From: Actinoplanes sp. KI2
Lineage (GTDB): Bacteria > Actinomycetota > Actinomycetes > Mycobacteriales > Micromonosporaceae
NCBI RefSeq assembly: GCF_025630775.1
Contig: NZ_JAOSZE010000026.1
Location: 62,001 to 126,000, forward strand
Reading direction: 5' to 3'
DNA: 64,000 nt
In this document: positions 1 to 64,000 of the stretch, one piece after another
How the letters are laid out: each line of letters opens with the position of its first letter
Numbering within the stretch: the first letter of the stretch is position 1
The notes under the pieces: model-generated
Seen by the model: the letters and a program-made list of their open reading frames with translations, nothing else
What the model was told of the DNA's origin: nothing
The model's database searches: none
Position numbers and translations under genes: made by a program

Positions 1-948
1 GCCCGTGGCCGGGCCGCCGGGTGGGCCACGGTCGAGCCGCCGCAGCTGAGCCTGCGGCCCGGCGAGACCGCCGAGGTGGCCGTCGTGCTGACCACCCCGG
101 CCGAGCAGCCGCCCAGCTCGTCGCTGGTGCCGTTCACCGTGCACGCCGAGGAGGCGTCGACCGGGGAGCCGGCCGGGTTCGCGACCGCCCTGCTCAAGGT
201 GGCGCTGCCGGTTCCGGTCACCGGGTCGCTGGTCGCCCGGCGGGAGAAGCACACGTACGACCTGTGGCTGGCCAACGACACCCGGCGCGCCGCCCCGCTG
301 CGGATCACCGCCGAGCTCGACCCGCCGTCCGGGCAGGTGCGCGTGGAGCCGGACGCGGTGCTGCTCGAGCCGGGTGCCCGGGCCACCGTCGCGGTGCGGG
401 CCAAGCCCGGCCGCCCGGTCACCGGCCAGCCCCGCCCGTTCGCCGTCCTGATCAAGGTCAGCGACGTGTACGACACGGAACGCCCGCCGTACCTCACCGA
501 GGTCGCCACCGGCAAGAGCAAGCCACTGGTCCGCGCGGTCGTGCTCGGCACCGTCGCGATCGTGGTGCTGGTCGCCGCCACCGCCCTGATCGCGCTGCAC
601 ACCGGCGGGCACGGCCTGTTCACCGGGCGGCTGTTCAAGGGGCGCGACCAGGCCGCGGCCGCGCCGCAGCAGCAGCCGGTCGAGCAGGTGACCGTGACCC
701 GCCCGTACGCGCTGATCGACGTTTTTCCGCACAGCGGCGGGCAGGCGGCGGCGCAGGCCGAGCTGACCCGGCTGACCGCCGGGGGCATGCCGGTGCGGCT
801 GGTCGACAGCTTCGCCACCGACGTGCTGTCCGACCAGAACGGGGGGTTCTGGGTGCTGCTGCAGGACGGATTCCGCAACCAGCAGGAGGCGGCGACGTAC
901 TGCGAACGGTGGCGGACGCTCGCGCCCAAATGCCAGGTCACGTCTTAG
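1..948 (+). CDS. Ig-like/TM/SPOR-like membrane protein, 5' end outside window
   Basis: The frame is open from base 1, so the start lies upstream; 315 codons are visible. Two similar beta-rich segments (VEPPQLSLRPGE near codon 12, VEPDAVLLEPGA near codon 116) look like tandem Ig/CARDB-type repeats. They are followed by Lys/Arg-containing sequence, one hydrophobic helix (codons ~178-201), a Gln-rich linker and a C-terminal segment of about 75 residues (FWVLLQDGF, YCERWR, PKCQV) that looks SPOR-like, the family that binds denuded peptidoglycan. Positive charges before the helix suggest N-inside topology, leaving the SPOR-like part outside. It lies 9 bp upstream of the Hsp70 gene and probably belongs to the same unit. 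The Ig-like and SPOR calls are by pattern only; the overall function is unknown. Confidence 0.75.
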   Translation, partial: ARGRAAGWATVEPPQLSLRPGETAEVAVVLTTPAEQPPSSSLVPFTVHAEEASTGEPAGFATALLKVALPVPVTGSLVARREKHTYDLWLANDTRRAAPLRITAELDPPSGQVRVEPDAVLLEPGARATVAVRAKPGRPVTGQPRPFAVLIKVSDVYDTERPPYLTEVATGKSKPLVRAVVLGTVAIVVLVAATALIALHTGGHGLFTGRLFKGRDQAAAAPQQQPVEQVTVTRPYALIDVFPHSGGQAAAQAELTRLTAGGMPVRLVDSFATDVLSDQNGGFWVLLQDGFRNQQEAATYCERWRTLAPKCQVTS

Positions 949-951
949 GGT
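946..951 (+). promoter_or_regulatory. -10 hexamer TAGGGT for a possible leaderless Hsp70 transcript
   Basis: TAGGGT overlaps the TAG stop of the upstream gene and sits 6 nt before the ATG at 958, the spacing seen at many starts in this window. It may give the Hsp70 gene its own leaderless transcript besides read-through. No clear -35 was seen. Confidence 0.35.
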
Positions 952-957
952 CGGGGG

Positions 958-3510
958 ATGGCGATGCGGTACGGGTTGGGGATCGACCTCGGCACCACGC
1001 ACACCGCGGCGGCGGTGTTCGTGGACGGCCGGGTCGAGGTCGTGCGGCTGGGCAGCCGGCGCGCCGAGATCCCGTCGCTGGTCTTCGTCAAGCCGGACGG
1101 CGGACTGCTGATCGGCGAGGCCGCCGAGCGGCGCGGGCAGTCCGAGCCGGGCCGGCTGGCCCGCGAGTTCAAACGCCGGATGGGCGACCCGGTGCCGATC
1201 CTGGTCGGCGGGGCGCCGTTCTCCGCGCACGCGCTGACCGCGAAGCTGCTGCGGCACGTGCTGGACACGGTCATCCAGCAGCAGGACGGCCCGCCCGCCG
1301 CGATCACGGTGACCCACCCGGCGAACTGGGGGCCGTACAAGAAGGAGCAGCTCGACCAGGCGATCAAGCTGGCCGACGCCGGGCCGGTGCGGCTGCGCAG
1401 CGAGCCCGAGGCGGCGGCGCTGCAGCACGCGACCGCGCGGCGGATCGCGAACGGCGAGACCGTGGCCGTGTACGACCTGGGCGGCGGGACGTTCGACGTG
1501 GCCGTGCTGCGCCGCGAGGGCGACGGGTTCGTGCTGCTCGGCCAGCCCGAGGGTGTCGAGCAGCTGGGCGGGATCGACTTCGACGAGGCGGTCTTCGGGC
1601 ACGTGCTCAGCGTGCTCGGCGGCATGGCCGACGGGATGGACCCGAACGACACCGAGGCGGTGGCGTCGCTGGCCCGGCTGCGGCGCGACTGCGTGGAGGC
1701 CAAGGAGGCGCTCTCCTTCGACACCGAGACGATGATCCCGGTGGCGCTGCCCGGCCTGCACACCCGCGTACGGCTGAACCGGTCGGAGCTGGAAGGCATG
1801 ATCTCGCCGTCGCTGGACGACACGATCACCGCCACCCAGCGGGCGCTGCGCACGGGCGGGGTCGACCCCGGGCAGCTGAGCGCGTTCCTGCTGGCCGGCG
1901 GGTCGTCGCGGATCCCGCTGGTGTCGCAGTTGCTGTCGACCGAGTTCCAGCGGCCGGTGGTGGCCGACCCGCACCCGGAGCACAGCATCGCGATGGGCGC
2001 GGCGGTGTCGACCGCGGCGGTCCTCGGCGGTGGGTCACCGTTCTCGAGCGCGACCCCGGCGCCGGGCGCGACGCCGACGCCGCGGCCGGAGGCGACGAAT
2101 GTGGTGGACATGCCGGTCGGCCGGCGCTCGCCGGTGGTGTCGCCGCAGCGTGGCGGGGCCGCGGGCGCGGCCGTCGCGGGCGGGGTCGCGGGCGGGGCGA
2201 TCGCCGGCGCCGCCGCGGCCGGCGCCGGGATGTCGGCCGCTCCGCCGATCAGCGGGCCGCCCATCTACAGCGGAAACGCGCCGATCAGCGGCGGCGCGCC
2301 GGTCACCTACTCCCGGGGCGCGGCCGCCATTCCCGGCACGACGAACCCGCCGACCACCATCGACCCCGCTCCCACTCCCCCGTACGGGCTGCACGGCGGA
2401 AGCGGCGGAAGCGGCGGAAGCGGCGCCGCCCCGATCGTGCCGGGAGGCGGCGGAACCGCCATTCCCTGGCCGCCGCCACCGCTGCCGGCCGCGCCGGGCG
2501 GCGACAAGCGCAACCTGGTGAAGTTCCTCGCCATCGGCGCCCTCGTCGTCGCCCTGCTCGCCGGCGGCACCACGGCCGCGCTGGTCTACCTGAACAAGAA
2601 GAACGACACCTCCGCCCGGAACACCCCGCTGCCCACGACCGCCGCGACCACCCCGCCGGTCTCGGCGAGCCCGGCGCAGGCCTTCCCGACCGACACCATG
2701 CTGATCCGGGTGGACACCGGCGGCCCCACCGGCAGCTCGACCCGCAAGTACAAGGTCTACTACTTCACGCCGGGCACCGCGGCCCGCACCCCGCTGCCCA
2801 ACTCGGTGTACGGCGACGTGCTGCCGAAGTGGTCGCACTCGCGCCGGCAGATCGCGCTCACCCACGCCTCGCCGGACAGCAAGGTCCACTCGATCTACGT
2901 GATGAACGCCGACGGCAGCGACCGGCACCTGGTCGCCGACGACGCCGACGGCCGGGTGGCGTGGTCGGCCGACGACACCCAGATGGCCTTCATGAAGAAG
3001 TTCAACGGGGTGCTGCAGATCGCGGTGCTCACCCTGGCAACCGGCGAAATCAAACAGCTGACCCACTCGACGATCCAGAAGGACGACGCGATGTGGTCGC
3101 CGGACGGCAAGACCATCCTGTACTGGCTGAACAAGGGCGGGATCAAGCAGATCTACGAGCTGCAGGTGGCGAACCCGAAGGAGCCGGGCCGGCAGATCAC
3201 CACGCCGGACGTCGGGCCGGCCAACGATCCGGTCTACTCCCCCGACGGGCAGCAGATCCTCTACACCCGCGAGCTGACCGGCGACACCTCGGACATCTGG
3301 ATGGTCAACCTGGACGGGTCGAACCCGCACCGGATCACCTCGAACCCGGCCCGCGAGATGGACCCGACCTGGTCACCGGACGGGAAGTGGTTCGCGTTCG
3401 TGCGCGGCGACTTGAACCATCCGACCATCGTCATCGAGCGGCCCGACGGCACCGGCGAGGTGACGCTGACCAAGCCGCCCGCGCGCGAGGCTCACCCCTG
3501 CTGGTTCTGA
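958..3510 (+). CDS. Transmembrane Hsp70-family ATPase with C-terminal TolB-type beta-propeller
   Basis: 850 aa. Residues ~5-355 form an Hsp70/actin-fold ATPase with phosphate-1 (GIDLGTTHT), phosphate-2 (YDLGGGTFDVAV) and adenosine (LLAGGSSRIPL) motifs. The canonical Hsp70 substrate-binding domain is absent. An Ala/Gly/Pro-rich linker (~360-515, with a GGSGGSGGSG run) leads to one TM helix (~520-543). Residues ~580-850 carry at least five PD40/TolB-like blades marked by W/Y-S-x-D-G/D repeats (WSPDGKT, YSPDGQQ, WSPDGKW). The ATPase must be cytosolic, which places the propeller outside. The ATG has a TAGGGT -10 six bases upstream. The 3' end overlaps the convergent dynamin gene by 19 bp. A paralogue with the same plan but another exodomain lies at 48335-50539. 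Inference: a membrane sensor or scaffold rather than a folding chaperone. Confidence 0.85.
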   Translation: MAMRYGLGIDLGTTHTAAAVFVDGRVEVVRLGSRRAEIPSLVFVKPDGGLLIGEAAERRGQSEPGRLAREFKRRMGDPVPILVGGAPFSAHALTAKLLRHVLDTVIQQQDGPPAAITVTHPANWGPYKKEQLDQAIKLADAGPVRLRSEPEAAALQHATARRIANGETVAVYDLGGGTFDVAVLRREGDGFVLLGQPEGVEQLGGIDFDEAVFGHVLSVLGGMADGMDPNDTEAVASLARLRRDCVEAKEALSFDTETMIPVALPGLHTRVRLNRSELEGMISPSLDDTITATQRALRTGGVDPGQLSAFLLAGGSSRIPLVSQLLSTEFQRPVVADPHPEHSIAMGAAVSTAAVLGGGSPFSSATPAPGATPTPRPEATNVVDMPVGRRSPVVSPQRGGAAGAAVAGGVAGGAIAGAAAAGAGMSAAPPISGPPIYSGNAPISGGAPVTYSRGAAAIPGTTNPPTTIDPAPTPPYGLHGGSGGSGGSGAAPIVPGGGGTAIPWPPPPLPAAPGGDKRNLVKFLAIGALVVALLAGGTTAALVYLNKKNDTSARNTPLPTTAATTPPVSASPAQAFPTDTMLIRVDTGGPTGSSTRKYKVYYFTPGTAARTPLPNSVYGDVLPKWSHSRRQIALTHASPDSKVHSIYVMNADGSDRHLVADDADGRVAWSADDTQMAFMKKFNGVLQIAVLTLATGEIKQLTHSTIQKDDAMWSPDGKTILYWLNKGGIKQIYELQVANPKEPGRQITTPDVGPANDPVYSPDGQQILYTRELTGDTSDIWMVNLDGSNPHRITSNPAREMDPTWSPDGKWFAFVRGDLNHPTIVIERPDGTGEVTLTKPPAREAHPCWF

Positions 3511-4925
3511 CCCCGGTACTGCTCCGCCAGGATGCCCTCGCAGCTGCGGGCCACCGCGCGGGCGGCGGTCTTCAGCTCGCGCGCCGAGAACGGATGCTCC
3601 GCGATCGCCTGCCAGCGGGCGAGGGCCTCGGTCGCGCCCGCGGCGATGCGCCCCGGTGCGGCATTCGGCGGAAGACCCAATCTTGCGTACGCCGCGGCGC
3701 CCGCCCCGCCGAGCAGCAGGTCCATCTCGGCCAGTTGGTCGTCGGTGGCCGGCAGCCGGCCCGAGCGCACCTGGTGCAGCAGTCGCAGCTCGACGAACTC
3801 GTGCGCGCTGGCCCGGATGCGCTCGGCCTCGGCCGCGAGCGCCGATCCGGGCGGGATGCACTCGTCGAGCACGGCCAGCGCCGAGCGCGCCTTGAGCACC
3901 TCGCTGCGGCCGACGAACTGGGCGGCGAACACCTCGCGCAGCCGGTCGATGCCGCTGTGCTCGGTCAGCGCCCGGGCGAGGGCCCCCGAGTCGGCGACCG
4001 TCCGCTCCCGGATCAGCCGCACCGACAGCCGTACGCCGAACAGGCCCAGCCGGGCCAGCACGCGGGCACGGTGCTCGCCGGAGGCCGCGAACCGGTCGGC
4101 GGTCAGCAGCAGCTCCACCACCTCGTCCATCGGCTCGGCGGCGATCGCGGCGAGAACCTGGTATTCCTGCTCGCGCAGGGTCGCGCCGGCCGCGCCGAGC
4201 AGCCCGGCCACCGGGACCACGACCGGGCAGAGCCGGCGCAGCCGCTCGTCCGTCGCGTAGCGGGCGGCGACCCGGGCGGCCGAGTCCATCGCGTCGAGGC
4301 GGCAGCCGCCGATCTCGTCGGCCCGCGACAGCACGCCGACCGCGTTGACCGGCGTCCCCTGGGACAGGCCGTCGCCGTGGAACGACTCCAGGAACCGGAC
4401 GTCGCTGCCGTGCATGTGCCGCAGCAGGTAGATGACCGCGTCGGTCTGCGCGGCCCGCTCCCCCTCGGCCTCCAGGAACGCCATCGCGCGCAGCGAGACG
4501 TCGGTGGAGAGCGAGGCGATGCCCGGGGTGTCGATCAGCGTGTGCTGCCGCAGCCGGCTGCTCGGGACCCGCACCTCGAGGTGGTCGATCTGCTCGGCCG
4601 GGCGGCCCAGCGAGATCTGCACCGCGCCGTCGCGCCGGGTGAACGGCCGCGCCTCGGCGGTGCCACCGGCCAGATGGGCGGTGACCGCGTACGTCGGACC
4701 GTCGGCGTACCAGGTGACGATCCGGGTGCACTCGCCCGCGTCGGTGGCCGCCAGCTCCTCGCCGACCAGCGCGTTGAGCAGGGTGGACTTGCCGGCCTTG
4801 ACCTTGCCGGCGATGGCCACCCGCAGCGGCTCGTCGATCCGCCGGCGCGCCTGCACGGCCCGGGGGTCGCGGGTCTCCTGCACCGCCCGCTCCAGCAGCA
4901 CCCGCACCTGATCAAGAAGGTTCAT
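3492..4925 (-). CDS. Dynamin-like GTPase, IniC-like
   Basis: 477 aa from the ATG at 4925 (MNLLDQVRVLLERAVQ). GTPase motifs are visible: P-loop GKVKAGKS (~40-47), switch-I Thr in CTRIVTW (~68), DTPG (~134-137) and a G4-like SRAD (~200), a variant of N/TKxD. The rest is helical, with no obvious TM segment. Length and N-terminal sequence resemble mycobacterial IniC, the smaller partner of the IniA/IniC bacterial dynamin pair associated with cell-envelope stress and isoniazid induction. It lies 80 bp downstream of the larger dynamin gene on the same strand, presumably as one operon. It converges on the Hsp70 gene, overlapping it by 19 bp. The frame stays open far upstream of 4925, but the start is fixed by the conserved N-terminus just before the GTPase domain. 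Confidence 0.85.
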   Translation of the reverse strand: MNLLDQVRVLLERAVQETRDPRAVQARRRIDEPLRVAIAGKVKAGKSTLLNALVGEELAATDAGECTRIVTWYADGPTYAVTAHLAGGTAEARPFTRRDGAVQISLGRPAEQIDHLEVRVPSSRLRQHTLIDTPGIASLSTDVSLRAMAFLEAEGERAAQTDAVIYLLRHMHGSDVRFLESFHGDGLSQGTPVNAVGVLSRADEIGGCRLDAMDSAARVAARYATDERLRRLCPVVVPVAGLLGAAGATLREQEYQVLAAIAAEPMDEVVELLLTADRFAASGEHRARVLARLGLFGVRLSVRLIRERTVADSGALARALTEHSGIDRLREVFAAQFVGRSEVLKARSALAVLDECIPPGSALAAEAERIRASAHEFVELRLLHQVRSGRLPATDDQLAEMDLLLGGAGAAAYARLGLPPNAAPGRIAAGATEALARWQAIAEHPFSARELKTAARAVARSCEGILAEQYRGQNQQG

Positions 4926-5005
4926 GCTGTGTCTCCTGGGCGTGGACTCGTGGCCCTCGGGATCATGCGGGCCTCGGCGGCCCGCTCGCGCTCGGGACAG
5001 CTCGC

Positions 5006-6805
5006 TCACGCCGCGAGCCTGTCCAATCGGCGGCGCGCCTCGGCCAGCTGCGCGACCTTGGCGTGACGCTGGTCGGGCGGCAGCTCGGCGATCTCGCGGA
5101 CCGCGGCCTCGGTCGCCGCGGCGGACCGCTCGACGGCCTGCGCCCGGTTGGCGAACTCGTCCCGCAGGAAGCGCTGGGTGCGGCGGATCGCCTCCCGGCA
5201 GTCGCGTCCGACGTGGAAGCCGACGTCGTCCACGTACCGTCGCAGTTCGGCCTTGGCCTGCATCCGCCGCTGCAGCACCTGCCGCTCCCGCTCGCTCTTG
5301 ATCATCCGGCGGCCGAGCGTCATGCCGGCCAGCAGGCCGATCGGCGCGAGGGCCAGGCTGAAGAACGCACCCACCGCGCCGATCATGTAGATCCCGCCGT
5401 ACGTCACCCGGGCCGCCGTGAAGGCGCCGAGGAACTGCTGCACGCCCGACTTCTGGAAGCTCACGTCCAGCTCGTCCACCTTCCGCAGGGCCAGCTCGGG
5501 AGCGGGCAGGTCGACGTCGAGGCTGTCGTACTCCAGCCCGAACCGCTCGGCCACGTCGTGCGCGAGCTGCTCGGTGCGGGTGACCAGCAGCATCAGGTTG
5601 TCCACCGCCGCCGAGGCCGCCTCCCGCTGCGCCCAGGCCTGGAAGTCGCGCCAGGTCTCCTTCGGGTCGGACTCGTCGATCAGGTCCTCGCCGCGGCGCA
5701 CCATCAGCCGCAGCCGCTCGCGCAGGTCGTGCTCCACATCGGAGCTGAGATCCTGCACGCCGTCGCCGAGCACGGTCTGCCAGGAGCCGCCGGCCAGCCA
5801 GGCGCCGCGCCGGGTCTTCTCGGCGTATCGCCGTACCACCTCGGGCGTCTTCGCCGGGGCCGCGGCGACGGCCTGCTCGGCCTCGACCCGCTCGCGCAGC
5901 TGCGCGACGACGAAGGCGAGCTCGGCCCGCGCCGCCGCGGTCCTGGTCGCCGCCGCCGCGCCCAGCACGTCCCGGCGCAGCACGTCGACCAGCCGCGGGA
6001 AGCCGGACTCCTCGTTGAGCTGGGTGGAGTCGCGGGCCTGGGCGCGCATCCGCAGGAACGAGGAGACCGCGACGATCGGGACGTCCAGGCCGGCCCGTCG
6101 CAGGTGCCCCTCGTTGATGTCGACGATCCGGCGCCACTCGCCGTACAGGTCGGTCTTGGTGATCACGAGGAAGGCGCGCGGGCAGCGTTCCAGGGCGCGG
6201 CGCAGGAAGTCGACCTCGGGGGCGGTGAGCTCCTGGGCGGCGTCGGTGACGAACAGGGCCGCCCCGGCGAGGGAGAGCGCGGCCAGCGTGAGGTTGCCCT
6301 GGGCCGAGTCGAGCCCGCCGACGCCCGGGGTGTCGATGATCGACAGTCCGGCCCCGAGCAGCCGCCGGTCGAGGCGCACCTCGACGCCGCGGGTCACCGG
6401 CGGCACGTCCCCCTCGGCGGCCGGCGCCGAGGCCGTGCTGCCCTCGGTGATGTACCGGCGCAGGTCGTCGAAGGGGATCGGGACCGGCTCGTCGACGCCG
6501 TCCAGCCGCAGGAACGCGGCCGGCGGCCGGCCGAACCGCAGGATGGTCGGAACCGCGGTCACGATGTCCGCGTCCACCGGGCAGATGTCGGTGCGCAGCA
6601 GGGCGTTGACCAGCGTGCTCTTGCCCTGCTTGAACTCGCCGACCACGGCGACGGTCGCCTCCTCGGACCGCAGCCGCTGCGCCGCGGCGTCCAGCCGTCC
6701 GACGAGATCGCCGCGGCCGGCCGCCTGCGCCAGGGCCCGGGCGTCCGCCAGCCCGTCCAGCACATCGCCCTCGGGCCGGGCCGCCTGCGTGGATGTCGAG
6801 GTCAC
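5006..6805 (-). CDS. Dynamin-like GTPase with membrane segment, IniA-like
   Basis: 599 aa from a GTG at 6805 (VTSTSTQAARPEG). GTPase motifs: P-loop GEFKQGKS (~56-63), DTPGVGG (~157) and TKTD (~215). A helical middle is followed by a long hydrophobic stretch at ~467-498 (GGIYMIGAVGAFFSLALAP region), likely the membrane-inserting paddle, then basic amphipathic helices. Size and order match IniA, a bacterial dynamin-like protein that binds and fuses membranes. It precedes the IniC-like gene and likely forms an operon and a heteromeric pair with it. The frame remains open to 6985, but upstream codons are Pro/Gly-rich and non-homologous in character. A GGAGG-like stretch 13-14 nt before the GTG makes this start plausible, not certain. 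Confidence 0.82.
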   Translation of the reverse strand: MTSTSTQAARPEGDVLDGLADARALAQAAGRGDLVGRLDAAAQRLRSEEATVAVVGEFKQGKSTLVNALLRTDICPVDADIVTAVPTILRFGRPPAAFLRLDGVDEPVPIPFDDLRRYITEGSTASAPAAEGDVPPVTRGVEVRLDRRLLGAGLSIIDTPGVGGLDSAQGNLTLAALSLAGAALFVTDAAQELTAPEVDFLRRALERCPRAFLVITKTDLYGEWRRIVDINEGHLRRAGLDVPIVAVSSFLRMRAQARDSTQLNEESGFPRLVDVLRRDVLGAAAATRTAAARAELAFVVAQLRERVEAEQAVAAAPAKTPEVVRRYAEKTRRGAWLAGGSWQTVLGDGVQDLSSDVEHDLRERLRLMVRRGEDLIDESDPKETWRDFQAWAQREAASAAVDNLMLLVTRTEQLAHDVAERFGLEYDSLDVDLPAPELALRKVDELDVSFQKSGVQQFLGAFTAARVTYGGIYMIGAVGAFFSLALAPIGLLAGMTLGRRMIKSERERQVLQRRMQAKAELRRYVDDVGFHVGRDCREAIRRTQRFLRDEFANRAQAVERSAAATEAAVREIAELPPDQRHAKVAQLAEARRRLDRLAA

Positions 6806-7348
6806 CGACCGCCCCGCCCCCTCCTGGTCCTTCGTGGCGCGTACCCGGCCATTCTCCACCCACCGGGCACCCGACCCACCTGGCGCTCCCCGACCGCCGG
6901 ACGTACCAGCCTGAATCCACACCGGATTCGGATCAAGTCCCGATCCGGATGGGTGCTCCGCCGGACAGAAATCCGACACCCACAACCCACCCTCGATGTG
7001 CGACCTTATGACTCTGTCGCTCGATCGCGGCGCATCCGGCAGTCCCGAGGGCTGGGCGCGCGCAGCCGCCCACCACTACGATGCTTGAGCCTCACCGTTG
7101 GGGCCCACCGACCTCCGCACGTACCTCGCGGCACGGCACCCCGCGAGGTGCGTGCGGAGCCCCTCCCCCCTCGCTCCCCCGGATGAAGCGCGCTCGATCT
7201 TGGAGAAAGGGCGCGCGCAGCTCGCACGAACGCTCCACTTTCGCCCGTCGCCGCGCGACCTTGGCGAAAAGCGCGCACAGCTCGCACCAAAGCGCCACCC
7301 GCACCCCGCCGGCCCGCGACGGCGCGGAGCTCGGCGACTCAGGTGGGC

Positions 7349-7460
7349 GCGACGCGCGGGACGGCGCGACGCACGGGACGGCGCGACGCACGGGACGGCG
7401 CGACGCACGGGACGGCGCGACGCAGGGCGAGTGGCGGCGCGACGCAGGGCGAGTGGCGGC
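7349..7460. repeat. Tandem repeats: four 17-mers followed by two 22-mers
   Basis: Four head-to-tail copies of GCGACGCACGGGACGGC (first copy with one change) occupy 7349-7416. Two identical 22-bp units sharing the GCGACGCA start follow (7417-7438, 7439-7460), and a further partial unit begins at 7461. Identity between copies is almost perfect, suggesting recent slippage or expansion. The array ends about 100 bp before aidB. No protein reading is plausible. Confidence 0.9.
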
Positions 7461-7555
7461 GCGACGCCGAGCGGGCCCGCGGACCGGGCGGCGCTGAACG
7501 GGCCGGCGGGATCGGTGCCGGTGGTCGGGGCGTGGCCTCGGAAGCTACCGGCGAG

Positions 7556-7561
7556 TAGATT
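7556..7561 (+). promoter_or_regulatory. -10 hexamer TAGATT for leaderless aidB
   Basis: TAGATT lies 6 nt before the GTG start, implying a leaderless mRNA. No good -35 is visible. Confidence 0.4.
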
Positions 7562-7567
7562 GCGGGT

Positions 7568-9154
7568 GTGACGACCCACGAGGTGTTCAACCAGGCCCCG
7601 CCGCTTGTCGACTACGACGTCTCGGCCGATGCCGCGCTGCTGGCCGGCGTGGCCCGGGAGGGCGCGCCCTGGGCGGTCGGCGATCTGCACCGGCTCGGGA
7701 AGCTGGCCGGGACGGCGGAGCCGCAGCGGTGGGCGGACGAGGCGAACCGGTACGAGCCGCGGCTGATCACCCATGACCGGTACGGGCACCGGGTCGACGA
7801 GGTCGAGTTCCACCCCTCCTGGCATCGGCTCATGGGGGTGGCGGTCGGCGAAGGGCTGGCCGGGGCCGCCTGGGCGGACGACCGCGCCGGGGCTCATGTC
7901 GCGCGGGCTGCCGGCCTGTATGTCTGGTCCCAGGTGGAGGCCGGGCACTCGTGCCCGATCTCGATGACCTACGCCGTCATCCCCGCCCTGCGGAACAATT
8001 CCGACCTTTCCGAAATGTATGAGCCGCTGCTCGCCGGCCGCGAATACGACCCCGGACTGCGGACACCAACGACCAAGCGCGGGCTGCTGGCCGGCATGGG
8101 CATGACCGAGAAGCAGGGCGGCTCGGACGTCCGGGCCAACACCACCCGGGCGACCCGGTCCGCCGACGGGACCTGGCGGCTCACCGGTCACAAGTGGTTC
8201 ACCAGCGCGCCGATGTGCGATCTGTTCCTGGTGCTGGCCCAGACGGCCGCGGGTCTGTCGTGTTTCCTGGTGCCGAGGGTGCTGCCGAGCGGCGAGAAGA
8301 ACGTGTTCCGCATCCAGCGCCTCAAGGACAAGCTGGGCAACCGCAGCAACGCGTCCAGCGAGCCGGAGTTCGAGGACACCGTCGCCTGGCTGGTCGGCGA
8401 GGAGGGGCGCGGCGTCCGCACCATCATCGAGATGGTCGCGATGACCCGCCTCGACTGCGTGACCGGCTCCGCCTCCGGCATGCGCGCCGCCCTCAACCAG
8501 GCGATGCACCACGCCCGGCACCGCTCCGCCTTCGGCCGGCTGCTGGCCGATCAGCCCGCCATGCGCAACGTCCTCGCCGACCTGGCGATCGAGTCCGAGG
8601 CGGCGACCGTCCTGGCCATGCGCCTGGCCGGCGCCGTCGACCGGGGCGAGCACGCGTTCCGCCGGCTGGCGATCGCGGTCGGCAAGTTCTGGGTGTGCAA
8701 GCGGCAGCCGGCCGTGGTCGGCGAGGCCCTCGAGTGCCTGGGCGGCAACGGCTACGTCGAGGACTCCGGCCTGCCCCGGCTCTACCGGGACGCCCCGCTC
8801 AACTCGATCTGGGAGGGCTCCGGCAACGTCCAGGCCCTCGACGTGCTGCGCACGCTGCACCGCGAGCCGGATAGCCTGGAGGCGCTGCTGGCCGAGGTGT
8901 CGGGCGTCGACCGGCGGATCGACGAGGCGGTCGCCGGCCTGCGCACGATGGCCATGGACGAGGGACAGGCCCGCCGGGTCACCGAGCGGATGGCGGTCGT
9001 CCTGCAGGCGTCGCTGCTCGTGCGGCACTCCCCGGCCGAGGTCGCCGACGCGTTCTGCGCGACCCGGCTGGCCGGCGACTGGGGCCACACCTTCGGCACC
9101 CTGCCCGCCGCCGTCGACACCGCGGCGATCATCGAGCGGGCGGCGCCGCAGTAG
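7568..9154 (+). CDS. aidB: Acyl-CoA dehydrogenase family protein, AidB type
   Basis: 528 aa, start GTG 7568 (MTTHEVFNQAPPL). The N-terminal HEVFNQxPPL motif and later LAGMGMTEKQGGSDVR, GHKWFTSAPMCD, CLGGNGYVE and LYRDAPLNSIWEGSGNV are hallmarks of the AidB branch of the FAD acyl-CoA dehydrogenase fold. In E. coli, AidB is part of the adaptive response to alkylating agents, binds DNA and has weak isovaleryl-CoA dehydrogenase activity. Its physiological reaction is unsettled, so the role here is inferred from family. Length is close to E. coli AidB (~541 aa). It appears monocistronic, with a leaderless-type promoter. The convergent AAA ATPase gene ends 9 bp away. Confidence 0.88.
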   Translation: MTTHEVFNQAPPLVDYDVSADAALLAGVAREGAPWAVGDLHRLGKLAGTAEPQRWADEANRYEPRLITHDRYGHRVDEVEFHPSWHRLMGVAVGEGLAGAAWADDRAGAHVARAAGLYVWSQVEAGHSCPISMTYAVIPALRNNSDLSEMYEPLLAGREYDPGLRTPTTKRGLLAGMGMTEKQGGSDVRANTTRATRSADGTWRLTGHKWFTSAPMCDLFLVLAQTAAGLSCFLVPRVLPSGEKNVFRIQRLKDKLGNRSNASSEPEFEDTVAWLVGEEGRGVRTIIEMVAMTRLDCVTGSASGMRAALNQAMHHARHRSAFGRLLADQPAMRNVLADLAIESEAATVLAMRLAGAVDRGEHAFRRLAIAVGKFWVCKRQPAVVGEALECLGGNGYVEDSGLPRLYRDAPLNSIWEGSGNVQALDVLRTLHREPDSLEALLAEVSGVDRRIDEAVAGLRTMAMDEGQARRVTERMAVVLQASLLVRHSPAEVADAFCATRLAGDWGHTFGTLPAAVDTAAIIERAAPQ

Positions 9155-9163
9155 TCCGGCGGG

Positions 9164-10636
9164 TCAGCGGGACCCGAGCAGGTCCCGTACGCTCGCCAGC
9201 AGCTCGTCCTGCGAGATGGGGGCGACGTGGCCGCCGGTCCGTGCGTCCTGCATCGCCTTGGCCAGCTGCACCCGGCGCAGCACCTCCTTGATGTCCGCCC
9301 CGGTCATGCCGTGGCTGGCGTGCGCGAGCGCCACCAGGTCGAGGTCGTCGGCGAACATCTCGAAGCCCGGCTGCTCGTGCGCCGCGATCAGCCCCTGGAT
9401 CATCTTGCGGAAGATCTCGGCCCGGCTCGCCTCGTCCGGTTTCGGCACGCTGAGCTTCACGTCGAAGCGGCCGGACCGGATCAGCGAGTCGTCCACCCGG
9501 TGCGGGAAGTTCGTGGTCGCCACGACCAGCACGTTCGGGTTCTCCTCGATCAGGTCGTTCATCTCCTGCTTGAAGATCCCGGCGACCGCGTTCAGCGCCT
9601 GGCTGGCCGCGTCGCCGCCGGCGCCCGCATAGCTGACGATCGAGTCGAACTCGTCGAACAGCATCAGCGTCGGCACCCGGTAACGCCGCGCGTCCCGGAA
9701 GATCTGCTTGATGTTGCGCTCCGAGCCGCCCAGCCACTTGTCGAGGATCTCCGGGGTGCGGATCTCCCGGAAGTCCGCGCCGATCTCGTTCGCGAGGGCC
9801 CGGGACAGCATCGTCTTGCCGGTGCCCGGCGGCCCGTACATCAGGATGCCCTGCGGCCGGCGTGCGCCCCAGCGCTCCATCGCCTCGGGGTGCCGGAACG
9901 ACACCGCGATCTCGCGCAGCTCGGCGACCACCTCGGTGAGCCCGCCGACCATGTCGAGCGTGACGGTCTGGGTGGTGGGCGCCGTGCGCGGCGGCACCGC
10001 GTCCCGGCTGATCACAAACTTGCGCCCGGTCAGCGAGTTCTCACCGGCCAGCTCGAGCACCGCCTGCAGGGTGAGCCCGACGAAGGCCTGCAGGTGGGCG
10101 GGCGTCACGTCGTCCCGCGGCACCTCGGCGAACAGCCGCACGACGGTGCCGCTCTCGTCGTACGTCACGGTCGCCTGCAAACCCACGACGGCGTCCGCGA
10201 GGGTGGCGGGCCGGCGGTTCGCGGCCGGCTGGGTGGGTCGATCAAGACCAAGCTTGCGGTACGCCGCGACCGCCGCCGATCCGACACTGTCCACGATCCG
10301 GGTGGTGATCGGGTCGCCCTGCTCGATCCGCTTCGCGAGCAGCAGCCCGACCGGGTCCTGCCCCAGCACCAGCTTGCGGATGCGCTCCTTCGAGTACGGC
10401 TCGTCGGCCGTGGAGATCGCCGCCGAGAACGCGTGCACCGGCCCGCCCGGCCGATCGGCGCCGGCCACGCTCAGGTCCACCCGTTTCACCGGCTCCGGCC
10501 AGCTCGCCTGCCGCAGCAGGTCGACCGGGTTGACCCGGGCCGCGGCCAGCAGGGTGGCCGCGTCGACCATCTCCACGGTGGCGCCCGCGTACTCGAAGAT
10601 CTCGCCGCGCTGTCGCGCGAAGCTCGCGTCTGGCAT
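9164..10636 (-). CDS. AAA ATPase, proteasomal-ATPase/Cdc48-like single AAA domain
   Basis: 490 aa from ATG 10636 (MPDASFARQRGE). The first ~230 residues contain no recognised domain. The AAA core follows: Walker A GPPGTGKT (~267-274), Walker B LMLFDEFDS (~323) and arginine-finger region IRSGRFD (~382), ending in a small helical AAA lid with the sensor-2-like region HGMTGADIKEVLR. No protease domain, zinc site or TM is visible, so it is not FtsH. Such proteins are remodelling or unfolding ATPases; the substrate is unknown. It is divergent from the inositol-synthase-like gene (46 bp between starts), so the two may share a regulatory region. Confidence 0.8.
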   Translation of the reverse strand: MPDASFARQRGEIFEYAGATVEMVDAATLLAAARVNPVDLLRQASWPEPVKRVDLSVAGADRPGGPVHAFSAAISTADEPYSKERIRKLVLGQDPVGLLLAKRIEQGDPITTRIVDSVGSAAVAAYRKLGLDRPTQPAANRRPATLADAVVGLQATVTYDESGTVVRLFAEVPRDDVTPAHLQAFVGLTLQAVLELAGENSLTGRKFVISRDAVPPRTAPTTQTVTLDMVGGLTEVVAELREIAVSFRHPEAMERWGARRPQGILMYGPPGTGKTMLSRALANEIGADFREIRTPEILDKWLGGSERNIKQIFRDARRYRVPTLMLFDEFDSIVSYAGAGGDAASQALNAVAGIFKQEMNDLIEENPNVLVVATTNFPHRVDDSLIRSGRFDVKLSVPKPDEASRAEIFRKMIQGLIAAHEQPGFEMFADDLDLVALAHASHGMTGADIKEVLRRVQLAKAMQDARTGGHVAPISQDELLASVRDLLGSR

Positions 10637-10646
10637 GCACCAACAG

Positions 10647-10674
10647 TGACACGGTTGCACCAGATCGCTACTCT
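10647..10674 (+). promoter_or_regulatory. Promoter GTGACA-16-TACTCT for the inositol-synthase-like gene
   Basis: GTGACA (10647-10652) and TACTCT (10669-10674) are separated by 16 bp. The -10 is 7 nt before the ATG at 10682, implying a leaderless transcript. It lies within the 45-bp divergent gap to the AAA gene. Confidence 0.5.
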
Positions 10675-10681
10675 CCCCACC

Positions 10682-11623
10682 ATGATCAACAATGCCAAGG
10701 TCGCCGTGGTCGGCGTCGGCAACAACACGTCGGCCCTGGTCCAGGGGCTCGCCTACTACCGTGCGACCGGCTCCGAGGTCGGCGTCCACCGCCCGTCGAT
10801 CGCCGGGCTCGGGGTCGGCGACATCGACGTGGTGGCGGCCTTCGCGCTCTCCGACGACAAGGTCGGCAAGGACCTGCACGAGGCGATCTTCGCCCCGCCC
10901 AACAACGTGCCCGCGCTGCTCCCGTCGCTGCCGCCGGCCGGTGTGACCGTGCAGCGCGGCCTGGTCGACGAGACCGGGGCCGACCGGGTGGTCGCCGCGC
11001 TGGCCGGCGCCGAGGTGCTGCTGTACTCCGCGCCGAGCGGCCGGCCGGAGACGGCCCGCGCGTACGCGGCGGCCGCCCTCCGGGCCGGGGTGGCCTTCAT
11101 CAACACCACCTCGGACCCGGTCGCCCGCGACTCGTCCCTGCTCGACGCGTTCGCCGCGGCCGGGCTGCCGCTGATCGGGGACGACCTGGCCAGCCAGTTC
11201 GGCACCTCGGTGCTGCATCGGACGCTGCTGCGGCTGCTGGACGAGCGGGGGCTGACGCTGACCAGCACGTACCAGGTCAATCTCGGGGGCACCGAGGACT
11301 TCCGCAATCTGGTGGAGAACCCGAACACCAAGAAGCAGTCCAAGGTGAACGCGGTCGGCTCGGACAAGGTCCAGATGGCGCCGCTGGGCTACCTCCCGCA
11401 GTTGCGGTCGCAGAAGGTCGCCCACATCAACGTCGAGGCGCAGGGCTGGGCCGGGACGCCGGTCAGCCTGGAGGTCCGCCTGCGGGTGGACGACCCGTCG
11501 GGCGCCGCCGGCGTCAATGTGGACCTGATCCGGGTGGCGGCCGCGGCGCTGCGGTCCGGCGCGGGCGGTTATCCGGCCGAGGCGGCCGCCCTGCTCAAGT
11601 CCCCGCCCGGCACCGCCGTCTGA
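10682..11623 (+). CDS. Myo-inositol-1-phosphate synthase-like protein
   Basis: 313 aa, ATG 10682. N-terminal Rossmann segment VAVVGVGNNTSALVQGL, then IGDDLASQFGTSVLHR, QVNLGGTEDFRN, KKQSKVNAV and HINVEAQGWAGTPVSLEV match the myo-inositol-1-phosphate synthase (Ino1) fold. Ino1 converts glucose-6-phosphate to inositol-1-phosphate with NAD. It is shorter than typical actinobacterial Ino1 (~360 aa), so it may be a paralogue rather than the housekeeping enzyme for phosphatidylinositol and mycothiol synthesis. The conserved Lys and Asn-rich active-site stretches look retained. It is divergent from an AAA ATPase and convergent with an SDR whose stop is 4 bp away. Confidence 0.75.
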   Translation: MINNAKVAVVGVGNNTSALVQGLAYYRATGSEVGVHRPSIAGLGVGDIDVVAAFALSDDKVGKDLHEAIFAPPNNVPALLPSLPPAGVTVQRGLVDETGADRVVAALAGAEVLLYSAPSGRPETARAYAAAALRAGVAFINTTSDPVARDSSLLDAFAAAGLPLIGDDLASQFGTSVLHRTLLRLLDERGLTLTSTYQVNLGGTEDFRNLVENPNTKKQSKVNAVGSDKVQMAPLGYLPQLRSQKVAHINVEAQGWAGTPVSLEVRLRVDDPSGAAGVNVDLIRVAAAALRSGAGGYPAEAAALLKSPPGTAV

Positions 11624-11627
11624 CCCT

Positions 11628-12350
11628 TCACACCAAGCGGTGACCGCCCTCGACGTGCAGGGTCGTCCCGGTGATGAACTCGTTGCCCAGCAACGCCCGG
11701 AAGGCCTGCGCGATGTCGGCGGGACGCCCGACCCGCCCGGCCGGGAGCTTGGCGGCCATCGCCGCGAGCCGCTCGTTCTTGGCCGGGCCGGCGAGGTCGT
11801 CCCAGATCGGGGTGTCGACCCAGCCCGGCGAGACGACGTTGACCCGGATCGGGGCCAGCTCGACGGCCAGCGTGCGGGCCAGCGCCTCGAGCGCGCCGTT
11901 CGCGGTGGCCAGCACGGACGAGCCGGGGCTGGGCCGATAGGCGGCGATGCCCGAGGTGAACGTGATCGAACCGGTCGCCATCACCGCCGCCGCGTGCTTG
12001 GCCACCAGCCACGGGCCGATCACCTTGGTGCCGAGCACGGTCCAGGCCGCCTTGAGCGGGAAGCTCTCGATCGGGCTGTAGGAGCCGTTCGCGTCGGCCG
12101 CGGTGACCACGACGTGATCGACCGGGTCGGCGAACAGGCGCTGGACGTCGTCCTCGTCGGCGATGTCGGTCCGGCTCGCCGTGACCGACGCTCCGAGGCG
12201 CTGCCGGGCCGCGGCCAGCTTCCGCTCCGACCGGCCCGCCAGGTGGACCCGGGCGCCCTCCGCGACCAGCAGCTCGGCCAGGGCGAACCCCATCCCCGAA
12301 CCGCCACCGACGATGACCACCCGCTTGTCGTTCATGTCGTTGTTTGCCAT
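11628..12350 (-). CDS. SDR-fold protein lacking the catalytic Tyr-x-x-x-Lys
   Basis: 240 aa from ATG 12350 (MANNDMNDKRVVIVGGG); ATGs at 12335 and 12380 are alternatives. The cofactor motif GGGSGMG, the substrate-loop SPGWVDTPIWDD and the C-terminal FITGTTLHVEGGH are classic for short-chain dehydrogenases. At the catalytic site the sequence is SSVLATANGALEAL: aligned on the usual YxASKAALEAL, Tyr is replaced by Leu and Lys by Asn. The upstream Ser (TFTSG) is present. The protein is either a pseudo-enzyme or belongs to the divergent SDR subfamily with this pattern. It is transcribed divergently from an XRE regulator that probably controls it. Confidence 0.78.
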   Translation of the reverse strand: MANNDMNDKRVVIVGGGSGMGFALAELLVAEGARVHLAGRSERKLAAARQRLGASVTASRTDIADEDDVQRLFADPVDHVVVTAADANGSYSPIESFPLKAAWTVLGTKVIGPWLVAKHAAAVMATGSITFTSGIAAYRPSPGSSVLATANGALEALARTLAVELAPIRVNVVSPGWVDTPIWDDLAGPAKNERLAAMAAKLPAGRVGRPADIAQAFRALLGNEFITGTTLHVEGGHRLV

Positions 12351-12398
12351 GCGGCCCAGCCTGGGCGTCGCGTGGCTCACTGGGAAGGCCGCGGCACG

Positions 12399-12419
12399 CC
12401 TGGCCCTCGCGGGGCCAGG
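12399..12419. promoter_or_regulatory. Inverted repeat in SDR/XRE divergent region
   Basis: Perfect 8-bp arms CCTGGCCC and GGGCCAGG with a 5-bp spacer, 32 bp before the XRE start and about 50 bp before the SDR start. It is a candidate operator for the adjacent XRE regulator; the assignment is positional only. Confidence 0.35.
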
Positions 12420-12451
12420 GCGGGACCGGTGCGGGGTGGCAGACTCGGGGC

Positions 12452-13252
12452 GTGAGCGACCTCGGTGATTTCCTGCGCGGCCGGCGGGCCCGGATCGGTC
12501 CCGCCGAGGTCGGGCTCGCGGCCGGGGTGGGCCGGCGGCAGACCCCCGGCCTCCGCCGCGAGGAGCTCGCGGCCGTGGCCGGGGTCAGCGTCGACTACTA
12601 CATCCGCCTCGAACAGGGCCGTGACCGCAACCCCAGCGCTGCGGTGCTCGACGCGCTCGCGGACGCGCTCCGCCTGGACGCCGACGAGCGCGACCACCTG
12701 CATCGCCTGGCGGCCGGCCGGATCACCGGGCGGCCCGCCCCGGTGAGCGCCCGCCCCGGCCTGCGCCAGCTGCTGGAGACCGTCCGGCCGGCCCCGGCGT
12801 TCGTGCTGAGCCCCGGCAGCGACATCCTCGCCGAGAACCCCGAGGGTCTGGCCCTCCTGCCGGGTCTCGCCGACTGGCCCCGGGCACGCCGGAACTTCGT
12901 CCGCTACATGTTCCGCCATCCGTCGGCCCGTGAGGTGATCGCCTCCTGGCCGCGGATGGCCCGGGACTGCGTGGCCCACCTGCGGACGATCCCGCCGGAG
13001 CAGGCCGCCGGCCTTGCCGCCGAGTTGAGCGCGACCAGCAAGGAGTTCGCCGCCCTGTGGCGCGACTACGACGTACGCGTGAAAAGCGGAACCGACCGCA
13101 CCTTCCGCCACCCCGCGGTCGGCCGCCTGGAGCTGCGCTCGGAGGTGCTGTCGGTGGCCGACGGCCAGCGGCTCGTGGTGTTCCAGGCGGCGCCGGGCAG
13201 CCCCTCCGCGGACGCGTTGGCGCTGCTCGCGCTCGCCGCCCAGGAAAGCTAA
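12452..13252 (+). CDS. XRE-family transcriptional regulator with MmyB-like ligand domain
   Basis: 266 aa, GTG 12452. An N-terminal helix-turn-helix (residues ~5-70; RRQTPGLRREELAAVAGVS, YYIRLEQGRDRNPS) is followed by a C-terminal domain with WPRARRNFVRYMF, DYDVR and FRHPAVGRLEL. This combination is typical of actinobacterial XRE/MmyB-like regulators, whose C-terminal PAS-like domain binds fatty-acid-like ligands in MmyB. These genes usually stand divergent to a short-chain dehydrogenase or similar reductase that they repress, as here. Its last codons overlap the convergent aldo/keto reductase gene by 4 bp. Confidence 0.87.
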   Translation: MSDLGDFLRGRRARIGPAEVGLAAGVGRRQTPGLRREELAAVAGVSVDYYIRLEQGRDRNPSAAVLDALADALRLDADERDHLHRLAAGRITGRPAPVSARPGLRQLLETVRPAPAFVLSPGSDILAENPEGLALLPGLADWPRARRNFVRYMFRHPSAREVIASWPRMARDCVAHLRTIPPEQAAGLAAELSATSKEFAALWRDYDVRVKSGTDRTFRHPAVGRLELRSEVLSVADGQRLVVFQAAPGSPSADALALLALAAQES

Positions 13253-14202
13253 CGGCGCACCGCCTCGACCGCAGCCATCTCGGCCGCCGACAGCGGCCCC
13301 CGCGCCTCGGCCTCGACGCACTCCGCCAGCTCGGCCCGGTTCTTCACGCCGAGGACCACGGTCGCCACCCCGGGGACCGACAGCGCGTACCGGTGCGCGA
13401 GCATCGAGGGCGTCTCCCCGACCGACGCCGCGAGCTTGCGGAACGGCTCGGCCCGCGCGAAGTCGGCGGCCGCCGGGTGGCCGGCCGGCACCGGCCGGTC
13501 GAGCCCGGACGTGAGCGACCCCGCCGCCACGGCCCGGATCCCGATCACCGCGACGCCGTTGGCGCCGGCGGCCGCCAGCAGGGCCGGGTTCTCCGGTGCC
13601 ACCCCGTCGAACCCCCACAGGTCGCCGGGCGTGTCGAGGGCATTGACCACGATCTGCGCCGCATCCGGCCGTGGCGCCGTCCGCAGCGCGTCGAGCACCG
13701 GAGCCGGGTGGCCGACCGCGGTGATTCCCCAGCCCCGGATCAGGCCCTCGTCCACCAGCTGCGCGAAGACCGGCAGGACGGCGTCCCGGTACGCGTCCCA
13801 GCCGAGGAGGTTCGTCCCCGACGGCGACCCGTCCCGCGGCCGCAGATGGGTGTGCAGCAGGAGAAGGTCGATCCGGTCGCGCCCGATCCGGGACAGGCTG
13901 GCCGCCAGGCTCCGCCGGATCCGCCCCTCGAAGTCGCGCTCGGTGTCGTCCGGCAGCTGCACCTTCGTCGTGATCATGACGTCGTCCGAGGGCCGCAGCG
14001 CCTCGCCCGCCGCCCGCTCCGACTCGGCGCCGATGCCGTAGGCGGGCGCCAGGTCGAGCATGGTGATGCCGGCGTCCAGGGCCGCCCGGATGGTGGCGAC
14101 CGCCTCGGCCCGATCGGTCGTTCCCCACACCCCGGCGATTCCCCCGCCGCCGAGGGTCAGCGCGCTGATCCGCCCGAGCCGGCCGAAATCTCTGATGTCC
14201 AT
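13249..14202 (-). CDS. Aldo/keto reductase family oxidoreductase
   Basis: 317 aa from ATG 14202 (MDIRDFGRLGRISALTLGG). The AKR tetrad is visible: Asp and Tyr in LDLAPAYGIG, Lys in ITTKVQ and His in LLLLHTH. The C-terminal region VPGVATVVLGVKNRAEL matches the NADPH-binding loop. This branch (D-threo-aldose dehydrogenase/L-fucose-dehydrogenase-like) reduces or oxidises sugars or aldehydes; the substrate is unknown. Expression probably starts from a MerR-type promoter at 14237-14267. It lies divergent to a P450 gene with 88 bp between starts. Confidence 0.85.
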   Translation of the reverse strand: MDIRDFGRLGRISALTLGGGGIAGVWGTTDRAEAVATIRAALDAGITMLDLAPAYGIGAESERAAGEALRPSDDVMITTKVQLPDDTERDFEGRIRRSLAASLSRIGRDRIDLLLLHTHLRPRDGSPSGTNLLGWDAYRDAVLPVFAQLVDEGLIRGWGITAVGHPAPVLDALRTAPRPDAAQIVVNALDTPGDLWGFDGVAPENPALLAAAGANGVAVIGIRAVAAGSLTSGLDRPVPAGHPAAADFARAEPFRKLAASVGETPSMLAHRYALSVPGVATVVLGVKNRAELAECVEAEARGPLSAAEMAAVEAVRR

Positions 14203-14236
14203 GATGGATCCTCCCCGTCCGCGATCGACGCTCTCG

Positions 14237-14267
14237 ACGGTAGGACCTGGAGTGCACTCCAGTTCAA
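14237..14267 (-). promoter_or_regulatory. MerR-type promoter: TTGAAC-19-TACCGT with 16-bp perfect palindrome
   Basis: On the minus strand, -35 TTGAAC (14267-14262) and -10 TACCGT (14242-14237) are separated by 19 bp, the over-long spacing typical of MerR-family-activated promoters. The spacer contains the perfect dyad CTGGAGTGCACTCCAG (14247-14262). The promoter points at the aldo/keto reductase (leader ~35 nt). The dyad also covers the expected -35 zone of the divergent P450. No MerR gene is in this window, so the regulator is encoded elsewhere. Confidence 0.7.
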
Positions 14268-14277
14268 GCCCCGGCGC

Positions 14278-14283
14278 TAACCT
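14278..14283 (+). promoter_or_regulatory. -10 hexamer TAACCT for leaderless P450
   Basis: TAACCT sits 7 nt before the P450 ATG. The -35 zone, 17 bp upstream (14255-14260), falls inside the MerR-type dyad. Confidence 0.4.
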
Positions 14284-14290
14284 GCGAGGC

Positions 14291-15481
14291 ATGACGATCG
14301 ACTTCACCGATCCGGAGGTCATCCGCGACCCGTACCCGGCCCTCGCCCGGCTGCGGTCGCGGGCGGCGGTGAGCCGGCACGAGCCGACCGGCACCTGGCT
14401 GGCTGCCTCGCACGCCGCCGCCGACACGGTGCTGCGCGACCGCCGCCTGGGCCGGTTCTGGACCGACCGGGAGCCGTCGGCCGTGTGGGAGCCGTTCAAC
14501 CTGCTGCACCGCCACCAGATGATGGAGAACGAGCCGCCCGACCACACCCGGCTCCGCGGGCTGGTGGCCAAGGCGTTCGCCCGCGGCCACGTGGAACGCC
14601 TGCGCCCGGCGGTCGCCGCCGAGGCCGCCCGCCTGGTCCGCGCGGCCGGTTCCGAGTTCGACCTGCTCACCGCCGTGGCCGAACCCCTGGCGGTCACCGT
14701 GATCGCCGAACTGCTCGGCGTCCCCGAGCCGGACCGGCACCGGCTGCGCCCGTGGTCGGCGGCGATCGTCCGGATGTACGAGGTCTCCCGTACGCCCGAG
14801 GCCGAGGCCGCCGCCCTCACCGCGTGCCGCGAGTTCGCCGACTACCTGCGCGATCTGGCCGCCCGCCGGGAGGCCGACCCGCGCGACGACCTGATCACCC
14901 ACCTCGTCGCCGTCCGGGACGGCACCGACCGGCTCACCGCCGACGAACTGGTCGCCTCGGCGATCCTGCTGCTCAACGCCGGGCACGAGGCCTCGGTCAA
15001 CGCGCTCGGCGGCGGCGTGGTCGCCCTGCTGCGGCACCCCGCGCAGCTGGCCCGCCTCCGGGCCGACCGTGCCCTGGTACCCACCGCCGCCGAGGAGATG
15101 CTCCGCTACGACCCGCCGCTGCACATGTTCGTCCGCACCGCCGCCGCGCCGGTGACCATCGCCGGCGTCCGGATCGGTGCCGGCGAGCAGATCGCCGCCC
15201 TGCTCGGCGCGGCCAACCGCGACCCGGCCGTGTTCGCCGCGCCGGACACCTTCGACGCCGGCCGCGACCCCAACCCGCACCTCGCCTTCGGGGCCGGGCT
15301 GCACTTCTGCCTGGGCGCGCCGCTGGCCCGGATCGAGCTGGCGGCCGGCCTGACCGCGTTGCTCGACCACGCCCCGGACATGGCGCTCGCCGCGGAGCCG
15401 GTCAACCGCCCGACCTTCGTGCTGCGGGCCTACACCGCGGTGCCGCTCCGCCGGCGCGCTCGAGCGTCGTCCGGCCGATAG
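14291..15481 (+). CDS. Cytochrome P450
   Basis: 396 aa, ATG 14291 (MTIDFTDPEVIRDPYPALARL). A soluble actinobacterial P450: HxxxR-type region EPPDHTRLRGLVAKAF, I-helix LLNAGHEAS, ExxR in EEMLR, and heme loop FGAGLHFCLGAPLARIE with the Cys thiolate. In the I-helix the usual acid-alcohol pair (E-T) reads E-A-S: the conserved Thr aligns with Ala, with Ser one residue later, which may affect proton delivery. The substrate is unknown; the next gene starts 10 bp downstream. Redox partners are not in the vicinity. Confidence 0.88.
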   Translation: MTIDFTDPEVIRDPYPALARLRSRAAVSRHEPTGTWLAASHAAADTVLRDRRLGRFWTDREPSAVWEPFNLLHRHQMMENEPPDHTRLRGLVAKAFARGHVERLRPAVAAEAARLVRAAGSEFDLLTAVAEPLAVTVIAELLGVPEPDRHRLRPWSAAIVRMYEVSRTPEAEAAALTACREFADYLRDLAARREADPRDDLITHLVAVRDGTDRLTADELVASAILLLNAGHEASVNALGGGVVALLRHPAQLARLRADRALVPTAAEEMLRYDPPLHMFVRTAAAPVTIAGVRIGAGEQIAALLGAANRDPAVFAAPDTFDAGRDPNPHLAFGAGLHFCLGAPLARIELAAGLTALLDHAPDMALAAEPVNRPTFVLRAYTAVPLRRRARASSGR

Positions 15482-15484
15482 GCT
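15479..15484 (+). promoter_or_regulatory. -10 hexamer TAGGCT for the LLM-class oxidoreductase
   Basis: TAGGCT overlaps the P450 stop codon and is 7 nt before the ATG at 15492, compatible with an internal leaderless promoter. Confidence 0.3.
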
Positions 15485-15491
15485 CCGGTGC

Positions 15492-16367
15492 ATGCGGATC
15501 TCGATCTGGCCCGGCGCCGAGCACCCGTACTCCGAGGTGCTGTCGATGGCCCGGCACGCGGCCGAAACCGGGTGGGACGGCGTCTGGTTCGCCGATCACT
15601 TCATGCCGAACGACGAGGACGACAGCGGCCCGATCCTGGAGTGCGGCTCGGTGGTGGCGGCGCTGGGCGCGACCGTGCCGCGGGTGCGGATCGGCACCCT
15701 CGTCTACGGCAACACGTACCGCCACCCGGCCGTCGTGGCCAACATGGCGGCGACCGTCGACCGGATCAGCGCGGGCCGGTTCGTCCTCGGCGTCGGCGCC
15801 GGATGGCAGATCAACGAGCATCGGCAGTACGGGATCACGCTGCCCCCGCCGAGGGAGCGGATCGACCGCTTCGAGGAGGCGGTGCAGATCATGCTCGGCC
15901 TGCTGCGGCAGCCGCGCACCACCTTCGAGGGCAAGCACTACCAGGTCGTGGACGCGGTCTGCCGGCCGCAGCCGGTGCAGGAGCCGCTGCCGCTGATGAT
16001 CGGCGCGAAGGGCGAGCGGCGGATGCTCGGCATCGTCGCGAAGTATGCCGACCTGTGGAACGCGTGGGGTGTGCCGTCGTTCATCGCGCACAAGTCGGCG
16101 GTGCTCGACCGGTTCTGCGCCGAGGTCGGCCGCGATCCGAAGGCGATCGACCGGACGGCGCAGGCGCTGGTGTCGGTGGGCGAGCCGCTCCCGGACGACG
16201 CGAGCGGCCCGCCGGTGATCGGCGGGTCGCCGTCGAGGTTCGCCGACGCGGTCGCGGAGTACCGCGAGATCGGCCTCGACGAGCTGATCATCCCCGACGA
16301 GCTGCTCGGCACCGGCGCCGCCAAGCTGGCCGCGATGGACACGATCCTGGGCATCGTCCGCGGCTGA
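15492..16367 (+). CDS. LLM-class (luciferase-like) F420/flavin-dependent oxidoreductase
   Basis: 291 aa, ATG 15492 (MRISIWPGAEHPYSEVL). A TIM-barrel luciferase-like protein with WDGVWFADHFMP, LVYGNTYRHPAVVANMAATVDRIS, GRFVLGVGAGW and PLMIGAKGERR. In actinomycetes this branch (TIGR03560-like) usually uses F420. The reaction is hydride transfer to an unknown substrate. It starts 10 bp after the P450 and probably belongs to the same unit. The end overlaps nothing; the convergent mannitol-type dehydrogenase stops 35 bp away and no clear terminator lies between. Confidence 0.85.
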   Translation: MRISIWPGAEHPYSEVLSMARHAAETGWDGVWFADHFMPNDEDDSGPILECGSVVAALGATVPRVRIGTLVYGNTYRHPAVVANMAATVDRISAGRFVLGVGAGWQINEHRQYGITLPPPRERIDRFEEAVQIMLGLLRQPRTTFEGKHYQVVDAVCRPQPVQEPLPLMIGAKGERRMLGIVAKYADLWNAWGVPSFIAHKSAVLDRFCAEVGRDPKAIDRTAQALVSVGEPLPDDASGPPVIGGSPSRFADAVAEYREIGLDELIIPDELLGTGAAKLAAMDTILGIVRG

Positions 16368-16402
16368 CGCCCGGAAGTCTGCGCCGGAAGAGACCGCGCC
16401 GT

Positions 16403-17698
16403 TCAGCCGGCGGGCTTGAGCGTCGCCCGATCGATCGCGGTCACCAGCGCCTCGTCCTCGGCCAGATCCGGCGCCAGCAGCGCGAGGACGTCGCGGACCC
16501 GCCCGGCCCGGGCCTGGAACGGCCCGGCGCCCGCGTCGGCGACCGGTGCGCCGAACCCGCGCAGGTGGTCGATCCAGGCGGCGACGATCCGGATCGCGCC
16601 GGCCGGCAGCCGCCCGGCCGCGACCTCGCCGCGCAGCACCGGCAGCACGCGCACCGGCAGCTTCTGCGAGCCGTCCGCGGCGATCTGGGCGAGGGTGTGC
16701 CGGATCCGCCGGTTGCCGAACCGGGTCAGCAGCGCCTCCCGGTAGGCGGCCAGCTCGCCCGGGGGCAGCGGGACGTGCCGGCTCGCCTCGTCCCACCACT
16801 GCCGCAGCCAGCCGCGGCACTCCGGGTCGGCGACCGCATCGGCGACGGTGGCATGACCGCGGGCGCTCCCGGCGTACGCGAGAAGGCTGTGCCCGCCGTT
16901 GAGGAGCAGCAGCTTGCGCTGCTCGTGCACGGTGATGTCGGGGACGAACCGCGCTCCCCCGGCCTCCCAGCCCGGCCGGCCGGCCGGGAAGACGCCGCTG
17001 AGCACCCATTCCGTGTACGGCTCGGTGACCACCGGGACGGCGTCCTCGAACCCGGTCAGCGCGGCCGCTGCCCGGACGTCCTCACCGGTCGTGCGCGGCG
17101 TGATCCGGTCGACCACGGTGGACACGAACGCGACGTTGTCCCGGATCCACGGCACCAGCGCCGGCTCGGCGAGCGTGGTGAAGTCGAGCAGGACCCGGGC
17201 CACCGCGGCGCCGTTCTCCGGCAGGTTGTCGCAGGGCACGATTGCGATCGGGCCGCCGCCGTGGATGCGGCGCTCGGCGAGCCCGGCCATCAGCCGGCCG
17301 GGCACCGTCTGCACCGGCTCGCCGCGCAGCCATGCGGTGACGTCGGCGGCGGCCCGGCTCTCGTCCAGGCCGCCGCCGGCGTCGCGCAGGTAACCCGCCT
17401 CGGTCACCGTCAGGGTCACGACGGCCGTGCGGTGCGCGGCCAGGTGCTCGCGCCACGCCTGCAGATCGTCCGACGGGTACGCGGCGTCCAGCGCCCCGAT
17501 GATCGAAGCGTCGTCGTGCTCGGGGCCGCGCACCAGCAGCGTGTACCGGCCGTGCTGGCCGTTGAGCGCCGCGGCCGCGCCCGGTGACCGGCCGGTGAAG
17601 GCCGCGATCGGCCACTCCCCGGCGTCCGGCGCGACCGACGTGTACCACGCCTGATGCGCCCGGAAGAAGTTACCGAGGCCCAGGTGGACGATCCGCAT
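16403..17698 (-). CDS. Mannitol dehydrogenase family protein
   Basis: 431 aa, ATG 17698 (MRIVHLGLGNFFRAHQAWYT). The N-terminal Rossmann segment (VHLGLGNFFRAHQ), the middle motif VTEAGYLR and the catalytic signature K-x5-N-x2-H (KLLLLNGGH, then SLLAYAG) define the polyol-specific long-chain dehydrogenase family (mannitol 2-dehydrogenase, fructuronate and tagaturonate reductases). These enzymes interconvert hexitols or hexonates and ketoses with NAD(P), metal-independently. Length is slightly below the usual ~460-490 aa. It appears to be transcribed alone; the start follows a GGATGGA-type ribosome site. Confidence 0.85.
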   Translation of the reverse strand: MRIVHLGLGNFFRAHQAWYTSVAPDAGEWPIAAFTGRSPGAAAALNGQHGRYTLLVRGPEHDDASIIGALDAAYPSDDLQAWREHLAAHRTAVVTLTVTEAGYLRDAGGGLDESRAAADVTAWLRGEPVQTVPGRLMAGLAERRIHGGGPIAIVPCDNLPENGAAVARVLLDFTTLAEPALVPWIRDNVAFVSTVVDRITPRTTGEDVRAAAALTGFEDAVPVVTEPYTEWVLSGVFPAGRPGWEAGGARFVPDITVHEQRKLLLLNGGHSLLAYAGSARGHATVADAVADPECRGWLRQWWDEASRHVPLPPGELAAYREALLTRFGNRRIRHTLAQIAADGSQKLPVRVLPVLRGEVAAGRLPAGAIRIVAAWIDHLRGFGAPVADAGAGPFQARAGRVRDVLALLAPDLAEDEALVTAIDRATLKPAG

Positions 17699-17740
17699 GG
17701 TTCCATCCTGGTTTCCGCCGGTGCGCTCTGCAACCAGCTC

Positions 17741-18955
17741 TCAGCACCCGTTGCGCATCGCGCTCACCGCCACGTCGTCGTACCAGAGGGTGTCCGCGCC
17801 CGAGCCGTAGCTCTCCCAGCCGAGCTTGAGGTCGGTGAGCTTGGGCCGCCAGGTGCGGTTGAGCCACTGGCTGTCGATGTCGTGGGTCGGCACCCCGTCC
17901 TCGAGCAGGCCGGGCACCGAGGTGCCGTTCAGCCAGGTCTGCATCGTGCCGTCCCGTCCGTCCACCTTGAACTCGACGCAGTTCCAGGTGTTCACCGGCA
18001 GCGGCGCGGAGAGCGCGACGCCGGCCGGGCTCTGCTCGGGCAGGGTGGCGTCGTCGGAGGCCCGGTTGAACTGCAGGGCACCGTTCTGGCCGCCGAAGCG
18101 CAGATCCTTGCCGCTGTCGTTGGCGTCGGCCAGGGCGACCGCGGCGACGTGCGCGGTGGGCAGCGCGGTGGTGTGCCGCACCCAGTAGCGGACGTACCAG
18201 ACGTTGCTGGTGGTGCCGAGGATCTGGGTGCTGCGGACGAAGACGTGGTTGCAGTAGCCCTCGGCGCCGTTGATCCGCAGCGAGGTGCTGCCGCTGTGCG
18301 CGACGGTCCGGTCGATCGCCGCGGTGCCGGCGCCGGAGCAGTCCGGGTAGGTGACCGCCCAGGTCCCGGCGGGCGTCGTGCCGGTCTGCGACTCGAACCC
18401 GTCGCAGACCGCCGTCGCGACACAGTTCTGGGCAGGCGGCGTCGTGGGCGGCGTCGTGGGCGGTGTGGTCGGTGCCGTGGTCGGCGGTGTGGTCGGTGCG
18501 GTGGTGGGCGGAGTGGTGGGCGCGGTGGTGGGCGGTGTGGTCGTCGGGGTCGCGTCCGGTCCGCAGGCCACGCCGTTGAAGGCGAACGCGGTCGGCGTGG
18601 CGTTGGTGCCCGAGTACGTGCCCTGGAAGCCGAAGCTGGTGGACGCTCCGGCGGCCAGGCTGCCGTTCCAGGCGACGTTGGTCGCGGTGACCGCGCTGCC
18701 GGACTGGCTCACTGTCGCATTCCAGGCACTGGTCACCTTCTGATCACCGGCGAACGTCCAGGACACCGTCCAGGCGCTCACCGCCGCCCCGAGGTTGGTC
18801 ACCTTCACGTCCGCGGTGAAGCCGGTGGACCAGGAGTTCGGGGTGTAGACGACGGCGCAGGCGGTGGCCGCGGTCGCCGCGGACGCCGCCGCGACGACCG
18901 TGCCGGCGCCGGCCACGACGGCGGCCACGGCCAGGGCAAGTGTTCTTCGACGCAT
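17741..18955 (-). CDS. Secreted Cip1-like protein with N-terminal CBM2
   Basis: 404 aa from ATG 18955. A signal peptide (MRRRTLALAVAAVVAGAG..., ending near ASA-AT) is followed by a family-2 carbohydrate-binding module (residues ~32-125; two flanking Cys, conserved Trp: NSWSTGF, SAWTVSWTF, AWNGSLAAGAS). Next come a Pro/Thr linker of TTPPTTAP repeats (~128-160) and a C-terminal domain (~165-404; FESQTGTTPAGTW, SLRINGAEGYCNHVFVR, NTWNCVEFKVDG) resembling Cip1. Cip1 is the cellulose-induced protein of Trichoderma, with a polysaccharide-lyase-like jelly-roll fold. CBM2 domains bind cellulose or xylan. A perfect CebR operator lies 38 bp upstream of the start. The likely role is cellulose-associated polysaccharide processing outside the cell. 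Confidence 0.85.
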   Translation of the reverse strand: MRRRTLALAVAAVVAGAGTVVAAASAATAATACAVVYTPNSWSTGFTADVKVTNLGAAVSAWTVSWTFAGDQKVTSAWNATVSQSGSAVTATNVAWNGSLAAGASTSFGFQGTYSGTNATPTAFAFNGVACGPDATPTTTPPTTAPTTPPTTAPTTPPTTAPTTPPTTPPTTPPAQNCVATAVCDGFESQTGTTPAGTWAVTYPDCSGAGTAAIDRTVAHSGSTSLRINGAEGYCNHVFVRSTQILGTTSNVWYVRYWVRHTTALPTAHVAAVALADANDSGKDLRFGGQNGALQFNRASDDATLPEQSPAGVALSAPLPVNTWNCVEFKVDGRDGTMQTWLNGTSVPGLLEDGVPTHDIDSQWLNRTWRPKLTDLKLGWESYGSGADTLWYDDVAVSAMRNGC

Positions 18956-18992
18956 GAGGTACTCCCGGGGATCGAGGGGGACGGAGGACAGC

Positions 18993-19006
18993 TGGGAGCG
19001 CTCCCA
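18993..19006. promoter_or_regulatory. CebR operator TGGGAGCGCTCCCA
   Basis: A perfect 14-bp palindrome identical to the CebR/CelR box that controls cellulase and cellobiose-uptake genes in Streptomyces and Thermobifida. It is 37 bp upstream of the Cip1-CBM2 start, so that gene is probably repressed by a CebR homologue and induced by cello-oligosaccharides. Confidence 0.9.
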
Positions 19007-19245
19007 AGTATATTGATGACTGTAGTTGTCTTTGGGCGGGCGCGGAAGCGGCCGGGTTTGTACACGCTGAGCGACATGATCACCACCCCTCGTGAGTACG
19101 ATATCCGTCGATTCCTTCGCGCGCGAAAGAGGCAAACACCGTTAGGTTCGGTCGGCTAACCGACAGGCCGATATGCAGGAGGCCACTCGGCGCGATTAGG
19201 TGGTTCTCGCTCGCACAGCGACCCGGGGTGGAGGAGATGGTCACG

Positions 19246-19548
19246 GTGACGAACGCGGTGGTTTTCGTGCAGCAGGACAGATTCGAGGTGAACGCCGCGC
19301 GCTGCCTCGACTACTGCGCTGTCCGCCGGTACGCGGTGGCCGGCCTGATCAGCGGAGACTGGCCCGCCGCGCTGCAGATGCTCGACGACGGCCTGGCCTC
19401 GGTGATCATCGTCTCCACGCCCGCCCATCTGGAGCAGGCTCAGCTGGCGGCCCCGCGCGGCGAGTCCCGGGTGGAGATCGTCCCCAAGCGGCTCAACCGG
19501 CGGCGCCCGGCCACCCGCCCGGTCGCGCGGATGGCGACGCTCACCTAA
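19246..19548 (+). CDS. Small protein resembling a degenerate resolvase N-terminal domain
   Basis: About 100 aa. A GGAGG at 19230-19234 best fits the GTG at 19246 (VTNAVVFVQQ); GTG 19228 and ATG 19237 in frame are alternatives. The pattern AVVFVQQDRF, CLDYCAVRRYAVAGLI and ALQMLDDGLASVIIVS follows the beta-alpha-beta layout of serine-recombinase N-terminal domains (YxRVS, C-x-Y-x3-R, V-G). The catalytic Ser-bearing strand end and the conserved Arg pairs are not present. It is probably a non-catalytic relative; the function is unknown. It ends 79 bp before the zinc-ribbon SDR, same strand. Confidence 0.55.
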   Translation: MTNAVVFVQQDRFEVNAARCLDYCAVRRYAVAGLISGDWPAALQMLDDGLASVIIVSTPAHLEQAQLAAPRGESRVEIVPKRLNRRRPATRPVARMATLT

Positions 19549-19627
19549 GCGGAGGGACTTCGCTGCCGACCGTTGGGGCTGGTTACAGTTCCTTGCGGTG
19601 CAGAGCAAGCGAAGGAGACGTACGGAG

Positions 19628-21088
19628 ATGGCGCGCGACGCCGATACGACCCCGACGGGGCCCGGGTTCTCCGCGCCGTCCGCAGGACCAGGCGCCGGTA
19701 GTGACATAGCCCCTGAGCGGCTGGCGGTCTGCCTGGCCGTCCTGGCCGAGGCCGAGGCGCTTCCGCCCGAGCATCCCGACGCGGTGGCCGTGCGGCGCGC
19801 GACGGCCGGTCTGTTCAAGACGGTCAAGCTGCAGCGCCGGCGGGAGCGGCGGGACGCGATCCTCGCCGCCGATCGCGAGGTCACCGAGGCGACCGCGACC
19901 GGCGCGCCGGGCCGGATCGACGACGAGACCGCCGGCATTCCGCTGCGGACCAGCGTCACCGGCGGCACGGCCGGGGTGCTGCGCCAGCCTCGCGGCTGCT
20001 ACACCTGCAAGCAGCGCTACACCGTGGTCGACGCGTTCTACCACCAGCTCTGCCCGGCCTGCGCGGCGCTCAACCACGCGAAACGCGACGCCCGCACCGA
20101 CCTGACCGGACGCCGGGCGTTGCTCACCGGCGGCCGCGCCAAGATCGGCATGTACATCGCGCTGCGGCTGCTGCGCGACGGCGCCGACCTGACCATCACC
20201 ACCCGCTTCCCGCACGACGCGGTCCGCCGCTACTCGGCGATGCCGGACAGCGCCGACTGGCTGCACCGGCTGCGGGTGGTCGGCCTCGATCTGCGCGACC
20301 CGGCCCAGGTGGTCGGCCTCGCCGACTCGGTCGCGCAGCGCGGCCCGCTGGACATCCTGATCAACAACGCCGCCCAGACCGTACGCCGCACGGCCGGCGC
20401 CTACGCGGCGATCGCGGCGGCCGAGGGCGAGCCGCTGCCCGCCGGTCCGCTGCCTGAGCTGGAGTATTTCGGCACGGCCGGGGCCTCCCCCGCGGCGGCG
20501 CTCACCGCGGGCGCGTCGACGCTCACCCCGCGGCAGGTCACCGAGCTCGCGCTGGTCGCCCGCTCGGCCGAGATCGACGCGGGCGGCCTGGTCCCCGACG
20601 TCACGCCGACCAACAGCTGGAGCGACCGGGTGCACGAGGTCGACCCCCTCGAACTGCTCGAGGTCCAGCTGTGCAACGTGACGGCGCCGTTCGTACTGGT
20701 CAGCCGGCTGCGCGAGGCGATGACCCGGTCGAGCTTCCCGCGCCGCTACGTGGTGAACGTGTCGGCCATGGAGGGTGTCTTCGCCCGCGGCTACAAGGGC
20801 GCCGGCCACCCGCACACGAACATGGCGAAGGCCTCGCTGAACATGCTGACCCGCACCAGCGCGGACGACCTGTTCGCCGACGGGATCCTGATGACCAGCG
20901 TGGACACCGGCTGGATCACCGATGAGCGGCCGCATCCCACCAAGACCCGGCTGGCCGGCGAGGGTTTCCACGCGCCGCTCGACCTGGTGGACGGCGCGGC
21001 CCGGGTCTACGACCCGATCGTCCGCGGCGAGCGCGGCGAGGACCTGTACGGCTGCTTCCTCAAGGACTACGCGCCCGGCGCCTGGTGA
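19628..21088 (+). CDS. SDR family protein with N-terminal CxxC...CxxC zinc ribbon
   Basis: 486 aa, ATG 19628 with AAGGAG/CGGAG upstream. Residues ~1-125 are low-homology sequence. C-Y-T-C (~127-130) and C-P-A-C (~147-150), about 17 residues apart, suggest a zinc ribbon. An SDR domain follows: RRALLTGGRAKIGMYIAL (cofactor loop), DILINNAAQT (NNAA motif), then NVSAMEGVF and a GHPHTNMAKASLNML active-site helix. There the catalytic Lys is kept, but the residue four before it is Thr, not Tyr. Families with this HTNMAK motif exist in bacteria and fungi. A substrate cannot be named. A strong hairpin terminator follows the stop. Confidence 0.8.
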   Translation: MARDADTTPTGPGFSAPSAGPGAGSDIAPERLAVCLAVLAEAEALPPEHPDAVAVRRATAGLFKTVKLQRRRERRDAILAADREVTEATATGAPGRIDDETAGIPLRTSVTGGTAGVLRQPRGCYTCKQRYTVVDAFYHQLCPACAALNHAKRDARTDLTGRRALLTGGRAKIGMYIALRLLRDGADLTITTRFPHDAVRRYSAMPDSADWLHRLRVVGLDLRDPAQVVGLADSVAQRGPLDILINNAAQTVRRTAGAYAAIAAAEGEPLPAGPLPELEYFGTAGASPAAALTAGASTLTPRQVTELALVARSAEIDAGGLVPDVTPTNSWSDRVHEVDPLELLEVQLCNVTAPFVLVSRLREAMTRSSFPRRYVVNVSAMEGVFARGYKGAGHPHTNMAKASLNMLTRTSADDLFADGILMTSVDTGWITDERPHPTKTRLAGEGFHAPLDLVDGAARVYDPIVRGERGEDLYGCFLKDYAPGAW

Positions 21089-21094
21089 CGGAAC

Positions 21095-21120
21095 GAGCCG
21101 CACCCCGCGGGGTGCGGCTC
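21095..21120. terminator. Bidirectional hairpin terminator
   Basis: A 26-bp perfect palindrome made of 12-bp arms GAGCCGCACCCC / GGGGTGCGGCTC around GC, starting 7 bp after the SDR stop and lying between two convergent genes. No long T-run follows; this is common in high-GC actinomycetes. Confidence 0.8.
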
Positions 21121-21138
21121 GCCTCTCTTGCCGGTAGG

Positions 21139-21780
21139 TCAGCCGAGATCGGCAACGACCGAGTGGCCACCGCCACCGCCACCGCCGCCACCGCCACCGC
21201 CACCGCCGCCGCCAGGCCAGCTAGGACCGCCGCCGCCAGGCCCGCCAGGACCGCCGGGACCGCCGCCGCCAGGCCCACCAGGCCCGCCAGGACCGCCAGG
21301 CCCGCCAGGCCCGCCAGGACCGCCGCCGCCAGGACCGCCGCCACCGGGACCGCCAGGACCGCCGCCGCCGGGACCGTTACCGCCGCCGGGCCACCACGGG
21401 TGGTGCGGATCCCACATACCGTGGCCTTGCCACCACTGGCCGGACCAGTGGCCCGGCCAGTAACCCGGCCAGCCATTACCCCAGTCGTAGCTGTTGACGA
21501 TCAGGGCGACGTATCGGGGGCCACTACGGCATTCGAAGCTGTACCACCATCCGCGGCGCTGGCCGAACCAGCCGGCCCGGTTGCAGGCCCAGTAGCTGGG
21601 GAAGAACCCGACGAGCCGGTATCGGCGCGCCTGCGTGGTGAGGGTGGAATCGGACTGCGTGGTGGCTCGAACGGCCGAGGTGTCCGACGCGGCAAGAGCA
21701 GGTCCACCACCGACTGCTACGGCGCCCGTGGTGGCCAGGCCGAGGCCCGACATCAGGAGCGTCCGGGTAAATCGGTTCAT
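21139..21780 (-). CDS. Secreted aromatic and glycine-rich protein
   Basis: 213 aa from ATG 21780, with AGAAGG six bases upstream. A signal peptide (MNRFTRTLLMSGLGLATTGA..., cleavage near ALA-AS) precedes a compact Trp/Tyr-rich part (~50-130; two Cys: YWACNRAGWFG, YSFECRSG; then repeated W-x-G-x-W motifs) and a Gly/Pro tail of about 80 residues made of GGPG/GGGG repeats, ending HSVVADLG. It could be an extracellular adhesive or structural protein; no enzyme motif is seen. The repetitive 3' part makes length variation between strains likely. It is convergent with the SDR gene. Confidence 0.75.
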   Translation of the reverse strand: MNRFTRTLLMSGLGLATTGAVAVGGGPALAASDTSAVRATTQSDSTLTTQARRYRLVGFFPSYWACNRAGWFGQRRGWWYSFECRSGPRYVALIVNSYDWGNGWPGYWPGHWSGQWWQGHGMWDPHHPWWPGGGNGPGGGGPGGPGGGGPGGGGPGGPGGPGGPGGPGGPGGGGPGGPGGPGGGGPSWPGGGGGGGGGGGGGGGGHSVVADLG

Positions 21781-21890
21781 GTCACACCTTCTCTAGACAA
21801 ATTTCCATGCCTGCCCAGGGAAACATGACCGCGGAACGTTACCTGAGGGTATCTGTGGGTCCATGCCGATCGTGAACGAACGGACTCCGC

Positions 21891-22679
21891 CTACCTCTCG
21901 CGCCCATCCGGCGCCTCTTCGGGCTCTTCCGGCAGGGCGAGGTACGCCGGGCGCAACAGGTCGGCAATCGGGCGGCCCTCGTGCGCCAGCGGCGGCGGAT
22001 CCAGCTGGTCGAGCAGGGCGTCGGGCCGCGAGACGGCTCCCGGACGGCCGGTGATCGCGGCCACGGACGTCACCTCCGTCCCCCAGAACTCCTCTTCCCA
22101 CCCGGCTTCCGGAGGGGGCGGTTCGGAAACATCAGAGTCTTCGCTCCTGGCCGCCGGCCCCGCCGCCGCCCTCAGCTCCCGCAGGTGCAGCAGCAGCTCG
22201 TCCCGGTGCCGCCCGCGCCAGGCGAAGACGCCGAACGGGTCCTCCTCGAACGAGCGGGCCAGGGCGTAGCAGGTCGCGGCGAGATGCACGCACGGCATCG
22301 GCCACCGCTCGCAGCCGCAGTCCATCGCGACCTCGTCGAGCGACAGCGGCACGAGACTGAGCCCGGCTCCGGCGAAGACCGCGCCGATCCCGGCCGGCAT
22401 CCGGCCGGCGAGCAGGTCGGCCGCGAACCGCGCCTCGGCGACGAGGTCCTGCTCGACCCGCGCCCACTCCGAGGCGCCGAAGGACCGCACCGCGATCCGC
22501 GCCCGGAACGCCTTGGGGTCGTCCGGCCCACGCACCAGCGCCACGACCAGGCTGCCGGAGATGGTCAGCTGCCGGACGTGCCCGTTGCGCTCGTCGCGCC
22601 GCCCGCGGGCGAACGTGGGACCCATCCGCAACGACTCGAAGGTCCCGAGAAAGGCAAGGGCGAGCGGATCGTCAGTCAA
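21891..22679 (-). CDS. SWIM zinc-finger protein
   Basis: 262 aa, ATG 22679. The SWIM motif C-x-C-x(n)-C-x-H is visible near residues 118-140 (MDCGCERWPMPCVHLAA), within the typical context of short beta-strands followed by a helix (CYALARSFEEDPF). The C-terminal ~90 residues are acidic and Pro-rich (EPPPPEAGWEEEFWG). Its start overlaps the SNF2 helicase stop by 8 bp, so translation is coupled. SWIM proteins next to SNF2 ATPases recur in actinobacteria and are presumed to bind DNA or protein for the helicase; no biochemical role is firmly known. Confidence 0.85.
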   Translation of the reverse strand: MTDDPLALAFLGTFESLRMGPTFARGRRDERNGHVRQLTISGSLVVALVRGPDDPKAFRARIAVRSFGASEWARVEQDLVAEARFAADLLAGRMPAGIGAVFAGAGLSLVPLSLDEVAMDCGCERWPMPCVHLAATCYALARSFEEDPFGVFAWRGRHRDELLLHLRELRAAAGPAARSEDSDVSEPPPPEAGWEEEFWGTEVTSVAAITGRPGAVSRPDALLDQLDPPPLAHEGRPIADLLRPAYLALPEEPEEAPDGRER

Positions 22680-25626
22680 CTATCGCCTCCGGTGCCAGAC
22701 GGACCAGGTCACGCAGCTCGGCGGTGTCCAGGACGGTGAGCCAGCTCTCGCCGTTGCCGACCACCCGGGAGGCGAGCATCCCCTTGTCGGCGAGCAGCCG
22801 GTCGATCCGCTCCTCGAGGGTGCCGAGGCAGACCAGCGTGTGCACCCGCACGTCGCGCCGCTGCCCGATCCGGAACGCCCGGTCGGTGGCCTGCGCCTCG
22901 GTCGCCGGGTTCCACCAGCGGTCGACGTGCACGACGTGGTTGGCCGCGGTCAGGTTGAGCCCGGTGCCGCCGGCCTTCAGCGAGAGCACGAAGATCCCCG
23001 GTCGCGGGTCGTCCTGGAACGCGGCGACCATCGCATCCCGGTCGGCCCGCGACGTGCCGCCGTGCAGGTAGCGCACCGGCACCCCGAACCGGGCGGCCAG
23101 ATGCGGGGTGAGCATCGCGCCGAACCTCGCGAACTGGGTGAACACCAGCGCGCTCTCCCCGTCGGCCAGCGCGGCGTCCAGGATCTCCTCGAGCCGCTCC
23201 AGCTTGCCCGACCGGCCGGGCAGCGGCGAGCCGTCCCCGAGCAGCAGCGCCGGGTGCACGCACACCTGTTTCAGCTTGGTCATCGCGGCCAGCACGATGC
23301 CCTTGTTCCACTTGTCGCTGCTCTCGGCGAGGTGGGTGGTCATGTCGTCGAGCACCGCGCGGTACAGCGTGGCCTGTTCCGGGGTGAGCCCGCACAGGTG
23401 CCGCACCGCCCGCTTCTCCGGCAGGTCGCTGATCACCGCGGCGTCGGATTTCGCCCGGCGCAGCAGGAACGGCCGGGTGGCGTGCCGCAGCCGGGCCGCC
23501 GCCTCCTCGTCGCCGAACCGCTCGACCGGCACCGCGAACCGGGCCCGGAACGTGTGCGCGGAGGCGAGCAGGCCCGGGTTCAGGAAGTCGAGGATCGACC
23601 ACAACTCGGCCAGGCGGTTCTCCACCGGCGTACCGGTCAGGGCGATGCGCACCCGGGCGGGAAACTTGCGGACGGCCTTGGCCACCGCGCTGCCGCTGTT
23701 CTTGATGTGCTGCGCCTCGTCGAGCACGACGCGGTCCCAGTCGACGGCGGCCAGCTCGTCGGCGTCGCGGGTCGCCGTGGCGTAGGTGGTGAGCACGATG
23801 TCGGCGCCGGCCAGCGCGGCCGGCTTGGGCCGCTCGGCGCCGTGCAGCACCGTCACGGTCAGCGAGGGCGCGAACCGGGCCGCCTCCCGCTGCCAGTTGC
23901 CGAGCACCGACAGCGGGCAGATCAGCAGGGCCGGCCCGGCCCGCCGGTGCAGCAGCAGCGCGAGCAGCTGAACGGTCTTCCCGAGGCCCATGTCGTCGGC
24001 GAGGCAGGCGCCCAGCCCGAGACCGTCGAGAAAGGCCAACCACGAGAAACCCCGGATCTGGTACGGGCGGAGCACGCCCACCAGACCCGGCGGCGGATCG
24101 AGCAACTCGAGCCGCTGGTCGAGCTCGCCGGAGAGCAGGTCGGCCAGCCACCCCTTGCCGCCGACCGCGGTCACCGCCAGCGGCAGCTCCTCCGGCGGCA
24201 ACAGTTTGATCGTCCGAAGTGCCGTGCCCGCGGTCATCGACCCGCCGCCGCGCTCGAGGAACCGCAGGCCCGCCGCGAGATGGCCGGGGTCGAGGTGCAC
24301 CCAGCGCCCGCGCAGCCGGACCAGCGGCACCTTGGCCCGGGCGAGATCGACCAGCTCGGACTCGGTCAGCGGCTCCCCGCCGATCGCCAGCCCCCACCGG
24401 TAGTCGACCAGGTGGGCGAGGTCGGCCGCCTCGTCCCGCAGCACCGGGGTGATCGGGTCGCGGCCGCGCAGGTCGAGGGCGAGGCCGAGGCTCTGCCGTT
24501 CCCGCCACCAGGTCGGCAGCAGCACGCCGTAGCCGGCCTCCTCGAGGACCCCGGCCTGGCAGAGGAACGCGTGCGCCTCGGCGGTGTCGAGCACCATGTC
24601 GACCGGCCGCGGCACGCGCAGCGCGGCCTGCAGGCCGGGGAAGAGGCGGGCGGCCCGGCCCAGCCCGCCGAGCAACCGCTCCTGCGGATGCCGGGTCCAG
24701 CGGCGCAGTGGGGCGTACTCGTCCCGCCAGATGTCGGCGGCGGTGACCAGGGCGCTCGGCTCGTCCACCGCCTGCAGCAGGAACTCGAGCAGCCAGCCGT
24801 CGCGGCCCCGCGCGCCGGCCTGCGGATCGGTGGCGTCCGGCTCCTCGTCGAGCTCATGCAGGTGGCTGAGCCGGAAACACAGGCGGACGGCGGCACCGGC
24901 GGCCGCGCTCGCGTGCCAGGCGTCGAGGCGCTCGGCCAGCTCGTCGGCGAGCGCCGGGGCCGCCGTGAACGCGGCGTCGCCGGTGAGCGCGGCCAGCCAG
25001 CCGTCGCCGATCTCCACCCCGGACAGCGCCAGGCGGGTGCGGACCAGGCCGTCCACCAGCCGGTGCAGGGCGGCGGCCTGCAGCTCGGCCGCGGGCAGCG
25101 CGCCGGTCGCGGCGCGGCAGGCGGGCGGCATGCGGCGCAGCAGGCCGGCGTGGTGGATCGCGTCGAAGCCGGTCAGGACCGGGCGCCACCGGGCCGTGGG
25201 GCCGCCGGGGAGCACCGCCGGCAGCACCCGGCCGCGCCGGACCAGGTCGGTGGCGAACGAGCAGAGGTCGATCAGCCACCGGGCGTCGTGCCCGACGCGG
25301 CCGTCGAACTCGTCGGCGAGGTCGTCGTCGACGAACGGCACGGCCACGGCCGGCACCCGCCACGATCGCGGCCGGGGCGTCCCGCGCCGCGGTGCGAGCC
25401 CGAGCTGCGGCGACGGCAGCGGGCCGACCGTGGTCGAGGGCAGCACCAGGGCGACGTCCGCGAGGTCCTCACCCGCCGGCAGCCGGTCCCGCTCGACGGC
25501 GAACGGGTGCCCGCTCCCCCGCCGGAACTCAGCTGCCAGGTCGGACTCGCCCCAGAGGCAGAGCGCGCCGTCGGCACCCAGGAAGCCGTGCAGGACCCGG
25601 ACGCCGGCCTGAACCACAGCCGTCAT
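22672..25626 (-). CDS. SNF2-family ATPase/helicase
   Basis: 984 aa, ATG 25626 (MTAVVQAGVRVLHGF). The N-terminal half (~1-500) is the divergent region typical of bacterial SNF2 proteins. The motor follows: LADDMGLGKT (motif I, ~540), LTTYATATR (Ib), VLDEAQHIKN (motif II, DEAQ, ~632), ALTGTPVENR (III), then the second RecA domain with VFTQFARFGAML, LSLKAGGTGLNL (V) and ATDRAFRIGQ (VI, ~912). All ATPase motifs are intact. SNF2 motors translocate on dsDNA and remodel DNA-protein complexes. The gene overlaps DUF5990 upstream by 4 bp (ATGA) and the SWIM gene downstream by 8 bp. Confidence 0.92.
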   Translation of the reverse strand: MTAVVQAGVRVLHGFLGADGALCLWGESDLAAEFRRGSGHPFAVERDRLPAGEDLADVALVLPSTTVGPLPSPQLGLAPRRGTPRPRSWRVPAVAVPFVDDDLADEFDGRVGHDARWLIDLCSFATDLVRRGRVLPAVLPGGPTARWRPVLTGFDAIHHAGLLRRMPPACRAATGALPAAELQAAALHRLVDGLVRTRLALSGVEIGDGWLAALTGDAAFTAAPALADELAERLDAWHASAAAGAAVRLCFRLSHLHELDEEPDATDPQAGARGRDGWLLEFLLQAVDEPSALVTAADIWRDEYAPLRRWTRHPQERLLGGLGRAARLFPGLQAALRVPRPVDMVLDTAEAHAFLCQAGVLEEAGYGVLLPTWWRERQSLGLALDLRGRDPITPVLRDEAADLAHLVDYRWGLAIGGEPLTESELVDLARAKVPLVRLRGRWVHLDPGHLAAGLRFLERGGGSMTAGTALRTIKLLPPEELPLAVTAVGGKGWLADLLSGELDQRLELLDPPPGLVGVLRPYQIRGFSWLAFLDGLGLGACLADDMGLGKTVQLLALLLHRRAGPALLICPLSVLGNWQREAARFAPSLTVTVLHGAERPKPAALAGADIVLTTYATATRDADELAAVDWDRVVLDEAQHIKNSGSAVAKAVRKFPARVRIALTGTPVENRLAELWSILDFLNPGLLASAHTFRARFAVPVERFGDEEAAARLRHATRPFLLRRAKSDAAVISDLPEKRAVRHLCGLTPEQATLYRAVLDDMTTHLAESSDKWNKGIVLAAMTKLKQVCVHPALLLGDGSPLPGRSGKLERLEEILDAALADGESALVFTQFARFGAMLTPHLAARFGVPVRYLHGGTSRADRDAMVAAFQDDPRPGIFVLSLKAGGTGLNLTAANHVVHVDRWWNPATEAQATDRAFRIGQRRDVRVHTLVCLGTLEERIDRLLADKGMLASRVVGNGESWLTVLDTAELRDLVRLAPEAIVD

Positions 25627-26051
25627 GATCGGCGCGTCCAGACGATGTCGGGCGGCCGCACGCGGGCGCATCTCGGGTCGCCGCACTCGTCGGTGAGGCC
25701 GAGCTCCCCCACCAGGACGCCGCCGTCCTGGTAGGCGTCGCGCAGCACCGCGGTCGGGATGTCGCCGAACATCAGCTTGGCGCGGCGGAACATGTCGAAC
25801 CTGTCACCGTCGACGTTTCCCCAGCTCAGGTAGAGGAAGCGGGCCCCCGGCCGACCGTGCACGAAGGGCCCGCCCACATCGAGGAGGTCGTCGATCTCCC
25901 GCACCGTGACGTCGAACTCCCAGGCGACCGCCCCCGCGGTCACCGGGAAGCGCTCGACCACCTCGGCCTTGCGCTGCACCCCGACATGCACGTTCCGCAG
26001 GCGCAACTCGTCGCCGCCGGGCAGGTCCCGCCCCTCGATCCGCATCCGCAC
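25623..26051 (-). CDS. DUF5990 family protein
   Basis: 142 aa from GTG 26051 (VRMRIEGRDLPGGDE). MRIEGRDLPG, LRNVHVGVQRK, FVHGRPGARFLYLSWG and FRRAKLMFGDIPTAV fit the actinobacterial DUF5990 family of unknown function. The frame extends to a TTG at 26093 that overlaps the ATP-grasp stop (TTGA); that start would add 14 non-conserved residues and may be real if translation is coupled. ATG 26045 is a third choice. The gene ends with a 4-bp overlap into the SNF2 start. Confidence 0.75.
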   Translation of the reverse strand: MRMRIEGRDLPGGDELRLRNVHVGVQRKAEVVERFPVTAGAVAWEFDVTVREIDDLLDVGGPFVHGRPGARFLYLSWGNVDGDRFDMFRRAKLMFGDIPTAVLRDAYQDGGVLVGELGLTDECGDPRCARVRPPDIVWTRRS

Positions 26052-26089
26052 CCGACCGACTCTAGGCCGGGGGTACGACACGTCGCCGG

Positions 26090-27325
26090 TCAAGCGTTGT
26101 CACGGACCCAGGCATCGACCAGGCCGCCGAAGTGGCCGAGGAACTTCTCGTGCTCGTGCAGGGGGTAGGTGGCGCGGACCGTCTCGCGCAGCAGCGAGCG
26201 GAACTCCTCCGAGCTGACCCAGTCGTAGACGATCTCGTTCACCCGGGACAGGTGGGTGTCGCAGAAGTCGCGGTAGCGGTCCGTCTCGAAGTACTCGTCG
26301 GCGAGCCGGCGATATTCGCTCAGCTTCTCGGCGTACGACCGGGACGGGTCGTCGCCGATGGCGAAGTACCGGGCGGTGTCCGTGTCGAGGCGCGGGCGGC
26401 GGCCGGTGACCACGCAGTAGACCGTCCAGCGCAGCAGGGCCGCCATCGCCCACGGGAAGTAGTAGTGCAGCGAGGTGATGGCCACGTCCGGGCAGGCGTT
26501 CGCGTAGTCGATCGGGTGGACGTCGGTGCCGCGCACGAGCGCCTCGCACGAGTTGAACTCCCAGCGGAAGAACGCGTTGACCAGCCGGGAGATGGTCACC
26601 ACCTCGTCACCCACGTCGGCGGCGAGGAAGTTGTGGTCGACCTCGTAACGGGCGTGCATGGGCTGCTCGGGGCGGAACTTCATCACCATCGTCTCCGGGC
26701 CGATGGTCAGCGAGCGGGCGAAGACGTCGTAGTTCTCCACCGCCGCCTGCAGGTGCATCAGGCGCTCGCCGGAGGCGTCGTAGGCGGCGTGCAGCTCGGT
26801 GGGGTTGCGGATGCGGGAGACGCCGACCCAGGCGCCGCCGTCGTACGGCTTCATGTACATCGGATAGCCGACCTGCGCGGCGGTCTCGTCCAGGTCGAAG
26901 GCCTGGTTGTAGCGGGCCGCGGTGTACGCGTACCGCGAGTTGTCCAGCGGGTTCTTGTACGGGACCAGCACCGTCTCCGGCACCTTGAGGCCGAGCCGCA
27001 TCATCGCGCAGTAGGCCGCGTGCTTCTCCATCGACTGGAACGTGAACGGACTGTTCAGCAGGTACACGTCGTCCATCAGGGCGATCTTCTTGAGCCACTC
27101 GCGGGGGTGGTAGTACCAGTACGCGAGGCGGTCGATGACCAGGTCGTGCTTCGGGCGGTAGCGCAGGTTGAACGGCTCGATGGTGACCCGGACCGAGCCG
27201 GTGCGGTGGGTCCGGCCGTCCGGGCCGGTGACCACGCCGAGCCGGCGCAGCAGCGCCTCGTACGCGCGCGGCCAGTCGTCCTCGGTGCCCAGCAACAGTC
27301 CGATGGTGTGCTCGACGTCGGCCAC
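26090..27325 (-). CDS. ATP-grasp-like protein
   Basis: 411 aa (MADVEHTIGLLLGTEDDWP). The central part has ATP-grasp character: SMEKHAAYCAMMRLGLKVPETVLVP (pre-ATP helix), YPMYMKPYDGGAWVGVSRI (nucleotide-binding Lys/Gly loop) and later NSCEALVRGTDVHPIDYANACPD (metal-binding loop with E, D, N). It has a long helical C-terminus. ATP-grasp enzymes join a carboxylate to an amine or thiol through an acyl-phosphate. The substrate is unknown; no carrier protein is nearby. It sits 24 bp after the esterase gene and overlaps or abuts DUF5990. Confidence 0.8.
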   Translation of the reverse strand: MADVEHTIGLLLGTEDDWPRAYEALLRRLGVVTGPDGRTHRTGSVRVTIEPFNLRYRPKHDLVIDRLAYWYYHPREWLKKIALMDDVYLLNSPFTFQSMEKHAAYCAMMRLGLKVPETVLVPYKNPLDNSRYAYTAARYNQAFDLDETAAQVGYPMYMKPYDGGAWVGVSRIRNPTELHAAYDASGERLMHLQAAVENYDVFARSLTIGPETMVMKFRPEQPMHARYEVDHNFLAADVGDEVVTISRLVNAFFRWEFNSCEALVRGTDVHPIDYANACPDVAITSLHYYFPWAMAALLRWTVYCVVTGRRPRLDTDTARYFAIGDDPSRSYAEKLSEYRRLADEYFETDRYRDFCDTHLSRVNEIVYDWVSSEEFRSLLRETVRATYPLHEHEKFLGHFGGLVDAWVRDNA

Positions 27326-27349
27326 GTCGTCCTCCCGGGGTAGAAGAAG

Positions 27350-28360
27350 CTACGGCCAGACCCGCTGCAGCAGCGAGGTCAGATGCGGGTCGAGGGCGTC
27401 GCGCCACCCGATCCAGTTGTGCGCGTCACGGTTCTCCGCGAAGGTCACCTCGTAGCCCTGCCGGCGCAGGGTCGCGGCCAGGTCGCGGTTGTTGGCGAGG
27501 TTCTCCTCGACCCGGCCGCAGGTCAGCGCGGCCGGCACGGCGGGACCGGCGTCGGCGCGGAGCACCTGGCTGACGAACCGGGTGATCCGCTGGTAGCGCG
27601 CGAAGCCGGACTCCTGGGCGTCGAAGCGGGGCTGGAAGAAGCTGCCGGACTGCAGGAACAGGCCGGCGAACAGCTCCGGAGCGGTGCGCTGGGCGTGCAG
27701 CATGCCCAGCGCGCCGAGGCTGACGCCGGCGCCGATCACCGGCGCTGTCGCGCCGAGCTGCGCGAACACCTGCGGCAGGAGCTTGGTGGTCAGCATTTTC
27801 GCGTACGCCGGGGAGGCCGAGTACGACTCGAACCGATCCTCGGCCGCCAGCAGTACCAGGTGGAACGGTTCGACCCGGCCGGCCGCGATCGAGGCCGCGG
27901 CATACCGGCCGAGCCCGGCGTACCGCTGGTAGTCGGTGCCGTCGTGGGCGATCAGCACCCGGTCGGCGGGGCAGGCCGGCGACCAGGCCCGGATCAGCGG
28001 GCCGAGGTCGTGCCAGTCGCCGTCGGCGGGCGGCAGGTGCAGCCAGTCCGGCTCGCGGTAGTCGGGGCACCACAGCACCGAGGAGTCGCCGTAGCCGCCC
28101 GGCGCCCGCCGCGGGTTGCCCGGGTCGCAGATCGTCTCGCGGTGACCGTCGCGGTGGGTCAGCTCGAGCCGGTACTCGATCCGGGCCGCGTCCGGCCGCG
28201 GGAGCCGCAGCTCCCAGCGCCGATCCCCGGGCGAGTAGGCGAACTCGGGGGAGCCCAGGAAACCGCACACCAGCCGTACGGCGGACAGCTCTTGCTCTTG
28301 ATCGGGCAGCCGGAAGCAGGCGGTGTCGCCGTCACACCAAGCCCCGGCGACCCGCTTCAT
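27350..28360 (-). CDS. Alpha/beta hydrolase, enterochelin-esterase (Fes)-like
   Basis: 336 aa, ATG 28360. The N-terminal ~120 residues resemble the Ig-like domain of Fes-type esterases (WELRLPRPDAARIEYRLEL, DPGNPRRAPGG). The catalytic domain carries the nucleophile elbow GAGVSLGALGML (GxSxG), FLQSGSFF, the acid-bearing loop near CGRVEENL and the C-terminal His in NRDAHNWIGWRDAL. Fes proteins hydrolyse ferric siderophore esters, but many homologues are esterases of unknown substrate. It is first in the minus-strand operon, with a leaderless-type promoter (TAATGT six bases before the ATG). No siderophore transporter is nearby, so the iron role is unsupported. Confidence 0.85.
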   Translation of the reverse strand: MKRVAGAWCDGDTACFRLPDQEQELSAVRLVCGFLGSPEFAYSPGDRRWELRLPRPDAARIEYRLELTHRDGHRETICDPGNPRRAPGGYGDSSVLWCPDYREPDWLHLPPADGDWHDLGPLIRAWSPACPADRVLIAHDGTDYQRYAGLGRYAAASIAAGRVEPFHLVLLAAEDRFESYSASPAYAKMLTTKLLPQVFAQLGATAPVIGAGVSLGALGMLHAQRTAPELFAGLFLQSGSFFQPRFDAQESGFARYQRITRFVSQVLRADAGPAVPAALTCGRVEENLANNRDLAATLRRQGYEVTFAENRDAHNWIGWRDALDPHLTSLLQRVWP

Positions 28361-28366
28361 GTCCGC

Positions 28367-28372
28367 ACATTA
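28367..28372 (-). promoter_or_regulatory. -10 hexamer TAATGT for the esterase-led operon
   Basis: On the minus strand, TAATGT ends 6 nt before the esterase ATG, consistent with a leaderless operon transcript. Confidence 0.45.
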
Positions 28373-28399
28373 ACCGGCGGCCGCCGATCGCGCGCGGGA

Positions 28400-28765
28400 T
28401 CAGAGATCACCGTTGGACAGCGAGAACGTCACGGCGGACGACGGGGACGGCGGCAGCCCGAACATCTCGGTCAGTCCGGTGACGCGCAGTTGCCGATGGA
28501 CGAACTCGCTCGGGTTGCGCAGCAGGAACCGGGTGCCCACCTCGCGGGCCGCGCGATGGCCGCTGACCAGCGTGCCGATGCCGAGCGAATCCATGAAGAC
28601 CACGAAGGTCAGGTCGACGATCAGGGTGACCGGGCGCTCCCGCTGCAACGTGCCGAGGATGGCCGTGCGCAGCGCGTCCACGGTGGCCGCGTCGAGACTG
28701 CCGCGGACCTCGATGACGAGGACGCCGTCAGCCTGACGGCGAATCGTCACCACCGCCTCTCCCAT
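28400..28765 (-). CDS. STAS-domain anti-sigma factor antagonist
   Basis: 121 aa, ATG 28765 (MGEAVVTIRRQADGVLVIEV). A single STAS domain: VRGSLDAATVDALR, then VTLIVDLTFVVFMDSLGIGTLV, which contains the conserved phosphorylatable Ser of SpoIIAA/RsbV-type proteins (D-S-x-G). Such proteins sequester anti-sigma kinases when unphosphorylated. No RsbW-like kinase or sigma factor is encoded next to it, so the partner must be elsewhere. A TACGGT hexamer six bases upstream suggests its own leaderless mRNA. Confidence 0.88.
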   Translation of the reverse strand: MGEAVVTIRRQADGVLVIEVRGSLDAATVDALRTAILGTLQRERPVTLIVDLTFVVFMDSLGIGTLVSGHRAAREVGTRFLLRNPSEFVHRQLRVTGLTEMFGLPPSPSSAVTFSLSNGDL

Positions 28766-28771
28766 CGCCTC

Positions 28772-28777
28772 ACCGTA
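28772..28777 (-). promoter_or_regulatory. -10 hexamer TACGGT for the STAS gene
   Basis: TACGGT (minus strand) is 6 nt before the ATG at 28765. Confidence 0.4.
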
Positions 28778-28898
28778 CCGCCCTGCCCCCGCGTCCGCAG
28801 GCGGCCCACCGGTTTCGGTACCGCTCTCGACTTGCGGACGGTAACCACCTGAGCACAAGGTGAGATCGGTAGCCGCCAATGGCAAAGGATGGTGGACC

Positions 28899-30361
<1,463 letters not shown>

Positions 30362-30365
<4 letters not shown>

Positions 30366-31183
30366 CCGGGCCGGTGATCGCGGGCGCGCCCGGCACCGGG
30401 GCGCTCACGCTGGGCCGGTGGCTCGCCGAGACCCTCGGTGCGCCGCTGATCGTCGCGGTGGTGCACCCGGCGCCCTCCGCGCTCGGCTCGGGCCGGGTGG
30501 ACGCCGAGTGGGTCGCCGACCGGCATCGGGCCGCGCGGCAGGTGCTCGACGAGGCACGCTCCGCGCTCGGTGACGCACCCGCCGAGTACCGCACGATCGC
30601 CTCCTCGTCGGCCGCGCACGGGCTGCACGATCTCGCCGAGCAGGTGGATGCCTCGGTCATCGTGGTCGGCCGGCCGGGCAGCACGGCCGAGCGGCTGCTG
30701 TCCGGCAGCGTCTGCCCGGTCGCGGTGGCACCGGCGGACCACACCGACCCGCCCGGCGCGTTCGGGACCATCGGCGTGGCCTACGTGGACACCCCGGACG
30801 GGCGCGCCGCGCTGACCCAGGCGGCCGCGCTGGCCGCCCGCACCGGGGCCCGGCTGCGCCTGTACACGGTGGTCGCCTCGGGCCGGGGCGCGGTGCCGTT
30901 CCTGACCGGGCAGGACGCCGAGCAGGCGTTCCTGGAGACCGCCCGGGAGGTGTACGAGCAGTCCCTCGACGCCGCGGTCGCCTCGGTACCGGACTGCGAC
31001 GCCGACGGGCGGGTGATCGGCGGCAACGTGGTCGACGTGCTGGCCGGCCTGGACGACGTGGACGTGCTGTTCTGCGGCTCGCGCGGCTACGGCCCGGCCC
31101 GCCGGGTGCTGCTCGGCGGTGTCTCGGCCCGCCTGATCAAACGCGCCAAGCGCCCGGTGGTGGTCGTCCCGCGCAGCGGCTGA
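30362..31183 (+). CDS. Universal stress protein, tandem UspA domains
   Basis: 273 aa, GTG 30362, 4-bp overlap with the permease. Two UspA repeats. The first (~1-130) ends ASVIVVGRPGSTAERLLSGSVCPVAVAP. The second ends VDVLFCGSRGYGPARRVLLGGVSARLIKRAKRPVVVVP, which carries the G-x2-G-x9-G-S/T type ATP-binding signature nearly intact. The first repeat has a degenerate version. It is predicted to be a cytosolic nucleotide-binding modulator of the co-transcribed permease; this is inferred from gene coupling. Confidence 0.88.
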
Positions 31184-31218
31184 CGGTCCGGCAGGCCGGC
31201 GGTTGGCCCGCGCGGCGG

Positions 31219-32112
31219 CTAAGGGGCGCGGTGCCGGCCGCCGGCCTGGGAGGTGGGCTGGTCGATCCAGTTCGAGACGACGACCGGGGCCAGGTCGCGC
31301 AGCGGCACGTAGACCCGGGCGTCCACCGCCTCGCCCAGCAGCAGCGCGGCGACCAGGGCGGTCGGGCGCTCGGCCGGGTCCTTGGCCAGGCAGCGCGAGC
31401 AGAGGTCGACCACCTCGCCCGGCAGCGCGGGAATCTCCGGCAGTGGCTCTGGGTCGCGCTTGCAGGCCGCCTCGACCAGCTCGGTCGGCGAGGCGGCGGT
31501 CCACGGCAGGCGGCCGGACAGGCACTGGTAGAGCAGCGTGCCGAGGGCGAACATGTCGGTCGCCGGGGTGGCCGGATGACCCGCGAAGCGCTCCGGCGCC
31601 ACGAACGCGGGGGTGCCCATCACCGGGCCGTCCGGGTCCGGGTCGGCCGAGCCCACCGCGGCGGCGATCCCGAAGTCGAGCACCTTCGCCCCGGACGGGG
31701 TGAGCATGATGTTGCCGGGCTTGATGTCGCGGTGCACCACGTGCTCGGCGTGCGCGGCGGCCAGGCCGGCGGCGACCTCGGCGCAGATCCGCACGGCGAT
31801 CCGCCAGTCGAGTGGGCCGGCCCGCAGGTGCTCGCCCAGCGTGCGGCCCTCCACCAGCTCCATCACGATGTACGGCTGGTCGGCGCAGGTGCCGAAGTCG
31901 TGCACGCCGGCCACGTTCGGGTGGGCGAGCCGGGCCGCCGACCGCGCCTCGGCCTGGACCAGCTCGGCCGTCACGTCCTGGCCGGGCGCGATCACCTTGA
32001 CGGCGACCGGCCGGTCGAGCACCGCGTCGTGGCCGTGCCACACTTCGGACATACCGCCCCGGCCGATCCGCCGGAGCAGCCGATACCTGCCGCCGAGGGT
32101 CCGCGCTGCCAT
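31219..32112 (-). CDS. Soluble serine/threonine protein kinase
   Basis: 297 aa, ATG 32112 (MAARTLGGRYRLLRRIGRGGMSEVWHG). Complete Hanks-type kinase: Gly loop GRGGMSEVW, catalytic Lys in VAVKVIAP, HRDIKPGNIML (catalytic loop), DFGIAAAV, APE in FVAPERF and DMFALGTLLYQCLSG. Only ~30 residues follow the kinase core, with no TM helix or sensor domain, so it is unlike PknB. The target is unknown. It is divergent from the ureohydrolase gene; their starts are 74 bp apart, around a palindromic operator. Confidence 0.92.
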   Translation of the reverse strand: MAARTLGGRYRLLRRIGRGGMSEVWHGHDAVLDRPVAVKVIAPGQDVTAELVQAEARSAARLAHPNVAGVHDFGTCADQPYIVMELVEGRTLGEHLRAGPLDWRIAVRICAEVAAGLAAAHAEHVVHRDIKPGNIMLTPSGAKVLDFGIAAAVGSADPDPDGPVMGTPAFVAPERFAGHPATPATDMFALGTLLYQCLSGRLPWTAASPTELVEAACKRDPEPLPEIPALPGEVVDLCSRCLAKDPAERPTALVAALLLGEAVDARVYVPLRDLAPVVVSNWIDQPTSQAGGRHRAP

Positions 32113-32161
32113 GACCGGCGCGGTACCCGGCGGAGATCCCGCACAAACGCTGTACTCCGAT

Positions 32162-32179
32162 ACTGTATGGCGATACAGT
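32162..32179. promoter_or_regulatory. Palindromic operator ACTGTATGGCGATACAGT over the ureohydrolase -10
   Basis: Perfect 7-bp arms ACTGTAT/ATACAGT with a 4-bp spacer. The right arm contains TACAGT (32174-32179), 7 nt before the ATG at 32187, a fitting leaderless -10. A repressor bound here would block transcription. The TetR regulator encoded just downstream (33249-33872) is the natural candidate; this is inference by proximity. A further ACTGTA-like half-site lies at about 32150. Confidence 0.7.
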
Positions 32180-32186
32180 TTCGCGG

Positions 32187-33287
32187 ATGACGCGCTATGG
32201 ACCGATGTTCGGCCCCGACTACACCTTCCTGGGCGTGCCCGCGTGCGACTGGGCGTCTCCCGACACCTACCCGGACGCCGACGTGGTGATCATCGGGGCG
32301 CCGTTCGACGGCGGCACCTCGCATCGGCCGGGCGCACGCTTCGGGCCGCAGGTCATCCGGGGTACCGACTACCTGCCGCACGACGGCTCGCGGCCGCACA
32401 TGGCCATGCGGGTGGATGCCCTGACGGGCGATTTGTCCGTCATGGACGCGGGCGACCTCGAGGTGTTCTCCGGCGAGATCCAACGGTCCTGCCAGACCAT
32501 CGAGGACGCCGTCGCCTTCATCGCCGGGAACGGGGCGATCCCGCTGATCCTCGGCGGCGACCACACGGTGACCTGGCCCGACGTCACCGGCGTCGCCCGC
32601 CACCACGGCGCCGGCCGGATCAGCGTGATCCACTTCGACGCGCACGCCGACACCGGGGACATCGAGTTCGGCAGCCTCTACGGCCACGGCCAGCCGATGC
32701 GCCGCCTGATCGAGTCGGGCGCGGTCCGCGGCGACCGGTTCCTGCAGGTCGGGCTGCGCGGCTACTGGCCGGGCCCGGACGTGCTCGACTGGATGGCCGA
32801 CCAGGGGATGAACTCGTTCCACATGAGCGAGATCGTCGACAAGGGCCTGGACACCGTCCTGAGCCGGGTCTTCGAGATCGCGATGGACGACTGCGACGGC
32901 GTCTTCCTCTCGGTCGACATCGACGTCTGCGACCCCGGCCACGCGCCCGGCACCGGCACGCCCGAGCCCGGCGGCCTGACCGCGCGGCAACTGCTGGACG
33001 CGGTCTCCCGGATCTGCCACGAGTTGCCGGTCGTCGGCATGGACATCGTCGAGGTGTCCCCGCCGTTCGACCACGCCGAGATCACCGCGATGCTCGGGAA
33101 CCGGGTGGTGCTCGAGGCGCTCTCCGGGATGGCCCGGCGGCGCAAGGACGGCGACGGCCCCCGCTGGAACCGGGCCACTCCCCTGCTGGAGGGCCGCGGG
33201 ACCCGTTCACAGGGCCACGGGACCCTTTCACCGGGCCGCGGGACCCTTTCACCGGGCCGCGGGACCCAGCCCGACCAATCGGCCTAG
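32187..33287 (+). CDS. Agmatinase/guanidino-acid ureohydrolase family enzyme
   Basis: 366 aa, ATG 32187. The ureohydrolase fold has all manganese-ligand motifs: GGDHT, DAHAD and SVDIDVCDP. GAPFDGGTSHRPGARFGPQVIR is typical of the agmatinase/guanidinobutyrase branch. It hydrolyses a guanidino compound to an amine plus urea; the exact substrate cannot be read from the sequence. The C-terminal ~35 residues (GRGTRSQGHGTLSPGRGT...) are encoded by a 21-bp tandem repeat and extend past the usual family end (~320 aa). The gene tail overlaps the convergent TetR gene by 39 bp. Confidence 0.87.
   Translation: MTRYGPMFGPDYTFLGVPACDWASPDTYPDADVVIIGAPFDGGTSHRPGARFGPQVIRGTDYLPHDGSRPHMAMRVDALTGDLSVMDAGDLEVFSGEIQRSCQTIEDAVAFIAGNGAIPLILGGDHTVTWPDVTGVARHHGAGRISVIHFDAHADTGDIEFGSLYGHGQPMRRLIESGAVRGDRFLQVGLRGYWPGPDVLDWMADQGMNSFHMSEIVDKGLDTVLSRVFEIAMDDCDGVFLSVDIDVCDPGHAPGTGTPEPGGLTARQLLDAVSRICHELPVVGMDIVEVSPPFDHAEITAMLGNRVVLEALSGMARRRKDGDGPRWNRATPLLEGRGTRSQGHGTLSPGRGTLSPGRGTQPDQSA
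33191..33274. repeat. 21-bp tandem repeat, four units, in overlapping 3' ends
   Basis: Four 21-bp units start at 33191, 33212, 33233 and 33254, each beginning GGGCC(G/A)CGGGACCC. Units 2 and 3 differ by one base; the last unit diverges at its end. A 21-bp period keeps frame, so copy number can change without a frameshift: it lengthens the ureohydrolase tail (7 aa per unit), while the TetR stop lies inside unit 3. Confidence 0.9.
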
Positions 33288-33872
33288 CGCGTCGGTCAGC
33301 AGGTCGCCGGCCATCGCGCCGGTCACCTGCGGATCGCCGAGGGCCACCGGCAACGCCAGCCCGTCGATCAGGGCCAGCGCCTGCCGGGCCACGTCGATCG
33401 GCGCCGCGTCGGTGCCGAACCGCCCGGCCGCCACCCCGGCCGCGACGATCCCGGCGAGCAGCTCGTGCCAGCGCGTGTAGTCGCCGAGCACCTCGGCCCG
33501 CAGCTCCGGGTCGCGCAACGCCCACCGCCACGACTCCACCCAGAGCCGCCACCCGGTGTCGCTGCCCACCGCGCCGGTGAGATGCTCGGCGATCGCGACC
33601 AGCCGGTCCCACGGGTCGGTCACCGCCGCGAGCCGCTCGCCCACCGCGTCGAAGTCGCTCTGCGCCGCGAACCGGAACACGGCGATGAGCATGTCCTCCC
33701 GGCTGCCGAAGTAGTACTGCAGCGTCGACACGCCCACCCCGCTGGCCGCGGTGACGTCGGCGAACCTGGTCCCGTCCGCGCCGCGCTCCGCGACGACCGC
33801 ACAGGCGGCGGCCAGCACGTCGGCCCGCTTCCGGGCCGCCCGCCGCCCGCTGCCGCGGATCACGTCGCTCAC
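33249..33872 (-). CDS. TetR-family transcriptional regulator
   Basis: 207 aa, GTG 33872 (MSDVIRGSGRRAARKRADVL). N-terminal HTH: AACAVVAERGADGTRFADVTAASGVGVSTLQYYFGSREDML. The ligand domain contains WVESWRWALRDPELRAE, the BetI/TetR_C-type arrangement. It is convergent with the ureohydrolase and overlaps its 3' end by 39 bp through the 21-bp repeats. It is a likely repressor of the ureohydrolase via the 32162-32179 palindrome; not proven. Confidence 0.88.
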   Translation of the reverse strand: MSDVIRGSGRRAARKRADVLAAACAVVAERGADGTRFADVTAASGVGVSTLQYYFGSREDMLIAVFRFAAQSDFDAVGERLAAVTDPWDRLVAIAEHLTGAVGSDTGWRLWVESWRWALRDPELRAEVLGDYTRWHELLAGIVAAGVAAGRFGTDAAPIDVARQALALIDGLALPVALGDPQVTGAMAGDLLTDALGRLVGLGPAAR

Positions 33873-34074
33873 CGCGCATGTCTATCACGACCATCAGGTA
33901 CGGGGCGCACGTCCGAGCGCCGGTCCGCACCGGGGAGACGGCGAGCGCAACCACCGATCTCAGCCCGGCGCGGGCGGCACGGGCCGGACCACCCACGCAC
34001 CTCGCCGTGCGCCACGGGACCGGACCCGACTCGTACGTCATGAGGTTTGGCGGTGCGGGCCGCGGCGGTCCCTC

Positions 34075-35751
34075 CTACTCGTACATCAGGTGCAGCGTCA
34101 TGCCGGCGGCGGCGTGCGCCAGGTTGTGGCAGTGGTTGGCCCAGATGCCGGGGTTGTCGGCCCGGAAGGTGACCTTCCAGACGTCGCCGGGGCGGACGTC
34201 GAACGAGTCCAGCCACAGCGGGCTGCCGGTGGCGGGCCGGCCGTTGCGGGACAGGACCAGCACGTGGTGGCCGTGCAGGTGCCAGGGGTGGACGACGGCG
34301 GAGCGGTTGACGATGGTGAACTCGACCCGGTCGCCGAGGCGCACGATCTCGGGCGCGATGTCCGGGTCGGCCGCCCCGTTGACCGTGTGTGCGTAGCGCG
34401 GGAGCAGCCCGTGCAGGTCGAGCCCTCGGTCGAGCACCAGCGTGAACGATGTGTCGTAACCGGTCCACGGCGGCGGCGCGGGCGTGCCGTAGGTGAGCGG
34501 GTCCAGAGCCGGCCACCCGCCGGGGGAATCGGTCACCGAGCCGGTGGACCAGACCCGGCGGCCGTCGACGAAGAGCGCCACGGGCGTGGCCGGGGCGGTG
34601 AACGTGAGGTCGTAGCGGCCGCCGGCCGGGATCAGGACGGCGGTCCTCGACAGCGGGGTGGGCCCGCGCAGGTCACGACCATCGATCGCGGCCACCAGGA
34701 ACGGGGTACCCGCCATGGCGTACCGGTGCGTGGTGTTGTCCGTGTTCATCAGTCGAAGGCGGACGGGCGTTCCCGCGCCGGCGCGGGCGACCACGGCCGA
34801 CGGCAGCGGACGGCCGGACAACGTGTGGACGGGCACGGTCACGTCGAGGCCGGTGACCGGAGCCGGGCGGACGACCAGCACGCCGTAGAGGCCCATCCGC
34901 ACGCCCTCGTCCGACGCCTCGTGCGTGTGGTACCAGTACGTGCCGGGCCGGTCGGCGCGGAACCGGTAGACGAACTCCTGCCCGGGCAGTACGGCCGCCT
35001 GGGTCACGCCGGGCACGCCGTCCATCCCGTTCGGCACGTCGTAGCCGTGCCAGTGCAGGGTGACGCCCTTACCGATGTCCTGGTTGCGCAGGGTCACCTC
35101 GAGCACGTCGCCGACGGTGGCGGCCAGCTCGGGTCCGGGCACCTGCCCGTTGAACGCCCACGCCGCGACCTCGTGACCGTCCACCTTGACCTTCGCGGTG
35201 GCGGCGGTGAGGACGAACCGTTTGGTAGGCGCGCCGATGTCGGCGGTCGGATACGCGTGGTGGTGCACCGGCGAGGGGGCGCCCGGGGCGACGGCGAAGC
35301 CGGTCCCGGCCACCAGCGCCAGCGCCGCCACCGCGAGCACCGGCCGGGACCGCGCGGTGATCCCGGTCGCGACGGCCACCCCGGCGGCGGCGAGCAGCGC
35401 CACGCCCGGCGTGACCGGGTAGGCGTGCAGCACCGTGACGAGCAGGCCGGCCGTGGTCGCGTACCCGGCGAACAGCAGCGCGGCCGGGGTGCGCCGGGCC
35501 ACCGCCACCACGATCGCCGCCAGGGACAGCGGCGCGGCGAGGAGCACCTTCTCCGCCGCGAACCACCAGCCGGCCCCGGCCAGCGACACGATGGTGACCG
35601 CTCGGGCCGACGTGGCGACCAGCGCCACCACGCCGAGCCCGAGCGCGGCGCGGCGGTGCCCCGTGGCCGCCGCCGCGCCGCTTGCCAGCCATCCGGCCGC
35701 CGCGAGAACCGCGATCAGCAGGTCGGCGGCGAGCAGGGAACCGGTGCTCAT
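34075..35751 (-). CDS. Multicopper oxidase with N-terminal six-helix membrane domain
   Basis: 558 aa, ATG 35751. Residues ~1-165 form about six hydrophobic helices. Three cupredoxin domains follow with copper-ligand motifs: LHWHGYD, WYHTHEAS, HPWHLHGHH and the Cys-containing HCHNLAHAAAGM (type-1 Cys, His and axial Met). This is a laccase-like, three-domain multicopper oxidase tethered to the membrane by an unusual polytopic N-terminus, with the oxidase domain outside. It oxidises a metal ion or phenolic with O2; the substrate is unknown. It is last in a three-gene operon, overlapping the DUF6220 gene by 4 bp. Confidence 0.9.
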   Translation of the reverse strand: MSTGSLLAADLLIAVLAAAGWLASGAAAATGHRRAALGLGVVALVATSARAVTIVSLAGAGWWFAAEKVLLAAPLSLAAIVVAVARRTPAALLFAGYATTAGLLVTVLHAYPVTPGVALLAAAGVAVATGITARSRPVLAVAALALVAGTGFAVAPGAPSPVHHHAYPTADIGAPTKRFVLTAATAKVKVDGHEVAAWAFNGQVPGPELAATVGDVLEVTLRNQDIGKGVTLHWHGYDVPNGMDGVPGVTQAAVLPGQEFVYRFRADRPGTYWYHTHEASDEGVRMGLYGVLVVRPAPVTGLDVTVPVHTLSGRPLPSAVVARAGAGTPVRLRLMNTDNTTHRYAMAGTPFLVAAIDGRDLRGPTPLSRTAVLIPAGGRYDLTFTAPATPVALFVDGRRVWSTGSVTDSPGGWPALDPLTYGTPAPPPWTGYDTSFTLVLDRGLDLHGLLPRYAHTVNGAADPDIAPEIVRLGDRVEFTIVNRSAVVHPWHLHGHHVLVLSRNGRPATGSPLWLDSFDVRPGDVWKVTFRADNPGIWANHCHNLAHAAAGMTLHLMYE

Positions 35752-36185
35752 GGCTGGTCCACCAGGACCGGCTCGCCGGTGGGTGCGGAGAGCTTGCGCG
35801 CACCGCGCAGGACGGCGACCACGACGTGCACCGCGATGATGCCGTTGAGGGCGTGCAGGCCGCCGACGATCAGCCCGGCCGTGGTGGTCCGGCCGGACGC
35901 GTCGGTGAGCCCGCCGGCCAGCCCGGCGAGCAGCGCCTGCAGCACCACCAGCCCGAGCGGCAGCGCGGCCAGCCCGATCAGCTTGCCGGGCGCCTTCGCC
36001 AGCGCGGCGAGCAGGACGGTGAGCAGGGTCAGGAGCGGGATCACCGCCATCCCGGTGATGCTGTGCAGCCGGTAGGAACTGTCGCCGCCGGCCGGTTTGG
36101 TGAACGCGCCGACCGCGGCGAAGACGAACTGCAACGCGAACACGGCGAGCAGCACGCCGCTGGCGATGACGAAGGCCTTACGCAT
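35748..36185 (-). CDS. DUF6220-like four-helix membrane protein
   Basis: 145 aa, ATG 36185. Four hydrophobic segments: FVIASGVLLAVFALQFVFAAVG, a second after YRLHSITGM, a third (LIGLAALPLGLVVLQALLAGL) and a fourth (GGLHALNGIIAVHVVVAVL). The His residues in helices 2 and 4 (LHSITG, LHALNG) could ligate heme or metal, as in small cytochrome-b-like four-helix proteins. The family function is unknown. It sits between the AhpD-like gene (8-bp overlap) and the multicopper oxidase (4-bp overlap), suggesting it supports the oxidase. Confidence 0.78.
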   Translation of the reverse strand: MRKAFVIASGVLLAVFALQFVFAAVGAFTKPAGGDSSYRLHSITGMAVIPLLTLLTVLLAALAKAPGKLIGLAALPLGLVVLQALLAGLAGGLTDASGRTTTAGLIVGGLHALNGIIAVHVVVAVLRGARKLSAPTGEPVLVDQP

Positions 36186-37119
36186 GGCGGGTCCCCTGCC
36201 GCAGGGCGCGGGCCACGTGGTCGGTGGCGGCGATCGCGCCGTAGCCCAGCAGGCGCACGAGGTCGGCGTCGCCGGGATGGGTCAGCCGCCACAACCCGAC
36301 GTCGCCGACGCTGATCGCGCCGGGCGCGAACGCGGCCAGCAGCACGATCCGGGCGCCCACCCGCTCGGTCGCGGGCAGGTCGCGGACGAGGTCGCCGGCC
36401 CAGTCGGCGGGCCGGTCCGGATGCCGACCGTCCTCCCACCGCACGGTGCCCGCGACGGTCTCCCGGGCGGCCTCGCTCAGCAGGTCCCCGCCGCGCAGGG
36501 CGACCTCGCGCAGGGCGGCGTACGCGGCGTCGACCGAACAGTCACCGGGTTCGACGAACGACCGCGCGGTCCGGGCGTACAGCCGTCCCCCGGCCGACCG
36601 CACCGCCGGGAACCGCTGCATGCCGCCGGGCAGCAGGTCGGGGGCGAGCAGCGCGGAGACGATCCGGTTGATGAAGTGGAAGGCGAGCAGCGTGCCGGTC
36701 AGCTCGGGGCCGTGCGCGCCGGTCCAGCGTGCGGCCCGCGGAGTGCGGCTCGCCTCAGCCCAGTCCGCCAGCGCGGCGTGCCGGGCCGAGGCGGGCGGCA
36801 CGCCACCGGCGATCCGCTCGGCCAGCTCGTGCTCGCCGAGCGCGTGCAGCATCGTCACGTGCGCGTCGACGCAGAACCGGCACCGGTTGGCCCGCGACAC
36901 CGCGGCCGCGACGACCTCCCGCTCGACCCGGTCGGCGGGCCCGGCGAGCAGCGCCTCGCGCATCAGCGTCCAGGTGGCGGTCAGCAGACCCGGCGCCACC
37001 GAGAGCGCCTGGAAGGTCGGCGCCGGACCGATGAAGTCCGCGCGCAGTTGCCGGTAGACCTCGGCCACCGGGCCGGCAGCGGACCGGGCCGGTGGCGGGG
37101 CGAAGAATCGATATGCCAT
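36178..37119 (-). CDS. Carboxymuconolactone decarboxylase/AhpD-like protein
   Basis: 313 aa from ATG 37119 (MAYRFFAPPPARSAAG). The hallmark motif SRANRCRFCVDAHVTML (C-x2-C-x3-H) near residue 75-90 is the AhpD peroxidase active site. A second related helical half fills the C-terminus (LPATERVGARIVLLAAFAP, LLGYGAIAATDHVARAL) but without the Cys pair. Such proteins act as thiol-dependent peroxidases or decarboxylases. It is first of the operon with DUF6220 and the multicopper oxidase, so the three may form an oxidative or metal-stress unit. It is divergent from a two-component system. Confidence 0.82.
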   Translation of the reverse strand: MAYRFFAPPPARSAAGPVAEVYRQLRADFIGPAPTFQALSVAPGLLTATWTLMREALLAGPADRVEREVVAAAVSRANRCRFCVDAHVTMLHALGEHELAERIAGGVPPASARHAALADWAEASRTPRAARWTGAHGPELTGTLLAFHFINRIVSALLAPDLLPGGMQRFPAVRSAGGRLYARTARSFVEPGDCSVDAAYAALREVALRGGDLLSEAARETVAGTVRWEDGRHPDRPADWAGDLVRDLPATERVGARIVLLAAFAPGAISVGDVGLWRLTHPGDADLVRLLGYGAIAATDHVARALRQGTRHA

Positions 37120-37262
37120 ACGAAGAGATGCTCGGCGCGCCGGGCCGGGAAAGCGTCGTGCCGCCGCAGGCATCCGACCGGAGCGCGGCACGGCGGGCGC
37201 GGTACTCCCACGTACTGCGAATGCAGGATGACCCCTCCCGGCGGCCGTCCTAGAGTGCGGTC
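37120..37262. promoter_or_regulatory. Divergent control region of oxidase operon and two-component system
   Basis: Holds inverted arms CGTGCCGC (37157-37164) and GCGGCACG (37185-37192), a candidate response-regulator site. It also has a plus-strand promoter ATGACC (37228-37233)-17-TAGAGT (37251-37256), whose -10 is 6 nt before the kinase ATG, so a leaderless kinase mRNA is likely. The minus-strand promoter is not evident. Confidence 0.5.
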
Positions 37263-38393
37263 ATGCGTCCGGATCTGCCCTACGTCCTCGGCGGCGTCAC
37301 CGTCGGCGCGCTGCTGTTCGGCCAGGCGGCGATCGCGCCCGACGCCGGCCCGGTCCGCCCGCTCGACGTCGCGCTCATCCTGGTCACCGCGGTGGCCGTC
37401 GCGCTGTGCCGGCGGTTCCCGGTGCCGGCCCTGCTGGTGACGACCGCGGCGATGCTGGTCCTGCACGTGCGGGTCCACGCCGGCGTGTCCGCCGCGTTCC
37501 CGGTGCTCGGCACGGTCTACGTCGCCTCCTGGCGCGGCTACCGGGTGGCGGCCGGCCTGGCCAGCCTCGTGTTCCTCGCCGGGTTCCTGGCCAAGGACAT
37601 CTCCACGGCGCCGCCCGGCCGGCCCGGGCAGCAGATCATCGAGCGGACGTCGCTGCTGCTGGGCTGGTTCGTCGCCGCCAATGTGGCCGGCCTGGTCGCC
37701 CGGCAGCGCCGCAGGTACCTGGAGCAGGTGGAGCAGCGGGCGGCCGAGGCCGAGCGCACCCGGGAGGAGATGGCGCTGCGCCGGGCCGGCGAGGAGCGGC
37801 TGCGGATCGCCCGGGACCTGCACGACTCGCTGACGCACAGCATCTCGGTGGTGAAGGTGCAGGCCGGTATCGCCGTGCACCTGGCCCGCAAGCAGGGCGA
37901 GGAGCCGTCCGCCGCGCTGCTGGCGATCCAGGAGGCCAGCAGCGAGGCGATGCGCGAGCTGCGGGCGACCCTGGAGGTGCTGCGCTCGCCGGCCGACGCC
38001 GACCGGGTCGGGCTGGCCCGGGTGAACGAGCTGGCCGAGCGCACCCGGGCGGCCGGCGTCCCGGTGCAGGTGACCGTCACCGGCGAGCCGCCCGCGCTGC
38101 CCGACGAGGTCGACCAGGCCGGCTACCGGGTGGTGCAGGAGGCGCTGACCAACGTCGCCCGGCACGCCGGACCGGCGACCGCCGAGGTGCGCCTCGAGTA
38201 CTCCCCCGCGCTGCTGACCGTCTCGGTCACCGACGACGGCGGCGCCCTGCCCGACGGCGCGGTGACGCCCGGGGTCGGTCTGCGCGGCATGCGGGAGCGG
38301 GTGACCGGGCTGGGCGGGACGCTGCACGCCGATCGCGGGGACAACGGCGGGTTCGCCGTACGGGCGACCTTCCCGCTGGACGGCGCCGCGTGA
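37263..38393 (+). CDS. NarL-family sensor histidine kinase
   Basis: 376 aa, ATG 37263. Four to five hydrophobic segments (~1-150) are followed by a coiled-coil (RRRYLEQVEQRAAEAERTREE) and a HisKA_3 domain with the phospho-acceptor His in RIARDLHDSLTHSI (~186). The ATPase domain has YRVVQEALTNVARHA (N box), DDGG and GVGLRGMRERV (G box). No extracellular sensor domain is present, so the signal is probably sensed in the membrane. A 4-bp overlap joins it to the response regulator. Its divergent neighbour, the oxidase operon, is the most likely target. Confidence 0.92.
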   Translation: MRPDLPYVLGGVTVGALLFGQAAIAPDAGPVRPLDVALILVTAVAVALCRRFPVPALLVTTAAMLVLHVRVHAGVSAAFPVLGTVYVASWRGYRVAAGLASLVFLAGFLAKDISTAPPGRPGQQIIERTSLLLGWFVAANVAGLVARQRRRYLEQVEQRAAEAERTREEMALRRAGEERLRIARDLHDSLTHSISVVKVQAGIAVHLARKQGEEPSAALLAIQEASSEAMRELRATLEVLRSPADADRVGLARVNELAERTRAAGVPVQVTVTGEPPALPDEVDQAGYRVVQEALTNVARHAGPATAEVRLEYSPALLTVSVTDDGGALPDGAVTPGVGLRGMRERVTGLGGTLHADRGDNGGFAVRATFPLDGAA

Positions 38394-39052
38394 TCCGGGT
38401 GCTGCTCGCGGACGACCAGGCGTTGATGCGGGCCGGGTTCCGGGCGCTGCTGGACGCCGAGGACGGCCTGGAGGTGGTCGGCGAGGCCGCGGACGGGGCG
38501 GCCGCCGTCGACCGGGCCCGCCGGCTGCGCCCCGACGTGGTGCTGATGGACATCCAGATGCCCGGCCTGGACGGCATCGAGGCCACCCGCCGGATCGCCG
38601 CCGACGCGGGGCTGGGCGGCGTGCGCGTGCTGATCCTGACCAACTTCGGGCTCGACGCGTACGTGTTCGCCGCGCTCCGCGCCGGGGCCAGCGGCTTCCT
38701 GCTCAAGGACGCCGACCCGGCCGACCTGCTGCAGGCCGTGGCGGTGGTGGCCCGCGGCGATGCGCTGCTCGCCCCCGCGGTCACCCGCACGCTGATCAGC
38801 GAGTTCGTCACCGCCCCGCCACCGGCCGACCCGGCCGCCGGACGTGACGTGCTGACCGCCCGGGAGCAACAGATCGCCGAACTGGTCGCCCGCGGCCTGA
38901 GCAACGACGAGATCGCCGACCAGATGGTGATCAGCCCGCTGACCGTGAAGACCCACGTCAACCGCGCGATGATGAAGCTGCACTGCCGGGACCGCGCCCA
39001 GCTGGTGGTGTGGGCGTACGAGTCCGGCCTGATCGCACCGCGACGCCGATGA
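38390..39052 (+). CDS. NarL/LuxR-type response regulator
   Basis: 220 aa, GTG 38390 in a GTGA overlap with the kinase. The receiver has LLADDQALMR (acidic pocket), VVLMDIQMPG with the phospho-Asp near residue 54, ILTNF (Thr switch) and GFLLKDADP (Lys). The LuxR HTH (~150-215) reads LTAREQQIAELVARGLSNDEIADQM, then SPLTVKTHVNRAMMKL. It is the cognate partner of the preceding kinase. Its stop overlaps the M20 peptidase start (ATGA), so the peptidase may belong to the regulon or merely share the transcript. Confidence 0.94.
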   Translation: MIRVLLADDQALMRAGFRALLDAEDGLEVVGEAADGAAAVDRARRLRPDVVLMDIQMPGLDGIEATRRIAADAGLGGVRVLILTNFGLDAYVFAALRAGASGFLLKDADPADLLQAVAVVARGDALLAPAVTRTLISEFVTAPPPADPAAGRDVLTAREQQIAELVARGLSNDEIADQMVISPLTVKTHVNRAMMKLHCRDRAQLVVWAYESGLIAPRRR

Positions 39053-40143
39053 TCGCCGCCACTTCGATGATCGACCGCCTGGCCGAGCTGATCGCCATCC
39101 GCTCCACCGCCGACCGCCCGGCCGAGTTGCGCCGCGCCCTCGACCTGGTGATCGCCGAGGCCGGCACCGGCTTCGTCGTCCGCCGCTTCGAGTCGAACGG
39201 CAAGCCCAGCGCCCTGCTGACGCCGGCCGGCGCCGGCCCGCTCCGGGTGATCCTCAACGCGCATCTCGACGTGGTTCCCGCCGCCGACGAGCAGTTCGTG
39301 CCGCGCCGCGACGGGGACCGGCTCTACGGCCGGGGCGCGCACGACATGAAGGCCGCCGCGCTCGTGCTGACCGCCGTCTTCCGGGAGGCGGCGGCCACCC
39401 TCCCGTACCCGATCGGCCTGCAGTTGGTCACCGACGAGGAGGTCGGCGGCGCCGACGGCACCGGACACCAGCTGGCGCAGGGCGTGCGGGCCGGCTTCGT
39501 CGTGATCGGCGAGCAGAGCGCCCTGCGCGTGGTGACCGAGTCGAAGGGCATCTGCCAGGCCCGCCTGACCACCACCGGCCGCGCCGCCCACGCGGCCTAC
39601 CCCTGGCTCGGCTCGAACGCGCTGCTCACCCTGCACACGGCGATCTCGCGGCTGCTGGCGCGCCACCCGGTCCCGGCCGCCGAGGACTGGGTCACGACGG
39701 TCAACGTCGCCCGGATCACCACGCCGAACCAGGCCTACAACCAGGTCCCCGCGGCCGCCGAGGCCTGGCTGGACATCCGCTTCCCGCCCACCGACCCCGA
39801 CTTCGCCGGCCGGGACCGCGCCGAGATCGCCGCGCACCTCAGTGGGATCACCGGTGTCCCCGCAGTCGTCGACGCGCTGGGCCCGCCACACCACGCCGAC
39901 CCGGACGGCCCCGGCGTGCGGGCCCTGCGCGAGGCGATCCGCGCCACCGGCCACCCCGCCGACCTGCTGCGCAAGCACGGCGCCGCGGACGGCCGCTACT
40001 ACCACGCCCTGGGCATCGACGCGGTCATCTTCGGCCCGTCCGGCGACGGCCAGCACGGCCCCGCCGAATACGTCGACCTGCGCTCGCTACGGCCCTACCG
40101 GGACGCGCTGCGCGGCTTCCTGGACAACCTGGCGAAGGCTTGA
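39049..40143 (+). CDS. M20-family metallopeptidase/deacylase
   Basis: 364 aa, ATG 39049 overlapping the regulator stop (ATGA); ATG 39067 (MIDRLAELIAIRS) is closer to the usual family start. Metal and catalytic motifs: NAHLDVVP (His, then Asp), GRGAHDMKAA (bridging Asp), TDEEVGG (general-base Glu and metal Glu), IGEQSALRVVTESKG, and C-terminal FGPSGDGQHGPAEYV (His). Typical of succinyl-diaminopimelate desuccinylase/acetylornithine deacetylase-like peptidases acting on N-acylated amino acids or dipeptides. The substrate is unknown. No arg or dap genes are nearby. Confidence 0.88.
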   Translation: MIAATSMIDRLAELIAIRSTADRPAELRRALDLVIAEAGTGFVVRRFESNGKPSALLTPAGAGPLRVILNAHLDVVPAADEQFVPRRDGDRLYGRGAHDMKAAALVLTAVFREAAATLPYPIGLQLVTDEEVGGADGTGHQLAQGVRAGFVVIGEQSALRVVTESKGICQARLTTTGRAAHAAYPWLGSNALLTLHTAISRLLARHPVPAAEDWVTTVNVARITTPNQAYNQVPAAAEAWLDIRFPPTDPDFAGRDRAEIAAHLSGITGVPAVVDALGPPHHADPDGPGVRALREAIRATGHPADLLRKHGAADGRYYHALGIDAVIFGPSGDGQHGPAEYVDLRSLRPYRDALRGFLDNLAKA

Positions 40144-40304
40144 CGCCGCGAGGTCTTGGGCCGGGCCCACCCGGCGGCCGGGCGCGGAGCCGGTGTGGCG
40201 GCCAGGCCGTCCGCTGCACCGGGGACCGGTCCTCGTCGTACGGGAAAGGGCGCGGAAGGGAAACGCTCAGGTCTCGTCCGCCCGCCGGCGTCGCTGATGC
40301 GTGG

Positions 40305-40772
40305 TCAGTCGCCGTTGGCGAGCAGCAGCCAGCGGACCCGGCAGATCAGTTCGGCGGGGCTGAAGGGCTTGATGAGGTAGTCGTCGGCGCCGACGGTGAG
40401 GCCCAGGTCGATGTCGACCTGGCGGTCCTTGCCGCTGAGCATCAGCACCGGGATCTGGGCGGTGGCCGACGAGGAGTGCAGCTCGTAGCAGACGCTCAGG
40501 CCGTCCATGCCGGGCATCACCACGTCGAGGATCACCATGTCGGGCTGCTCGCGGTGGACCAGGTCGAGGGCCTCGGTGCCGTCCTCGGCGGTGATCGCGT
40601 GGTAGCCGGCCGCGACCAGCTTGGCGGCGACGAGGTTGCGCACGGCGTCGTCGTCGGCGGCGATGAGGATGGTCGGCTCGGCCACGTCCGTCGGCCGGTC
40701 GGCCACCGGCGACAGCAGGGACAGCGACGGCTCGGTGAACGTGAGGACGGTGGACGCCGCGGCAACAACCAC
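40305..40772 (-). CDS. Single-domain response regulator (CheY-like)
   Basis: 155 aa from GTG 40772, set by an AGGAG six bases upstream (40779-40783). After ~30 low-complexity residues comes one receiver: ILIAADDDAVRN, VILDVVMPGMDG with the phospho-Asp, VLMLSGKDRQVD and ADDYLIKPFSPAEL. There is no output domain, although the KPFSPAEL helix is of the OmpR-type receiver kind. The cognate kinase is not adjacent. The frame stays open upstream, but the sequence there is not receiver-like and the Shine-Dalgarno supports this start. Confidence 0.85.
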   Translation of the reverse strand: MVVAAASTVLTFTEPSLSLLSPVADRPTDVAEPTILIAADDDAVRNLVAAKLVAAGYHAITAEDGTEALDLVHREQPDMVILDVVMPGMDGLSVCYELHSSSATAQIPVLMLSGKDRQVDIDLGLTVGADDYLIKPFSPAELICRVRWLLLANGD

Positions 40773-41068
40773 TTGCTTCTCCTGATCGGGAGGCTTCGCT
40801 TTGCTGGGAGCGGCCCGACTATCGGCACGCGGCGACGCACCGGCAGAAGAATCTTGGTTGCAGGCCGGGAGCGGTCGTGGGCGACACCGGCGGCCCGGGG
40901 AAGGGAATGGCGGAGTCCCGTCCTTGTGAGACGAGCCCCGCCACTGACAGTGCGGCCGTTTACCGCGCGCACCTTGCGTCGATCGAGGACGGTAAGGCAC
41001 CCGCCTGATGGCGATTTGCCCGGCCCCGCCGATCGTGATCGCGCTCTCAGAGACCGGCGGGCCGGCGA
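40773..41068. other. 296-bp gap without recognisable gene
   Basis: Apart from the ribosome site at its left edge I see no convincing ORF, RNA or repeat. It presumably contains the promoter of the response regulator at 40305-40772. Confidence 0.5.
40779..40783 (-). promoter_or_regulatory. Ribosome binding site AGGAG that fixes the GTG start at 40772
   Basis: AGGAG with a 6-nt spacer to GTG. It decides between this start and many upstream in-frame candidates. Confidence 0.6.
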
Positions 41069-41977
41069 TCAGGCCGGCTCGGTCCGCAGGTCGTGCGCGC
41101 CGTCCTCGCGGGTGGCCTCGTAGTAGATCCGCTCGCCGCCGCCGGGCAGCGTGACCAGGCTCAGGTAGCGCAGCCCGTGCGGCGGGTGCGGGCTGCCGAC
41201 CGGCCCGTCGGCCGCGGTGAGCTCGCCGAACGTGCCGTCGGCCTGGCGCTTGCCGCGGGCCACCCCGGTGCGCTCCTCCCAGTTCTCGGCGGCCGTGGCC
41301 CGCCCGTCGTAGGCGACCGTGATCTCGTCGCCGTCCACCCGGACCGACGAGACCCGCACACCGCGGGCGTCCCACTCCCCCGGCCGCGGCGCGAGGGCGG
41401 TGCCCCGCCAGGTCCAGTGCACGCCGTCCGGGCTGGTCGCGTACTCGGTGGTCATCCGGTCGGCGTCGTCCCAGCTCTCCAGGGGGTGCACCGAGGCCCA
41501 CAGGTGCCAGCCGTACTCGTCGTGGTGCAGCACCGGATCCTTCACGCCGGCCGTCTCGCCGCCGGGCAGCACCGTCCGGGGTTCCGCCGTCGCCAGGCCG
41601 GCCGGTGTGGCCGCCTCGAGCAGGTCGACCCGCCAGTGTTTGGTGCCGGGGGTGGCGACGCTGACGTAGAGCCGCCACCGCCCGTCCGCGGTCCGCACCA
41701 GGGCCGGCCGTTCGAGCGACTCCGCCCCGAACCGGTCCTTGGTCACCTCGGCCACCGTCTCGAAGCTGATCCCGTCGCGGGAGCGGGCGACGACGTTCGC
41801 GATCCCCCGCCCCTCGCCGATCGGCAGCCGCAGCCGGTACGCGAGGTAGACCCATCCGTCCGCGACGATCGAGCTGGGCGCGCCGGCCCAGGAACCGGGT
41901 TCGTCGCCGGGCGGCTCGACCACCACGGTGGTCTCCTCCCAGTTCGGCAGCGGCAGCGTGACGGTTCCGATGGTCAA
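41069..41977 (-). CDS. Five-bladed beta-propeller, glycosyl-hydrolase-like protein
   Basis: 302 aa from TTG 41977, chosen because GGGAGG lies five bases upstream; the next residues are [19 protein letters not shown]. Blade-like repeats are visible ([69 protein letters not shown]), with D-G-x-x-W/F motifs. This is the fold of GH43/GH32/GH117-type hydrolases and related glycan phosphorylases. Catalytic acids cannot be assigned with confidence. No signal peptide, so it is cytosolic. It is separated by 43 bp from the sulfotransferase on the same strand. Confidence 0.65.
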
Positions 41978-41982
41978 GGCGG

Positions 41983-41988
41983 CCTCCC
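41983..41988 (-). promoter_or_regulatory. Strong Shine-Dalgarno GGGAGG selecting a TTG start
   Basis: GGGAGG-5 nt-TTG at 41977. The frame is open further upstream, but this pairing best explains initiation at the rare TTG codon. Confidence 0.6.
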
Positions 41989-42020
41989 TAGCAATTCGGA
42001 CTAAAAGGTATATTAATGCC

Positions 42021-42956
42021 CTATTTGACCTTGGCGTGCCGGTCCACGGACAACCAGTCGTCATAACGCTCCCCGGTGACCTCCTGCAAGATCGCGATGT
42101 CCGCGGCGAACAGCGGCAGCAGGGCGGCCCGCTCGGCCGGCGTGGTCACCGGCCGGGCACCGGTCTTGCGGTGCAGCACGGTCAGCAGCGGCCCGCGCGC
42201 GGCCAGCCGCAGCGGCACCGGGAAGCGATGACCGAAGGTGCCGCCGGTGCGCAGCAGCCAGCGCAGCGCCGCGTTGACGGCGGTGTCCTCCACCACGTGC
42301 CGGTTCACGTTCTCCTTCGGGATCTCGGTGAGCACCCCGGTCTCCGCGCCGAGGAACGCGCAGACCCGGTCGAGGGTCGCGGCCGGGTCGTCCTTGAGCT
42401 CCCGGTAGCGCAGCAGCAGCACCTGCTCGCGCGGGACATGCCGGTACAGGTGCTCGATCTGCCGCCCGTAGAGCCCGAGCCCGGTGTAGTGCCAGAACGC
42501 CGCCCAGCCGGCCGCGATCCGGGCCGGCTCAGCCCGGCAGGCGGCCAGGAAGTCGGCCTCCGGCTCGAGGCCCGCGTTCCACAGGTGGGTCCAGTTGGAA
42601 TGCGCGCGGTCGACCGGGTCGCGCAGCAGCAGGATCAGCCGGGCCTGCGGGACGAGCGCCTTGATCCGCGCGTGCGCGCCGAGGTCGTGCAGGTAGAACG
42701 GGGTGGCCTCGCCGAGCAGGGCGCCCGCGGGGGCGGCGGCGAACAGCGCCTCGTAGTCCTCCCGGCGCCAGACGTGCTCCTGATAGGTCTGCACGTCGCC
42801 GGGGCCGCCGTGGCGCGGCGGCGGGCCGTCGGTGAGGAAGAACTTGGGCTCCTTCACCGGCGACAGATACAGCCCCGGATGCGGCGCCAGCGCCGCGTGC
42901 AGCGCGGTCGTCCCCGCCTTGGGCACGCCCGCGATCAGGAAATCGGGAAGTGGCAT
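42021..42956 (-). CDS. Sulfotransferase family protein
   Basis: 311 aa from ATG 42956 with AGGAGG seven bases upstream. PAPS 5'-phosphosulfate loop [18 protein letters not shown] (~10-27), then 3'-phosphate motif [20 protein letters not shown] with Arg and Ser. EPKFFLTDG and FLGAE near the C-terminus match the Sulfotransfer_1/3 fold (heparan-sulfate/glycan-type). It transfers sulfate from PAPS to a hydroxyl or amine, likely on a cell-surface glycan or glycolipid given the neighbouring glycosyltransferases. No membrane anchor is seen. Confidence 0.88.
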
Positions 42957-43051
42957 GGGGGTCCCTCCTGTCGTACGCCCGCACGCTCGAAGTGGCACCT
43001 AGCCTACAGACTTAGTAGGTTTTCGCGACCCCACGCCACTTACTGGGACGG

Positions 43052-43234
43052 TCAGCGGCTGCGGGCCAGCCGGCGCCACCAGCTCCCCCGGCGGAACCGC
43101 ACGCACGCGCCGGGGTCGCAGAGCGCGCAGTCGGTGCCGCGACGGTGGTGCTCGTGCGCCGCGCGCGGGTGCCCGCAGACACAGACTGCATCTTCGGCTT
43201 TCATGGCATCACCATCGGTAAGGGAGGCCGTCAC
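43052..43234 (-). CDS. Small Cys/His-rich, probably zinc-binding protein
   Basis: 60 aa from GTG 43234 (GAGGT with suitable spacing upstream); an internal ATG at 43204 is the alternative. The motif CVCGHPRAAHEHHRRGTDC, then ALCDPGACVRF, supplies five Cys and several His, arranged as C-x-C-G-H...H...C-x2-C-x4-C. This resembles a compact zinc-knuckle seen in many actinobacterial small proteins of unknown role. The C-terminus is basic with a WW pair (RRGSWWRRLARSR). It ends 95 bp from the sulfotransferase start. Confidence 0.65.
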   Translation of the reverse strand: MTASLTDGDAMKAEDAVCVCGHPRAAHEHHRRGTDCALCDPGACVRFRRGSWWRRLARSR

Positions 43235-43655
43235 CTATCGACCTCGGCGGACACGGGCGCGGCCATTCCCGGCCGACCCTAACGGTACTGCAGCTCGATC
43301 GTGACGCTTCGTAATGTCGCCGTGCGGCGGGGCGCCATCGTTAGGTTTTTCCGACATTTTTTTATTGTACGGATTAGAGGCTGTGTATCTGGTTTGCCCC
43401 GATGGCCCGGTATACGCCAGATACGGTCGTCGAACCCGCGATTGGCCGTTACCCAGGGTCATCGCCGTGACATCCGTTCACCAGAGAGTCCGTCGAGGTC
43501 AACGCCTTGAGCGCCACGCTCGCCATCTAGTGATCACGGTCGCGTTTGACTCTGCGTAATGTCGGGTTACGGTGATCGGCACAGCGAACGACGTGCGGAT
43601 CAACCCCCTGATCCCACCCATACGGTCGGTTCGCGGCCCGGGAAGGGATCCGGAC
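43235..43655. other. 421-bp AT-richer intergenic region with hairpin and promoter
   Basis: Markedly lower GC than the surroundings, with T-runs around 43347-43370. It contains perfect 8-bp arms GTATCTGG (43385-43392) and CCAGATAC (43417-43424) around a 24-nt loop, a direct repeat CGTAATGTCG (43310-43319 and 43555-43564), and a promoter-like TTGACT (43546-43551)-16-TACGGT (43568-43573) pointing at the GT2 gene. No ORF of quality is seen. It probably carries divergent promoters and regulator sites. Confidence 0.55.
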
Positions 43656-44591
43656 ATGGAGCTCTCGCACGCCACCGGCGACACCCTCGGTGACGCTCCG
43701 ACGTCACCGAGCGTGAGTGTGGTCATCCCGGCGCTCAACGAGGAGCGCAACCTCCCGCACGTCTTCGCCGCCCTGCCCGCGGACATCGCCGAGGTGATCC
43801 TGGTCGACGGCGGCTCGGTCGACCGCACCGTCGCCGTCGCCCGCGAGCTGCGTCCCGACGTGGTCGTGGTGCAGCAGACCCGCAGGGGCAAGGGCAACGC
43901 CCTGGCCTGTGGCTTCGCGGCCAGCACCGGCGACATCATCGTGATGATCGACGCGGACGGCTCGACCGACCCGCGCGAGATCCCGCTCTTCGTCAAGCGA
44001 CTGCTCGACGGCGCCGACTTCGTGAAGGGCTCGCGCTTCACCCACGGCGGGCACAGCCACGACATCACCCGGCTGCGCCGGCTCGGCAACGACGGGCTCA
44101 ACCTGGTGGTGAACGTGCTTTTCGGCACCGACTTCACCGACCTCTGCTACGGCTACAACGCCTTCTGGCGCAGCGTCGTGCCCACCCTCGGCCTGCCCGA
44201 CACCCGGCTCCCGCAGCCGGCCGGCGGCGGCAAGCTCTGGGGCGACGGCTTCGAGATCGAGACGATGATCAACATCCGGGCCGTGGTCGCCGGCCTCGAG
44301 GTCGGCGAGGTCGGCAGCATCGAGCACGAGCGCATCCACGGCGGGAGCAACCTCAACACCTTCCGGGACGGCTTCCGGGTGCTGCGCACGATCCTCAGCG
44401 AGTACGGCCGGGCCCGTCGCCGCCGCACCACGACCGCCCCCGTGCACCGCCAGGTGACCACCGAGTCCCGCGGCGACGCTCCCCGTCCCTCGCTGAGCAC
44501 CATGCCGCTGGACAAGGCGCTGCCGATGAACACCCGCCGCGCCACCGCCGGCAACCGCAAGCCGGTCCGCATCTCCTCCATCGAGAACTGA
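43656..44591 (+). CDS. GT2 family glycosyltransferase, dolichol-phosphate-mannose-synthase-like
   Basis: 311 aa from ATG 43656 (GAAGGG upstream). GT-A core: VSVVIPALNEERNLPHVFAAL, EVILVDGGSVDRT, GKGNALACGFAASTGDIIVMIDADGSTDPREI (DAD metal motif), GSRF and GYNAFWR, DGFEIETMINIRA. No C-terminal TM helices; the last ~50 residues are basic and low-complexity. It transfers a sugar from a nucleotide donor to a lipid or glycan acceptor. It starts a two-gene unit with a second GT2, 8 bp downstream, next to the sulfotransferase. The upstream frame (to 43572) is considered leader sequence. Confidence 0.87.
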   Translation: MELSHATGDTLGDAPTSPSVSVVIPALNEERNLPHVFAALPADIAEVILVDGGSVDRTVAVARELRPDVVVVQQTRRGKGNALACGFAASTGDIIVMIDADGSTDPREIPLFVKRLLDGADFVKGSRFTHGGHSHDITRLRRLGNDGLNLVVNVLFGTDFTDLCYGYNAFWRSVVPTLGLPDTRLPQPAGGGKLWGDGFEIETMINIRAVVAGLEVGEVGSIEHERIHGGSNLNTFRDGFRVLRTILSEYGRARRRRTTTAPVHRQVTTESRGDAPRPSLSTMPLDKALPMNTRRATAGNRKPVRISSIEN

Positions 44592-44599
44592 GCCACGCC

Positions 44600-45364
44600 G
44601 TGGACGTCAGCGTCGTCATCCCGGCCGGGCCGCCCAGCCAATGGCGCTCGCTGGTGCGGGCCGTCGCGTCGGTCCGGGCGCAGACCTACCGGCCGGCCGC
44701 GGTGCTGGTCGTGGTTGACCAGGACCTCGCCTACTTCCGCCGGGTCCGCCGCGACCTGGCGGGGGTCACGGTCCTGGAGAACGACCGGGGGCCGGGCGGC
44801 AGCCGGGACACCGGCGCCTACCACGCCGGCACCGAGCTGATCGCCTTCCTCGGCCACGACGTGATCGCCGACCCGGGCTGGCTGGCCGGGCTGATCCGCG
44901 CCCTGCAGGACCCGGCCGTGGTCGGCGCCGGCGCCGGTCTGCGCCCGGACTGGCGCAACGGCCGGCCACGCTGGCTCGCCGACGAGCTGACCTGGACCGT
45001 CGTGCCACCCGCCCGGCCGGCCGGGATGGTGGTACGGCGCAGCGTCTTTCGCGAGGTCGGCGGCTTCGGGCGGCGGGCCGCCGAGCTGCCGCTGCGGATG
45101 CGCACGCTGTCCGGCGGCCGCTGGCGGCACGTGCCGGACGCGGTGCTGCGGCACGAGGTGCCCGGTTCGGCCGCCTCGTTCCCGGCGTACCTGCGGCGCT
45201 GCTTCGCCGAGGGCCGGTCCGCGCTGCGCCCGATGCCGGAGGCGGTGCTGGGCAACCTGCGCGCGGCCTTGCGCGGGCGCGGGGTCGACCACGCGCTGCG
45301 CGCCGGCGGCGCCCTGGCCGGGATGGCCGCGGCCGGCGCCGGCCTGATGACGGCCCGCCGATGA
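44600..45364 (+). CDS. GT2 family glycosyltransferase, compact
   Basis: 254 aa, GTG 44600. SVVIPAGPPSQWRSLVRAVASVRAQTYRPAAVLVV is the GT-A start; GGSRDTGAYHAGTELIAFLGHDV occupies the DxD region, which here reads G-H-D rather than D-x-D. R-R-S-V-F-R-E-V-G-G-F is the conserved acceptor-loop signature. It is shorter than many GT2 proteins and lacks TM helices, although the Ala/Gly-rich C-terminus could be membrane-associated. It is probably co-transcribed with the preceding GT2 and acts on the same glycan. Confidence 0.78.
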   Translation: MDVSVVIPAGPPSQWRSLVRAVASVRAQTYRPAAVLVVVDQDLAYFRRVRRDLAGVTVLENDRGPGGSRDTGAYHAGTELIAFLGHDVIADPGWLAGLIRALQDPAVVGAGAGLRPDWRNGRPRWLADELTWTVVPPARPAGMVVRRSVFREVGGFGRRAAELPLRMRTLSGGRWRHVPDAVLRHEVPGSAASFPAYLRRCFAEGRSALRPMPEAVLGNLRAALRGRGVDHALRAGGALAGMAAAGAGLMTARR

Positions 45365-45466
45365 TTTGCCGGCCTTGGGCGGTTTTATTCATCTGCCGAA
45401 AGTTGGATCACGAACCGGACCCGGGACAGAAGCGGCCGGGCGGCCCGAAGCGGAAGGCTGTCCGTC

Positions 45467-45718
45467 ATGTCCATCGATCCGTTCCGGCTCGCCGAGGCCA
45501 CCGCCGGCGCCGGTTTGGCGCTCGGCTCGGCCACCCTTCCGGTCGCCTGGCACGCGCTGTCGCCGGGGCTCGCCGGGGTGCTCGCGGCGGTGTGGGTCAT
45601 GCTCACTTCCGGCGTCTACGCGTTACACGCAGTGACGTTCGATTGCTTTCGGCTCACTGGTCAGCACCGTTTTCGGCACCGTCGAAGGAATTTTTCGTTC
45701 ACCCGCAGTGAGGAGTGA
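45467..45718 (+). CDS. Small single-span membrane protein
   Basis: 83 aa, ATG 45467 with GGAAGG nine bases upstream. A hydrophobic centre (SATLPVAWHALSPGL, AGVLAAVWVMLTSGVYAL) and a basic tail (RFRHRRRNFSF) suggest one or two short TM helices with C-inside topology. No recognised family. Codon use is consistent with coding sequence for the first two thirds; the AT-richer last third is less so. Real but unassigned; moderate confidence. Confidence 0.45.
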   Translation: MSIDPFRLAEATAGAGLALGSATLPVAWHALSPGLAGVLAAVWVMLTSGVYALHAVTFDCFRLTGQHRFRHRRRNFSFTRSEE

Positions 45719-45786
45719 ACCGTCCCCGCGCCACGCTCGTATCCCCCGGCACCAAGTTGGCGCTTCACCCACCGGGAGCGACGAGG

Positions 45787-46445
45787 ATGTTCCGACTGAT
45801 CCAGCTGCACTCCGAGAACGGCGTCCCCCGCATCGGGGTCGAGTCCGACGGATATGTCAGCGCCCGAACCGCGCTGGCGCATTACCGCAGCCGCCCCGCC
45901 GCCTACTTCGGGGTCGGCCGCTTCGACCACGAGGGCACCCTCGCCGAGATCATCCTCGATCGGCTCTGCGGACCGCTGGGCGACTGCCCGCGACCGGCGT
46001 CCGTGGTGCACGCGCGCAGCTACCAACGGCTCTGCGCGACCTGCTCGCTCGGTCTCGAGGTGCTGACCGTGCCCGAGCTCGCCCGGATGCTGGGCATCGC
46101 CTGCCGCCTCGCGCCGATGCTCGCCCGCTCCGGCCGGCACGCGCGCCTGGAGATGGCCTCGCCGTCCGGCAACCGGATCGCCCGCGAGTTCGCCACCCAC
46201 GTGCACGACCCGATCTGGCGCCGGGAGGTCTGCGCCGAGCTGGCCGCCGATCCCAGCTCGGTCAACGGGCTGCTGATCGGGGTGGGCGCGCTGACCCATC
46301 GCGACGTGCTCGACCTGTACCCGCGGCTGCGCTCGCTCGCCGACGAACTGCCCGGGAGCGTCCGGGACGAGCTGACCCGCGCCACCGCCCGGCCGCTCTC
46401 GCCCGCCGGGGTCGCCGGCCTGCGGATGGGTTTATCGTTCCAGCC

Positions 46446-46449
<4 letters not shown>
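45787..46449 (+). CDS. Conserved-looking hypothetical protein
   Basis: 220 aa, ATG 45787 (MFRLIQLHSENGVPRIGVESDG). GC3 is strongly coding. Predicted alpha/beta and soluble, with no signal peptide, TM, or known enzyme motif. Two Cys (RLCATC) are isolated. Its GTGA overlap with the downstream P-loop kinase implies coupled translation and probably joint function. The name of the family is not known to me. Confidence 0.7.
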
Positions 46450-47126
<677 letters not shown>

Positions 47127-47142
47127 GTGGCATAGTTTTCTG

Positions 47143-48324
47143 GTGTCTGTCGGTGAAGAAGTAGAGACCCGCCCGCGCCGGCGCCGCTCCCGCGCCGTCC
47201 GGTTCGCGCTGATCGTCTCGGCGATCCTGCTGCTGCTCTTCGGCGTCCCGTGGTGGACGCTGCTCGCCTCCGGCAACGACTGGCCCACCCCGGTCCTGGT
47301 CACCGGCACGATCGTGGCCGCCGGCGCGCTGCTGCTCTTCCCGTTCCTGATGTTCAGCGGCCACGGCGGCAGGCACCGCGACGGCCCGGCGAAGATCGCC
47401 GACACCACCCTCGGCATCGTCTGGGTCCTGTTCGTCTGGTCGCTGATCGGGCAGGTGCTCACCGCGGTCCTGTGGGCGGCCGGCGTGGCCGGCCCGGCTC
47501 GCTACCGCATCGCCACCGTGGTGGTCACGGTCGTCGCGGTGGTCCTGCTCCTCTGGGGGTACGCCGAGGCCATGCGGGTGCCACGCGTCCGCCGCGTCGA
47601 GGTGACCCTCGATCGGCTCGGCCGGGGCCTCGACGGCCTGCGCCTGGTCCTGATCACCGACACCCACTACGGCCCGATCGACCGGGTGCGGTGGTCCCAG
47701 GGGGTGACCGCGGCGATCAACAAGCTGGACCCGGACGTGGTCGCGCACACCGGTGACATCGCCGACGGCGAGGTCGCCCAGCGGCGCGAGCAGGCGGCGC
47801 CGCTGGGCGACGTGCGGGCGTCGCTGGCGCGGGTCTACGTGACCGGCAACCACGAATACTTCAGCGGCGCCCAGCGCTGGGTGGAGCACATGGCCTCGCT
47901 CGGCTGGGAGGCCCTGCACAACCGGCACCTGGTCGTGTCCCGCGGCGGGGACTCGCTGGTCATCGCCGGGGTGGACGACCGGACGGCGGCCGGCTCCGGC
48001 GTGCCCGGCCACCACGCCGACCACGAGGCGGCGCTGGAAGGTGCCGACCCCGCGCTGCCGATCCTGCTGCTGGCGCACCAGCCCGTGCAGATCGCCGGTG
48101 CCGTCGCGCACGGGGTCGACCTGCAGATCTCGGGGCACACGCACGGCGGCCAGATCTGGCCGTTCCACTACCTGGTGCGCCTCGACCAGCCGGCGCTGCA
48201 GGGCCTGTCCCGGCATTCGCCGCGCACCCAGCTCTACACGAGCCGGGGCACGGGGTTCTGGGGGCCGCCGTTCCGGGTGTTCGCGCCGAGCGAGATCACC
48301 CTGCTGACCCTGCGCGCCGCCTGA
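47143..48324 (+). CDS. Membrane metallophosphoesterase
   Basis: 393 aa, GTG 47143. Four N-terminal TM helices (~20-145) are followed by a calcineurin-like phosphoesterase: VLITDTHYGPID (D-x-H), VAHTGDIADGE (GD), YVTGNHEYFSG (GNHE), LLLAHQP and ISGHTHGGQIWP (GHTH). All dimetal motifs are intact. Same layout as YkuE-like/UDP-2,3-diacylglucosamine-type membrane phosphoesterases of actinomycetes, acting on a phospho-substrate at the membrane surface. It converges on the Hsp70 gene, with stops 10 bp apart. Confidence 0.9.
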   Translation: MSVGEEVETRPRRRRSRAVRFALIVSAILLLLFGVPWWTLLASGNDWPTPVLVTGTIVAAGALLLFPFLMFSGHGGRHRDGPAKIADTTLGIVWVLFVWSLIGQVLTAVLWAAGVAGPARYRIATVVVTVVAVVLLLWGYAEAMRVPRVRRVEVTLDRLGRGLDGLRLVLITDTHYGPIDRVRWSQGVTAAINKLDPDVVAHTGDIADGEVAQRREQAAPLGDVRASLARVYVTGNHEYFSGAQRWVEHMASLGWEALHNRHLVVSRGGDSLVIAGVDDRTAAGSGVPGHHADHEAALEGADPALPILLLAHQPVQIAGAVAHGVDLQISGHTHGGQIWPFHYLVRLDQPALQGLSRHSPRTQLYTSRGTGFWGPPFRVFAPSEITLLTLRAA

Positions 48325-48334
48325 CCCGCGTTCC

Positions 48335-50539
48335 TCAGCAGGTCACCGTGATCTGGTCGAAGCGGGCGTGGAACGGGGCGGGCCTCGCCCCGGCCTGGGC
48401 CCGGTTGAGGGCGGCCACGCCGACCTGCACGGTTTCCGGCAGGGTCATCGTCACGGTGGCCAGCTCGGCGAAGTCCGGCTTGTCGGCCGGACGCCAGGCA
48501 CCGGTGACGGTATCGCCCGACCGGGTCATCCGCAGCACTAGCCGGGTCGCTTCGGTCCGGACCGGGTGCTGGGTCGGCAACGGCCCGTGCACCCACCTGT
48601 GCGGGCCGCCGTCCCGGTACTCGAAGCCCACCGTGCCGTTGCCGCCGAAACCGCGCTCGATCCGGACGTACCGATCCGAGCCGTTCCACAGCAGCAGGCC
48701 GGCGCCCTGGTAGAAGACGGCCGGGTCGGCCTCCACCGTGGCCTCCAGGACGAAGTCGCCGGTCACCGGGCGCAGCAGCATCGGCGCCGTCATGTTGGTC
48801 CGGTAGATGTCCGTGCCGTTCGGGGCGTCCAGGTCGGCCGCGCCGCCGCTCACCGTGAGCTTCAGGTCCGGCCGGCTGAGCTGCCAGGCGGGGTCCACCG
48901 TGGTGCCGGCGAAGTCATCGGAGAAGCCGCAGGCCGGGGCGCTGGCGGCGGCCGACGGCTGGAGGGCGGCGGCCTGGCGGTTGTCGTGGTGCAGCAGCCA
49001 CAGGATGAGCGGGACGCTGACGGCGATCACGAGAACGGCGACGACCGCGATCAGGATCCGGACGCGGTTGCGGCCGGCGGCCCGTCCGGAAGCCCTCGGT
49101 GGCGGCGCGATGTCCGGCGGACCGCCTGGGCCGATCATGCCGAGCGGGAGAAGCTGGACGGGGGTCTGCTCGTCCGCCGACGCCTGGCCCACCGCGAACG
49201 GCCGATTCGGCCCGGGCGGCTGCGTCGGCGGCACCCCGGGCTGCGGCGCCCCGGGCTGCGGCGCCCCGGGCTGCGGCGACGACACGGGCTGCGGCGACGA
49301 CACGGGCTGCGGCGGCGACGCGCGCGAGGCCGGGGAGGGGGCGGGCGCGGTCACCGGGGCGGCCGCGGCGGCGGGTGACCTGGGTGCCGGGGCGACGGCC
49401 GGCACGCGCTCGGGAGCTGGGGCGGGTGCCGGGCCGGGCGCGGGTGCCGGGCCGGGCGCGGGTGCCCGCGCCGGGGCCGGGGCCGGGATGACGCCGGTCA
49501 GGCGGGCCGCGCCGAGCGCCATGCTGTGCTCCGGGTTGGGGTCGACGACGACCGGCCGCCCGAACGCCTCGCCGACCAGCGCCCCGATCAGCGGAATCCG
49601 CGACGACCCGCCGGCCAGCAGCACCACCCGCAGCCCGTCCGGCTCGACCTGTGCCGAGCGCAGCGCGCGACCCAGCGCGCGCGTCGTCTCGTCCAGCGCC
49701 GGCGCGATCATCGTCTCGAACTCGCGCCGGGTCAGCCGCACCCGGGTGTGCAGGCCGGGCAGCGCCACCGGGATCATCACCTCGGTGTCGAAGGACAGTG
49801 CCTCCTTCGCGTCCACGCAGTCGCGCCGCAGCCGGGTGAGTGCCGCCACCAGCTCGGGGTCGTCCCCGGCCAGCCGCTCGGCTGGCAGCACCCGGGTCAC
49901 GTGGTCGAAGACCGCCTCGTCGAAGTCGGCCCCGCCCAGCTGCTCGATCCCCTCCGGCGTGCCGAGCAGCTCGAACCCGCCGGCGGTGCGGCGCAGCACG
50001 GCCGCGTCGAAGGTGCCGCCGCCCAGGTCGTAGACGGCCACCACGTCGCCGTCGGCCATGTGCTCGCCGGCCGCGTACGAGACCGCCGCCGCCTCGGGCT
50101 CGCTGCGCAGGACCACCTGCGGCACGTCGGCCATCCGCGCCGCCTGGGCCAGCAGGTCCCGTTTGTACGGACCCCAGTTCGCCGGGCAGGTGAGCACCAC
50201 CGAGTCGGGCGGCCCCTGCTCCGCGGCCGTGGCGACGGTCAGCACGTGCTCCAGCTGGCGGGCGAGCAGCGCGTGCGCCGGATAGGGCGAGCCGCCGACC
50301 AGCAGCGGCACCGGATCGCCGACCCGCCGCTTGAACTCGCGGGCCAGCCGAGCCGGCTGCGCCTCGCCGCGACGCACGGCCGGCTCGCCGACCAGCACCG
50401 GCCCGCTCTCCGGCAGGAAGATCACCGAGGGGATCTCGGGCCGCCGGCCGCCGAGCCGCAGCACCTCCACGGCCTGCCCGCGGCGCACCGCCGCGGCGGT
50501 CCAGGTGGTACCGAGGTCCACGCCCAGCCCGTACGTCAT
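48335..50539 (-). CDS. Transmembrane Hsp70-family ATPase with concanavalin-A-like exodomain
   Basis: 734 aa from ATG 50539 (GGTGAGG upstream). Hsp70 ATPase ~1-350 with GVDLGTTWTAAAV, YDLGGGTFDAAVL and VLLAGGSSRIPLIG; strongly similar to the 958-3510 protein (PANWGPYK, LRSEPEAAA, EALSFDTE shared). No substrate-binding domain. A Pro/Ala-rich linker (~355-490; APAPGPAPAPGPAPAP, SSPQPV repeats) leads to one TM helix (~495-517) and then a ~200-residue exodomain (~534-734; CGFSDDFAGTTVDPAW, FYQGAGLLLWNGSDRYVRIERG, RFDQITVTC). The exodomain has the look of a DUF1349/ConA-like jelly roll, a carbohydrate-binding fold. Inference: a membrane receptor that couples glycan recognition to a cytosolic Hsp70 ATPase. 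Confidence 0.85.
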   Translation of the reverse strand: MTYGLGVDLGTTWTAAAVRRGQAVEVLRLGGRRPEIPSVIFLPESGPVLVGEPAVRRGEAQPARLAREFKRRVGDPVPLLVGGSPYPAHALLARQLEHVLTVATAAEQGPPDSVVLTCPANWGPYKRDLLAQAARMADVPQVVLRSEPEAAAVSYAAGEHMADGDVVAVYDLGGGTFDAAVLRRTAGGFELLGTPEGIEQLGGADFDEAVFDHVTRVLPAERLAGDDPELVAALTRLRRDCVDAKEALSFDTEVMIPVALPGLHTRVRLTRREFETMIAPALDETTRALGRALRSAQVEPDGLRVVLLAGGSSRIPLIGALVGEAFGRPVVVDPNPEHSMALGAARLTGVIPAPAPARAPAPGPAPAPGPAPAPAPERVPAVAPAPRSPAAAAAPVTAPAPSPASRASPPQPVSSPQPVSSPQPGAPQPGAPQPGVPPTQPPGPNRPFAVGQASADEQTPVQLLPLGMIGPGGPPDIAPPPRASGRAAGRNRVRILIAVVAVLVIAVSVPLILWLLHHDNRQAAALQPSAAASAPACGFSDDFAGTTVDPAWQLSRPDLKLTVSGGAADLDAPNGTDIYRTNMTAPMLLRPVTGDFVLEATVEADPAVFYQGAGLLLWNGSDRYVRIERGFGGNGTVGFEYRDGGPHRWVHGPLPTQHPVRTEATRLVLRMTRSGDTVTGAWRPADKPDFAELATVTMTLPETVQVGVAALNRAQAGARPAPFHARFDQITVTC

Positions 50540-50618
50540 CTCGGCCTCACCGCGACCTTCACCGGCCCCTTCCGCTCCGCGCCCCGGCGGGCCACGGCCG
50601 CACCGGCGACCGCACTCA

Positions 50619-50690
50619 GCATCGCCCCGCACCGAGAGCGGGGACAAGGCCGACACCAAGCATCGGCCCGCACCGATGCGCGGACAAGGC
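50619..50690. repeat. Direct repeat with embedded hairpin upstream of Hsp70
   Basis: Two imperfect 31-32-bp copies (50619-50650 and 50660-50690), both containing CCCGCACCGA and ending GACAAGGC, about 80 bp upstream of the Hsp70 start. The second copy contains perfect arms GCATCGG/CCGATGC around 6 nt. A possible regulator-binding site for the Hsp70 gene. Confidence 0.6.
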
Positions 50691-50752
50691 TACACACGAC
50701 CGCCGCAGCAAAGGCTGCCCCGGCACACCCCCGCCGCGAGGGCGGTCGTGCG

Positions 50753-50980
50753 CTACCGGCGCCGGTTGCGGGGATGCTGCCGGGCCGCCCGCTCGTTGCC
50801 GTGCTTGTAATTGCCGGTGACGCGGGCCATCAGCTCCTGCGGATCGTCGCGGTCGACGTCGGCCAGGAACCGGGCCGCGGCGGCGCCCCGGAGCACCGTG
50901 GCCGGGCGGCCGTGGTGCAACACCTCCACGTCCCCGTTCTTGCGGAGACGATAGGTGAATCCCTCAGGCACGCCGGACAT
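50753..50980 (-). CDS. Small basic hypothetical protein
   Basis: 75 aa, ATG 50980 with GGAGG eight bases upstream. MSGVPEGFTYRLRKNGDVEVLHHGRPATVLRG, then ARFLADV...DPQELMARVTGNYKHGNER, ending in Arg/His. It looks like a known type of small actinobacterial protein of unknown function with a beta-hairpin followed by a helix. No motif suggests an enzyme. Transcribed on the same strand as Hsp70, 213 bp upstream of it. Confidence 0.65.
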   Translation of the reverse strand: MSGVPEGFTYRLRKNGDVEVLHHGRPATVLRGAAAARFLADVDRDDPQELMARVTGNYKHGNERAARQHPRNRRR

Positions 50981-51029
50981 CCCCGCATCCTCCCCGCCCG
51001 GCCGATCCGCGCGCCACCGATTTCTCCGG

Positions 51030-51281
51030 CTACAGCAGCTCTGACAGCGGGGTGTCCGGGCCGGCCGTGTCGAGGCCGACGTCGAGCTCCTCGCGTACGT
51101 CGTCGATCGTGTCGTCCTCGCCGAGCACCTCGGGCACGTCGTTGCTGAGCTCCAGCTGCTCGAGCATGTCGTACGCCTCGCCCAGGGTCTCCGCGCCGTT
51201 CTCCTGCGCCCAGCGCAAGGTGTTCAGGGCGGCGGTGGATGGGGAGAAATCGTCATCCCACGGGTTGCTCACGGGCACCAT
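51030..51281 (-). CDS. Small acidic hypothetical protein
   Basis: 83 aa from ATG 51281; GTG 51272 is an alternative (VSNPWDDDFSPS). Very acidic (DDVREELDVGLDT). NTLRWAQENGAETLGEAYDMLEQLELS is helical. No family recognised. Its pI and length suggest a small regulatory or binding protein. It precedes the 75-aa basic gene on the same strand and follows the APH gene. Confidence 0.6.
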   Translation of the reverse strand: MVPVSNPWDDDFSPSTAALNTLRWAQENGAETLGEAYDMLEQLELSNDVPEVLGEDDTIDDVREELDVGLDTAGPDTPLSELL

Positions 51282-51328
51282 CCAACCATCGCCGACGGCG
51301 CGATCGCGGGCGCAGCGCCGCCGCGACG

Positions 51329-52258
51329 TCAGGGGCGAAACGGTTCGGTTCCGGCCGCAGCGATCTCCTCGGCGGCGGCGAGCATCTGCGCGGCGACCGG
51401 CTGGAGGCCGGCCACCGTCAGCGTCAGTCCGGTGGCCACCCGGTCGAGCAGACCCCATTCCCAGATCGCCCGCGGGTCGGTGCCGGTCCGGTCGGCCAGC
51501 CATCGGCACCGGTCCCGGAGATCACCCTCGGCCGGGTCCTCGCGCAGCAGGACACCGAGATCGCACTCCGGCTCGGCGACGTACCCGTCCGGGTCGACCA
51601 GCTTGAACCCGGCCCCGGCGCGCATCGCGTTCCACTGGTGGATGTCGCCGTGCACCAGGACGGCCCGGCCCGGGGCGTGTGCGCGCCGCCGGCTCTCCCC
51701 CGCCGCGAGCGCCTGGTCGACCGCCGCGCGGCAGCACGGCTCGCCTAGTTCCGCCCACTTCCGGTGGACATAGCGGGACATGCGGGCCGCCCGTACGGCA
51801 CCGGTCGGGAGATCCACATCGGTCGGGCGCCAGACCGCGGCGGCCAGGTCACACAGAATCGGCAGCCGCCGCGACATCGGGAGACCCAGGTCGGACAGGG
51901 CCGGGCCGAGCCGCTCCAAAAGCAGAGCACCAAGGCTTTCCTCGTACGCGAGGAGCCGGGCACACGCGTCGCCGCCCGCCTCGCGCAGGAACGTGATCTC
52001 GCCGGCGGCCGTGCTGCCGGGGCGCGGGACGAGCAGCTTGAGCACGGCCGGCGTGCCGTCGTTCCGGGTGACTTCCACGACGTACGCCTCGGTCGGGTCC
52101 TGGAACGGCGCACCCAGGCGCAAGTCCCACGCCGCGGCCAGGGTCGCGATCAGCTCGGGGAGGTTCTCCAGCCACGCCGTCGCGCCCAGGTCCACGGCCT
52201 TGGCCCGCACGGCCGCCGGAAGATCTCGCACGACGGCCGATGGTGGCACACGTGACAT
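51329..52258 (-). CDS. Aminoglycoside phosphotransferase family protein, streptomycin 6-kinase-like
   Basis: 309 aa, ATG 52258 (MSRVPPSAVVRDLPAAVRA). Kinase-like fold of the APH(6) group: VEVTRNDGTPAVLKLLVPR (ATP-binding Lys), LLLERLGPALSDLG, VLVHGDIHQWNAMRAGAG (catalytic HGDxHxxN) and FKLVDPDGYVAEPECDLGVLLREDP (metal Asp and following acidic loop). Such enzymes phosphorylate streptomycin-like substrates or, in many genomes, an unknown endogenous compound. Divergent from the ABC exporter with 85 bp between starts, suggesting joint control. Confidence 0.83.
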   Translation of the reverse strand: MSRVPPSAVVRDLPAAVRAKAVDLGATAWLENLPELIATLAAAWDLRLGAPFQDPTEAYVVEVTRNDGTPAVLKLLVPRPGSTAAGEITFLREAGGDACARLLAYEESLGALLLERLGPALSDLGLPMSRRLPILCDLAAAVWRPTDVDLPTGAVRAARMSRYVHRKWAELGEPCCRAAVDQALAAGESRRRAHAPGRAVLVHGDIHQWNAMRAGAGFKLVDPDGYVAEPECDLGVLLREDPAEGDLRDRCRWLADRTGTDPRAIWEWGLLDRVATGLTLTVAGLQPVAAQMLAAAEEIAAAGTEPFRP

Positions 52259-52343
52259 CCGGCGGCGACGTAATTGCGTTGAAGACCTTCCGGCTCGTCC
52301 GGAGGATGGAGAGACCGCCAACCGCCGACCGACGAGGTGTCTC

Positions 52344-55300
52344 ATGCGTCTGCTTCGTGACCTCTGGGCCACGTCACCCAGCCGCACGGCCATGGCGGCC
52401 TTCCTCATCGTGCTCGGCGCGGCCGGGCAGGCGGGCGCGCTCGCGCTGGCCGGCGCCGTGCTGGTCAACCGGTCGGTCCCGCAGTTCGTGCTGCTCGCCG
52501 CCGCGCTGGTCGCCTCGGTGGTCAGCGACCTCGCGGTCGGGCTGATCGCGGCCGGGCTGACCGCCGACTGGGCGGCCCGGGTGCGCCGCGGGCTCAACCG
52601 GGTGGCCTTCGGGCAGGACCTGCCGACCCTGGAGAACACCCCGGTCGGCGAGCTGCTCGACCGCATCGACTCCGACGTCTACCAGGTGGGCTCCGAGATG
52701 CGCGGCGCCGGCGTGCGGATCGCGCAGTCGGTGGCGGTGGCGACGCTGTCCATCGTGACCGCGTTCTTCGCCTGGTGGCCGGCCGGGGTCGGCATGGTGT
52801 TCGTGTCGATCCTGCTCTACCTCACGATGAGCAGGCCGATCCGGCGCCTCTCGCCGCTGCGGATCGCCGAGGAGGAGTCCTGGTCCGACCTGGCCGCGGT
52901 GATGGAGGAGTCGATCCACGGGCAGGACGACGTACGCACCAGCCTGGCCGCGCCGTACGTGCTCCGCTTGTACGCCCAGCGCGCCGCCGAGGTGCTGCGC
53001 CGCGGCCGGCTGGTCTGGCGGTCGTCGTCCCGGATCACCATGGGGGCCGGCGCGATCACCCGGTCGCTGATCGCGATCCTGGTCGTGGTCGGCGCGTGGG
53101 CGCTGCTCACCGGCCACATCGACGGCGCCCGGCTGACCGCGGTGTGGCTGCTCGCGCTCGGCTTCGGCGGCACCCTCGAGCACGTCACCCGGATGGTCCC
53201 CGAGCTGCAGAACGCGCTCGGCGCCTGGAGCCGGGTGCAGCTGCTGCGCGACGTGCCGCAGGAGCCGGCCGGCGGGCTCGATCCGGTCGACGGCGACCTC
53301 ACCGTGCAAGACCTGACCTTCCGGTACGCCGAGTCCGACAGCGGGCGCCCGCCGGCCCTGCGCGACGTCAGCCTCACCTTCGCGCGCGGCCGCTCGTACG
53401 CGCTGATCGGCCGGACCGGCTCGGGCAAGAGCACCCTGGCCAAGGTGCTGACCCGGGCGGTCGACGTGCCCCGGGGGACGGTGTTCCTCGGCGGGACCGA
53501 CCTCAACGACCTGGACGTGGAGGCGCTGCGCCGGTGGACGGCGATCGTCCCGCAGCGCACCGAGATCCTGGCCGGCACCCTCGCGGAGAACATCGCGCTG
53601 TTCGACCCGGAACTGCTGCCGCTCGCGGCCGGCGCGCTGGCCGAGCTGGGCCTGACCCCGTGGGCGTCGAGCCTGCCCGAGGGCATCGACACCAAGCTCG
53701 GCGAGGGTGGCTACAAGCTGTCCGCCGGGCAGGAGCAGCTGGTCGCGTTCGCCCGGATCCTGGTACGCAACCCGCACGTGGTGATCCTCGACGAGGCCAC
53801 CGCCCGGATGGACCCGGTCACCGAGACCTGGGTGCAGCGGGCCACCGACCGCCTGCTCGCGGGGCGGATCGGCGTGATCGTGGCGCACCGGCTCTCCTCG
53901 GTGCAGCGCTGCGACGAGGTCGTCGTGCTGGCCGACGGCGAGGTCCTGGAGTCCGGGCCGCTGCGCGAGTCGCGCCGCTTCGCCGAGCTGATGGCCTCCA
54001 GCGCGCTGACCGTGCCGGCCGCCGGCCCGGCCGGCGGCGGGGTGCTGGTCGAGGAGCGCGACTGGGCCGAGTCTTGGGAAACCGGTGCGGCACAGCTGGA
54101 GCTCGGCGCCGACGCGCTGGCCAACACGCTGCCCGCGGTCGAGCCGCCGCCGCTGCCCGACGAGCCGCCGACCCGCACCATGCGGGAGATCGTCCGGCTG
54201 GCGACCAACGACCCGCGCTACGGCCTGGCCGCGGTCGCTCTGTTCCTCGTGCTGATCGTGCTCGGGCTGGACGGCGCGGTCCTGCCGCTGCTCTGGGCGG
54301 ACGTGGTCGACGGGGTGGGCAACCCGCTGCACCCCGCGATCGTCATCGCGGCCGCCCTGCTCGTGGCGATTCCGACGCTCTACTACACCGGGGCCTGGTT
54401 CCCCGAGTGGTGGGTGCGGCAGATGCTGCGGATCAGCCTGCGCCTGGTGCACGGCCAGATCGGCCCGCGCCGGGTCAGCAAGCACACCCCGGCCGAGGTG
54501 GTCGCCCAGGGCGGCGACACCGAGCGGGTGGTGATGCTCGCCGACAACCTGATCGACAACGCCGCCAGCCTGGTCCTCATCACGGTGATGACGATCGCGG
54601 CCCGGTCCCCCGTGCCCGCCCTGTTCTTCCTGGGCACGATGGTGGTCTCCGGGCTGGCCGCGACGATGTTCGGCCCCCGGCTGGAGAAGGCGGCCCGCCG
54701 TACCGTGCTGGCCCGGGCGGCGTTCGCCACCGCGCTGGTGTCGTCGCTGTCCGCGGCCCGCACGGTCAAGCTGGCCGGCGCCACCGAGCCGGTCCTCGAC
54801 CACCTGGCCGGGCTCGACGTGGTGCGCAGCGACCGGCAGCGCCGGGAGATCGCGATCCAGGTGTGGGCGCGCTCCACGCCGTCGATCGCGAGCGGGCTGC
54901 TGCCGATCGCCGCCTGGGCGCTCTACCTGGACGGCCGGCTCACCTCGGCGGCGACACTGATCGCGGTGTCGGTGCTCGGCGCGGCCCGGTGGTTCGCGTG
55001 GACCACCGCGTCGCTGGTCTCGCAGCTGCCCTCGGCCCGGGTGTGGACCAGGCGGACGGTCGCCATGTCGGGCATCTCCGAATACACCGCGGACGTGCCC
55101 GGCGTGGACATCTCGGCCGGCACCGCGCCGGCACCGCCGACCGCGCCGCGCAACCCGCTCGACCGGCTCGAGCTGCGCCGGTTCAGCGCCGTGCACGAGA
55201 ACGGCACGGTCGGCGCGCAGGACGTCGACCTCGCGGTCGACCGCGGCCAGCTGGTGCTGGTCGTCGGGCCGGTCGGGTCGGGCAAGTCGTCGCTGCTGCG

Positions 55301-55841
55301 GGCCCTCGCCGGGATCGTGCACCACACCGGCGAGCTGCGGTGGAACGGGCAGGTGGTGGACGAGCCGGAGATGTTCCTGCGACCCAACCAGGTCGGCTAC
55401 GTCGCCCAGCTCCCGCGGGTGCTCTCCGGCACGGTGGCCGACAACATCCAGCTCGGGCACGAGCTGGACGCGGCCGACGCGGTGTCCACGGCCCAGCTGG
55501 AGCACGACCTGAAGGCGTCCGGCGGCGGCCTGCAGCTGCTGATCGGGCACAAGGGCACCCGGCTCTCCGGCGGGCAGCTGCAGCGGCTGGCGCTGGCCCG
55601 GGCCCTCGCGCCCCGCACCGAGCTGCTGATCGCCGACGACGTGTCCTCGGCGCTGGACGTCACGACGGAGCTGGAGCTCTGGCGGGCGCTCCGCGAGCAC
55701 GGGGTGACCGTCGTCGGGTCGACGTCCAAGCGGGCGGCGCTGACCCAGGCCGACCGGGTGGTCGTGCTGATCGGCGGCAAGGTCGAGGACCAGGGGTCGT
55801 GGGCGGAGCTGCAGAACCGCTGGGACCACCTGGCGGGCTGA
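52344..55841 (+). CDS. ABC exporter with two fused TMD-NBD halves, second NBD degenerate
   Basis: 1165 aa, ATG 52344 (GAGG eight bases upstream). TMD1 ~15-300; NBD1 ~310-560 with GRTGSGKST, LSAGQEQLVAFARIL, VVILDEAT and VIVAHRLSS. TMD2 ~620-890; NBD2 ~920-1160 with GPVGSGKSS, LSGGQLQRLALARAL, LLIADDVSSALD and a GSTSKRAAL H-loop. NBD1 keeps the catalytic Glu and His. NBD2 has Asp in the Glu position and Ser in place of the H-loop His, so one ATP site is degenerate, as in the heterodimeric exporter TM287/288. A full-length single-chain exporter of this type is likely a lipid, drug or peptide transporter. Confidence 0.9.
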   Translation: MRLLRDLWATSPSRTAMAAFLIVLGAAGQAGALALAGAVLVNRSVPQFVLLAAALVASVVSDLAVGLIAAGLTADWAARVRRGLNRVAFGQDLPTLENTPVGELLDRIDSDVYQVGSEMRGAGVRIAQSVAVATLSIVTAFFAWWPAGVGMVFVSILLYLTMSRPIRRLSPLRIAEEESWSDLAAVMEESIHGQDDVRTSLAAPYVLRLYAQRAAEVLRRGRLVWRSSSRITMGAGAITRSLIAILVVVGAWALLTGHIDGARLTAVWLLALGFGGTLEHVTRMVPELQNALGAWSRVQLLRDVPQEPAGGLDPVDGDLTVQDLTFRYAESDSGRPPALRDVSLTFARGRSYALIGRTGSGKSTLAKVLTRAVDVPRGTVFLGGTDLNDLDVEALRRWTAIVPQRTEILAGTLAENIALFDPELLPLAAGALAELGLTPWASSLPEGIDTKLGEGGYKLSAGQEQLVAFARILVRNPHVVILDEATARMDPVTETWVQRATDRLLAGRIGVIVAHRLSSVQRCDEVVVLADGEVLESGPLRESRRFAELMASSALTVPAAGPAGGGVLVEERDWAESWETGAAQLELGADALANTLPAVEPPPLPDEPPTRTMREIVRLATNDPRYGLAAVALFLVLIVLGLDGAVLPLLWADVVDGVGNPLHPAIVIAAALLVAIPTLYYTGAWFPEWWVRQMLRISLRLVHGQIGPRRVSKHTPAEVVAQGGDTERVVMLADNLIDNAASLVLITVMTIAARSPVPALFFLGTMVVSGLAATMFGPRLEKAARRTVLARAAFATALVSSLSAARTVKLAGATEPVLDHLAGLDVVRSDRQRREIAIQVWARSTPSIASGLLPIAAWALYLDGRLTSAATLIAVSVLGAARWFAWTTASLVSQLPSARVWTRRTVAMSGISEYTADVPGVDISAGTAPAPPTAPRNPLDRLELRRFSAVHENGTVGAQDVDLAVDRGQLVLVVGPVGSGKSSLLRALAGIVHHTGELRWNGQVVDEPEMFLRPNQVGYVAQLPRVLSGTVADNIQLGHELDAADAVSTAQLEHDLKASGGGLQLLIGHKGTRLSGGQLQRLALARALAPRTELLIADDVSSALDVTTELELWRALREHGVTVVGSTSKRAALTQADRVVVLIGGKVEDQGSWAELQNRWDHLAG

Positions 55842-55853
55842 GAGTGGGCTGAG

Positions 55854-55902
55854 AAAACTGCGTGTCCCGCATCTTTGCGGGTCACGCAGTTTTTGCTACG
55901 GT
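55854..55902 (+). promoter_or_regulatory. Long palindrome with embedded promoter upstream of TetR
   Basis: Arms of 18 bp (55854-55871 and 55876-55893), complementary at 17 of 18 positions, flank a TCTT loop; the core is CCCGCA/TGCGGG inside CTGCGTG/CACGCAG. It follows the exporter stop by 12 bp and a T-run follows, so it can serve as a rho-independent terminator. TTTGCG (55874-55879)-17-TACGGT (55897-55902) forms a promoter whose -10 is 6 nt before the TetR GTG. The symmetry also suggests TetR autoregulation. Confidence 0.7.
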
Positions 55903-55908
55903 GGTGGC

Positions 55909-56517
55909 GTGGGGCTGAGGGAGCGGAAGAAGCAGGAGACTCGCGCGGCGCTCAGCTGGGCGGCGATCAGGCTGATCGTCGAGCGAGGCTACGACAAGGT
56001 TCTGGTCGAGGACATCGCCACCGAGGCCGGCGTCTCACCCCGCACCTTCAACAACTACTTCGGGAGCAAGGCCGAGGCGGTCGCGTCCCGCCACCTCGAC
56101 CGGATCCACCGGATGGCCGAGGCGCTGCGCGAGCGCCCGGCCGGTGAGCCGCTGTGGGACGCGCTCACCGAGACGACCATCGAGCAGCACCGGGCAGGGC
56201 CCGAGGTGACCCCGCAGTGGCGGCCCGACCGCGAGGCGTGGACGGCGGGGCTGCGGCTCATGTTCGAGGTGCCGGCCATCCAGGCCGAGACGCTGCGGGC
56301 TGGGGCACAGGCACAGGACGCGCTGGCGGCGGCGATCGCCGCCCGCACCGGGACCGACACCGAGACCGACATCTATCCGCACCTGGTGGCCGCCACCGCG
56401 CTGGCGGCACAGCAGGTGGCGCAGTCCGCCTTCATGGCGACCGGCCGGAGTCTGACCGACTTCATCCGGGATGCGATGCGGCAGGTTTCCGCGGGCCTGC
56501 CACCACCCACTCACTGA
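55909..56517 (+). CDS. TetR-family transcriptional regulator
   Basis: 202 aa, GTG 55909 (VGLRERKKQETRAALSW). HTH: AAIRLIVERGYDKVLVEDIATEAGVSPRTFNNYFGSKAEAV. The C-terminal ligand domain (VATALAAQQVAQSAFMATG, FIRDAMRQVSAGL) is of the AcrR type. It lies between the exporter and the FAD monooxygenase and probably controls both through the 55854-55893 palindrome. Apparently leaderless. Confidence 0.88.
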   Translation: MGLRERKKQETRAALSWAAIRLIVERGYDKVLVEDIATEAGVSPRTFNNYFGSKAEAVASRHLDRIHRMAEALRERPAGEPLWDALTETTIEQHRAGPEVTPQWRPDREAWTAGLRLMFEVPAIQAETLRAGAQAQDALAAAIAARTGTDTETDIYPHLVAATALAAQQVAQSAFMATGRSLTDFIRDAMRQVSAGLPPPTH

Positions 56518-56596
56518 CCACAATCGACCTTTATCGGAATGGCTGCCTGCGAGAAATGGCGGCGGGTGAGCCATGCCCATCGAGAGGTGTGCGGCA

Positions 56597-58087
56597 ATGA
56601 ATTTCGACGTGGTGATTTCCGGCGGCGGGCCCAACGGGCTCATGGTGGCGAGCGAACTGGCGCTGGCCGGGGTCCGGGCCGTGGTGCTCGAAAAGCTGAC
56701 CGAGCCGACCGGCGAGCAGCGGGCCAACGGCATGGTCGGGCAGGTGGTCCAGCTGTTCCAGCGGCGAGGGCTGTACGGGCGGCTGACCGGGGACACCTCG
56801 CCCCCGGCGCCGGTGCCGCAGTTCATGTTCGCGGCGTTTCCGTTGCCGCTGCACGAAGTGGACGGCAATCCGGTCTACACGGTGATGGTGCCGCAGCGGA
56901 AGATCGAGGCCACGCTCGCCGGCCGGGCCGCGGAACTGGGCGTGACGGTAAGGCGGGGGCATGCCGTTTCCGGATTCGCGCAGAAGGACGACCTGGTGGT
57001 CGTCTCGGTGGACGGGCCGGACGGGCCCTATGAGATCGAAGCGCATTATCTGGTCGGTGCGGACGGCGGGAAATCTCTCGTACGCAAGATGGCGGGTATC
57101 GGTTTTCCGGGTTTCACCAACGACCGGACGGTGTCGCGAACCGCGCACGTCACGGTCCCGCCCGAGTTCCGCGACCCGGTCACCGGCGGTCTGCTCGTGC
57201 CCGGCTACGGGGTGATCCCGCCGTTCCTGCACCATCGCGCCGAGCGAGGACTCATCGCGTTCGCTCCGTTCCCGGACGGACGGACGCTGCTGAGCGTGAG
57301 CGCGTTCGACCTGCCGGAGGATGCCGAGCCGTTCGACCTCGCCGAGCTGCAGGCCGCGTTCGCGCACGCCGTCGGCGTCCAGATCCCGATCGGGCCGCCG
57401 ACCGGCGACGGGCCGCACCTGCTGCGCCGGCTCAGCGGCGGGCAGACCCGGCTCGCCGAGCGCTACCGGGCGGGACGGGTGTTCCTGGTCGGTGACGCGG
57501 CGCACGTGCACTCGGCGATCGGCGGGCCCGGGCTGAACCTGGGCCTGCAGGACTCGGTCAACCTGGCGTGGAAACTCGCCGCGTCGGTCCGGGGATGGGC
57601 GCCGGACGGATTGCTCGACACCTACGAGGCGGAACGGCGGCCGGCCGGTCAGCGGGTCACCATGCACACCCAGGCCCAGCACCTGCTGGTCGGGCCGGGA
57701 GCGGAGGTCACCGCGATGCGCGAGCTCTTCGGCGAGCTGTTGCGGGAGCCGGCCGTGCTGCGGCGCATCGCCGATCTCATCGCCGGGTCGGACATCCGGT
57801 ACGGGTCGAGCCCGTCGTCGCCGCTCGTCGGGGGTTTCGTTCCCGATCTCGGCGAGTTGACCCGCTCGGGTCGCCCGCTGCTGGTCGACAACACCGGAAC
57901 GCTGGCGTCCGTGGCCAGGTCGTGGCGGGACCGGGTCGACCTGGTGACCGCGCCCGGCTTCGACCAGGCCACGGCGATGCTGGTGCGGCCGGACTGCTAC
58001 GTGGCGTGGGCATCGTCGTCGCAGCAGCCCGACGAGGAGTCGTTGCGGGCCGCGCTGATCGAGTGGTTCGGCGCGCCTCTCAGCTGA
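56597..58087 (+). CDS. FAD-dependent aromatic monooxygenase (PHBH/rifampin-monooxygenase superfamily)
   Basis: 496 aa from ATG 56597 (MNFDVVISGGGPNGLMVASEL) with AGAGG upstream; ATG 56573 is in frame. The FAD Rossmann motif GGGPNG, the DG motif YLVGADGGKSLVRKMAGIGF, the GD motif RVFLVGDAAHVHSAIGGPGLNLGLQDSVNL and the C-terminal thioredoxin-like tail (PGFDQATAMLVRPDCYVAW) define the group that hydroxylates aromatics, including Iri/Rox rifampin monooxygenases and polyketide tailoring enzymes. The N-terminal VVLEKLTEPTGEQRANG segment is close to the rifampin-type enzymes, but substrate cannot be assigned. Confidence 0.86.
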   Translation: MNFDVVISGGGPNGLMVASELALAGVRAVVLEKLTEPTGEQRANGMVGQVVQLFQRRGLYGRLTGDTSPPAPVPQFMFAAFPLPLHEVDGNPVYTVMVPQRKIEATLAGRAAELGVTVRRGHAVSGFAQKDDLVVVSVDGPDGPYEIEAHYLVGADGGKSLVRKMAGIGFPGFTNDRTVSRTAHVTVPPEFRDPVTGGLLVPGYGVIPPFLHHRAERGLIAFAPFPDGRTLLSVSAFDLPEDAEPFDLAELQAAFAHAVGVQIPIGPPTGDGPHLLRRLSGGQTRLAERYRAGRVFLVGDAAHVHSAIGGPGLNLGLQDSVNLAWKLAASVRGWAPDGLLDTYEAERRPAGQRVTMHTQAQHLLVGPGAEVTAMRELFGELLREPAVLRRIADLIAGSDIRYGSSPSSPLVGGFVPDLGELTRSGRPLLVDNTGTLASVARSWRDRVDLVTAPGFDQATAMLVRPDCYVAWASSSQQPDEESLRAALIEWFGAPLS

Positions 58088-58093
58088 GTCGGC

Positions 58094-58993
58094 TCACTGG
58101 ATCTGGGTCTTCAGCTGGCTGATCACCTTGGTGACGGTGTCGGCCGGGATCGCGAAGCCGACGCCGATGCTGCCGCTGTCGCTCTGGCTCGCGGTGGCGA
58201 TCGCGACGTCGATGCCGATCACGTGGCCGGAGGTGTCGACCAGCGCGCCGCCCGAGTTGCCCTCGTTGATCGGGGCGTCGGTCTGGAGCAGGCCGGACAG
58301 CTTCTCGGTGCCGGTGTCGACGCTGCGATCCACCGCCGAGACGATGCCGGAGGTGACCGTGTTCTCCAGGCCGAGCGGGGCGCCGAAGGCGAGCACCGTG
58401 TCGCCGACCACCACGCCGTCGTTCGTGCCGAAGGTCGCCGGGGTCAGCCCGGACAACCCGGTCGCCTGCACCAGCGCCAGGTCGTTCGTCGCGTCGGTGG
58501 CAACCACCTTCGCGGGTACGGTCCGGCCACTCGACAACCGCACGCTGACCGTCCCGTCCGAGGCGACCACGTGGTTGTTGGTGACGATCAGGCCGTCCGA
58601 ACTGATGATCACGCCCGAGCCCAGCGACGACGACCGCGCCCCGTCGACCAGGACGGTGACGATGCTCGGCTGCACCGCCTTCACCACGCTCGCCAGGTTG
58701 TCGCTCTCGGTGGCCGTCGCGGCGGCGCCGGTCGCGACGGTGCTGCCGGTGGTCGTGGCGGGGTGGTCGGTGAGGTACCGCCCGGCCAGCACGCCGCCGG
58801 CCGTCCCGCCGCCGGCGATCAGGGCGAGCACCGCGGCCCCACCGGCTATCCGGCGCGGCCAGTGCCGTCCGCCGGGGGCCGGCGGGATCGCGTACGGGGG
58901 CGCGGGCGGCGGCGGGGGCGTCGTCCGGTCGTGCCGGTCGCCGGCGTACGTGTCGTCGCTCTGCTCGGGTGGCCGGGTCATCAGATCGGTCAT
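58094..58993 (-). CDS. Membrane-anchored trypsin-like serine protease (HtrA-type, no PDZ)
   Basis: 299 aa, ATG 58993. Short Pro-rich cytosolic N-terminus, one TM helix (~48-70), Thr/Ala-rich linker, then an S1C-like protease domain: His in IVTNNHVVAS, Asp in TDATNDLALVQA, Ser in INEGNSGGALVDT. The catalytic triad is intact. The sequence ends ~30 residues after the domain (ADTVTKVISQLKTQIQ), with no PDZ. Extracytoplasmic quality-control or sheddase-type protease. It converges on the monooxygenase gene, stops 7 bp apart. Confidence 0.92.
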   Translation of the reverse strand: MTDLMTRPPEQSDDTYAGDRHDRTTPPPPPAPPYAIPPAPGGRHWPRRIAGGAAVLALIAGGGTAGGVLAGRYLTDHPATTTGSTVATGAAATATESDNLASVVKAVQPSIVTVLVDGARSSSLGSGVIISSDGLIVTNNHVVASDGTVSVRLSSGRTVPAKVVATDATNDLALVQATGLSGLTPATFGTNDGVVVGDTVLAFGAPLGLENTVTSGIVSAVDRSVDTGTEKLSGLLQTDAPINEGNSGGALVDTSGHVIGIDVAIATASQSDSGSIGVGFAIPADTVTKVISQLKTQIQ

Positions 58994-59156
58994 GGCGGCG
59001 CCTCGCTTCCGTGGGGTGGTGACTCCACAGTTGCCCGGAAAGTTGTTGTCCAGCGGTGAGCGCGTTGTGGGTTGGCTGTACGCGGAAGATCACCCGGTCG
59101 GGTCAGCTCGGCGCCCGCCCGCGTGCCGGGTGGGCCACGGCGCGGCGGGGTCGGCC

Positions 59157-59162
59157 TAGGGT
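59157..59162 (+). promoter_or_regulatory. -10 hexamer TAGGGT before the 59169 ORF
   Basis: TAGGGT is 6 nt before the ATG at 59169, supporting expression of that ORF. Confidence 0.3.
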
Positions 59163-59168
59163 CACCGA

Positions 59169-59687
59169 ATGACTTTTGCCCGCTTTACCGCCGTTTCGGT
59201 ACCGTTACCGCCCCGGAAGCCCGCACCGCCGCCGCCACCCCCGGCCACCGTCATCTCCGGGCGCAACACCCTCCTGCTGCCCGTCTACCCGGCCGACGCC
59301 GGTCGGGAGAAGGCGCTGCCGCCGGTCTTCGGGGGCCGGCACCGCGGAGGCCGGGCGATCAGGCGGATCGAGATGCTCGCCGGGATCGGAGCGCCGGCCG
59401 AGGCCCGCAGGCTCCAGCAGGGCGGAGTCGCCCGCAACGTCGCCCTGAACCTGGTGCGGCTCGCCCAGGACGTCGCCCTGATCCTGGTACGGCTCGCCCG
59501 CGACGTCGCCGTCCGGGTCGGCCGAAAGGCAGAGAGCGAGCACGGCAACCCGGGACCTTGGTCCGATGTGCCGCACAGTCTTTACGCGGAAGCTGGAGAT
59601 GTCCCCACCTGTGGGGCTTCAAGTTCGCCGCGAAGGAGGCCGCGATGTCCGCACGAGAAGTGCTCGGCTTGGTCGGCACCGCCCTAG
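59169..59687 (+). CDS. Hypothetical protein with 11-residue repeats
   Basis: 172 aa, ATG 59169. A Pro-rich start (PPRKPAPPPPPP) is followed by a basic helical region with an imperfect 11-aa repeat (VALNLVRLAQD / VALILVRLARD / VAVRV). Third-position GC is strong to about base 59530 and drops after it, so the last ~50 residues may not be coding or a frame change may have occurred. The tail overlaps the strong ribosome site and start of the peptidoglycan-binding gene. No family recognised. Confidence 0.4.
   Translation: MTFARFTAVSVPLPPRKPAPPPPPPATVISGRNTLLLPVYPADAGREKALPPVFGGRHRGGRAIRRIEMLAGIGAPAEARRLQQGGVARNVALNLVRLAQDVALILVRLARDVAVRVGRKAESEHGNPGPWSDVPHSLYAEAGDVPTCGASSSPRRRPRCPHEKCSAWSAPP
59439..59504 (+). 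repeat. 33-bp tandem duplication
   Basis: Two 33-bp units (59439-59471 and 59472-59504), both starting GTCGCCCTGA and containing CTCGCCC before GAC, plus the start of a third. In frame with the 59169 ORF (11 aa per unit). Confidence 0.75.
59633..59639 (+). promoter_or_regulatory. Strong Shine-Dalgarno AAGGAGG for the ATG at 59645
   Basis: AAGGAGG followed by a 5-nt spacer and ATG at 59645, near-perfect. It fixes the start of the small peptidoglycan-binding gene. Confidence 0.75.
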
Positions 59688-59896
59688 GTGGCCTGATCGG
59701 CTGGACCGAGACGCCGCCACCGGCCGACCCGGCCAGCGTGCGCGCGCTGCTCGCCGAGGCCGGAGTGCCGCCCGGCGAGTCGCTCGAGGAGCAGGTGCGC
59801 ACGTTCCAGGAGCGCGCCGGCCTGGAGCCGGACGGCGTCGCCGGCCCGCGCACGGTGCACCAGTTGGCCCGCTATTCCCAGGTCGCCCTTCGGTAG
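59645..59896 (+). CDS. Small peptidoglycan-binding-domain protein
   Basis: 83 aa, ATG 59645 with AAGGAGG upstream. After ~30 residues (VLGLVGTALGGLIGWTETPPPADP, possibly membrane-associated) comes a PG_binding_1-type helix pair: SVRALLAEAGVPPGESLEEQVRTFQERAGLEPDGVAGPRTVHQLAR, with the F-Q-x-x-x-G-L-x-x-D-G-x-x-G-x-x-T core. A stand-alone cell-wall-binding module with no catalytic domain. It ends at the TAG overlapping the next promoter hexamer. Confidence 0.75.
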   Translation: MSAREVLGLVGTALGGLIGWTETPPPADPASVRALLAEAGVPPGESLEEQVRTFQERAGLEPDGVAGPRTVHQLARYSQVALR

Positions 59897-59899
59897 GGT
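59894..59899 (+). promoter_or_regulatory. -10 hexamer TAGGGT for the TIGR03089 gene
   Basis: TAGGGT overlaps the preceding stop and is 7 nt before the ATG at 59907. Confidence 0.35.
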
Positions 59900-59906
59900 G
59901 GGCCTG

Positions 59907-60617
59907 ATGACCGCCGAGCTGCTCACCTACTACGACGACGCGACCGGCGAGCGGGCCGGGCTCAGCGCGGCCGAGCTCGGCGAGTGGTCGGCGGCGACGG
60001 CGGCGCTGCTCACCGCGGAGTGCGGCCTCGCTTCCGGCGACCGGGTCGGCGTGCTGCTGCCGCCGCACTGGCAGACCGCGGTCGTGCTGCTCGGTGCGTG
60101 GTCCGCGGGCTTGGCGGTCTCGTTCCGCGGCTGGGCCACGGCGGGGCTGACGCCGGCCGCGCCCCTCGACGCGACGTTCGTGGAGCGACGCCGGGTCGGC
60201 AGCTGGCTCGACGACGTGCCGCCGGCCCGGCACCAGTTCGTGCTCACGCCCGGTCCCCCCGTCGCCGACGCGCCGGCCGGCTACCGCGACTTCCTGACGT
60301 CGGTGCGACCACACCTGGGCGCCGCCGCGCCGGCCTGGAGCTCCGTCCTGCACGGCTCGGCCGTGCCGGACGGATCAACCTTCGGCGAGTACGGTGCCAT
60401 GGCGCTCGAGATCGCCTCGGTGCAGGGCATCACCCGGGGCGACCGGGTGCTGATCGACACGGCCGCCGCCTCGGAGCAGCCGCTGATGTGGCTGCTCGCC
60501 CCCTTGTCGGCCGGGGCGTCGATCGTGCTGTGCGCCAACCTGGCGGCGGACGAGGTCGCCGCACGGGCCGCCGCCGAAGGCGCCACCCGGGTCTTCCCGC
60601 GCTCCATGGTCCACTGA
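59907..60617 (+). CDS. TIGR03089 family protein
   Basis: 236 aa, ATG 59907 (MTAELLTYYDDATGERAGLS). TYYDDATGERAGLSAAELGEW, VGVLLPPHWQTAVVLLGAWSAG and FVLTPGPP resemble the N-terminal part of acyl-CoA synthetases, but the AMP-binding and catalytic motifs (the P-loop-like TSGTTG and the adenylate Asp/Lys) are absent and the protein is only half length. This fits the actinobacterial TIGR03089 family, whose function is unknown. It ends before a repeat-rich gap. Confidence 0.75.
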   Translation: MTAELLTYYDDATGERAGLSAAELGEWSAATAALLTAECGLASGDRVGVLLPPHWQTAVVLLGAWSAGLAVSFRGWATAGLTPAAPLDATFVERRRVGSWLDDVPPARHQFVLTPGPPVADAPAGYRDFLTSVRPHLGAAAPAWSSVLHGSAVPDGSTFGEYGAMALEIASVQGITRGDRVLIDTAAASEQPLMWLLAPLSAGASIVLCANLAADEVAARAAAEGATRVFPRSMVH

Positions 60618-60959
60618 GCCCGGCGTCACCGGCGTCGCGCCCGGCCGCCAGCCCTCGCCCCGGCGTCACCGGAGTCGCGCCGAACGGTCAGCCCTCGACA
60701 CGGCCCCGCCCGCGTCGGGCCCGGCGGCCACCCGCGGCCCGGCCCCGCCGCGTCGCGTCGCGCCCCCCGGCCTGGCCCCGCCCCGCCGCGTCGCGCCCCC
60801 CGGCCCCGCCCCGCCGCATCGCGCCCCCGGCCCCGCCCCGCCGCGCCGCGTCGCGTCGCCCGCCCCGCCCCGTCGCGTCGCGTCGCGTCGGCGGCCATCT
60901 CGGCCCAGCCCCGCCGCGTCGCGCCCGGCACTCAGCCCCGGCCCGGCGTCACCGCGTTC
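60618..60959. repeat. 342-bp extremely GC-rich repeat-filled gap
   Basis: Two copies of a ~39-bp unit with a 40-bp period begin CCCGGCGTCACCGG at 60619 and 60659; a partial copy recurs near 60939. Between them, ~30-bp units built around CCCCGCCGCGTCGCG recur from about 60740 to 60890. Nothing coding is supported. The CGCGTCGCG theme recalls the complement of the 7349-7460 array. Confidence 0.75.
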
Positions 60960-61790
60960 TCAGCGGCGCCACAGGTCGTAGGGGTGGCGGCCCGGGCGGA
61001 AGCCGTGCGCCTCGACCATCGCCGCCGCCTCGGCGAAGGCGCGCGCGAGCTCGGCCGGCGAGTGTGCGTCGCTCCCGAAGCTGATCGTGGCGCCGCCCTC
61101 GGCTCGCCACCAGCGCACGATCTCGGGCATCGGCCGCCGGCTCGTGTTGACCTCCAGCGTGCGACCGGCCAGCGACCGCAGCGCGAAGCGGAACTCGTCC
61201 TCGAACTCGTTCACGTCGAACGGCGGCCCGTCCGCCGGCCAGGAGCGCACCGCGTAGTCGATGTGCGCGAGCACGTCGAACCGATCGTCCCCGGCCACGA
61301 GCCGCGAGATCTCGGCCAGGTAGTCGCGGAGCACCGCCCCCGGCGCCCGGCCGAAGTAGAGCCCACCCACCTCGTAGAACCGCTCCCCCACCGGCAGGCA
61401 GTGCAACGACCCCAGCACCCGGTCGAACCGATGCCCGCCGACCAGCTCGGCCATGCGCTCGGGAAACAGATGCGGCTCACCGAACTCCACGCCCGTCATG
61501 ATCCGCAACCCCGGGAACAGGTCCCGGCACCGCTCGACCGCCGCGAAGTAACCGTCCGCGTCGAACCCGGGCGGCACCACCTCGAGGCCGGCCGTCTCGT
61601 ACTGCCGGAGGTGCGGAAAGTCGTCCAGCTCGCCCTCCCGCACCGTCCACGGCGCGAGGTCGACGTGCTCGGTGAAGGCGACCGCCGGCAGGCCGATCTC
61701 GACCGCCCGGCGGCAGGTCTTCTCCATCGCCCCGTCCGGGGCGTCCCACGACCATTCGGTGTGGACGTGGTTGTCCGCGGGGATCGTCAC
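60960..61790 (-). CDS. PHP-domain phosphatase (histidinol-phosphatase-like)
   Basis: 276 aa from GTG 61790 (VTIPADNHVHTEWSWDAPDG). PHP metal motifs: DNHVHTEWSWD (H-x-H), FTEHVDL (EH), GVEFGE, VLGSLHCLP (H), HIDY (H) and SFGSDAHSP (D-x-H). Family members are histidinol-phosphatases (HisK type) or related phosphoesterases; actinomycete his genes are not nearby, so the substrate may be different. Its GTGA start lies within the duplicated segment at 61781-61870, downstream of paaE. Confidence 0.85.
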   Translation of the reverse strand: MTIPADNHVHTEWSWDAPDGAMEKTCRRAVEIGLPAVAFTEHVDLAPWTVREGELDDFPHLRQYETAGLEVVPPGFDADGYFAAVERCRDLFPGLRIMTGVEFGEPHLFPERMAELVGGHRFDRVLGSLHCLPVGERFYEVGGLYFGRAPGAVLRDYLAEISRLVAGDDRFDVLAHIDYAVRSWPADGPPFDVNEFEDEFRFALRSLAGRTLEVNTSRRPMPEIVRWWRAEGGATISFGSDAHSPAELARAFAEAAAMVEAHGFRPGRHPYDLWRR

Positions 61791-61870
61791 TCGTCGAAGG
61801 TAACCGCCACCGTCGGACGGGCCACGGGGATCGTCAATCGTCGAAGGTCACCGCCACCTTCGGACTGGCC
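61781..61870. repeat. Direct duplication of the paaE 3' end (47-bp period)
   Basis: 61781-61823 and 61828-61870 are 43-bp near-identical copies (four differences). Read on the minus strand, the distal copy encodes the true PaaE C-terminus (PKVAVTFDD, stop TGA at 61836-61834). The second copy would encode PTVAVTFDE followed by TGA, which overlaps the GTG start of the PHP gene. The original gene probably ended in that GTGA junction. Confidence 0.85.
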
Positions 61871-62892
61871 GGGTGCGACTGACAGGTCAGCACGAATCCC
61901 GCCGCCAGCTCCGCCGGTTCGAGCGCGAAGTTCCGCCGCATCGTCACCTCGCCGTCGGTGACCCGGGCCCGGCAGGTGCCGCACACCCCGCCCTTGCAGG
62001 CGAACGGCAGGTCGGGCCGCACCCGCTGCGCTCCTTCGAGGACGGTGTCACCCTCCGCGACGGTGACCGTGGTGGCCCGGCCGTCGAGCACCACGGTGAC
62101 CTCGCTGCTCGGCCCCTCGATCCCGCGGTCCTCGCGGCGCGGCTCGGGCGGCACCTCGTCCACCCAGAACAGCTCCCGGTGGATCCGCCCGGCCGGCACC
62201 CCCCGCTCCTGCAGCACCTCGATCGCGTCGGTGACCATGCCGAACGGACCGCACAACCACCAGTGATCCACCGCGGCGACGTCGATCAGCATCGGCAGCA
62301 GCGTCCGCAGCTTGTCCGCGTCGAGCCGGCCGCTGAGCAGGTCGACCTCGCGGGCCTCCCGGGAGAGCAGGTGCACCAGCTCGAGCCGGGACGGATGGGT
62401 GTCCTTCAGGTCGGCCAGCTCCTCGGCGAACATCACGGTGTCGGCGCGCCGGTTCCCGTACAGGATGCTGACCTGCGCCCCCGGCGTCCGCAGCAGCGAG
62501 GTGGCGATCGACAGCACCGGCGTGATCCCCGACCCGGCCGCGATCATCACGTGCCGCCCGCCGGCGTCGAGATCCGGGGTGAAGGAACCGCTCGGCGGCG
62601 CCACCTCGACCGCGTCACCGACCCGCAGGCCGCGCACCAGCCAGGCCGAGACGATGCCACCGGGCACCTCGCGCACCCCGATCCGCGGCCGGTCCCCGAC
62701 CGGCGCGCAGATCGAGTAGCTGCGCCGCTCGTCGTCCGGGTCGGCCGGCCGCCGCACGGTCAGCGACTGCCCGGCCCGGAACGCGTAGATCGCGGCGAGG
62801 TCGTCGGGCACCTCGAAGGTGACCGCCACCGCGTCGTCGCAGAGCCGCTCGATCGCGGCGACGCGCAGCGCATGGAAGTCGCGCACCACCAC
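61834..62892 (-). CDS. paaE: Phenylacetyl-CoA 1,2-epoxidase reductase subunit PaaE
   Basis: 352 aa, GTG 62892 with AAGGAG seven bases upstream. The ferredoxin-NADP reductase-like FAD domain (RRSYSICAP, GGIVSAWL, VAPPSGSF, IAAGSGITPVLSI; NADPH region WLCGPFGMV) is followed by a C-terminal plant-type 2Fe-2S ferredoxin with CKGGVCGTCRA and a distal Cys (LTCQS). It supplies electrons to the PaaABC(E) oxygenase that epoxidises phenylacetyl-CoA in aerobic phenylacetate degradation. It directly follows paaD, 1 bp apart. Confidence 0.94.
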   Translation of the reverse strand: MVVRDFHALRVAAIERLCDDAVAVTFEVPDDLAAIYAFRAGQSLTVRRPADPDDERRSYSICAPVGDRPRIGVREVPGGIVSAWLVRGLRVGDAVEVAPPSGSFTPDLDAGGRHVMIAAGSGITPVLSIATSLLRTPGAQVSILYGNRRADTVMFAEELADLKDTHPSRLELVHLLSREAREVDLLSGRLDADKLRTLLPMLIDVAAVDHWWLCGPFGMVTDAIEVLQERGVPAGRIHRELFWVDEVPPEPRREDRGIEGPSSEVTVVLDGRATTVTVAEGDTVLEGAQRVRPDLPFACKGGVCGTCRARVTDGEVTMRRNFALEPAELAAGFVLTCQSHPASPKVAVTFDD

Positions 62893-62893
62893 G

Positions 62894-63400
62894 TCAGATC
62901 TCCTTCATGTGCTCGAACGGCTCCCGGCACGCCGGGCAGCGGCGCAGCTCGCGGCAGGCGGTGGCGCTGAACGCGGAGATCCGCTCGGTCTCCGCGTGCC
63001 CGCACAACGGACAGGCCACGGCCTCCGCGCGCACGCCGAGCACCAGCGGCACCGGTCCGGCCGCCCGCTGAGGCGCCGCACCGGGCGGAGCGATGCCGGC
63101 GGCGGCCAGCTTGGCCTTGCCGGTTTCGCTGATCCAGTCGGTGGTCCAGGCCGGGGACAATTGCGTACGCACGGCGGCGCGCCCGAACCCCGCGTCCAGC
63201 AAGGCTTTCACGATGTCGTCCCGGATCGCCTCCATCGCCGGGCACCCCGAGTAGGTAGGCGTGATCGCCACCTCCACGCCGTCCGCGCTCTCCCGCACCT
63301 CGCGCACGATCCCGAGCTCGGTCAGCGTGACCATCGGCAGCTCGGGATCACACACCGTCGCCACCACACCGGCCGCCGTGATCGTGCCGCCCGGCGTCAC
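62894..63400 (-). CDS. paaD: Phenylacetate-CoA oxygenase accessory protein PaaD
   Basis: 168 aa, GTG 63400, overlapping the paaC stop by 4 bp (GTGA). An N-terminal MIP18/DUF59-like domain (VCDPELPMVTLTELGIVREV, YSGCPAMEAI) for iron-sulfur cluster assembly is followed by a zinc-ribbon-like C-terminus (ACPLCGHAET, FSATACRELRRCPACREPFEHMKEI; four Cys plus extra). PaaD is required for maturation of the Fe-S protein PaaE. Tight coupling to paaC and paaE gives the conserved paaABCDE order. Confidence 0.94.
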   Translation of the reverse strand: MTPGGTITAAGVVATVCDPELPMVTLTELGIVREVRESADGVEVAITPTYSGCPAMEAIRDDIVKALLDAGFGRAAVRTQLSPAWTTDWISETGKAKLAAAGIAPPGAAPQRAAGPVPLVLGVRAEAVACPLCGHAETERISAFSATACRELRRCPACREPFEHMKEI

Positions 63401-64000
63401 CACACACCGCCCGGCAACGCCCGCGCAAGCTCCTGCATCTCGGCGAGAACCTCCCCCAGCTCGGGCCCGTGCACGCCGTCTCGACCACGGCCGCCGTCCG
63501 TCGAGCCGCCGCCCGTCGAGCCGTCGCCCGCCGAGCCGCCGCCCGTCGAGCCGTCGCCCGCCGAGCCGTCGCCCGCCCGGCCGCCGCCCGCCGAGCCGCC
63601 GCCCGCCCGGCCGCCGCCCGCCGAGCCGCCGCCCGCCGAGCCGCCGCCCGCCCGGCCGCCGCCCGTCGAGCCGCCGGCCGCCGGGGTCGACGCGGTCACC
63701 GTGGCGGCGTCCAGCACCTGGCTCATCGCCTCGTCGAACTCCGGGCGCAGCAACGCCGGGTCCACCGCGATCCCCGCCGACGCAAGGCGCGCCTCGACGT
63801 CGTGCGTCTCGAACAGCTCGCCGACCTCCGGCCGAACCGCGTCGATCGCCGTCTGCATCCGCTGGTGTGAGAGGTCGGTGCCGTCGCCAAGCCGGACCAC
63901 CCACTGCGCCGCGTACTCCCGGTGGTAGGTGACCTCCTTGAGCCCCTTCGCGCCGATCGCCGCCAGCACCGGATCGCGCGAGCCGGCCAGCCGGTCGAGC
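63397..64000 (-). CDS. paaC: Phenylacetate-CoA oxygenase structural subunit PaaC, 5' end beyond window
   Basis: The reading frame runs off the right edge; about 200 codons are visible. LAAIGAKGLKEVTYHREYAAQWVVRLGDGTDLSH and later VGELFETHDVE match the ferritin-like PaaC subunit that partners PaaA. The C-terminal HGPELGEVLAEMQ, ELARALPGGVW is the conserved end. Between them lies a Gly/Ser-rich insertion of ~60-65 residues made of pentapeptide repeats (see 63490-63683), absent from typical PaaC. The frame is intact, so it is probably functional; the insert is likely a loop. Confidence 0.9.
   Translation of the reverse strand, partial: LDRLAGSRDPVLAAIGAKGLKEVTYHREYAAQWVVRLGDGTDLSHQRMQTAIDAVRPEVGELFETHDVEARLASAGIAVDPALLRPEFDEAMSQVLDAATVTASTPAAGGSTGGGRAGGGSAGGGSAGGGRAGGGSAGGGRAGDGSAGDGSTGGGSAGDGSTGGGSTDGGRGRDGVHGPELGEVLAEMQELARALPGGVW
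63490..63683 (-). repeat. In-frame 15-bp minisatellite inside paaC
   Basis: About 12-13 tandem 15-bp units (top-strand form GCCGCCCGCCGAGCC and close variants), coding GGGSA/GGGRA/GGGST/GDGSA pentapeptides. Units vary at one or two bases. The 15-bp period preserves frame whatever the copy number. Confidence 0.9.

Follow-up and report, generated by a model that had tools for sequence, protein, structure and literature searches.

On the minus strand of the window (the whole stretch of 64,000 nucleotides that was analysed) lies a gene whose start codon is the ATG at 50539 and whose product, 734 residues beginning MTYGLGVDLGTT, joins an Hsp70-type head to a linker, a predicted membrane helix and a C-terminal domain of predicted ConA-like fold (Table 1). 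A sequence-only reading had placed an open reading frame here and ascribed to it the same head and linker-helix plan as another Hsp70-headed gene of the window, its paralogue; translation confirmed the frame, and the two proteins are alike in plan, with heads 63% identical. The GC3 of the gene is 0.94, calculated on the longest open form of the reading frame. The record of the source genome carries 7% contamination; most of the worry that this raises for the Hsp70-headed gene is removed by its orthologues in five further genomes, all of which retain head, helix and exodomain.

Table 1. Parts of the Hsp70-headed gene and other features of the window
Feature	Coordinates	Strand	Basis
Whole gene: Hsp70 head, linker, predicted transmembrane helix, ConA-like exodomain; 734 aa	48335..50539	minus	translation, Pfam
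Hsp70/DnaK-type nucleotide-binding domain, residues 1-351	49487..50539	minus	Pfam, closest solved relative, ATP-site columns
Pro/Ala-rich linker, residues 352-494, where the substrate-binding domain would be	49058..49486	minus	translation, composition
Predicted transmembrane helix core, residues 495-513, with an Arg-rich segment before it	49001..49057	minus	hydropathy, charge
Predicted ConA-like jelly-roll exodomain (PF07081 DUF1349 / GH43 C-terminal type), residues 537-734, with Cys537 and Cys734 at its ends	48338..48931	minus	Pfam, alignment, model
Paralogue ('first Hsp70'), alike in head and plan, with a WD40-like (PD40) propeller as exodomain	958..3510	plus	head identity, Pfam
Dynamin-like GTPase in the vicinity of the paralogue; distance to the Hsp70-DUF1349 gene about 41 kb	5006..6985	minus	PF00350, E 7.8e-22
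Reading frame with a second dynamin-like GTPase (coordinates are those of the open frame)	3492..6920	minus	PF00350, E 1.1e-9, frame residues 701-807
Sulfotransferase	42021-42998	minus	Pfam
Glycosyltransferase family 2	43572-44591	plus	Pfam
Glycosyltransferase family 2	44600-45364	plus	Pfam
Metallophosphatase	47143-48324		
ABC transporter	51780-55841		

Hsp70-type head and predicted membrane topology

The Pfam HSP70 profile matches the head with an E-value of 2.4e-48 (best stretch, residues 84-351) and the match stops at residue 351 of 734. The remainder is linker (of 131 residues counted, 33% are P and 21% A), helix and jelly roll, and both the substrate-binding domain and its lid are absent; no protein kinase domain was found by Pfam. 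The protein has in common with the DnaK/Hsp70 chaperones the nucleotide-binding domain and most residues of the ATP site, whereas it lacks the arginine of the J-domain contact, as well as the parts just mentioned, and possesses in addition a membrane helix and an outer domain. Lacking a substrate-binding domain, it falls outside the canonical Hsp70 chaperones.

Among proteins of solved structure, the one nearest to the head in sequence is the DnaK chain 2v7y (E 7e-39), which we take to be that of Geobacillus kaustophilus. We compared the heads of 69 family members (defined below) with DnaK on the assumption that the ATP-site columns play the same roles in both. The columns D8, T11, T12, K70 and E147 are kept in 69, 67, 67, 67 and 68 heads, respectively, and D171, T176, K245 and S249 in 66, 64, 69 and 69. 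Since most ATP-site columns are kept, binding and hydrolysis of ATP are probably retained. Two ATP-site columns depart from the chaperone: opposite E267 of DnaK, 64 of the 69 heads have a valine, and opposite R151 only 42 have an arginine. At the column of R167, presumably the J-domain contact of DnaK, none of the 69 heads has an arginine (54 have a valine), which suggests that the usual control by J-proteins has probably been lost. An MreB profile also matches the head (E 3.7e-9). Hsp70 and MreB share the actin-like fold, to which we attribute this match, and MreB was rejected as the identity of the head.

Helices were called by hydropathy alone, and topology was deduced from hydropathy and charge. 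Only one hydrophobic segment, PPRASGRAAGRNRVR, follows the head of the 734-residue protein, its best 19-residue stretch being the core given in Table 1. Among the 63 one-helix members of the family, net positive charge over the 15 residues before the hydrophobic core exceeded that after the core in 59, equalled it in 4 and fell below it in none; an earlier count with wider helix limits had given an excess of Lys and Arg on the N-terminal side in only 40 of the 63. The exodomain has exactly two cysteines, one at each end, in all six orthologues, as would fit a disulphide formed outside the cell. The protein is thus predicted to span the membrane once, with the N-terminus inside and the C-terminus, hence the exodomain, outside; prediction in this way supports the single-pass plan and outer C-terminus put forward by the sequence-only reading.

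Predicted fold and relatives of the exodomain

As had been proposed, profile score and predicted fold place the exodomain with DUF1349 and the ConA-like jelly rolls. Its DUF1349 score (41.7 bits over residues 565-733) passes the Pfam cut-off of 32.4; the five other orthologues scored 33.8, 32.0, 28.0, 27.2 and 23.0 bits, so that the cut-off was passed by two of the six in hmmscan (four of the six in the genome search). A single-sequence AlphaFold2 model was all-beta, with 14 strands, a mean pLDDT of 62.7 and a pTM of 0.67, residues 7-46 being poorly modelled. The comparison with ConA-like folds that had been suggested as a check was run on this model, and the predicted fold proved related to jelly-roll families. 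In a Foldseek comparison with the PDB, GH43 beta-xylosidases and legume lectins were matched at a probability of 1.00; the TM-scores, normalised by query length, were modest and ranged from 0.40 to 0.56 among the best 50 matches. VIA-align gave Z-scores of 16.4 for the GH43 protein 6ms3 (174 residues aligned, rmsd 3.0), 16.2 for both 3o12 (a yeast protein titled functionally unknown) and 3mep (titled without a function), and 12.5 for the carbohydrate-binding module CBM66, the best 50 matches spanning 16.4 to 12.0; we take 3o12 and 3mep to be DUF1349 members. At the sequence level, the single exodomain had no PDB match up to E 1, and the best match of the exodomain profile, at E 0.022, was to GH43. 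The model thus supports a ConA-like jelly roll, akin in sequence and predicted fold to the DUF1349 (PF07081) and GH43 C-terminal (PF17851) domains; the differences are that here the domain would sit on the outer side of an Hsp70-headed membrane protein and carries two end cysteines.

A ConA-like fold does not by itself prove sugar binding, and the main support for glycan binding comes from the company kept by the relatives of the exodomain. Seventeen weaker relatives were found in genomes of the taxonomic family, nine of which, all without an Hsp70 head, were scanned with Pfam: GH43 was present in four, CBM6 together with PKD, GH43_C2 and DUF1349 in one, and CBM4_9 in one, i.e. a GH43, CBM6 or CBM4/9 context in six of nine. 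The other three were a glucose dehydrogenase with PKD and two with DUF1349 alone. By analogy with these domain relatives glycan binding is plausible, as an association and not as a proof. Within the genus, the profile built from the six orthologous exodomains (E 1e-25) hit six places in 40 genomes, every one of them the Hsp70 fusion. Among viral contigs, 82 pattern matches yielded no relative. In the collection of genome contigs the only locus with a match, L009 (Phycisphaerales), was discarded as its match (6305-6556) runs mostly antisense to a longer open reading frame (6395-7663, minus strand).

Family, neighbourhoods and dynamin-like GTPases

Heads of this type gave 58 matches in the genus, distributed over 32 of 40 genomes. 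At E 1e-60 they were found in 11 of the 42 genomes (10 of 41 genera) that sampled the taxonomic family with one genome per genus and one extra, and a search of the phylum found them in 5 of 149 genomes, source genome included. The 69 proteins examined comprise the 58 from the genus, 10 more from the taxonomic family and one protein of the source genome that falls below the limit (L011); a 70th entry, a second fragment of one of these, was not counted. Exactly one helix follows the head in 63 of them, and also in each of the five phylum loci outside the source genome. Of the six without a helix, L178, L212 and L220 end at contig ends and L221, L228 and L229 do not. The nearest named relatives of the 734-residue protein are from Nonomuraea, Prescottella and Rhodococcus, which together with the high GC3 points to an actinobacterial origin; in public records, relatives already bear the label 'Hsp70 family protein'.

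Exodomains of six kinds or more occur in the family. Those that exceed 90 residues, 58 in all, cluster into four-Cys (21), WD40-like (PD40) propeller (19), DUF1349 (6), PQQ propeller (5) and YncE-like propeller (4) groups, to which are added three singletons: L192 (Kelch), L194 (no Pfam match) and L227, from another genus, with a discoidin (F5/8C) domain and a sub-threshold ricin-lectin match. Pfam names were attached to these kinds on the basis of 10 scanned exodomains. Five family proteins have short tails only. A tree was built from 66 heads, the three truncated at contig ends being left out, and given 10 labels for the kind of exodomain, a short tail or the absence of a helix. It requires 10 label changes, against a possible minimum of 9 and a mean of 38.7 when the labels are shuffled; exodomains have therefore been exchanged rarely and then passed on with their head, and this joint inheritance points to a fit between head and exodomain. 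The DUF1349 heads form one clade (support 98/97).

The DUF1349 type is patchily distributed (6 of the 40 sampled genomes of the genus, source genome included). In G005 a Kelch member and the DUF1349 member are tandem genes, and the flank of their locus matches that of the PD40-propeller gene in G000 (the source genome), G013 and G023. The distance from DUF1349 head to propeller head is about 47 kb in G000, 67 kb in G013 and 18 kb in G023. It is reasonable to suppose that the DUF1349 member arose by duplication in place.

The surroundings of the gene are poorly conserved. Glycosyltransferases and a sulfotransferase do lie nearby, as had been noted (there with a distance of 4-8 kb), about 3 to 5.5 kb from the gene; both glycosyltransferases are on the opposite strand, and four plus-strand genes separate the gene from the sulfotransferase, with which it shares its strand. 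Among the five other orthologous loci, only that of G013 has neighbours in common with the source locus, namely the metallophosphatase, the ABC transporter, the second of the two glycosyltransferases (44600-45364), where the compared stretch ends, and others. In G004, G005, G009 and G023, nothing besides the Hsp70 is shared within about 9 kb on each side (7 to 10 kb for G005, where gene calling missed the DUF1349 gene and its Kelch twin was used instead), except that in G004 ABC-type proteins match at 25-27%. No gene family is conserved in three or more of the six DUF1349 loci, and neither GrpE nor DnaJ was found among the neighbouring open reading frames scanned. As the neighbourhood is common to one other locus in five, the proposed link to a polysaccharide of the organism's own surface is unsupported; the neighbouring genes say little about the ligand of the exodomain.

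A different association emerged around the sister genes. In the window, a pair of dynamin-like GTPases adjoins the paralogue. Dynamin_N gave 282 matches in the 40 genomes of the genus, and the best 150 were used for counting distances. On that basis, at least 27 of the 58 heads lie within 12 kb of a match, where a rough random-placement estimate is about 1% (about 2% if all 282 matches are counted). The association depends on the kind of exodomain: at least 16 of 19 PD40-propeller, 10 of 16 four-Cys and 1 of 2 truncated members had a match within 12 kb, and among the 150 matches listed there was none for PQQ (0/5), YncE (0/4), short (0/4), Kelch (0/1) and other (0/1) members. With a complete list for the six DUF1349 genomes (50 matches), none of the six DUF1349 heads and none of five PQQ heads had a match within 12 kb. 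The pair nearest to the DUF1349 head is at about 12.5 kb in G005, 21 kb in G023, 43 kb in G000 and 63 kb in G013; no pair is found on the contig of that head in G004 and G009 (the latter contig being only 18 kb long).

Five annotated plasmid loci were also examined. Dynamin, GTPase and Hsp70 genes stand in a row on one strand in Rhodococcus sp. BH4 (with one small gene in between and a second Hsp70), Prescottella equi WH99 and pVAPN1571. On Gordonia pCP113, the Hsp70 is preceded by a short gene annotated as dynamin and by two hypothetical genes, and on the R. rhodochrous LH-B3 plasmid GrpE is followed by an Hsp70. Of the plasmid Hsp70s checked for a helix, those of BH4, WH99 and pVAPN1571 have one and that of LH-B3 has none. 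Identity between these plasmid-borne heads and the head of the 734-residue protein is only 34-37%. For the DUF1349 member, then, a dynamin partner would be borrowed by analogy from its paralogues.

Both halves of this association have parallels. An HSP70 without peptide-binding domain, beside a full HSP70 and GrpE, is described in GTPase-centric conflict systems of actinobacteria and firmicutes (PMC7159879). The likeness lies in a head-only Hsp70 tied genetically to GTPases; the difference is the accompanying full HSP70 and GrpE, and a transmembrane version with an exodomain is not mentioned in the portion of that article available. Bacterial dynamin-like pairs such as IniA and DynA/DynB (PMC6104087) recall the paired Dynamin_N GTPases beside the sister genes, which do not adjoin the DUF1349 gene; in the available portion of that text Hsp70 appears only in the title of a reference. 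In the excerpts available, DnaK duplicates, with a mention of an NBD-only conserved domain, are the subject of PMC11019930, and HSP70 domains are merely named in PMC8195603. No description of transmembrane Hsp70-headed proteins with exodomains was found in the open-licence PMC literature searched, as far as its available text extends.

A receptor-like reading and its rivals

From the above, we tentatively favour, at somewhat less than an even chance, the view that the protein is an orphan member of a single-pass receptor-like family, an envelope sensor that uses its Hsp70 head as a switch and not as a chaperone. The exodomain, outside the cell, would bind a carbohydrate, be it a glycan of the wall, of the capsule or of the environment; this binding, or clustering, would change the ATP/ADP state or the oligomerisation of the head; and a cytosolic partner would read the altered state. 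The likeliest class of partner may be the paired dynamin-like membrane-remodelling GTPases, a suggestion that comes from the sister genes and not from the DUF1349 gene.

The plan is that of the actinobacterial receptor Ser/Thr kinases of the PknB/PknD type: a cytosolic enzymatic head, a linker, a single helix and varied exodomains. The difference is in the head, a kinase there and an Hsp70 here. The genome also encodes kinases that have a helix and a C-terminal part (46 kinase matches), and none of the 58 exodomains matched, at E 0.01, any of the 744 open reading frames of the kinase loci (L240-L288), some of whose kinase genes are possibly partial.

The first rival, to which we give a small chance, is that the protein is a wall anchor or scaffold: the jelly roll would bind a wall polymer and the actin-fold head would polymerise or bind the cytoskeleton, making a tether without signalling. 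The actin-like fold of the head and its MreB match are in keeping with this, as are the dynamin-like neighbours of the sister genes, which point to membrane work, and the long Pro/Ala-rich linker, which could serve as a spacer. However, a shared fold would lead one to expect the MreB match, the ATP site has largely the residues of an Hsp70, and the scans of sister exodomains gave propellers, Kelch, discoidin or no Pfam family, and not classical wall-binding modules.

It is similarly improbable, though worth retaining, that the protein is a receptor for something other than a carbohydrate, the jelly roll binding a protein or peptide or sensing tension. Propellers are often protein binders, and most of the Pfam-named sister exodomains are propellers; moreover, 3o12 and 3mep, whose titles give no function, are among the close structural matches. 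Against this stand the carbohydrate-active context of six of the nine relatives scanned and the match to CBM66.

Rather unlikely, too, is a membrane-tethered aid to chaperones, in which the head would recruit proteins or act on secreted ones and the exodomain would be a mere tag or anchor. The head is a true Hsp70 domain, a helix-less Hsp70 is paired with GrpE on a Rhodococcus plasmid, and heads without peptide-binding domain stand elsewhere beside GrpE and a full Hsp70 (PMC7159879, in the portion available). Yet the protein has no substrate-binding domain, the J-domain contact column is without arginine in all 69 heads, GrpE and DnaJ are missing from the neighbouring reading frames scanned, and exodomain kinds are inherited together with their heads. 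Finally, it is very improbable that the protein senses a polysaccharide of the organism's own surface that the adjacent glycosyltransferases and sulfotransferase would make: those genes are close by and the closest relative, G013, retains one of the glycosyltransferases, but G013 is alone among the five other loci in sharing neighbours, and the gene is on the strand opposite the glycosyltransferases.

The sensor reading can be widened to the family as a whole, in a form that we consider doubtful. The proteins would constitute an actinobacterial class of transmembrane receptors with an Hsp70 ATPase switch and swapped exodomains, in which the ligand sets the ATP state of the head and thereby loads or unloads paired dynamin-like GTPases for membrane remodelling or repair; the DUF1349 member would be the glycan-reading branch. 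Hsp70 is usually treated as a folding machine, and a family in which its head forms the cytosolic half of one-helix membrane proteins, without peptide-binding domain and with diverse outer domains, would put the commonest chaperone motor to a new purpose. If true, the genetic tie of the sister members to dynamin-like pairs would offer a testable handle on where and when bacterial dynamins act.

Exodomains of the Hsp70-headed proteins

When the 58 exodomains of more than 90 residues were clustered by kind, the commonest was a small domain, the four-cysteine type (21 of 58; Table). The four cysteines are present in 20 of these 21 exodomains, across which a HLHIYGGDG-like motif is, as judged by eye, repeated. 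The one member scanned, L015, was without a Pfam family match. L235 and L237, which come from other families within the phylum, also seem by eye to carry domains like this one.

The Hsp70-headed plan has a second carbohydrate-binding-like exodomain in L227, a protein from another genus (G075), where Pfam recognises a discoidin (F5/8C) domain in the exodomain and, below threshold, a ricin-type lectin.

Table. Positions and members of the features discussed
Feature	Location or members	Strand	Remark
First Hsp70, propeller exodomain	window 958-3510	+	adjoins dynamin-like pair
Dynamin-like GTPase pair	window 3492-6985	-	convergent with first Hsp70
Four-cysteine exodomain proteins	L015, L196-L209, L215, L222-L226		exodomain clustering
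Kelch-type and DUF1349-type Hsp70-headed genes, tandem	L294, G005:C28:78000-97500		

Dynamin-like neighbours and plasmid loci

Among the best 150 of 282 dynamin matches in the 40 genomes of the genus, there is a match within 12 kb for at least 16 of the 19 PD40-propeller members and at least 10 of the 16 four-cysteine members. Dynamin, GTPase and Hsp70 genes are also grouped on Rhodococcus, Prescottella and Gordonia plasmids (L315, L316, L318, L319). Within a few kb of the group, L315 has a gene for a PemK/MazF-type toxin and L319 one for an IS256 transposase; these plasmid groups may be mobile.

Company of the DUF1349-type members

The flank of the tandem locus in G005 corresponds to that of a propeller-type Hsp70-headed gene in other species. 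A DUF1349 Hsp70 is present in only six of the 40 genomes, and in all five that carry a PQQ-propeller Hsp70 (G000, G004, G009, G013 and G023), a co-occurrence which may reflect shared ancestry or function.
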